Source: Thermoleophilia bacterium
Lineage (GTDB): Bacteria; Actinomycetota; Thermoleophilia; Gaiellales; JAICJC01
DNA: 25,562 nt
Direction of reading: 5' to 3'
Assembly (NCBI GenBank): GCA_025928435.1
Contig: JAICJM010000040.1
Span: 1-25,562, forward strand
Shown here: in pieces, positions 1 through 25,562 of the stretch
How positions within the stretch are numbered: position 1 is the stretch's first letter
How the letters are laid out: every line of letters starts with the position of its first letter
Program-made: the position numbers and the translations under genes
The notes under the pieces: model-generated
What the model was told of the DNA's origin: nothing
Database searches by the model: none
What the model saw: only the letters and a program-made list of their open reading frames with translations

Positions 1-213
1 GGCCATCCAGGGCAGGCCGCCGCTACCCACGTTGAGGACGGTGCACGCGGCGATCACGGCCCAGTCACGCCCGGTGAGATGGATCATCGCCTCCCAGACG
101 GCCCGGTAGTCGGCGAAGTGGGGAATGACCGCGGCGAAGATGCCCGCGACGACCGCCGGCCCGACGAGCGGCCCGGCGCACCGGCGACCGGCGCGCGTCC
201 AGTCGCGGCTCAT
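1..213 (-). CDS. Flippase-like / LPG synthase transmembrane-domain protein, N-terminal part (partial)
   Basis: The first 71 codons of a gene that runs off the left edge. It starts at ATG 213, and this ATG overlaps the TGA stop (212-210) of the gene before it as ATGA, so the two are translationally coupled. The peptide has a short basic head (MSRDWTRAGRR), a first hydrophobic segment at about residues 15-31 (VGPAVVAGIFAAVIP), then YRAVWEAMIHLTGRDW and a second hydrophobic segment (AVIAACTVLNVGSGGLPWM). That pattern is typical of the start of the lysylphosphatidylglycerol synthase transmembrane domain / UPF0104 family. It would be a second, probably paralogous, member beside the complete gene upstream. 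No catalytic domain is visible in this part. Confidence 0.6.
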   Translation of the reverse strand, partial: MSRDWTRAGRRCAGPLVGPAVVAGIFAAVIPHFADYRAVWEAMIHLTGRDWAVIAACTVLNVGSGGLPWMA

Positions 214-1154
214 TCGCGGACGGGAGTGGCGCCCGCCTCCTCGACCGGCGCCGGGGCGTCGTCCTTCCGCTTCCGGTGCACGAGCTTGCGGGTCTCGGCC
301 CAGCCGATCTGGTGTGCCAGCGCCCCGAGCCCGAACGCCACGTTCCAGGCGGTCGTGATAAGCGCCTGGCCGACGGTGTACGCCGTGATCACGGACTGCG
401 GCGCGACGCCGTGCAGGACGACGGAGGCCAGCGCAGTCTGGGCGCCGGCCGCCCCCGGGAGCACGGCGACGGTCGACGAGATCGACGAGGCCGCCACGAT
501 CAGGAACACGTTCTTCACGGACACCGGGACATTGAACGCCTGCATGAACGTCGCATTCACGCCCATCCGGGCGGCATAGGAGACCGCCTCGACTCCGACC
601 ACCTGGAGGAGGAACTTCCGTCGATCCGCCAGGATCGCACCGCCCTCCTTCGCGTTTTCCCACGTCGTCTTGAAGCGACGGTAGAGCACCCGGCCGGCGA
701 TGAAGATCAGGGCCGACCCGCCGGCGACGATCGCCACCGAGGCGACGGGATGATCGGCGAACCAGCCGAAGTGGACATCGAACGAGCCCGCCACGCCGAA
801 GAAGAGCCATCCGTAGACGAGCACGCTGACGACGACGAAGAAGATGTTCTCGACCACGGTCGCCCCGACCAGGCCCGCCACCGTCGAGCCGCCGATGCTG
901 CTCCGGAAGAACCCCAGCATCGCCACCGTGCCCGCCGACGCCGGCAGGATCGCGTTCAGGCCGACCCCGCCGGCGTAGTAGCGCATGACAGGCCGGTACC
1001 TGACGCCGCCGTCGGGGTAGGCCGCGCGGAGGATGTTGCGCCACGCGAGCGCGACCAACAGCGTCTGGGCCGTCTGGAACGCGAGCCCGAGCACCATCAG
1101 CGGCATGGACACCGCCGTGATGGTGTCCCACAGCTGCTGCAGCCATCCGGCCAT
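210..1154 (-). CDS. Flippase-like integral membrane protein (LPG synthase TM / UPF0104 family)
   Basis: 314 aa, almost entirely hydrophobic, with about seven to eight predicted membrane segments. The motifs RYYAGGVGLNAILPASAGTV (about residues 58-77) and VVENIFFVVVSVLV (about 100-113) are at the places where the LPG_synthase_TM family (MprF flippase-domain relatives) has its conserved 'N..lP...G' and 'E' segments. A second conserved block is SSISSTVAVLPGAAGAQTAL (about 226-245). The C-terminus is cytoplasmic, basic and then Pro/Ala/Glu-rich. Length is normal for a stand-alone domain without the aminoacyl-transferase part. Family members move lipids or glycolipid intermediates across the membrane, but the substrate cannot be deduced here. 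The start at ATG 1154 lacks a clear Shine-Dalgarno. It forms an operon with the overlapping gene at 213-1. Confidence 0.8.
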   Translation of the reverse strand: MAGWLQQLWDTITAVSMPLMVLGLAFQTAQTLLVALAWRNILRAAYPDGGVRYRPVMRYYAGGVGLNAILPASAGTVAMLGFFRSSIGGSTVAGLVGATVVENIFFVVVSVLVYGWLFFGVAGSFDVHFGWFADHPVASVAIVAGGSALIFIAGRVLYRRFKTTWENAKEGGAILADRRKFLLQVVGVEAVSYAARMGVNATFMQAFNVPVSVKNVFLIVAASSISSTVAVLPGAAGAQTALASVVLHGVAPQSVITAYTVGQALITTAWNVAFGLGALAHQIGWAETRKLVHRKRKDDAPAPVEEAGATPVRE

Positions 1155-1227
1155 CGGCGTGCGTCACCGTAGGGAAGGGCGGGCGGAGCGGCGTCATCCC
1201 CTTCGGGTGGTCTGCGTCGCACTCTAC

Positions 1228-1238
1228 GTCAAGTTGAC
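1228..1238. promoter_or_regulatory. 11-bp palindrome GTCAAGTTGAC in the promoter interval
   Basis: A perfect inverted repeat (GTCAA-G-TTGAC) lies between the divergent flippase gene (start 1154, minus) and the candidate plus-strand gene near 1302. It could be an operator for either unit. No other copy was seen in the window, so support is only symmetry plus position. The rest of 1155-1301 shows no further recognisable feature. Confidence 0.2.
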
Positions 1239-1301
1239 CGTTAGGGTTGTGCCGACTCGGCGGCCGTGGTTAGCGTCCGCCCCGAGGGGAGACGTGGCTT
1301 C

Positions 1302-1502
1302 GTGAGTGACCTCGGGCCAAGCGGGAACGGTCCGGATACCGGACGTCGGCGCCGACCTGCACGTGTGGACGACGCGCTGGGAACAGATCGAGGAGCACCG
1401 CGCGGAGCGCCCGCGGAGGCGCTCGAGGAGGCGGCCGATCTGCTGGACGAGATGTTCCAGGCGCCCGTCGCCTCCGGCGATCCCGACCGTGGCCCCCCGT
1501 AG
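1302..1502 (+). pseudogene. Small helical protein gene, probably frameshifted
   Basis: Two overlapping plus-strand frames each look coding over half of this stretch. The frame from GTG 1306 carries VGADLHVWTTRWEQIEEHR (to about 1407). The frame one base away continues with PAEALEEAADLLDEMF and ends at TAG 1500-1502. Joined at about 1408-1412 they make one acidic amphipathic helical protein, with G/C-rich third positions on each side of the joint. A purine-rich GAGGGGAG lies 10 nt before GTG 1302, and a TTGTGC / TAGCGT pair (1247-1252, 1271-1276; 18-bp spacer) could be its promoter. This suggests a real gene with a one-base indel, by mutation or by sequencing error. The product family is not recognised. 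Between 1503 and 1591 nothing is seen. Confidence 0.35.
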
Positions 1503-1591
1503 CGGATCGGACCTCCCGCCCGGGACGGTGTTCGATCCTCGGACGAGTGGGATCAAGGCAGCGGAGTTGCCACCGCTGGAGCGAACGTTGG

Positions 1592-2005
1592 CTAGACCGA
1601 TCCTCGAGGGGTGATCCAGCGCGTCGGCTGGCCGGTGACGGCGGCGATTAGGTCGTAGTCCTGGTCGTAGTGCAGCACGGTGATCCCGGCCGACTCCGCC
1701 GCCGCGGCGATGAGTAGGTCGGGCTGCTTCACCTGGCGGTGGTGAAGCGGCCCTTGGGCGGCGAGCTGCTCGTACACGTCGATGGCGCGCGCCCATTCGT
1801 CCGTCCCGATCGGGACGTGGGGAAGCGCCGCCAGTTGATCGCGTCGAGCGCGGAACTCGGCCGCGTCACGGGCCGAGCAAAGCAGCTCGAGGGCGACTTG
1901 GTCACAGATGGCGAGCTCGCCGTCGACGACGAGCTCGTCGAAGTCACGGCGCAGCGGATCCGAGCGGCGCGAGACGATCCACGCGCTCGTGTCGGCGAGC
2001 TCCAT
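1592..2005 (-). CDS. vapC: PIN-domain ribonuclease toxin VapC
   Basis: 137 aa, the usual VapC length. The acidic active-site residues of the PIN fold are all in place: D5 in ADTSAW, E40 in ALELL, D96 in QPDLLIAAAA, and D114/D116 in HYDQDYDLI. PIN toxins are Mg2+-dependent endoribonucleases that cut tRNA, rRNA or mRNA and are neutralised by their VapB partner. The gene starts at ATG 2005, 6 nt after the vapB stop (2012-2014), so the pair is one operon with antitoxin first, the classical order. All catalytic residues are present, so the toxin is probably active. The RNA target cannot be predicted. Confidence 0.9.
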   Translation of the reverse strand: MELADTSAWIVSRRSDPLRRDFDELVVDGELAICDQVALELLCSARDAAEFRARRDQLAALPHVPIGTDEWARAIDVYEQLAAQGPLHHRQVKQPDLLIAAAAESAGITVLHYDQDYDLIAAVTGQPTRWITPRGSV

Positions 2006-2011
2006 CCCCGA

Positions 2012-2341
2012 CTACGCCCGCGAGTGATACGCCTCGGACGCCCGGCCGGCGGATGGGTCGGGCAGCTCGGGTCCGCGGCGACGGCCGGCGTCGGTCTCAT
2101 CGCCGGCACGGCCGCGGCGGAGTGTCTCGAGATCCTCAAGGCTCATCCCGCCGAGATCCCACGCGGCGAGCTGGCGCCGCTTGTGGCGGTTGACCACGTC
2201 GATGAGCGCGCAGCGAATCGTGGCGGTGGTGCTATTGGTGCCCAAGATTTCCCGTGCCTGCTCGAGCTGCGCGTCGTCGACGATCACGGTCGTCCGGCGC
2301 CCGTGGTGGTGAGTGTGTTCGGTGTCGGTCCTGATCGGCAT
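2012..2341 (-). CDS. vapB: VapB-type antitoxin
   Basis: 109 aa from ATG 2341. This start is chosen over an ATG 15 codons upstream because an excellent Shine-Dalgarno (GGAGGAGG on the minus strand, 2346-2353) lies just before it. A His-rich head (HTHHH) is followed by RRTTVIVDDAQLEQAREILG and a helical segment TTATIRCALIDVVNRHKRR, the beta-helix-helix layout of ribbon-helix-helix VapB proteins. The C-terminal part is charged and probably disordered; in this family it wraps around the toxin. VapB represses its own operon and inhibits VapC. A TATGAT hexamer lies on the minus strand at about 2382-2387 and might be the -10, but no convincing -35 pairs with it. Confidence 0.85.
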   Translation of the reverse strand: MPIRTDTEHTHHHGRRTTVIVDDAQLEQAREILGTNSTTATIRCALIDVVNRHKRRQLAAWDLGGMSLEDLETLRRGRAGDETDAGRRRGPELPDPSAGRASEAYHSRA

Positions 2342-2392
2342 ATCCGTCCTCCTCCTCTCAGCATACTTATTCGGTGCGGAAATCATATCCCT

Positions 2393-2566
2393 TTAGCTCA
2401 GTGAGTAATCCGCGGACGGTCCGACGGGGACTCTGCCAGCCGGCGGGCGCAGGTCGTCGAGCGTCTGCTCGAGCGATCCGTCCGGCCCGAGATCTGGCCC
2501 TCCCATCCACCAGCCGTCAACTGCGGACACCCGCAGGCGCACCGTGCCGATGCCACACCTCGTCAC
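2393..2566 (-). CDS. Possible small ORF or gene remnant, unknown function
   Basis: A 57-codon minus-strand ORF (GTG 2566 to TAA 2395-2393) with mostly G/C third positions. It includes the segment SAVDGWWMGGPDLGPDG followed by SLEQTLDDLRPPAG. A second frame just upstream (ATG 2579) reads MSRVGDEVWHRHGAP with a GAGG before it and would join the first by a one-base shift. This may be the worn remains of one gene, or a short real ORF. No family is recognised. Apart from this, 2342-2633 holds nothing that can be supported. Confidence 0.25.
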   Translation of the reverse strand: MTRCGIGTVRLRVSAVDGWWMGGPDLGPDGSLEQTLDDLRPPAGRVPVGPSADYSLS

Positions 2567-2633
2567 CCACGCGTGACATCTGCCTCGCCGAGCGGTGGCA
2601 CGCCAACCACCGCGGCCTCAGCCGATCGCCGCC

Positions 2634-2849
2634 CTAATCGTCGGAGTCCGGCATCGGCCGGGATGCGTGCCGCTCGCCCCGGGCGGGCGGACGGCCGCCC
2701 ATGCCGTCGGCCTCCGGCGCCTTGCCGGGAACCACGTCCGGCGTGTCCTCCTCCGGTCGGCTCAACGGCTCGTGCGGGTCGCGCTCGCCACGGCGGCTCT
2801 CGCCCTCGCTCGGGTTGTGATGCCGCCGGTGCTTGTCTCGTTCGGCCAT
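2634..2849 (-). CDS. Small, highly charged hypothetical protein
   Basis: 71 aa, dominated by Arg, Glu, Asp, His, Pro and Gly (MAERDKHRRHHNPSEGESRR near the start, RPMPDSDD at the end). There is no hydrophobic core, so it is likely intrinsically disordered. It starts at ATG 2849 with a weak GGTAGG about 9 nt upstream. It is on the same strand as the VOC gene and 39 nt after its stop, so it could be the last gene of that operon. It may also be an unrelated small protein or a chance ORF. No function can be suggested. Confidence 0.4.
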   Translation of the reverse strand: MAERDKHRRHHNPSEGESRRGERDPHEPLSRPEEDTPDVVPGKAPEADGMGGRPPARGERHASRPMPDSDD

Positions 2850-2888
2850 GGTCCACGGCCTACCCGCGGGACACGAGCGCGAAACGCC

Positions 2889-3353
2889 CTATCCCCGCCC
2901 CTCGACCCACCTCGACCAGGTCGTGATGCCGGCGTCGGGCCAGGCCGGCTCGTCCAGCATGGCCAGGTACTCGAGCGAGTGCCCGTCCGGATCCTGGAAG
3001 TAGACCGCGGCGGCGGGCATCCACCCGATCACGCTCGGCTCGTCCGCCTCCTCGCCGAAGAACGACCGCGGCGTCACGCCGTGGGCAGCCAGGGCGGCGG
3101 GGGCGTCCAGCAGCTGCTGCAGCTTGACCGTGAACGCGACGTGCAGCCGCATCCCCATCGGCCCCGAGCCCTGCGACCAGAGCCCGAGCATCGACCCGCC
3201 GCGGGCGCCGCACCACAGGAACGCGGCGCCCCGCTCGGGCACCTCGTAGGCCGGCTCGAGGCCCACCACCTCGCGGTAGAACGCAACCGACTCAGGCAGG
3301 CTCGCGACCGGAAGATGCGCCTCGAACAACCCCCGGACGACCGGCGTCGTCAC
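2889..3353 (-). CDS. VOC-family (glyoxalase/bleomycin resistance-like) protein
   Basis: 154 aa. Two betaalphabetabetabeta halves typical of the vicinal-oxygen-chelate fold are visible: EAHLPVASLPESVAFYREVVGLEP at the start and AAVYFQDPDGHSLEYLAML near the end, where the PDG-x-x-x-E block carries the usual C-terminal metal-ligand Glu. VOC enzymes bind a divalent metal and act as lyases, isomerases, dioxygenases or resistance proteins; the specific reaction cannot be told. The start is GTG 3353, 5 nt after the stop of the upstream dehydratase, so it is the fourth gene of the SMP-30/FAD/IlvD operon controlled from 7169-7218. A role in handling an alpha-oxo acid or diketo intermediate is inference from context. 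Confidence 0.8.
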   Translation of the reverse strand: MTTPVVRGLFEAHLPVASLPESVAFYREVVGLEPAYEVPERGAAFLWCGARGGSMLGLWSQGSGPMGMRLHVAFTVKLQQLLDAPAALAAHGVTPRSFFGEEADEPSVIGWMPAAAVYFQDPDGHSLEYLAMLDEPAWPDAGITTWSRWVEGRG

Positions 3354-3358
3354 CGCAC

Positions 3359-5113
3359 CTACCACCCGCCGATCGGGCCGCCGACCAGGCCGAGCGGGTC
3401 GGGCTCGAGCGGCTCCCCGGCGCGGCGGCGCAGGAAGTCGAAATCGCAGCCCTCGTCGGCCTGGAGCACGTGGTCGAGAAAGAGCCGGCCGTAGCCGCGG
3501 GTGTACTTCGGCTCGGGATCGGGGAGATCGGCCTGCCGGGCAGTGATCTCCCCGGCCGGGATCGCGAGCTCGAGCGTGCGCGCCTCGACGTCGAGCTCGA
3601 TCGGATCGCCGCTGCGCACGACGGCGAGCGGGCCGCCGGCCGCCGACTCGGGCACCACGTGCAAGACGACGGTGCCGAACGACGTGCCGCTCATGCGCGC
3701 GTCGGAGATCCGCACCATGTCCGACACGCCCTCCCGCAGCAGCTTCGACGGGATCGGCAGCTGCCCCCACTCGGGCATCCCCGGCGCCCCCTTGGGGCCG
3801 CTGTCGCGCAGGACGAGCACCGAGTCGGACGTGACGTCGAGCGCCGGGTCGTCGATCCGCGCCGCCAGGTCGTGCACGTTCTCGAAGACGACGGCCGGGC
3901 CGCGGTGGCGCAGGAGCTCCGGCGAGGCGGCGCTGCGCTTGATCAGCGCGCCGCCGGGCGCGAGCGACCCGCGCAGCACGGCGATCCCGCCCTCGGCCGC
4001 CAGCGGCGCGTCGAGGGCGGCGATGACCGACCGATCGGGGGCGGCCGACGGCGCCGCTGCGAGGTTCTCGGCCAGCGTCGCCCCGGTAACCGTCAGGGCG
4101 TCGCCGTGGAGGAGGGATCCGAGCTCGCGCAGCACCGCCGGCACGCCACCGGCGTGAAAGAGATCCTCGACCAGGTGCTCGCCGCTGGGGCGAACGTTCG
4201 CGAGCACCGGCGTGCGCCGCGAGAGCTCGTCGAAGCGGTCGAGCGGGAGGTCGACGCCGAGCCTGCCCGCGATCGCGAGCAGGTGGATCACGGCGTTCGT
4301 CGATCCGGCCAGGGCCATGAGCAGCGTGACGGCGTTGTCGAAGGCCGCGGCGGTCAGGATGTGGGAGGGCCGCGGGCCGCCGACGAGCGCCATCTCGACG
4401 GCGCGCCGCCCGGTCGCCTCGGCTGCGGCCGCCCGGCGTGCGTCGACCGCCGGGATGGAGGCCGTCCCCGGGAGCGCCATGCCCATCGCCTCGATCAGCG
4501 ACGTCATGGTCGAGGCGGTGCCCATCTCCTGGCAGTGGCCGGCCGACGGCACCATGGCGGCCTCGAGCGCGTCGTAGTCGGCCTGCGTGATGCGGCCGGC
4601 GCGCAGGTCGGCGGTGTAGCGCCACAGGTCGGTGCCGTTCGAGATGTGCTCGCCGCGGAACACGGCCGGCTGAGCCGGTCCGCCCGTGATCATGATCGCC
4701 GGCAGGTCGACGCTCGCGGCGCCCATCAGCTGGGCGGGGACGGTCTTGTCGCACCCGCCGATCAGGACGACCGCGTCGAACGGGTTCGCCCGGATCGTCT
4801 CCTCGACGTCCATCGCCATCAGGTTGCGGAAGAGCATCGTCGTCGGCTTCATGAACGCCTCGCCGAGCGAGATCGTCGGGAACTCGAGCGGCAGGCCACC
4901 CGCCTGCAGGACGCCCCGCTTCACCGCTTCCGCAAGCCCGCGGAAGTGGATGTTGCAGTTCACGAGCTCGCTCCACGAGTTGCAGATGCCGACGACGGGC
5001 CGGCCCTGGATCGCCGCCTGCGAGATCCCCTCCGCCTTCAGGTAGGAGCGGTGCATCAGGCCGGCGACGTCCCGCGTCCCGAACCAGCGGCCGCTGCGCA
5101 GGTCGGGGCTCAC
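3359..5113 (-). CDS. IlvD/EDD-family dehydratase, probable sugar-acid dehydratase
   Basis: 584 aa from GTG 5113, which overlaps the stop of the FAD gene as GTGA. An upstream in-frame extension to 5332 is a shadow over that gene. Fe-S cluster cysteines are visible in GICNSWSE (C44), GGCDKT (C121) and GHCQEMGT (C194). D122-K123 matches the Mg2+-site Asp and carbamylated Lys, and DARMSGTSFG carries the catalytic Ser. The family removes water from 2,3-dihydroxy acids. The spacing and the RSYLKAEG and IHFRGLAEAVKRG blocks resemble pentonate/hexonate dehydratases (L-arabinonate, D-xylonate type) more than biosynthetic IlvD. Context (lactonase, mutarotase, SDRs) also favours an aldonate substrate giving a 2-keto-3-deoxy acid. 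Exact substrate unknown. Confidence 0.85.
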   Translation of the reverse strand: MSPDLRSGRWFGTRDVAGLMHRSYLKAEGISQAAIQGRPVVGICNSWSELVNCNIHFRGLAEAVKRGVLQAGGLPLEFPTISLGEAFMKPTTMLFRNLMAMDVEETIRANPFDAVVLIGGCDKTVPAQLMGAASVDLPAIMITGGPAQPAVFRGEHISNGTDLWRYTADLRAGRITQADYDALEAAMVPSAGHCQEMGTASTMTSLIEAMGMALPGTASIPAVDARRAAAAEATGRRAVEMALVGGPRPSHILTAAAFDNAVTLLMALAGSTNAVIHLLAIAGRLGVDLPLDRFDELSRRTPVLANVRPSGEHLVEDLFHAGGVPAVLRELGSLLHGDALTVTGATLAENLAAAPSAAPDRSVIAALDAPLAAEGGIAVLRGSLAPGGALIKRSAASPELLRHRGPAVVFENVHDLAARIDDPALDVTSDSVLVLRDSGPKGAPGMPEWGQLPIPSKLLREGVSDMVRISDARMSGTSFGTVVLHVVPESAAGGPLAVVRSGDPIELDVEARTLELAIPAGEITARQADLPDPEPKYTRGYGRLFLDHVLQADEGCDFDFLRRRAGEPLEPDPLGLVGGPIGGW

Positions 5114-6347
5114 GGCAACTCGATCCCGAACGGCGTCGCCGCGACGCCCTCCGCGGGCGGGTGGCGCATCAGGTACTGGCTCTCCGCCGCGGCCTGGATC
5201 GCGTCGTCGCTCGTGTCGGCGAACCGGTCGACCCGGTAGGCGGAGATATCGGTGTCGGTGCGGCCGGCGGTGACCAGCTCGGCGGCGATGCGGGCGAGGC
5301 CCGGGCCGTGCGTGACGCAGCACTCGTTGCACCCCGCCAGCACGACGTAGCCGTCGATCTCCGGCGCGATCCCGAGGATGTGGCGCCCGTCCGGCGTCCA
5401 GGTGGGCAGGCCGCTCGCGCGCTCCCGCACACGCGCGGTCGCAAGCGCGGGGATGACGTCCGCGAGATCGCGGGCCAGCTCCTCGTGCTCCATCGCCGCG
5501 TGCTCGGAGAGGTCGGCGCTGCGCGGCGGGTCGGCGAGGTCGACGCGCGAGCGCGGGCCGATGGTGTGCTCGATCGCGCCGACGAGGAGGCCGCCCGCCT
5601 GCTCGCGCAGGTACAGCAGGTCGCGCTCGAAGAAGAGCATCAACGGCAGGTCGGGCCCGGCGCCGGGGATCGGCTCGGTGGTGAAGCGCGACTCGAGCAG
5701 CGGCACGGCCGCGATGTCGACGCCGTTCCGGGCGCCGATCGGGCGGGCCGCGGCGCCGGCGGCGTTCACGACCGCGCCGGCCGCGATCTCGCCCGCCGGC
5801 GTGCGCACGCCGGCCACCCGTCCCCCGGCCACGATCGCCCCCTCGGCCGCGACCCCGGTGCGGACGTCGACACCCGCCCGCTCGAGCTCGCCCGCGAGCA
5901 CGGCCATCACCCGCACGGTGTCGACGCGGTGTCCATCGGGCTGGAGCAGCGCGCCGTGGATCGCGTCGGCGGAGAGGATCGGCGCCATGTGCACGGCCTC
6001 GTCCGCGTCGATCATCGCGACGTCGGGCGCGAACCCGAGCTCGCGCTCGTACTCCTGGCGCAGCATCTCGACACCCGGCTCGGAGAGCGCCGGAAACAGG
6101 AGGCCCACGCGGCGCACGCCGGCGTCCGTCCCGGCCCTGTCGGCCAGGCCGGTGTAGAAGCGCATCCCGTACGCCGTGAGCTCCGCCTCGAGCTCGCCCG
6201 CCCAGTACCCCACGAACCCGGCCCCGGCGGCCGTCGTCTGCGTCCCCAGCGCCGGCTCCCGCTCCACCAGGACGACGTCGGCGCCGGCGTCGGCCAGGTG
6301 CAGCGCCGCCGTCGCGCCGAGGATCCCGCCGCCGATGACGACGACAT
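5110..6347 (-). CDS. FAD-dependent oxidoreductase (DAO / sarcosine oxidase-like), start codon disrupted
   Basis: The open frame encodes about 411 aa. It starts with the FAD-binding Rossmann motif VVVIGGGILGATAALHLADA and the following VVLVEREPALG, has FERDLLYLREQAGGLLVGAI in the middle, and ends with the second FAD contact (YVVLAGCNECCVTHGPGLARI). DAO-family flavoenzymes oxidise amines, amino acids or hydroxy acids and release H2O2 or pass on electrons. No ATG, GTG, TTG or CTG exists in frame between the upstream in-frame TGA (about 6409-6411) and the Rossmann motif. The natural ATG (6347, in TGATG with the SMP-30 stop) is one base out of frame; one extra G after it would give MVVVIGGG. The first in-frame GTG (6267) would lose the FAD motif. 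The gene is therefore probably real but carries a one-base deletion or sequence error, or starts unconventionally. Confidence 0.75.
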
Positions 6348-7180
6348 CAGCGATCGGGCAGCTCCGGCCGCTCGAGGGCGGCCCCGCGGACGCCCGGGTC
6401 GATCGCCTTCACCGCCCAGCCGCACAGCGACGCCAGCACGAGCACGTCGAGGTCCTCGCCGGCGAACGCGAGGTTGGTCGGCGTCATCACGTACTCCCCG
6501 GTCCAGTCGTCGACGACGAGGCGGAGCTCGCCGTCGGGCGCGAGGCGGTAGATGTGGTTCGGCTGGTAGCAGCCGATCCAGAGGCCGCCCTCGGCGTCGA
6601 ACGCCAGCCCGTCGGGGACGGTGCGCGGCAGCTCGACGACCGGCTCGAAGTCGCCGCCCGCGAGCGGCCTCCGCACCACGCCCGGCATCTGCGACTCGAC
6701 CATGTAGAGGTGGTCGCCGCCGATGGCGAGCCCGTTCGCGAACCGGAACGGCCCCGAGACCCGCTCGGTGGAGCCGCCGGGCGCGATCCGCACCAGGCCG
6801 CCCGAGACCTCGTCCCAGGTGCCGGAGTCGGTCACCCACAGGTTGCCGTCGCGATCGAAGACCGGGTAGTTGGGGTAGCCGACCCGGTCGCCGTAGGGCT
6901 CGATGCCGCCGTCCGGCGTGATCCGCAGCACGTGGCCGGCGTTCGGGTCGCAGGCGTAGATGTTGCCGGCGGCGTCGAGGGCGAGGCCGAGCAGGAAGCC
7001 GCCGGGCACGGACGCGATGGTCTCGACCGGCCCGCCGTCCAGGCCGAAGCGGTAGAGCTGGCCCGCCTCGCCGCCCGCGTAGACGGCGCCGGCGGGGGAC
7101 CAGCACACGCCCTCCGGGTGATCGAGGCCGTTCGCGAGCGTCCGAAGACCCCTGCCCACGACTGGTGCTTGATCGTTCAA
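6347..7180 (-). CDS. SMP-30/gluconolactonase-family lactonase
   Basis: 277 aa from TTG 7180 (MNDQAPVVGRGL). The TTG lies inside the 12-bp operator; the alternative is GTG 7159, which also lacks a Shine-Dalgarno. The six-bladed propeller is visible as repeated blocks: HPEGVCWSPAGAVYAGGEAG, GLALDAAGNIYACDPNAG, PVFDRDGNLWVTDSGTWDE, FANGLAIGGDHLYMVES, PDGLAFDAEGGLWIGCYQ. Metal-ligand candidates are the E of HPEG, the N of FANGLAI and the D of VPDGLAFD. Members hydrolyse aldonolactones with a divalent cation. It is the first gene of a four-gene operon (lactonase, FAD oxidoreductase, IlvD-type dehydratase, VOC), so lactone opening just before dehydration is the likely role. A -35/-10 pair ends 8 nt before the TTG, so the mRNA is probably leaderless. 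Confidence 0.88.
   Translation of the reverse strand: MNDQAPVVGRGLRTLANGLDHPEGVCWSPAGAVYAGGEAGQLYRFGLDGGPVETIASVPGGFLLGLALDAAGNIYACDPNAGHVLRITPDGGIEPYGDRVGYPNYPVFDRDGNLWVTDSGTWDEVSGGLVRIAPGGSTERVSGPFRFANGLAIGGDHLYMVESQMPGVVRRPLAGGDFEPVVELPRTVPDGLAFDAEGGLWIGCYQPNHIYRLAPDGELRLVVDDWTGEYVMTPTNLAFAGEDLDVLVLASLCGWAVKAIDPGVRGAALERPELPDR
7169..7180 (-). promoter_or_regulatory. LacI-type operator, site 1 (TTGAACGATCAA)
   Basis: Exact copy of the 12-bp motif, read as TTGAACGATCAA in the direction of the SMP-30 operon. It starts 8 nt after the -10 box and includes the TTG start codon, so a bound repressor would cover +1. The half sites TTGA/TCAA flank a CG-containing centre, as is common for LacI-family operators. 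Assignment to the LacI protein at 9022-10062 is inference. Confidence 0.75.
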
Positions 7181-7188
7181 GGGGGACG

Positions 7189-7218
7189 ACGTTACCGGAC
7201 GTCCTCCGGCCTCGTCAA
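7189..7218 (-). promoter_or_regulatory. Promoter of the SMP-30 operon
   Basis: On the minus strand, -35 TTGACG (7218-7213) and -10 TAACGT (7194-7189) are separated by 18 bp. The predicted start of transcription is at or one base before TTG 7180, giving a leaderless message. The same geometry recurs at 17478-17506 and 17524-17552. Confidence 0.6.
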
Positions 7219-7236
7219 TTGCCGGGGTCGCCCGCC

Positions 7237-8220
7237 TCACGGTGCCACCGATCCGTCCGCCCCCAGCCGCGACACCGACTCGACGCCCTCGTAGACGACC
7301 GCGCAGACCGACGTCTCGACCACGCCGCCCGGATCGAGCACGCGGGCGCGGCCGGCCTCGACGGCCTCGGCGAGCGGGCTGGGGTAGCCCGTCCACGGCT
7401 CGCAGATCGCGTGGTAGTAGCCGCGCCAGCCGCCGTACACCATCCACAGCCACACGACCGGGAAGACCTCGCGGTCGAAGGTGAGGCCGAAACCGCGCCG
7501 CGCGGCCGTGTCGGTGGTCGCGACCCAGCCCTCGCGCAGCTCGGTCAGGTAGTGGAGCGCGAAGCAGCCCGCGCCCGGCCCCAGCGCCCGGCGCACGTCG
7601 AGCCCGTCGAAGTCCGGCCAGGCGTAGCGGTCGCCCTTCACCCCGAGCGTGCCGCCGCCGTTCTCGTCCACCTCCGCCTGCGCCGCCGGCACGTCGAAGC
7701 GGTGCGCCGGCGAGATGGCCGCGACCGGGTGCAGGCCCCAGTTGTAGTCGAACGGCATCGTGCCGGCGTTCTCGAGCCGGTAGTCGATGCGCAGCACCGG
7801 CTCGTCGCCGTCGAGCACGAGCCGGCGCGTCCAGCGGGCGGGCGTGATCGGGGTCTGCAGGACGAGCTCGACTTCGCACGCGTCCGGCCCGTCGCGGACG
7901 ACGCGGTGCTCGGCCTTCGTCGTCCAGAGCTCGCCCATGTAGGGCAGCATGTCGCCGTAGCGGTTGGGCGACGGGGCGCCACCGGGGAAGGCCTCGTCCC
8001 ATCCGCCGGGCCAGTGGTCGTCGAAGTTCGCGTGCAGCTCGGCCCGGTGCGGCTCCACCCGGGGCGAGTGCCACAGGAGGTCGCGGTCGCCGCGCTTGTC
8101 GACCAGGCGCAGGATCTTCCCGCCCAGCTCCGGCACGACGTCGACCGCCAGGCGCGCGTTCTCGAGCCGGATCACGCGCAGGCCGTTGTAGGCCCAGCGG
8201 TCGTCGACGCGGGCGCCCAT
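7237..8220 (-). CDS. Galactose-mutarotase-like (aldose 1-epimerase superfamily) protein
   Basis: 327 aa from ATG 8220, which overlaps the SDR stop as TGATG. The protein is beta-rich with an N-terminal block LENARLAVDVVPELGGKI followed by DLLWHSPR and WPGGWDEAFPGG, and a central DYRLENAGTMPFDYNWGLHP. These resemble the supersandwich fold of aldose epimerases and related carbohydrate-binding proteins (NVVPELGG.I and the H..LG.HP region). The likely role is interconversion of sugar anomers, supplying the anomer used by the sugar dehydrogenase encoded just upstream. It belongs to the lacI-SDR-mutarotase operon. A purely carbohydrate-binding role cannot be excluded, since the assignment to a catalytic subfamily is uncertain. 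Confidence 0.7.
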   Translation of the reverse strand: MGARVDDRWAYNGLRVIRLENARLAVDVVPELGGKILRLVDKRGDRDLLWHSPRVEPHRAELHANFDDHWPGGWDEAFPGGAPSPNRYGDMLPYMGELWTTKAEHRVVRDGPDACEVELVLQTPITPARWTRRLVLDGDEPVLRIDYRLENAGTMPFDYNWGLHPVAAISPAHRFDVPAAQAEVDENGGGTLGVKGDRYAWPDFDGLDVRRALGPGAGCFALHYLTELREGWVATTDTAARRGFGLTFDREVFPVVWLWMVYGGWRGYYHAICEPWTGYPSPLAEAVEAGRARVLDPGGVVETSVCAVVYEGVESVSRLGADGSVAP

Positions 8221-8990
8221 CAGTAGCACGTGGCCAGCAGGCCACCGTCGACGACGAGCGGCTGGCCGCTCATGAACGATGCGTCCTCGCCCGCGAGGAA
8301 CACGACCGCGCGGGCGATCTCGCGCGGCGCGGCGATCCGCTCGAGCGGGTACTCGGCGCTCACCTCAGCCCGCAGCGCGGCCGGGTCCTCGGCGGTGTCG
8401 AAGTAGGCCTGGACGAGCGGCGTGTCGATGTCGCCGGGGCAGACCGCGTTGCAGCGGATGCCGTCGCGGCCGTACTGGACTGCGGTCGCCCGGGTGATCC
8501 CGAGCACCCCGCCCTTGGCGGCGCAGTACGCGGCCAGGATGCCGTCGCCGACGAGCCCGAGGATGGACGCGATGTTGACGATGGCGCCGCCGCCGGCGGG
8601 GCGCATCGCGCGGACGGCGTGCTTGCAGCCGAAGAAGACGCCCTTCAGGTTCACCCCCAGGATGCGGTCGAGCTGCTCCTCGGTGGTCTCGGCCAGCTCC
8701 TGCTCGATCTGGACGGCCGCGTTGTTCACCATCACGTGCAGGCGGCCGTGGCGCGCGACCGCGGCGGCGATCAGCGCCTCCACCTCGGCCTCGCGCGAGA
8801 CGTCGGCGTGGAGGTAGGTGCCGATGCCGTCCATCGTGGCCTCGCCCGCGGAGTCGTTCACGTCGCAGCCGACCACGAGCGCGCCCTCGAAGGCGAACTC
8901 GCGCGCGATCGCCTGGCCGAGGCCGGAGCCCACGCCCGTGACGACCGCGCATCGCCCTTCGAGCGACCGCCGTATCTGCTCAGTTGCCAT
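8220..8990 (-). CDS. SDR-family NAD-dependent dehydrogenase (copy A)
   Basis: 256 aa, classical SDR length. The cofactor motif TGVGSGLG is at residues 18-25, D42 at the end of strand 2 favours NAD+ over NADP+, NNAA is at 88-91, and the catalytic residues are S141, Y154 and K158 (YCAAK). It starts at ATG 8990 with GAGGAGG 9 nt upstream. It sits 31 nt after lacI and overlaps the mutarotase-like gene. It is clearly paralogous to the SDR at 10136-10906: both are 256 aa and share GRDGIRCN, CPG-x-ID and related blocks. Probable role: oxidation of a sugar to its lactone or of a sugar acid, by context. Confidence 0.88.
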   Translation of the reverse strand: MATEQIRRSLEGRCAVVTGVGSGLGQAIAREFAFEGALVVGCDVNDSAGEATMDGIGTYLHADVSREAEVEALIAAAVARHGRLHVMVNNAAVQIEQELAETTEEQLDRILGVNLKGVFFGCKHAVRAMRPAGGGAIVNIASILGLVGDGILAAYCAAKGGVLGITRATAVQYGRDGIRCNAVCPGDIDTPLVQAYFDTAEDPAALRAEVSAEYPLERIAAPREIARAVVFLAGEDASFMSGQPLVVDGGLLATCY

Positions 8991-9021
8991 GCGCCTCGAC
9001 CTCCTCGGGGATGCTCATGCG

Positions 9022-10062
9022 TCAGGCCGAGCCGCGCAGGCGCAGCTCGACGGGAAGGGTCACCTGCGGCTGCGCGTCCGCCTCGCCGTCGAGGTGCTCG
9101 ATCAGGAGCTGCGCGGCCGTCCGGCCGATCTCGTAGCCGGGCACGTGCACCGTCGTCAGCGGCGGCTCGACGAACTCGGCGAACGCGAAGTCGTTGAACC
9201 CGGTCACCGCCAGGTCGTCCGGCACCCGCAGGCCGCGCGCGCGGGCCTGGCGCATGACGCCGATCGCGAGCAGGTCGTTGCCGCCCATGACCGCGGTCGG
9301 CGGCTCGGGCAGGTTGAGCAGCCGGTCGACCATCGTCCCGGCGTCGGCCGCGTCCCAGATGCCCTCGAAGAGCTCGAAGTCGGGGTTTCGCTCGAGGCCG
9401 GCGGCGGAGAGCGCCTCGCAGTAGCCGAGGTGGCGCTGCTCGACCATCGGCCACGGCTGGCGGGCGGCGATGAATGCGATGCGGGTGTGGCCGGCGGCGA
9501 TCAGGTGGTCGGCCAGGCGGCGGGCGCCGTCGCGGTTGTCGGCCGTGACCGACATGTGCGCGCCGTCCTCGGGGCCGGCCTCCTCGAGCACGACCGTGGG
9601 CACCCCGAGCTCGGCCGCCCGGGCGGGGTACCAGCGCCGCTGCTCCGGCGGGCCGGACAGGAAGAGCAGCACGCCGTCGACCCGCGACTCGAGCACCGGC
9701 CGCAGCAGCCCGCGGTCGGGCGGGCCGGGCAGGCCGGCATGGATCAGCACGCTGTAGCCACGGTCGCGGGCGACGTCGCCGACGCCGGCGATCACCTGGT
9801 CGGTCATCGGATCGGCCAGGTAGCGAGCGCCCTCGTCGAGCAGCAGGAACCCGATCGTCGTCGTGCGCGCGGAGCGCAGGCTGCGGGCGGTCAGGTTGGG
9901 GTGGTAGCCGAGCTGCTCCATCGCGCCCTCGATCCGCAGGCGCGTCTCATCGGACATCTGCCGCAGGCGGTTGTTCACGAGGTTGGAGACCGTCTGGGCG
10001 GACACGCCCGCGTGCTCGGCGACGTCGCGCATGGTCGGGCGTTTGCCGGACGTGCTCCTCAC
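9022..10062 (-). CDS. LacI-family transcriptional regulator, likely local repressor
   Basis: 346 aa from GTG 10062. The N-terminal helix-turn-helix is PTMRDVAEHAGVSAQTVSNL (about residues 9-28), followed by the hinge region (GYHPNLTARSLRSARTTTIGF). The rest is a periplasmic-binding-protein-like sensor domain with typical blocks GVLLFLSGP, HTRIAFIAA, TAVMGGNDLLAIGVM and DLAVTGFND. LacI regulators bind short palindromes and are usually released by a sugar or sugar-acid ligand. A TAAAGT -10 box (10076-10071) lies 8 nt before the GTG, so the gene is probably leaderless. A degenerate copy of the shared operator lies immediately upstream (10078-10089), consistent with autoregulation. An ATG at 10032 would remove the residues before the HTH and is less likely. 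Confidence 0.92.
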   Translation of the reverse strand: MRSTSGKRPTMRDVAEHAGVSAQTVSNLVNNRLRQMSDETRLRIEGAMEQLGYHPNLTARSLRSARTTTIGFLLLDEGARYLADPMTDQVIAGVGDVARDRGYSVLIHAGLPGPPDRGLLRPVLESRVDGVLLFLSGPPEQRRWYPARAAELGVPTVVLEEAGPEDGAHMSVTADNRDGARRLADHLIAAGHTRIAFIAARQPWPMVEQRHLGYCEALSAAGLERNPDFELFEGIWDAADAGTMVDRLLNLPEPPTAVMGGNDLLAIGVMRQARARGLRVPDDLAVTGFNDFAFAEFVEPPLTTVHVPGYEIGRTAAQLLIEHLDGEADAQPQVTLPVELRLRGSA

Positions 10063-10070
10063 GGTTGGCC

Positions 10071-10076
10071 ACTTTA
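10071..10076 (-). promoter_or_regulatory. Candidate -10 box of lacI
   Basis: TAAAGT on the minus strand, 8 nt before GTG 10062; the spacing suggests a leaderless message. No good -35 is found at 16-18 bp; the degenerate operator lies just upstream of this box. Confidence 0.4.
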
Positions 10077-10077
10077 C

Positions 10078-10089
10078 TTGATCGTGAAA
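10078..10089. promoter_or_regulatory. Degenerate LacI-type operator, site 2 (TTGATCGTGAAA)
   Basis: Matches ten of twelve positions of TTGATCGTTCAA, with the left half intact. It is also preceded by TTTAC exactly as at site 3 (11838). It lies between the divergent lacI and SDR copy B genes and could give weak autoregulation of both units. Confidence 0.5.
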
Positions 10090-10135
10090 GTGACGGAGTA
10101 TTCGCCCCGAAGAGAACCCGACGGAGGGAGCGATC

Positions 10136-10906
10136 GTGCGGATGGAAGGCAAGGTCAGCGTGGTCACCGGGGCGGGGACCGGGATCGGCCGGGCGGTCGC
10201 GCAGCGGTTCGCGGCCGAGGGGGCGCTCACCCTGTGCGCCGACATCGACGGCGACGCCGCCGAGGCGACGGCCGAGGCGATCGCCGCCGCCGGTGGCCGG
10301 GCCGAGGGGCACCGCTGTGACGTGTCCGACGCCGGACAGGTCGAGGCGGTGATGGCCGCCGCCGAGCGCCACGGCGGGCCGCACGCGATCGTGTCCAACG
10401 CGGCCATCCAGTACGAGCGCACGCTCGAGGACACGCCGCCGGACGACTGGGACAGGGTGCTCGGCGTGAACCTGCGCGGCGTCTACCTGTGCGCACGGGC
10501 GGCCATCCCCCGCATGCGCAAGCTGGGCGGCGGCTCGATCGTGAACATGGCCTCGGTGAACGGATTCTGGGTCGAGCCGGCCCTGGCCGCGTACTGCACC
10601 GCGAAGGGCGGCGTCATCAACCTGACCCGGGCGATCGCGCTGGAGAACGGCCGTGACGGCATCCGCTGCAACTGCATCTGCCCCGGCTACATCGACACCG
10701 GCATGGCCCAGCGCTACTTCGAAATCCAGGACGACCCGGCCGCCGCCCGCGAGGAGGCGGGCCGTCTGCATGCGCTCGGACGCATCGGGCAGCCGGAGGA
10801 GGTGGCGGCGATGGCCCTCTTCCTGGCGTCGGACGAGGCCGGGTTCTGCACGGCGGGCGCCTTCGTCGTCGACGGCGGCCTGAGCGCGGGAGTGCCGACG
10901 ACCTAG
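10136..10906 (+). CDS. SDR-family NAD-dependent dehydrogenase (copy B)
   Basis: 256 aa from GTG 10136, preceded by GGAGGG at 7-nt spacing; ATG 10142 is an alternative two codons in. The cofactor motif TGAGTGIG is at residues 11-18 and D36 favours NAD+. The catalytic residues are S140, Y153 and K157 (YCTAK). The usual NNAG/NNAA motif reads SNAA (87-90), a mild variation. It is divergent from lacI and paralogous to copy A. The two may oxidise different intermediates of one pathway, such as the free sugar and a keto-deoxy acid. The stop TAG (10904-10906) overlaps that of the convergent gene. Confidence 0.88.
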   Translation: MRMEGKVSVVTGAGTGIGRAVAQRFAAEGALTLCADIDGDAAEATAEAIAAAGGRAEGHRCDVSDAGQVEAVMAAAERHGGPHAIVSNAAIQYERTLEDTPPDDWDRVLGVNLRGVYLCARAAIPRMRKLGGGSIVNMASVNGFWVEPALAAYCTAKGGVINLTRAIALENGRDGIRCNCICPGYIDTGMAQRYFEIQDDPAAAREEAGRLHALGRIGQPEEVAAMALFLASDEAGFCTAGAFVVDGGLSAGVPTT

Positions 10907-11814
10907 ACCAGCTCGGGAGCCAGGTCGCGCAGGAGCCGCTCGGCCAGCGCGGCCCGGCGCACCTTCTCGCGCGCCTGCGAGACGGCGACGTCCTCGAGGT
11001 GGCCGCCGGTCGGGTAGACCGACCTCGCGTTGCGCAGCCCGAATTTCAGGTGCACAGGCGCGGCGGCGCGGACGATCTCGGGCACGTCGTAGGTGCGGAC
11101 GAAGCCGCCCAGGTCGTCGGGCGCCTCGATGTAGAGGTCGAGCGGGAGCTCGGTCACCCGCCGCATCGCCGCCAGCATGCCCACGCCGAGGTCGGTGGCG
11201 ACGTTGATCGTGTCGGCGCCGATCCGGTCGTAGAGCGAGGCGGTGGCCGGGTTGGCGGCGCACATGACCGCCGACGTCTTGAAGCGCAGGTCGGACGGGA
11301 GGTCGCCCGCCGCCCGCAGCCGCGCGAGGACGTCCAGGACGCCGATGTCGCCGACAAGCAGGCTGCGGATCCCGTGCGCGCAGGCGCGGTCGGCCTCCGC
11401 GAGGCAGGCCTCGACCGCCTCCGGCCCACGGGCGACGCCCGCGGCGGCCTCGTTCACGAGCGCCTGGCCGCCCGGATCCCAGCTCCCGCGCGGCCCCAGG
11501 AACAGGCACACCTCGACGTCGCGTTCACGCCCGATCGCGGCCATATCGTCGAGCTCGGCGTCCGAGAGCATCATCACGCCCGAGCCCTGGGAGACGCGGT
11601 GGATGCGCACGCCCTGGGCGTCGGCCTCCTCGAGCACGCCGCGCAGGACGACCGGGCCCTCCACGCTCGCGATCTCGAAGTGGCGGCGGTCGCCGTCCGG
11701 GAAGCGCCCTTCCGACTCGGGCCAGGGGCGCGCCGGCGGCTCCAGCCCCACCGCCGCAAGCATCTTCGCGAGGCGCCCGCGGGGGCCGTCTGGGACGTCG
11801 GTCGGGCTGGGCAC
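10903..11814 (-). CDS. Uncharacterised probable TIM-barrel protein (U32-peptidase-like)
   Basis: 303 aa from GTG 11814. Alternating strand and helix segments suggest a barrel: EVCLFLGPRGSWD, IRSLLVGDIGVLDVLARLR, LRFKTSAVMCAANPATASLY, ADTINVATDLGVGMLAAMRR, LDLYIEAPDDLGGFVRTYDV and PVHLKFGLRNARSVYPTGG. The pattern recalls U32-type and related (alpha/beta)8 proteins, but no catalytic motif can be assigned. The GTG lies 6 nt after a TAGACT -10 box whose -35 (TTGAAC) is part of operator site 3, so the mRNA is probably leaderless and controlled with the rest of the locus. It may be a lyase, aldolase or ligand-binding enzyme of the pathway; this is guesswork. Confidence 0.75.
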   Translation of the reverse strand: MPSPTDVPDGPRGRLAKMLAAVGLEPPARPWPESEGRFPDGDRRHFEIASVEGPVVLRGVLEEADAQGVRIHRVSQGSGVMMLSDAELDDMAAIGRERDVEVCLFLGPRGSWDPGGQALVNEAAAGVARGPEAVEACLAEADRACAHGIRSLLVGDIGVLDVLARLRAAGDLPSDLRFKTSAVMCAANPATASLYDRIGADTINVATDLGVGMLAAMRRVTELPLDLYIEAPDDLGGFVRTYDVPEIVRAAAPVHLKFGLRNARSVYPTGGHLEDVAVSQAREKVRRAALAERLLRDLAPELV

Positions 11815-11824
11815 CGGGCCAGTC

Positions 11825-11830
11825 TAGTGT
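11825..11830 (+). promoter_or_regulatory. Candidate -10 box for the MBL-DgoD operon
   Basis: TAGTGT, 7 nt before operator site 3, overlaps the opposing -10 (TAGACT on the other strand) by two bases. No clear -35 exists 16-18 bp upstream. The predicted mRNA leader would be about 12 nt and consist of the operator. Confidence 0.35.
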
Positions 11831-11837
11831 GGTTTAC

Positions 11838-11849
11838 TTGATCGTTCAA
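11838..11849. promoter_or_regulatory. LacI-type operator, site 3 (TTGATCGTTCAA)
   Basis: Exact copy in the short divergent interval. Its last A is the A of ATG 11849 of the MBL gene, and its other end supplies the -35 of the opposing gene. One bound repressor could therefore control both directions. Confidence 0.75.
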
Positions 11850-12808
11850 TGTCCCTGACCGAGATCGCCGCGGGCACCTGGCGCTTCGAGTCCCTCGTCG
11901 GCCCCCGCAACATGTTCCAGTACCTGATCGCCGACGGCGACGAGGCGATCCTGGTCGACACCGGGACGACGGCGACGCCCCGCGACGTGATGGTGCCGGG
12001 CATGCGCAGCGCCGGGGTCGGCCCGGGCGCCGTGACGATGGTCGTCGTCACCCATCCCGACCTCGACCACCAGGGCGGGCTCGCGGGCCTGCGCGAGGTG
12101 CTCCCGAACGCCGTCGGCGCCTGCGGGTTCGCCGACCGGATGATGGTCGCCGAGCCCGAGCGGCTCCTGACCGACCGCTACGGGGCGTTCGAGGTCGAGC
12201 ACGACGTCGGCTACCCCGAGGCCGAGAAGGCGTGGATGCGTGAGAACTACGGCGCGCCCGCGACCGTCGAAGTGGGCCTCGCGGGCGGAGAGACGATCCG
12301 GGTCGGCGACCGCCGCCTGACCGCGCTGCACGCCCCCGGGCACTCGGCGGGCCACCTCGTGCTGCACGAGCCCGCGACCGGGATGCTGTTCAGCTCGGAC
12401 GCAGTCCATTGGCGCATGTGCCCGGCCGCCGACGGCTCCCCCGCTCTCGCACCGACGTACGAGGAGGTCGACGACTACCTCGAGACGATCGCCATGCTCG
12501 AGTCGCTCGCGACGAGCGAGCTGCACTCGGGCCACTGGCCGATCCGTTCCGGTTCCGAGATCGCCGACTTCATGGCCGAGAGCCGCGCGTTCGTCGAGCG
12601 GGTGGACTCGGCGCTCCAGGAGCGGCTGGAACGGCCGGCCACGCTGGCCGAGCTGTGCGCGCACGCCGACGAGCGCCTCGGCCCGTTCGGCTCGGACGCG
12701 ATCAACCTGATGTTCGTCGTCCACGGCCACGTGCGGCGGATGCTGCGGGCCGGGGCGGCCGAGATCGTGACCGCGGGCGAGCGGCCGCCGAGGTACCGCC
12801 GGCCGTGA
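11849..12808 (+). CDS. Metallo-beta-lactamase-fold hydrolase
   Basis: 319 aa from ATG 11849. The MBL signature is THPDLDHQGG (H69, D71, D73, H74): the usual second His of HxHxDH is Asp here. The other metal positions are APGHSAGH, FSSDAVHW and HSGHWPI. An all-helical C-terminal domain (about residues 235-310) follows, similar to the winged-helix region of many MBL hydrolases. Hydrolysis of an ester, lactone or thioester is likely; with a DgoD-like dehydratase overlapping it (GTGA), a lactonase role feeding that dehydratase is plausible but inferred. No Shine-Dalgarno precedes the ATG, which touches the operator. Confidence 0.85.
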   Translation: MSLTEIAAGTWRFESLVGPRNMFQYLIADGDEAILVDTGTTATPRDVMVPGMRSAGVGPGAVTMVVVTHPDLDHQGGLAGLREVLPNAVGACGFADRMMVAEPERLLTDRYGAFEVEHDVGYPEAEKAWMRENYGAPATVEVGLAGGETIRVGDRRLTALHAPGHSAGHLVLHEPATGMLFSSDAVHWRMCPAADGSPALAPTYEEVDDYLETIAMLESLATSELHSGHWPIRSGSEIADFMAESRAFVERVDSALQERLERPATLAELCAHADERLGPFGSDAINLMFVVHGHVRRMLRAGAAEIVTAGERPPRYRRP

Positions 12809-13968
12809 AGATCACCGCGCTCGACACGGTCGTCGTGAACGCCGAGATGCGCAACTGGGTGTTCGTGAAGGTCTCGACCGACGAGGGCATCGTCGGCTGG
12901 GGCGAGGCGACCGTGGAGTGGAAGACCCGCGCGGTCGTCGGCGGCATCGAGGACTACCGCACGCTGCTGGTCGGCGAGGATCCGCGCCGGATCGAGCACA
13001 TCTGGCAGATGATGTACCGGCAGCACTTCTTCCGCCCCGGGATGGTCGAGTGCTCGGCGATGAGCGGGATCGAGCACGCCTGCTGGGACATCACCGGCAA
13101 GGCGCTCGGCGTGCCGGTCTACCAGCTGCTCGGCGGCGCCGTCCGCGACACCGTGCGGCTGTACGACCACCTGGGCGGCGGGGAGATGCACTCGGTCTAC
13201 CACGCGCTCACGCCCGAGCAGGCGCGCGAGCGGACGCGCGAGTCGCTCGAGCTCGGGTTCGACGCGATCAAGCTCGAGGTGGTCATCCCCCGCACCGGCC
13301 GCCTGGACGGGGCGGCCGCGCTGCGGCACGCAGACGCGGTCATGGCCGCCGTGCGCGACGAGGCCGGCGACGACGTCGAGCTCATGGTCGACATGCACGG
13401 GCGCTGCTCGCCGATGATGGCGGCCCAGTACTTCACCGTGCTCGAGCCGTACCGGCCCTGGTTCTTCGAGGAGCCCTGCCCGCCCGAGCACCCGCAGGCG
13501 ATGGCCGAGCTGGCGCGGCGCACGACCGTGCCGATCGCGACCGGCGAGCGGCTGTGCACGCGATACCCGTTCGCGCACCTGCTCGAGATCGGCGCCTGCT
13601 CGGTGCTCCAGCCCGACGCCGTGCACTGCGGCGGAATCTCCGAGCTGCGCCGGATCGCCGCGATCGGCGAGACGTACCACGCGGCCCTCGCGCCCCACTC
13701 CTCGACCGGCCCGATCGGCCATGCAGCCTCGATGCACGTCGCCTTCGCGACGCCGAACTTCATCATCCAGGAGACGTGGCGGGCCGACGTCCCGTGGCGG
13801 TTCGAGGTGCTCTCGAAGACGCTGCCGTTCGAGGGCGGCACCGCCGAGCTCCCGACCGAGCCCGGCCTGGGCGTCGAGGTGGACGAGCGCGAGGCGGCCA
13901 AGCACCCGTTCCAGCAGGAGCCGCTGATGCGCTACTTCCACGACGACGGCTCGGTCGCCGACTGGTAA
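12805..13968 (+). CDS. Enolase-superfamily sugar-acid dehydratase (D-galactonate dehydratase-like)
   Basis: 387 aa from GTG 12805, which overlaps the MBL stop as GTGA. The three metal ligands are spaced as in the mandelate racemase/DgoD group: D196 (VDMHGR), E222 (FFEEP) and E248 (ATGERL). H198 in DMHGR and H298 in APHSSTGP match the acid/base histidines of galactonate/mannonate-type dehydratases. The N-terminal capping domain includes GIVGWGEATVE and a WDITGKALGVPVYQLLGG block. Expected reaction: Mg2+-dependent dehydration of an aldonate to a 2-keto-3-deoxy acid. It is the second, unrelated dehydratase family in the regulon, after the IlvD type. The exact stereochemistry of the substrate cannot be read. 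Confidence 0.88.
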   Translation: MKITALDTVVVNAEMRNWVFVKVSTDEGIVGWGEATVEWKTRAVVGGIEDYRTLLVGEDPRRIEHIWQMMYRQHFFRPGMVECSAMSGIEHACWDITGKALGVPVYQLLGGAVRDTVRLYDHLGGGEMHSVYHALTPEQARERTRESLELGFDAIKLEVVIPRTGRLDGAAALRHADAVMAAVRDEAGDDVELMVDMHGRCSPMMAAQYFTVLEPYRPWFFEEPCPPEHPQAMAELARRTTVPIATGERLCTRYPFAHLLEIGACSVLQPDAVHCGGISELRRIAAIGETYHAALAPHSSTGPIGHAASMHVAFATPNFIIQETWRADVPWRFEVLSKTLPFEGGTAELPTEPGLGVEVDEREAAKHPFQQEPLMRYFHDDGSVADW

Positions 13969-13977
13969 CCACCGAAT

Positions 13978-14009
13978 GGGGACAGTCCCCGCACGCGGGG
14001 ACTGTCCCC
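13978..14009. repeat. Perfect 14-bp hairpin, REP-like
   Basis: GGGGACAGTCCCCG, then a CACG loop, then CGGGGACTGTCCCC. Each arm is itself nearly palindromic. It lies 9 nt after the DgoD-like stop in a gene-free 179-nt stretch. No T-run follows, so it is less like an intrinsic terminator than a dispersed repetitive palindrome, although it may still stabilise or end the transcript. Confidence 0.65.
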
Positions 14010-14054
14010 GCTTGTGCCTCAGCCGCTGGGGACGGATGCCGGACGCGTTTCGCC

Positions 14055-14088
14055 TGGCGCTTCTGCGCCACAACCGGGGTCAGACCCG
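14055..14088. repeat. Second REP-like segment with small hairpins
   Basis: TGGCGC-TTCT-GCGCCA (14055-14070) is a 6-bp hairpin, followed by CGGGGTCAGACCCG (14075-14088), a near-palindrome related to the GGGGTCTGACCCC at 18234-18246. The remainder of 13969-14147 shows no gene. Confidence 0.45.
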
Positions 14089-14147
14089 AACGCCGTAGCG
14101 CTTGCCGGACCGGTGCCTGGCCCCGCGTGTCGCCGTGCACATCCAGA

Positions 14148-14732
14148 TCAGCCGAACGGGTGGCCGCGCCAGGGCGTCACGCTGATCCGGTCGACATACG
14201 TGCCGACCGAGTCGGAGATGCCACCGTCGGCGAGCTCGATCCGCGTGCTCGTGCGGATCGCGCGCACCTTGAACGCGTACATCTTCCAGTCGGTGTTCTT
14301 GAGCCCGCGGCCGTCGGCACTGATCCGGCCGACCACGAGCTTGCGCCAGCGGACGATCAGCAGGTTCTCGGCTGCGGACGTGCCGGGCCGGGGTGAGAAG
14401 TAGAGCTGGAGCCGGTAGAGGCGGCCGGGCCGGGTCCGCACCTTCTGCCAGATCCCGCTGGATGCGTCGGAGTCGAGCTCCACGAACTGGCGGCCGGCGA
14501 ACGGGTCGCCCGCCGCGTGGTTCTGGATCTCGATATCCGGGCCGAAGGCGAGGTGCCAGGCGGGGATCGCGGGAAACGGGTGCGTCGTGCCGGCCGGGAT
14601 CCGCGGGCGCTCGAAGCCGCCGTTCACCACCGCGTTCGGCAGCTTGGGCGGGTCGGCGGTCGCGCTCGCCGGGGCGAGGATGAGGGCCGCGACCGCGAGG
14701 GCAGCGCCGAGCATCGGACCGACACGAGCCAC
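14148..14732 (-). CDS. Secreted DUF642-like / carbohydrate-binding-type protein
   Basis: 194 aa from GTG 14732. A signal peptide is clear: a short basic start (MARVGP), hydrophobic core (MLGAALAVAALILAP) and a cleavage site near ASATA-DPP, residues 22-27. The mature part begins NAVVNGGFERP, has IPAWHLAFGPDIEIQNH and QFVELDSDASSGIWQKV, and ends with TYVDRISVTPW. These are hallmarks of the DUF642/galactose-binding-like beta-sandwich (NGGFE, IPGW, VELDS.....Q). It probably binds polysaccharide outside the cell; no catalytic residues are evident. It lies 42 nt after the metallophosphoesterase on the same strand, so it may be the distal gene of the transporter operon. Confidence 0.7.
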   Translation of the reverse strand: MARVGPMLGAALAVAALILAPASATADPPKLPNAVVNGGFERPRIPAGTTHPFPAIPAWHLAFGPDIEIQNHAAGDPFAGRQFVELDSDASSGIWQKVRTRPGRLYRLQLYFSPRPGTSAAENLLIVRWRKLVVGRISADGRGLKNTDWKMYAFKVRAIRTSTRIELADGGISDSVGTYVDRISVTPWRGHPFG

Positions 14733-14774
14733 GTCTCTACACCGGCGCGGGGGCCGCGGGCGTTACAAGGATGT

Positions 14775-15761
14775 TCACCCGGTCACGAACTGGTGCTGGG
14801 CCTGGTCGCCGCGCAGGGTGACCAGACAGCCGGAGATGCGGCCCGTGTGGTAGTCGCTGCCGGGGTTCACGCACAGCGTGCGGCCGATCCGGTTCATCCC
14901 GGCCGACTCGTGGATGTGGCCGTGCAGCGCCGCCATCGGCTGGAACTCCTCGATCGCGCGCCGCACACCCGTGGAGCCGACCGGGATCATGTGCGGCTCC
15001 TTGCCGATCAGCACCATGTTGAAGTCGTCGTCGAGCTCGGCGGCCGTGTCGAGCCGTGAGTCGAACGGCGGGACGTGCAGGTTGAAGACGCACCGGCTCA
15101 TGTCGGGCACCTTCCCGGCCAGCCCGGCGATGCGCGCATAGAGGTCGTCCTCGTCGAGCTCCCTGGGCGAGTCCCACGGGGTGCGGTTCGAGTAGCCGAG
15201 CGAGAGCATCGAGTAGCCGTCGAACTCGACCACCGCCTCGTCGCAGCTCTCGACGTTCCGGCCCTTGCGGATCGAATCCTCGACCCGCGGCGGGTCGTCG
15301 TTCCCCGGCATGACGAAGCAACGGATGCCGGTGCCATCGAGTCGCTCGTCGGCGAGCGCGATCCAGTCGTCGAAGGTCTGCAGCATGACCGACTCGAACC
15401 ACTCCTCCCGCTCGGCCTCGGGCAGCCCGGAGATGCGGGCCACCTCCTCGGCGGTCGTGCGGTACGGGTACATCCCGTTGCCGCGGATGCGGCGCTCGAT
15501 GGCCTCGAGCTCGGCCTCGGTCGTCGCCCGCTGAGTCCCGCCGAAGAGCTGGGCCGCCCAACCCTGGTCGTCCTCCACGACCGGGATCACCACCTTCCCG
15601 GTGATGTCGCCTCCCATGACGAGCACCCGCGCCTTGTAGTACCTGGGCGCGTTCAGGAACTTTTTCCACAGCACCTCGGTGCCGTGGATGTCGGAGGCGT
15701 AGTAGAGGCGGAGGGCGGCATCATCGCCGCCCTCCGCCTGCTTGCGCCGCAGAAACCCCAC
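14775..15761 (-). CDS. Calcineurin-like metallophosphoesterase
   Basis: 328 aa from GTG 15761. All metallophosphoesterase motifs are visible in order: YASDIHGT (D24, H26), VMGGDITG (D52), MPGNDDPP, FNLHVPP, LHGHIHES and NPGSDYHTG. The bimetal-centre enzyme hydrolyses phosphomono- or diesters. The start is only 4 nt after the permease stop, so the two are co-transcribed from the operator-controlled promoter at 17478-17506. A large insert between motifs 2 and 3 (about residues 60-165) is more extensive than in small phosphodiesterases. Why a phosphoesterase is tied to an APC permease is unclear; it could dephosphorylate a pathway intermediate or a signalling nucleotide. Confidence 0.88.
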   Translation of the reverse strand: MGFLRRKQAEGGDDAALRLYYASDIHGTEVLWKKFLNAPRYYKARVLVMGGDITGKVVIPVVEDDQGWAAQLFGGTQRATTEAELEAIERRIRGNGMYPYRTTAEEVARISGLPEAEREEWFESVMLQTFDDWIALADERLDGTGIRCFVMPGNDDPPRVEDSIRKGRNVESCDEAVVEFDGYSMLSLGYSNRTPWDSPRELDEDDLYARIAGLAGKVPDMSRCVFNLHVPPFDSRLDTAAELDDDFNMVLIGKEPHMIPVGSTGVRRAIEEFQPMAALHGHIHESAGMNRIGRTLCVNPGSDYHTGRISGCLVTLRGDQAQHQFVTG

Positions 15762-15765
15762 GCGC

Positions 15766-17433
15766 TTATTCCGGTGGGATCTCGAGGTAGTTGAGGGACA
15801 GGTCGATGCCCTGCGACGCGCGCCACGCCTTGCCGGCGTAGTAGATGAGCGCGCCGACGATCAGGTCGGCAACCACGAGGGCGAGGCCGCCGCGGAACGG
15901 GCTCGTGAAGAGCTGGGCCGCGAGGCTGTCACCCGCGCGCGGCAGTCCCAGCGTCGGGTAGGCGAACCACAGCCACCCGCCGAACAGCCCCGCGATGATC
16001 GAGCCGATGCCGAAGTAGACGAGCAGCGGCAGCCCGAGGAACGAGATGTTCGACACGGACGCCTCGTATGCGGCCCGGCGCCGGTAGGGGAACAGGATCG
16101 CCGAGATCCCGACCAGCACGAACGTCGGGAAGCCGACGATCGTCGAGAGGGCCACGACCTTCAGGAAGTTGGCCGAGTAGGCGGCCATGTAGAGGAACGG
16201 GATCGAGCACACCGTGATCAGCGAGAGCGTGAACACCGGCGTGTGCGTCCGCTCGTTGATGGACGCGATCTGCTCCGGGATCACCTGATCGAACGACCAG
16301 GCGAAGAGCGCCCGCACGGGCTGCACGATCTGGATGTACACGATCAGCGGCGCCCAGGCGACGAACGTGATGCCGAGGAACGCCACGAACACGGTGTTCG
16401 TGTGGATCGCCGCCACGAGCGTGATCCACCACGGCGAGTTCGGCAGCGTGTAGACCGTCGGGTCGGCGGACACGCCGTTCACGGCCGTGAGGAACGTCTG
16501 GCCGACGGTGTGGTACAGCAGCGCCACCATGATCAGGATCGGCAGGAACGTGCAGACGAGGCCGCCGAGCATCGAGTACCAGTTGTTGCGGGTGCCCGCC
16601 TGGCGGATCTCGCCGGCAAGGTTGGTCGAGAACCACACCCACACGCCGAAGGCGATGAATGCGCCGGAGGCGACGATCGTGTTGTGCCAGTCGGTGCCGC
16701 TCGACAGGTTCACGCCCGAGCTCTGGGCCTTCTGGATGAAGAAGTGGTACGTGTCGGCCTTGTGCGTGAACGGCCGCGCGTAGTCGTTGTACGAGCTGAT
16801 GAAGCTCGAGCGCGACGTCGTCAGGAGCGTGATCGCCGCGGCGATGAACCCGATGCTCCCGAGCGCGAACAGCCACAGCTGGATCCGCATCATCAGGCGC
16901 ATGCCGTACGCCATGATGAGCGCGAGCAGGGCGATCTCGATCAGGCCGACGCCCATGCTCCAGCCCTTCGACGTGACCGTCGTCCCCCAGCTCTGCAGGG
17001 TCGACGAGTCGGAGGCGACGCCGACCATCGTCAGCATCGGGCCGATGCAGATCTTGGCCGTGAAGACGCCCCAGTACCCCATCGCGATCATCGACGAGGT
17101 GCCGATGAGGATGCTCGACCCGACCGCCAGGGCCGGGTGCAGCGATCGCGAGATCAGGATGTAGTCCGCCCCCGAGCGGGGCATGATCTGGGACAGCAGT
17201 CCGAACGCGCCCGAGATCAGGAACGAGCACACCGCGGTGATGAGGATCGCGACATACACGTTCACCTCGGCGAACGAGGACAGCACCCAGAACACCGAAA
17301 CGGCCATGACAAGGCCGGGACATGCCGGAAGAACGTTGAAGATGACGGCATCCCGCACCTTCACGTCGCGCACGAATCCTGTCGCGCGGCGAGCGAAGTG
17401 CGTCTGGGTTCCCGCCATTTGCTCGCTAGCCAT
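15766..17433 (-). CDS. APC-superfamily permease
   Basis: 555 aa with about twelve membrane segments. The N-terminal block VIFNVLPACPGLVMAVS and ISGAFGLLSQIMPRSGADYI match transmembrane helices 1-2 of amino acid-polyamine-organocation transporters (the usual 'P.sGg.Y' reads P-R-S-G-A-D-Y). VWVWFSTNLAGEIRQAGTRN is the helix 6 and following loop. The family imports amino acids, amines or other organic ions by proton or sodium coupling or by exchange. It is the only importer in the catabolic locus and carries an operator copy at its promoter, so it probably takes up the inducing substrate. Start ATG 17433 is 13 nt after a GGGGAGGG; see the short upstream ORF at 17426-17440. Confidence 0.88.
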   Translation of the reverse strand: MASEQMAGTQTHFARRATGFVRDVKVRDAVIFNVLPACPGLVMAVSVFWVLSSFAEVNVYVAILITAVCSFLISGAFGLLSQIMPRSGADYILISRSLHPALAVGSSILIGTSSMIAMGYWGVFTAKICIGPMLTMVGVASDSSTLQSWGTTVTSKGWSMGVGLIEIALLALIMAYGMRLMMRIQLWLFALGSIGFIAAAITLLTTSRSSFISSYNDYARPFTHKADTYHFFIQKAQSSGVNLSSGTDWHNTIVASGAFIAFGVWVWFSTNLAGEIRQAGTRNNWYSMLGGLVCTFLPILIMVALLYHTVGQTFLTAVNGVSADPTVYTLPNSPWWITLVAAIHTNTVFVAFLGITFVAWAPLIVYIQIVQPVRALFAWSFDQVIPEQIASINERTHTPVFTLSLITVCSIPFLYMAAYSANFLKVVALSTIVGFPTFVLVGISAILFPYRRRAAYEASVSNISFLGLPLLVYFGIGSIIAGLFGGWLWFAYPTLGLPRAGDSLAAQLFTSPFRGGLALVVADLIVGALIYYAGKAWRASQGIDLSLNYLEIPPE

Positions 17434-17440
17434 ACGCCAT
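17426..17440 (-). other. Four-codon upstream ORF overlapping the permease start
   Basis: ATG GCG TAT GGC TAG. A strong GGGGAGGG (17454-17447) is 6 nt before this ATG but 13 nt before the permease ATG, which lies inside the mini-ORF in another frame. Ribosomes may start here and re-initiate, or the real spacing is simply loose. Confidence 0.3.
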
Positions 17441-17457
17441 CACCGACCCTCCCCGGG

Positions 17458-17469
17458 TTGATCGTTCAA
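17458..17469 (-). promoter_or_regulatory. LacI-type operator, site 4 (TTGAACGATCAA)
   Basis: Exact copy, oriented TTGAACGATCAA in the direction of the permease gene, 8 nt after the -10 box. It would occupy the first bases of a leader of about 36 nt. Confidence 0.75.
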
Positions 17470-17477
17470 GCGGCGCT

Positions 17478-17506
17478 AGTCTTGCGCGTCGCCGTGGGCG
17501 TGTCAA
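17478..17506 (-). promoter_or_regulatory. Promoter of the permease-metallophosphoesterase operon
   Basis: Minus strand -35 TTGACA (17506-17501, full consensus) and -10 AAGACT (17483-17478) with a 17-bp spacer, followed 8 nt later by the operator. Confidence 0.65.
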
Positions 17507-17523
17507 GCGGCCCTCCGGCCGGT

Positions 17524-17552
17524 TTGACCGGGCCCCGGCCGCTGGTTAGACT
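17524..17552 (+). promoter_or_regulatory. Promoter of the RraA-family gene
   Basis: -35 TTGACC (17524-17529) and -10 TAGACT (17547-17552) with a 17-bp spacer. The predicted transcription start is 0-3 nt before TTG 17562. It is back-to-back with the permease promoter without overlap. Confidence 0.65.
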
Positions 17553-17561
17553 CGCCTCGCC

Positions 17562-17573
17562 TTGAACGATCAA
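17562..17573 (+). promoter_or_regulatory. LacI-type operator, site 5 (TTGAACGATCAA)
   Basis: Exact copy containing the TTG start codon of the RraA-family gene, 9 nt after its -10 box. The arrangement mirrors site 1, and the encoded first four residues (M-N-D-Q) are the same. Confidence 0.75.
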
Positions 17574-18227
17574 CCCGACCGCGACGCGCTGCTCCAGCGG
17601 CTCGACCGCCTCTACCCCGCGGTCGTCGCGGACTGCCTCGACAAGGTCGGCATCCGGGCCAATGTGATGGATCCGCGCATCCGGCCGCTCTACCCGGAGG
17701 CGCGCATGTCGGGCTTCGCCTCGACCGTGCACGCCGTCCAGGTGGACGCCCCGCCGGCGAACCGCGACGACTACTACCGCGGCGAGCTGCAGGCGGTCGA
17801 TGCGCTGCGGCCCGGCGACATCATGATCGTCTCGACCGTCCGCGGCTCCTACTGGGGCGAGCTGCTCGCGACCGCCTCCCGCTACCGCGGCGCCCGCGGC
17901 ATCGTGGTCGACGGCTGGACGCGGGACACGCTCCAGCTCATGGAGATGCGGTTCCCCACGTTCGTCGCCGGCATCAACGCCCACGACTCGCTGGGCCGCA
18001 TCGATGTCGACGCGGTCGGCGGGCCGATCGAGTGCGGCGGCGTGCACGTCGAGCAGGGTGACCTCGTGCTGGCCGACTTCGACGGCGTCGTCGTCGTGCC
18101 GAGTGCCGTCGCCGAGGAAGTGATCACGCTCTCCGAGGAGAAGGTCTCCGGCGAGAATCTCGTGCGCTCGAAGCTGGCGGAGGGCATGCCCGTGTGGGAC
18201 GCCTTCCGCACCTACGGCGTGATCTGA
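17562..18227 (+). CDS. RraA / HMG-CHA aldolase-family protein, candidate keto-acid aldolase
   Basis: 221 aa from TTG 17562 (MNDQPDRDALLQRL). The active-site pattern of class II pyruvate aldolases of the RraA fold is present: GEL at 99-101 and R121-D122 in DGWTRD, about 20 residues apart. Residues 176-190 (ADFDGVVVVPSAVAEEV) match the conserved C-terminal block. Family members with these residues cleave 4-hydroxy-4-methyl-2-oxoglutarate or related 2-keto acids to pyruvate; others (RraA proper) inhibit RNase E. In this locus the aldolase role is favoured, as the cleavage step after the dehydratases. No Shine-Dalgarno precedes TTG, consistent with a leaderless message. Confidence 0.85.
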   Translation: MNDQPDRDALLQRLDRLYPAVVADCLDKVGIRANVMDPRIRPLYPEARMSGFASTVHAVQVDAPPANRDDYYRGELQAVDALRPGDIMIVSTVRGSYWGELLATASRYRGARGIVVDGWTRDTLQLMEMRFPTFVAGINAHDSLGRIDVDAVGGPIECGGVHVEQGDLVLADFDGVVVVPSAVAEEVITLSEEKVSGENLVRSKLAEGMPVWDAFRTYGVI

Positions 18228-18253
18228 ATAAAAGGGGTCTGACCCCGTTTATT
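18227..18253. repeat. REP-like palindrome between convergent genes
   Basis: An imperfect palindrome: AATAAA, then GGGGTCTGACCCC, then TTTATT. It overlaps the last base of the TGA stop (18225-18227) of the RraA-family gene and the first base of the opposing TGA (18253-18255). The A/T arms give a U-run on either strand, so it may act as a two-way terminator. The core is related to CGGGGTCAGACCCG at 14075-14088. Confidence 0.6.
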
Positions 18254-18861
18254 CACTCGGTCGTGCAGGCCTCGACCCGGTGGAGCGCGTCGTCGAGGAT
18301 CTGCTCCTCGAGCAGCGGGTTGAAGAGCGGCGAGACCGACGGCCGGGTCAGCAGCCGGTGCACGATCGCGACGCCGGCCGGGTGCAGCTCGTCGTCCCGC
18401 CCGTCGAGCGCGGCGGCGACTCGCAGCAGCCGCTCCCTGCGCGCGAGCACCCGCTCGTCCAGGGCGGCGGCGGTGTAGGCGACGCGCACATCGCGACCCT
18501 CGGCGGCGCCGACGATGTCGCGCATCCAGCCCGCAAGCCGACTGCGCCGCTCGCGGGTGGCGAAGCGCGACCCGGCCTCGGACACCTCCTCGAGCCGGTA
18601 GGCGTCCCGCACCTGCAGGAGCGCCTCGAGCAGCGACCGGCGCCGGCCGAACGCGATGCCGGCCATGGCGAACGCGGCCAGCGCGCCGGCGGCGAGGACG
18701 AGCCACACCTGCGGCAGCGCCACCACGGCGGCGACGGCGAGCGCCATCAGCCCCACCGCGCCGACCAGCCGCCACGTGCGCTGGTCGCGCAGCTCGGCCA
18801 GCAGCCGCTCCGCATCCACCAGCGGCGGGAGATCGAGATCGAGCAGGGAGCGCAGCCTCAC
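18253..18861 (-). CDS. Membrane-anchored hypothetical protein
   Basis: 202 aa from GTG 18861, no recognised family. After a Leu/Arg/Asp-rich head come two adjacent hydrophobic segments (about residues 32-50 LVGAVGLMALAVAAVVAL and 52-71 QVWLVLAAGALAAFAMAGIA), forming a hairpin. A long, charged cytoplasmic helical region with many Arg follows (RRSRLAGWMRDIVGAAEGRD, LARRERLLRVAAALDGRDDE). The gene is downstream of the UxuA-like gene by 15 nt and could be co-transcribed with it, but its character does not suggest a catabolic enzyme. No function is proposed. Confidence 0.65.
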   Translation of the reverse strand: MRLRSLLDLDLPPLVDAERLLAELRDQRTWRLVGAVGLMALAVAAVVALPQVWLVLAAGALAAFAMAGIAFGRRRSLLEALLQVRDAYRLEEVSEAGSRFATRERRSRLAGWMRDIVGAAEGRDVRVAYTAAALDERVLARRERLLRVAAALDGRDDELHPAGVAIVHRLLTRPSVSPLFNPLLEEQILDDALHRVEACTTE

Positions 18862-18876
18862 GAGGTCAGCGTACCC

Positions 18877-19908
18877 TCAGCCGGCCGCGGCGACCCCTGC
18901 TTCGGTGGCCGCGGACACATGGTGGACGCTCGCCTCGCGCAGCCCCTGCATGTAGCCGATCGCGTGCAGGCGCCCGAGCAGCGCGTAGCTGGGCGAGTCC
19001 ATCGCCTCGCCGTGCATCGTCGGCACGTGGTCGGGGCGCAGCACGCCGTCGAACTCGAACTCGTGCCAGGCGTCCATGCAGGCGCGCATGTCGGTCTGGC
19101 CCTCGTCGTGGAACGTCTCCTCGAAGTCCGTGGGGACGCCGCGGACGTCGCGGAAGTGCCCGAACGCGATCCGGCCCTGGCGGCCGAAGTGGCGGATCGC
19201 GCCGGGGACGTCGTCGGTCACGAGCGTCATGTTGCCCTGGCAGAAGCACAGCGCGTGCGCCTCGGAGTCGGCCAGGGCGAGGACGCGGTCGAAGGCCTCG
19301 ACCGAGTTCATGATCCGGGCGGCCCCGCGGTAGTGCGTGATGGGCGGGTCGTCGGGGTGCAGGGCGAGCCGCACGCCCGCCTTCTCGGCGACGGGGACGA
19401 CCGCCCGCACGAACTGCTCGTACGCCTTCCACAGCTGCTCGGCGTCCGGCGAGCCGACCTTCATCGGCTGGTCGGCCGGGAGCGCGTCCGCCCGGAATGC
19501 CGTCACGAGCGCACCGCCGCGGCCGCGGGCGATCGTGCTCGTCCGCACCCAATTCGCGCCCGGCATCCAGTTGTAACAGAGCATCGGAACCCCGAGGGTG
19601 CCGAGGTTGCGGATGAGCTCGCAGAACCACTCCGTCTCCTCCTCGGCCCCGGGTGCGCCCGTGCGGGCCCGGTCGATCGGCGGGTAGTCCTCGACGCCGA
19701 CGAGCTCGAGGCCGGCGTCGGCGTAGAGCTGCTGCATCCGCGCGAGCGGGGTCAGATCCCACGGCCGGTCGCCCGTGTCGTCGTGCATTCCGTCGGGCGC
19801 GCGGTCGAGCTCGGAGATGACCTTGGTCACGCCGACCTGCTGGAGCGTCGTCCAGAACGGGATCGGCGTGGGCGGGAAGTACTCGGCGAGGTCGACCGGC
19901 TTGACCAT
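18877..19908 (-). CDS. Mannonate dehydratase-like protein (UxuA family)
   Basis: 343 aa. Hallmarks of the UxuA TIM barrel are visible in order: ALHPDDPP, LCFCQGNMTLV, GHFRDVRG with DFEETFHDEGQTDM, and RPDHVPTMHGEA; Cys, His, Asp and Glu in these blocks are the usual Mn/Fe ligands. UxuA converts D-mannonate to 2-keto-3-deoxygluconate in hexuronate breakdown. It is about 50 aa shorter than the E. coli enzyme, mainly in inserts. It starts at ATG 19908, 13 nt after the epimerase stop, in the operon RidA - M20 hydrolase - epimerase - UxuA. It is the third dehydratase fold in the window; no operator of the 12-bp type controls it. Confidence 0.85.
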   Translation of the reverse strand: MVKPVDLAEYFPPTPIPFWTTLQQVGVTKVISELDRAPDGMHDDTGDRPWDLTPLARMQQLYADAGLELVGVEDYPPIDRARTGAPGAEEETEWFCELIRNLGTLGVPMLCYNWMPGANWVRTSTIARGRGGALVTAFRADALPADQPMKVGSPDAEQLWKAYEQFVRAVVPVAEKAGVRLALHPDDPPITHYRGAARIMNSVEAFDRVLALADSEAHALCFCQGNMTLVTDDVPGAIRHFGRQGRIAFGHFRDVRGVPTDFEETFHDEGQTDMRACMDAWHEFEFDGVLRPDHVPTMHGEAMDSPSYALLGRLHAIGYMQGLREASVHHVSAATEAGVAAAG

Positions 19909-19921
19909 GATCGGCGCGACC

Positions 19922-20899
19922 CTACCGGAGCACGCGCGCCGGGTCGACGAGACCGCGCGCGATCAGGTCGCGGAATCGCGCCACCGAGTCGGCCACGGCC
20001 TCGGGGAACGGCGTCTCGGGGATCACGCCGACGAGCGCGGCGAACGAGCTGGCGTCGACGACGCCGGGGAACGGCAGCAGCACCTCGTCGAAGGCGATCC
20101 GGCCGGCGCAGTCCGGCGCCGCGGCCACGATGGCGGCGACGACCTCCTCCATCGAGACGCTCATCCCGGCCAGGTTGTGCACGTTCGCGCCCTCCGGGGC
20201 AGCGCGGGCGGCGGCGACGAACGCGCGGGCGGCGTCCGGCGCGTACTGGAACTGGCTCGTCCCGCCGAATGGGATCCGGTACTCCAGGCCGGCGGCCGCC
20301 GCCAGCATGGCCGTGGTCGGCGCCGACGTGAGCCCCTGGTCGCGGCCGGGGCCGAACACCGTGTGCGGGCGCAGGCCGACGCTCGCGACGCCGTGGTCGG
20401 CCCAGTACACGTGGGCGGTGCCTTCGTTCGCGCGCTTGTAGACGCCGTAGAGCGTGCCGGGCTGGCCGATCATCTCGACCGTGCCGCCGCCCTGCTCGAG
20501 CGCGTCGTACGCGGCGATCGACGACGCGTAGACGACCGTCGCGATCCGGTCGGCGCGCCGCTTCACGGCCTCGAAGATGTTCACCGTGCCGAGCACGTTC
20601 ACGCGTGCGCCGAGCGGCGGGTCGGCGCGGCAGAACGGCACCTGCAGCGCCGCCAGGTGGATCACATGCGTGATCCAGTCGTCGTCCAGCACGCGCTCGA
20701 CCTGCTCGAGGTCGGTGATGTCGCCCCGCCGCCGCCGCACCTGGGCGATCTCCGCGTCGGTCATCGCGAGCGGCCAGCGGGCCGGCTCGGCGCCGAGGTC
20801 GAGCGCGGTGACGGGGACCCCGTCGCGGACGAGGTCGGCCACGACCCACGTGCCGATGCAGCCGAACGCGCCCGTGACCAGGAAGCGCTCGTCGCTCAC
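19922..20899 (-). CDS. NAD-dependent epimerase/dehydratase (extended SDR)
   Basis: 325 aa from GTG 20899, overlapping the M20 stop as GTGA. TGAFGCIG (9-16) is the extended-SDR cofactor motif and D34 at the end of strand 2 indicates NAD. HLAALQVPF (81-89), S127 and Y151-x3-K155 (YGVYK) complete the active site. RPHTVFGPGRDQG is the substrate-domain entry block. Related proteins are sugar-nucleotide epimerases, uronate dehydrogenases and 4-keto reductases. Beside an UxuA-like dehydratase, a uronate or sugar-acid oxidoreductase is plausible; the sequence alone does not decide. Confidence 0.82.
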   Translation of the reverse strand: MSDERFLVTGAFGCIGTWVVADLVRDGVPVTALDLGAEPARWPLAMTDAEIAQVRRRRGDITDLEQVERVLDDDWITHVIHLAALQVPFCRADPPLGARVNVLGTVNIFEAVKRRADRIATVVYASSIAAYDALEQGGGTVEMIGQPGTLYGVYKRANEGTAHVYWADHGVASVGLRPHTVFGPGRDQGLTSAPTTAMLAAAAGLEYRIPFGGTSQFQYAPDAARAFVAAARAAPEGANVHNLAGMSVSMEEVVAAIVAAAPDCAGRIAFDEVLLPFPGVVDASSFAALVGVIPETPFPEAVADSVARFRDLIARGLVDPARVLR

Positions 20900-22128
20900 G
20901 GGTCGTCTCCGTCGCCGCACCAGTCGCGCGCGAGCCGCACGTAGGCGGCGGCGAGGGTGTGCAGGTCGTCGACGTTCACGTATTCGTCCGGGGCGTGCGG
21001 ATTGTCGCCGCCCGGCCCGCATACGACAACCGGGGTCGGCGAGTGCTCCGCGATCACGAACGCGTCGCACGCGAAGGGCGCGGTGGTCGGAGCCGGCCTG
21101 CCCGGAAGGGCCGCCTGCATGGCCCGCACGACGGGTGCGTCCGGGTCGCCGTCGAGAGCCGAGAGGAAGCGCGTGCGCTGCTCCCACTCGAGCGGCGTGC
21201 CGCCCTCGGCGGCCCGCCCGACGACCCCGCGCAGCTCCGCCTCGAGCGCGTCGCGCGACGTGCCGGGCAGGATCTCGGCCCAGAACTCGAGCAGGCCGTC
21301 GGTGGGCGTCCCCTCGGAGGTGCCCCAGGGCAACTCCTCGCCGGACCGGAGCAGGAACTGGTAGATCGGCGCGCCCCGCCCCCGCTCCGCCGCCGCCAGG
21401 GCGGCCGACGCCGCGGCGAGCGTGATCAGCGCGCTCGGCCCCGAGCCGCCGCCGAAGTCCATCCCGGCCTTGCCGCCGCGGGCGTGCAGGCGGTACTGGA
21501 TCCCGCCGCGGGTGGCGTGGCAGACGCCGAGGCCGGTGGGCTCGGGCAGCACGGCGCCATCGGCGTTGTACCCGCGCAGCCGGCACGCGAGGGTACCGTT
21601 GGCCCCGCCGAACTCCTCGTCGACGGTCGTCTCGACGATCAGGTCGCCGGCGAGGCCCGCGCCGCACTCCACCAGGCAGCGCAGGGCGTGCAGGTAGCAG
21701 GCGACGCCGCCCTTCATGTCGAGCGCGCCGCGGCCGTAGAGGCGCCCGTCCTCGACCTCGCCGTCCCACCAGCCGTGCGCGCCCTGGCCGTGGGCGGGCA
21801 CGACGTCGACATGCCCGGTGAAGAGCAGCGAGCGCCCGCCGCCGCTCCCGGCGAGGCGGGCGGCGACGTTCGGGCGGCCGGCGTAGTCGCGGCCGGGCCA
21901 CCAGGCCTCGTGCGCGGTCGCACCCTCCACCTCGTCCGGCCGGAAGACGTCCGGCTGGAGCCCCAGGTCACGCAGGTAGCCGGCGACGAACTCCTGGCAC
22001 GCGGCCTCGTCGCCGCGCGGCGGCCGGTTCTCGCTCGGCCGCGACACGAGATCGCGGACGAGCGTCACCAGGTCGTCTCGGTGCCCGGCCAGCCACTCCT
22101 CGGGCGCCGTCCGCGCCCGTTCAGCCAT
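20896..22128 (-). CDS. M20-family metallohydrolase (ArgE/DapE-type deacylase)
   Basis: 410 aa from ATG 22128, which overlaps the end of the RidA gene by 8 nt (ATGGCTGA). Di-zinc site motifs are in place: GHVDVVP (H106, D108), GRGALDMKGG (D137), VDEEFGG (E171, E172), and GPGGDNPHAPDEY with the C-terminal His. The Glu of LPEP is a further candidate ligand. M20 enzymes remove acyl groups from amino acids or split small peptides. With RidA next to it, the substrate may be an N-acyl amino acid or N-acyl amino-sugar acid; this is inference. Confidence 0.88.
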   Translation of the reverse strand: MAERARTAPEEWLAGHRDDLVTLVRDLVSRPSENRPPRGDEAACQEFVAGYLRDLGLQPDVFRPDEVEGATAHEAWWPGRDYAGRPNVAARLAGSGGGRSLLFTGHVDVVPAHGQGAHGWWDGEVEDGRLYGRGALDMKGGVACYLHALRCLVECGAGLAGDLIVETTVDEEFGGANGTLACRLRGYNADGAVLPEPTGLGVCHATRGGIQYRLHARGGKAGMDFGGGSGPSALITLAAASAALAAAERGRGAPIYQFLLRSGEELPWGTSEGTPTDGLLEFWAEILPGTSRDALEAELRGVVGRAAEGGTPLEWEQRTRFLSALDGDPDAPVVRAMQAALPGRPAPTTAPFACDAFVIAEHSPTPVVVCGPGGDNPHAPDEYVNVDDLHTLAAAYVRLARDWCGDGDDP

Positions 22129-22534
22129 CGGCGCGCTGCGGGATGTATGCGACGCAGTCGATCTCGACCAGGATGCCGGCCAGCTGACAGCCGATGGTCG
22201 TGCGGGTCGGGCGGGGCCGGTGGCTGAAGAACGCCTCGTACGCGGCGGTGAACTCGTCGAAGTCGTCGATGGACGCCAGGTAGCAGCCGCAGCGCACGAT
22301 GCTCTCGGCGTCGCCGCCGGCCGCCTCGACCAGCGTGAGGACGTTGCGCAGCGTGTGGCGCGTCTGCTCGGCGACGGTATCGCCCAGCACGGCGAGCGTG
22401 CCCGGCTCGAGCGGCCCCTGGCCGGAGACGTAGACGAAGTCGCCGGCGCGCAGCGCGGGCGTGTAGCCCCCGGTGCCCCCGGACGCGTCGTCGGAGGTGA
22501 TCGGCATTGGGCGGCCGGGAGGCATCCGCGCCAT
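22121..22534 (-). CDS. RidA/YjgF-family enamine/imine deaminase
   Basis: 137 aa from ATG 22534 (GAGAG before it); ATG 22507 gives a 128-aa version closer to the usual length, so the start is uncertain. Family blocks: YTPALRAGDFVYVSGQGPLEP, VLGDTVAEQTRHTLRNVLTLVEAAGG, and the RPTRTTIGCQLAG strand, where the Arg of PTRT is the carboxylate-binding residue of active RidA proteins. RidA hydrolyses reactive 2-aminoacrylate-type imines to keto acids. It is the first gene of the operon leading to the M20 hydrolase, epimerase and UxuA-like genes. It would fit with amino-acid or amine oxidation, as by the DAO-type enzyme in this locus. Confidence 0.88.
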   Translation of the reverse strand: MARMPPGRPMPITSDDASGGTGGYTPALRAGDFVYVSGQGPLEPGTLAVLGDTVAEQTRHTLRNVLTLVEAAGGDAESIVRCGCYLASIDDFDEFTAAYEAFFSHRPRPTRTTIGCQLAGILVEIDCVAYIPQRADG

Positions 22535-22553
22535 ATTAGGCTCTCACGGACAC

Positions 22554-23336
22554 GTGGCGGAGAACGAGACACGCGCACCCGGCCGGCTCGCCGGCAAGAC
22601 CGCGATCGTGACCGGCGCGACCGAGGGCATCGGCCGCGCGATCGCGGAGGCGTTCGCGCGCGAGGGCGCGTCGCTTGTGCTCATCGCCCGCAGGGCCAAC
22701 CCGACGGCCGCGCTGGCGGATGAGCTGGGCGGCCGGGCCGTGCCGATCGCCGGCGACGTCTCCGACCCGGCGACGGCCGACGCCGCCGTGGCCGCGGCGG
22801 TCGAGGGGTTCGGCCGGCTGGACGTGCTCGTGAACAACGCCGGCCACGACCTCTCGGGCGTGCCGCTCTTCGAGACCTCGCCCGAGCGGGCCCGCGCGAT
22901 CTTCGAGGTGAACGTCTTCGGCGCGTTCTGGATGCTGCTCGCCGCCGGCCGGGCGATGGCCGGAGCGGGTGGGGGTTCGATCGTGAACGTGACCTCGCGG
23001 CTCGGGCTCGTCGGCATGTCGGGATCGGCCTGGTACGGGGCGTCGAAGGGCGCGCTGCACGCGCTCACCCGCGGCGCGGCCGTCGAGTGGGCGCGGCTCG
23101 GCATCCGCGTGAACTCGGTCGCGCCGGGCCTGACGCAGACGGCGATGATCGACACCTGGATCGCCGAGCAGCCCGATCCGGAGGCGTTCCGGGCATCGCG
23201 GACGGAGACGATCCCGCTCGGCAAGATCGCGACGCCCGAGGAGGTGGCGGCAGCCGTCGTCTACCTCGCCTCGGAGGAGTCGGCGTCGACGACCGGCGCG
23301 TCGATCGCCGTCGATGGCGGCTATACAGCAGCTTGA
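22554..23336 (+). CDS. SDR-family oxidoreductase (third SDR)
   Basis: 260 aa from GTG 22554; the upstream in-frame extension overlaps the divergent RidA gene and is rejected. Motifs: TGATEGIG (20-27), VNNAG (93-97), S148, Y161 and K165 (YGASK). The end of strand 2 reads ARR (45-47), with no Asp, which points to NADP(H), unlike the two NAD-type SDRs in the regulon. A TAGGCT box (22537-22542) 11 nt before GTG may be the -10, giving a very short leader. The cupin gene follows with overlapping TGATG. Substrate unknown. Confidence 0.85.
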   Translation: MAENETRAPGRLAGKTAIVTGATEGIGRAIAEAFAREGASLVLIARRANPTAALADELGGRAVPIAGDVSDPATADAAVAAAVEGFGRLDVLVNNAGHDLSGVPLFETSPERARAIFEVNVFGAFWMLLAAGRAMAGAGGGSIVNVTSRLGLVGMSGSAWYGASKGALHALTRGAAVEWARLGIRVNSVAPGLTQTAMIDTWIAEQPDPEAFRASRTETIPLGKIATPEEVAAAVVYLASEESASTTGASIAVDGGYTAA

Positions 23337-23731
23337 TGACCGACGGCTACACCATCAGGAACCTCGCCGACGTCGACGACGCCGCGCCGGGCAACGGGCT
23401 CGGCGACATCTGGGAGGCGCGGGTCGCCCGGACGGCGCTCGGCGCGGAGCAGACCGGCGTCACGTTCTTCCGGCTGAAGCCCGGCCGGCGGTCGGCGTTC
23501 TCGCACCGCCACGAGGAGGCCGAGGAGGTCTACGTCATCCTGCGCGGGCGCGGGCGTGTGCGGCTCGACGACGAGGTGCTCGACGTCGGCCCGCTGGACG
23601 CCGTCCGCATCGCCCCGCACGTGGTGCGCGCCTTCGAGGCGGACGCGGACGGCCTCGACTTCCTCGCCTTCGGCCAGCACCATCCCCGCGACGGCGAACT
23701 GGTCGACGACGGCTGGGTCGGGGGCGGCTAG
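23336..23731 (+). CDS. Single-domain cupin protein
   Basis: 131 aa from ATG 23336, which shares a base with the SDR stop (TGATG). Cupin motif 1 is visible as SHRHEEAEEVYVILRGRG (metal-ligand candidates H57, H59 and E63/E64), and motif 2 as GPLDAVRIAPHVVRAFEA (H95). Such small cupins are isomerases, dioxygenases or ligand-binding sensors; none can be picked here. Translational coupling with the SDR suggests they act on the same compound. The TAG stop (23729-23731) overlaps the stop of the convergent gene. Confidence 0.85.
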   Translation: MTDGYTIRNLADVDDAAPGNGLGDIWEARVARTALGAEQTGVTFFRLKPGRRSAFSHRHEEAEEVYVILRGRGRVRLDDEVLDVGPLDAVRIAPHVVRAFEADADGLDFLAFGQHHPRDGELVDDGWVGGG

Positions 23732-24378
23732 CAGCAGCCGTCCGCGCACCCGTCGCCGCGCCATGACGCGATGCCCTCGCGGGCGGCGACGGCGGCGATC
23801 ACGAGCGCGGCCAGCGGGTCCGCCCACCACCACCCGAACAGGACGTTCGCGCCGAGGCCGGCGAGCAAGGCGACGGAGAGGTAGGCGCAGAGCAGGTTCT
23901 GGCCGGCCTCGCTCTCCGTCGCACGCGATCCGAACTCCCGGCCGACGCGGCGCTTGGCGCGCGCGAGCAGCGGCATCGTGGGCGCGGTCACGAGCGCGAG
24001 TCCGATCCCGACCCAGCTCGGCTGCGGGTGGTCGCCGCCGAGGGCGTGGACGGAGTCCACGGCGATGTAGGCGGCGAGCGCGAAGAAGCTCGCGGCGATC
24101 AGGCGCTGCGCGCGCCGCTCGGCGGATTCCGAGCCGACCCGGCGGCCGGTGAAGAGCCACACCACGACGCCGCCCGCGGCGACCTCGATCAGCGAGTCGA
24201 TCCCGAAGGCGACGAGCGCCACCGACGACGCCGTGATCCCGGCGCCCACGGCGATCGCGAACTCGACCAGGTGCCACGCGTTCCCGCCCCACGCCAGGAC
24301 CTTCGCGCGGCGGATGAGCTGCGCCCTGCGCGCCGACGTCCTCGGAACGACCTGCAGGAGTGACGGCCCGGCAGCCAT
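23728..24378 (-). CDS. Short cation-efflux-like (CDF-type) membrane protein
   Basis: 216 aa from ATG 24378. Five to six membrane segments are visible. VALVAFGIDSLIEVAAGGVVVW (Asp in helix 2) and NVLFGWWWADPLAALVIAAVAARE (Asp in helix 5) correspond to the metal-site helices of cation diffusion facilitators. The cytoplasmic C-terminal domain of full CDF proteins (about 80-100 aa) is missing. Instead it ends in a short Cys-rich tail, GDGCADGCC, that may bind metal. It could be an efflux carrier for Zn, Co or another soft metal. It starts close to the divergent rhodanese remnant. Confidence 0.75.
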   Translation of the reverse strand: MAAGPSLLQVVPRTSARRAQLIRRAKVLAWGGNAWHLVEFAIAVGAGITASSVALVAFGIDSLIEVAAGGVVVWLFTGRRVGSESAERRAQRLIAASFFALAAYIAVDSVHALGGDHPQPSWVGIGLALVTAPTMPLLARAKRRVGREFGSRATESEAGQNLLCAYLSVALLAGLGANVLFGWWWADPLAALVIAAVAAREGIASWRGDGCADGCC

Positions 24379-24391
24379 GCGGGAAGGGTAG

Positions 24392-24616
24392 GCAGCGCGG
24401 CCACGTCCCGGGCCGGTGCACCTGCCGCTGCGCTCACCGGCGCGCCTGAGGACGCACCTCCCGCGAACGCCCGTCGTGGCGGCCTGCGGGGACGGCCGCC
24501 GGGCGGCGACCGCGGCGAGCGTCCTGCGCCGGGCCGGCCGCGCCGACATCTGGCGCATCGCCGGCGCAGGCCTGCCGTACCTGCTGAGCCACCGGCTCGA
24601 CCTGCGCGGCGCCTGA
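24392..24616 (+). pseudogene. C-terminal half of a rhodanese-like domain
   Basis: The frame is open from just after an in-frame TAG (24389-24391) to TGA 24614-24616; the first GTG is at 24416. The peptide PGPVHLPL, then PVVAACGDGRRAATAASVLRRAG and IWRIAGAGLPYLL, matches the second half of rhodanese domains. It includes the active-site loop CGDGRR with its Cys and the GH-x-PGA-x-H-x-PL type lead-in in worn form. The N-terminal half is missing: the CDF gene starts only a few bases upstream on the other strand. It is most likely a truncated remnant; a 66-aa expressed peptide is less likely. Confidence 0.55.
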
Positions 24617-24622
24617 CCCCGA

Positions 24623-25549
24623 TCAGCGGGCCGCGCGGGCGCCGAGACCGGTGCCCTCGAAGTTCTCGTGGAACCGGTCGTCGTCGAGCTGCCACAGCAC
24701 GCCCTGGCGGAGCCCGCCCGCGGCCACGGTGAGCGGCATCCCCAGGATCTCGTGGAGGCGCTCGAACACCACCACGCCGGCGGGCAGCGCCCGGCGGCGG
24801 TGACGGGGCACGCCCTTCACCTTGGCGCTCGGCCCGGATGTGAGCCGGGCCATCGTCCGCTCGAAGGTCTCGCCCTCGAGGACGGAGACGCCGAGCTTCG
24901 CCAGCGTGTGGGCACAGCCGCCGGTGACGAGCGCCACCCGGGCGGCATCCGGACGGTCGAGGACGAGATGCCGGCGGGCATACGCGCGCGCCGCATCGAG
25001 CTCCTCGGACGTCGGGGGATCGCGGCGGAACGCCCGCTCGGCCAGGCGCACGGCGCCCACGGGGAACGACCCGACCACGCCGACATCGCCCCGCAGGGTC
25101 CCGAACGACACCTCGGTGGACCCACCGCCGACGTCGCACACGACGCCCGCTTCGCCGCCCCCGAGCATCCCGGTGGCGGCGCCGGCGAATGTAAGCCTCG
25201 CCTCCTGCGCCGGAGACAGCAGGCACGGCGTGCGGCCGGTGGCAAGCGTCAGGCGCTCCAGCAGCGCGCCCGGGTTCGCGCCCGAGCGCCCGGGCGCGGT
25301 CACGACGATCGCCAGCCGCTCGCACCCGAGCTCGTCCGCGCCACACACAAACTTGCGCGCGAGGCCCCCGACCCGTTCCAGCACCTCGTCCGAGTAGCCG
25401 CCGTCGCGCTCGACCTCGACGCCGAGCCGCAGGAACGCCCGGTCGCCGCCGAGCCGCTCCCACTCGCCGTCGGTGCGCCTGGCGACCGTGAGGCGCATCG
25501 TCGCCGACCCGACGTCGATCACGCCGACGGCCGCCCCCCGCCCGACCAC
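24623..25549 (-). CDS. Ppx/GppA-family phosphatase
   Basis: 308 aa from GTG 25549; the frame remains open to the window edge, so the true start may be further upstream. The ASKHA-fold phosphate-1 motif is GVIDVGSATMRLTV (about 9-22). LLSPAQEARLTFAGA carries the catalytic-region Glu of the family, DVGGGSTEVSFG is the phosphate-2 motif, and VTGGCAHTLAKL is the adenosine-type motif. It is the usual length of the two-domain short form, without the C-terminal HD domain. Family members hydrolyse polyphosphate or the pentaphosphate alarmone pppGpp. It is separate from the catabolic locus. Confidence 0.88.
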   Translation of the reverse strand: MVGRGAAVGVIDVGSATMRLTVARRTDGEWERLGGDRAFLRLGVEVERDGGYSDEVLERVGGLARKFVCGADELGCERLAIVVTAPGRSGANPGALLERLTLATGRTPCLLSPAQEARLTFAGAATGMLGGGEAGVVCDVGGGSTEVSFGTLRGDVGVVGSFPVGAVRLAERAFRRDPPTSEELDAARAYARRHLVLDRPDAARVALVTGGCAHTLAKLGVSVLEGETFERTMARLTSGPSAKVKGVPRHRRRALPAGVVVFERLHEILGMPLTVAAGGLRQGVLWQLDDDRFHENFEGTGLGARAAR

Positions 25550-25562
25550 CGGGCCCGCCGCC

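Follow-up and report, generated by a model that had tools for sequence, protein, structure and literature searches.

We found that a 12-bp motif, TTGATCGTTCAA, which recurs at gene starts in the window (the whole 25,562-nt stretch of DNA analyzed), is very probably the operator core of the LacI-family protein encoded at 9022–10032; judging from sequence evidence, we give this reading a probability of about 0.92. The sites have promoter-like geometry and are conserved, their exact copies are restricted to the lacI loci in four relatives, and they co-occur with LacI. The regulon probably comprises six or seven promoters and ~14 genes.

Occurrence and Form of the Motif

The coordinates in an earlier note on this DNA were all reproduced by our search of the window: TTGATCGTTCAA or its reverse complement occurs exactly at 7169–7180, 11838–11849, 17458–17469, and 17562–17573, and the lacI promoter contains a 10-of-12 match, TTGATCGTGAAA, at 10078–10089. 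The sites are as follows.

7169–7180, minus strand: predicted operator of the SMP-30/DAO/IlvD/VOC unit; exact match, minus-strand reading TTGAACGATCAA
10078–10089, minus strand: predicted weak operator between lacI and the divergent SDR2; 10 of 12 positions, half CGATCAAG intact and the other half degraded
11838–11849, plus strand: predicted shared operator of the divergent TIM-barrel gene (minus strand) and MBL/DgoD unit (plus strand); exact, kept in G199
17458–17469, minus strand: predicted operator of the permease/metallophosphoesterase unit; exact, upstream of the unit's start codon
17562–17573, plus strand: predicted operator of the RraA gene; exact, containing the likely TTG start codon

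The note had also held that such a repeat exceeds chance and that all copies mark the starts of transcription units, and both claims were borne out. Allowing at most two mismatches and counting every exact site once per strand, we obtained 9 matches, compared with a mean of 0.23 and a maximum of 2 in 100 dinucleotide shuffles, while base composition alone predicts ~0.0001 exact copies in the window. Every site marks the 5′ end either of a single gene or of two divergently transcribed ones. With a profile of 17 sites, the five window sites, themselves part of its training set, scored at least 25 bits and the runner-up 10.4 bits; with the rest of the window at or below that value, the UxuA–epimerase–M20–RidA unit and SDR3 have no site by this profile.

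The motif has a strict core of 12 bp, extends to 18 bp, and is an even palindrome centered on CG. The description of it as a palindrome thus stands for the CG-centered even symmetry but not for its perfection, as the bases flanking the central CG are unpaired (T-CG-T). The asymmetry beside the CG (A-CG-A) is present in all 14 exact sites from five genomes, and the weak lacI site of G003 has the center T-CG-A. The sequence flanks are not alike from site to site.

The Gene Cluster and Its Probable Regulator

As the earlier note had stated, a lacI gene lies inside the locus: the reading frame at 9022–10032 carries a LacI helix-turn-helix (PF00356) and a ligand-binding domain (PF13377). The genes and features of the cluster are the following.

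9022–10032, minus strand: LacI-family regulator, 336 aa from the conserved Met (PF00356 and PF13377)
8220–8990, minus strand: SDR oxidoreductase of the presumed lacI unit (PF13561)
7237–8229, minus strand: aldose-epimerase-like (DUF4432) protein of the presumed lacI unit (PF14486, 32.7 bits against a cut-off of 32.5)
6347–7180, minus strand: SMP-30/gluconolactonase-like protein (PF08450), start codon uncertain
5110–6354, minus strand: FAD-dependent oxidoreductase, DAO (PF01266), probable ATC start
3359–5056, minus strand: IlvD/EDD-type dehydratase (PF00920; NF004784 above cut-off), start approximate
2889–3365, minus strand: VOC/glyoxalase-fold protein (PF00903), closing gene of the SMP-30 unit
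10136–10906, plus strand: SDR oxidoreductase SDR2 (PF13561), divergent from lacI; regulation through the weak site uncertain
10903–11814, minus strand: TIM-barrel protein with an aldolase/U32-like fold (AlphaFold model, mean pLDDT 83.7)
11849–12808, plus strand: metallo-beta-lactamase-fold (MBL) hydrolase (PF00753)
12805–13968, plus strand: galactonate dehydratase-like enzyme of the enolase superfamily (PF13378; NF010624 above cut-off)
14775–15761, minus strand: metallophosphoesterase-like protein, second in the permease unit (PF14582 and PF12850, below cut-offs)
15766–17433, minus strand: amino-acid-permease-like transporter (PF00324)
17562–18227, plus strand: RraA-like aldolase (PF03737)
18234–18246, both strands: predicted terminator-like hairpin separating RraA from the UxuA unit, which converges on it

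The enzyme families make a role in sugar-acid catabolism likely. For the TIM-barrel protein, the best Foldseek matches of the model (TM ~0.4–0.5) were class II aldolases together with a U32 protein, a generic aldolase/U32-like barrel that did not reveal the substrate. The metallophosphoesterase-like gene comes after the permease in G199 and G003 as well, and the region contains four terminator-like sites against a shuffle mean of 1.5. The scattered units assigned by the earlier note to one regulon of about 15 genes do share the site, but gene order gives ~14; SDR2 and the lacI–SDR–epimerase unit enter the regulon solely through the weak site at 10078.

The regulator has the recognition helix VSAQTVSN and the hinge residue Leu52, and Q13-T14-V15-S16-N17 and L52-R53 are invariant in 43 aligned sequences, the window's own included. 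In LacI-family repressors, the hinge leucine pries open the central CG step of the operator. The best match among LacI-family structures in the PDB, 5ysz, aligned over the full length and at the hinge leucine (E-value 1.8e-42), and no closely related protein of solved structure turned up in this search. The protein shares the fold of CytR, RbsR, GntR, and PurR (NCBIfam equivalogs) and aligns with them over nearly its full length, but is none of these, scoring far below all curated cut-offs (best CytR, 190.5 against 436 bits). The half-site of the PurR operator differs from this motif.

Distribution of the Motif among Genomes

We scanned an evenly drawn sample of 399 class genomes, part of a larger group, and found two or more copies of the motif in three, precisely the three with a LacI at least 60% identical to that of the window (Fisher p ~1e-7, a statistic that ignores kinship between the genomes). 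The window and one relative, G199, are near-duplicates (LacI 97% identical); G199 retains the gene order and all four exact sites, which are the only exact copies in its 4.1 Mb and fall within 13.4 kb around lacI. Two exact copies each occur in G001, G002, and G003, the last of which (LacI 57–58% identical) was found by a separate scan and is not among the 399. The genome scan proposed as a check thus showed, in these four relatives, that exact copies are not scattered: all are on the lacI contig, at most 18 kb from the gene. The earlier suggestion that the motif fits a LacI operator is supported, as a prediction, by this restriction and by multicopy presence tracking the presence of LacI.

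That the repeats are chance or the debris of a mobile element is hardly conceivable. Single copies do occur in 11 of the 399 genomes, and around 10 of these (~3 kb) tblastn found no match to window proteins; against this, the flanks differ, the sites occupy gene starts and recur in several species, and the scans of class genomes, relatives, and G202 speak against it. We therefore rejected the motif as repeat debris.

Outside the cluster, sites of the form TTGANCGNTCAA, with free bases beside the CG, number one in G199 and three in G003. The one in G199 (C34:39449) reads TTGATCGGTCAA and is flanked by genes for a zinc peptidase and a DAO; we took it as chance, other genomes holding one to several one-mismatch copies. 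A 15.6-bit site in G199 (L056:3914) was rejected as a further operator, the corresponding place in the window having nothing above 6 bits.

LacI relatives at 45–56% identity are mostly without clear sites. The exact motif is absent from G373, G260, G402, G298, G004, G202, and G005 (Actinomadura), and no exact copy was found in the five class-sample genomes with a LacI in this range. In G202 (LacI 51%), a search of 6.4 Mb for the variant TTGAACGTTCAA, allowing at most one mismatch, gave four places, every one of them in a single 20.5-kb stretch that includes lacI; the backward control gave one place in the genome. In G402, two of the three TTGAACGTTCAA-like places fall outside the lacI contig, as does the sole one in G298, and the ten one-mismatch copies in G005 are scattered. 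For a 14-bp consensus, we found no 10-of-12 site in the 20 kb fetched from G373 or on the 5.5-kb lacI contig of G004, and one in G260, 8 kb away; these sparse sites suggest that the operator has drifted or that the targets differ.

The sites could instead serve another transcription factor whose gene lies elsewhere, such as one of the IclR or GntR type, with lacI as a bystander: in both G001 and G002, one of the two sites has an iclR gene as its neighbor, and correlation with lacI alone cannot exclude a co-inherited regulator. We consider this improbable. Among the window genes scanned, the only DNA-binding regulator detected besides lacI is a VapB antitoxin not located near the sites, and the drifted variant in G202 still gathers around lacI. 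Degraded forms of the motif are found at lacI's own promoter in the window, G199 (TTTGACGATCAA), and G003 (TTTATCGATCAA), which makes autoregulation a candidate feature, the window match reaching only 10 of 12. The CG-centered even palindrome is, moreover, the form described for the LacI family, whose operators are as a rule 16–22 nt long (Ravcheev et al. 2014, PMC4052901).

Promoter-like Geometry

At the 7169 site, in the window as in G199, a −35 hexamer TTGACG is followed after 18 nt by the −10 hexamer TAACGT and after a further 8 nt by the motif. The layout at 17458 is TTGACA, 17 nt, AAGACT, 8 nt, motif; this site is kept in G199 and also lies ahead of the permease in G003. Similarly, the site at 17562 is kept in G199 and found ahead of RraA in G003, and both hexamers of its promoter are conserved in G199:

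17524–17552, plus strand: predicted RraA promoter, TTGACC, 17 nt, TAGACT, then 9 nt to the motif (one found, shuffle mean 0.5)

Across the 17 sites, 15 have a −10-like hexamer 4–9 nt before the motif (10 of 12 without G199), in comparison with 8.3% of random positions, the score of at least 5 being an ad hoc measure with cut-offs picked after the sites were known. A repressor bound there would cover the transcription start. No good −10 hexamer precedes the two sdhB sites found in G001 and G002, which are the ones next to an iclR gene.

The site at 11838 is placed differently for its two units. The MBL start codon ATG takes its A from the last base of the site, and for the TIM-barrel gene the TTGAAC of the site lies 17 nt from TAGACT, which puts the site at the −35 region and not at +1. 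Such a position might suit activation, or a dual mode of regulation, at some sites, and the family survey includes members predicted to be dual, such as PckR (PMC4052901). We regard this as unlikely, though less so than a different factor, since the other promoters with a recognizable −10 have the site at the expected +1, where a bound protein would block initiation.

Probable Start Codons Overlapping the Predicted Operator

The RraA reading frame has an in-frame TAG five codons upstream of the TTG in the site, and no further ATG, GTG, or TTG occurs in the 30 codons shown after it; the motif at 17562 is thus likely to supply the sole probable start codon of RraA. The 7169 site may likewise form the first four codons of SMP-30 and holds a possible start codon of that gene. 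Both genes being readable as starting TTG AAC GAT CAA, one could suppose that the motif is conserved as protein (Met-Asn-Asp-Gln N termini) and not as a DNA site. This is scarcely credible, and we rejected a coding signature as the general explanation: the motif precedes the coding sequence at the permease and MBL sites, and in G003 a Shine–Dalgarno-like sequence and a later start come after the RraA motif. Among 120 RraA relatives, compared as proteins and not as DNA, 45 keep the L/M-N-D-Q start, followed by variable linkers (34 distinct).

More tentatively, and with some doubt on our part, operator and start codon may be fused at RraA and perhaps at SMP-30, so that in many Gaiellales a single 12-bp element would govern transcription and also mark where translation begins. 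The mRNA, leaderless or almost so, would then start at the operator or no more than two bases from it and take the operator's TTG (UUG AAC GAU CAA) as start codon. The A-CG-A center would in that case owe its constancy in part to this dual role and in part to a preference for one half-site, and the overlap would be a compact way of combining transcriptional and translational signals.

Discussion

We infer that a LacI dimer binds TACTTGAnCGnTCAAGTA-like sites at five promoters, and its own more weakly. The bound protein would cover the transcription start (the −35 region in the case of the TIM-barrel gene) and block RNA polymerase until released by an inducer, which is probably either a sugar acid or an intermediate; the ~14 genes of one catabolic cluster, in the units presumed here, would be switched together.

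This arrangement resembles the local sugar-catabolism regulons described in the LacI-family survey (PMC4052901) in its LacI-type helix-turn-helix with a periplasmic-binding-protein domain, its CG-centered even palindrome, the regulator within the target cluster, a handful of operons, and possibly autoregulation. It differs in site position: over 75% of the sites reported there lie 30–140 bp before the start codon and less than 1% in coding sequence, whereas several here touch or overlap the start codon. The survey covers seven actinobacterial groups, among which we noticed no mention of Thermoleophilia, the class of the window, in the sections consulted. Literature searches, judged by the titles listed, returned nothing on bacterial regulation for the motif strings and no regulon paper for Gaiellales or Thermoleophilia; a further search led to papers on the IclR and MerR families.

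The type of gene switch is well known and is found here in a little-studied group. Gaiellales and Thermoleophilia are common soil actinobacteria, and the analysis offers for them an operator, a regulator, and a set of targets that can be tested. It also ties obscure genes, namely those for the MBL hydrolase, the metallophosphoesterase-like protein, the TIM-barrel protein, and the APC-type permease, to one likely sugar-acid cluster.

Motif copies and the gene cluster

The four exact copies of the 12-bp near-palindrome that an earlier note had placed at window positions 7169-7180, 11838-11849, 17458-17469 and 17562-17573, and a 10-of-12 copy in the lacI promoter at 10078-10089, were confirmed. 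All four exact sites carry a T-CG-T centre. The note's view that the repeat exceeds chance was also borne out: when up to two mismatches are allowed there are nine matches, compared with a shuffle mean of 0.23. Base composition alone predicts about 0.0001 exact copies in the window (GC content 72.6%). Domain scans of the window genes supported the cluster.

Genes of the cluster, from domain scans unless stated
SMP-30/gluconolactonase, FAD oxidoreductase (DAO), IlvD/EDD dehydratase and VOC protein
Aldose-epimerase-like protein, SDR and LacI-family regulator (LacI; 9022..10032, reverse strand)
SDR, divergent
TIM-barrel protein (from a structural model)
MBL hydrolase and galactonate dehydratase-like enzyme
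Metallophosphoesterase-like protein and APC-type permease
RraA-like aldolase
UxuA-like, epimerase, M20 and RidA genes, a convergent unit beyond RraA

The regulon of about 15 genes proposed earlier comes to about 14, in six or seven units, when counted by gene order, from which the units are presumed. A structural model of the TIM-barrel protein (mean pLDDT 83.7, built with 34 sequences) is similar to class II aldolases and to a U32 protein, with a TM of about 0.4-0.5; judged from this model, the predicted fold is right and the assignment is limited to the fold.

A VapBC-type toxin-antitoxin pair adjoins the cluster at 1592-2386. Upstream of the Rossmann motif, the DAO frame lacks any ATG, GTG or TTG codon; an ATC at 6352-6354 (reverse strand), beside the SMP-30 stop, appears to be the only plausible start. 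The protein read from it begins Ile-Ala-Asp-Val-Val, and the ATC recurs in G199, the genome of the nearest relative. The Pfam score of DAO rises from 139 to 183 bits when most of the N terminus is read (window 5110-6345).

Site anatomy and promoter geometry

We aligned 17 sites from five genomes, comprising 14 exact copies and three from lacI promoters. The half CGATCAA is invariant among them, and the palindrome extends to TACTTGAnCGnTCAAGTA; each site agrees with 11 to 15 of its 16 fixed positions. In the lacI-promoter sites the CGATCAAGTA half is preserved and the other half is lost. In 15 of 17 sites (10 of 12 if G199 is left out), the motif is preceded at 4-9 nt by a −10-like hexamer scoring at least 5, as compared with 8.3% of random positions, and one scoring at least 6 is found in 8 of 17, as compared with 1.1%; the two sdhB sites of the relatives G001 and G002 fail the hexamer test. 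With the hexamer so placed, the predicted operator would cover +1.

Promoter layouts
RraA: TTGACC-17-TAGACT-9-motif
Permease: TTGACA-17-AAGACT-8-motif
SMP-30: TTGACG-18-TAACGT-8-motif

A good −35 is lacking in the promoters of MBL and of the window's lacI, and a generic promoter scan detected the RraA promoter only. The site at 11838 is common to two promoters, lying at +1 of MBL and with TTGAAC 17 nt from the TAGACT of the TIM-barrel gene. A distance of 104 bp (about 9.9 helical turns) separates the permease site from the RraA site in both the window and G199, and a terminator-like hairpin follows RraA.

The motif's TTG is likely the RraA start codon, because in the window and G199 a TAG stands in frame five codons before it and no other ATG, GTG or TTG occurs in the 25 codons after it. 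A start at the motif's TTG appears less clear for SMP-30, where one in-frame GTG follows the TTG by 21 nt and a second lies upstream of the −10. In the relative G003, a Shine-Dalgarno-like sequence and a later start come after the RraA motif. Among the best 120 of 1513 RraA relatives, N-D-Q appears in the first 24 residues of 45; 28 of these begin LNDQ and 11 MNDQ, and in six LNDQ is part of a longer start. Three others show NDK, and the remaining 72 show neither. Of the 45, 38 fall in the best 60, and 34 distinct linkers join NDQ to the next conserved stretch. The pattern, from relatives compared as proteins, fits selection on DNA.

Motif and regulator across genomes

G199 and the window share their gene order from Ppx to the LPG synthase-like gene, with exceptions. 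In G199, epimerase and SMP-30 are separated by about 3.4 kb (L056:19614 to L057:3090) that the window lacks and that contain an AAA-ATPase/TPR/cyclase-like gene, and VapB, VapC and the choice-of-anchor protein gave no match in the G199 stretch (filter E 1e-10, 40% coverage). The four exact sites occupy identical places, and a one-mismatch search of the 4.1-Mb genome adds just one, on another contig. The TTGANCGNTCAA pattern occurs at ten cluster sites in G199, G001, G002 and G003, all with the T-CG-T centre. Outside the clusters it occurs at one site in G199 and at three in G003, and all four lack that centre.

A profile scan with a 43-sequence LacI alignment gave seven loci, and the whole genomes of five (G001-G005, the last Actinomadura) were searched for the exact motif. 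G001, G002 and G003 hold two copies each, G004 and G005 none. All six copies lie on the lacI contig, at most 18 kb from lacI.

Among 399 genomes of the class, LacI was found in eight (protein search, E up to 1e-80; identities 97, 62, 60, 56, 52, 52, 51 and 45%) and the exact motif in 14. Multiple copies occur in G199 (four; LacI 97%), G001 (two; 62%) and G002 (two; 60%), single copies in 11 others, and none in the five genomes with LacI at 45-56%; one match to the backward control was seen, in G210. The roughly 3 kb around each singleton contained, in all, one weak tblastn match to window proteins (SMP-30, 26%, in L051) and none to LacI. No additional LacI was found in the 129 genomes of G199's order, and six (51-58% identity) were found in the 232 of G003's. 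Two relatives of the window LacI, 86 and 90% identical, bear the name Gaiellales.

The exact motif was not found in G202 (LacI 51%). At up to one mismatch, TTGAACGTTCAA occurs at four places in this 6.4-Mb genome, all within 4,737,683-4,758,184, with lacI at 4,741,984; the backward control occurs at one. Three of the four stand a short way upstream of genes (RraA, a sugar-isomerase-like/oxidoreductase pair and a phosphotransferase-family gene). In G402 the same search gave three places, one of them 52 bp upstream of lacI and the remaining two on other contigs; it gave one in G298, on a contig other than lacI's, and none in G373, G260 or G004. Counting against a LacI operator are the lack of a 10-of-12 site in the 20 kb examined of G373 and on the short lacI contig of G004, a single such site 8 kb away in G260, and a poor site 340 bp past lacI in G298, where a one-mismatch TTGAACGATAAA lies 3.7 kb away.

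Two operator-like sites 25 bp apart stand directly ahead of RraA in G202 (L063:9751-9787), and two one-mismatch copies 13 bp apart are found in G004 (C476:2092-2116), on a contig not that of lacI. In G001 and G002, an operator precedes a gene for a YeiH-like membrane protein (PF03601, scanned in G001) directly upstream of lacI; the G001 copy (L058:7317-8741) is open and the G002 copy (L061:3227-4290) shifts reading frame. Their second operator (L059:4895, L060:8654) precedes an SdhB/SdhA-like pair, next to which are iclR and a relative (44-47%) of the TIM-barrel protein.

Relation to published LacI regulons

A survey of LacI-family regulators (PMC4052901) reports that 1173 of 1303 regulators have even palindromes centred on CG, that 72% are autoregulated, and that over 75% of sites lie 30-140 bp upstream of the start codon. 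The main departure from the regulons in that survey is that the window sites lie near or overlap the start codon. The cluster is very probably an ordinary local regulon of the LacI family, with LacI the predicted binder of the motif.
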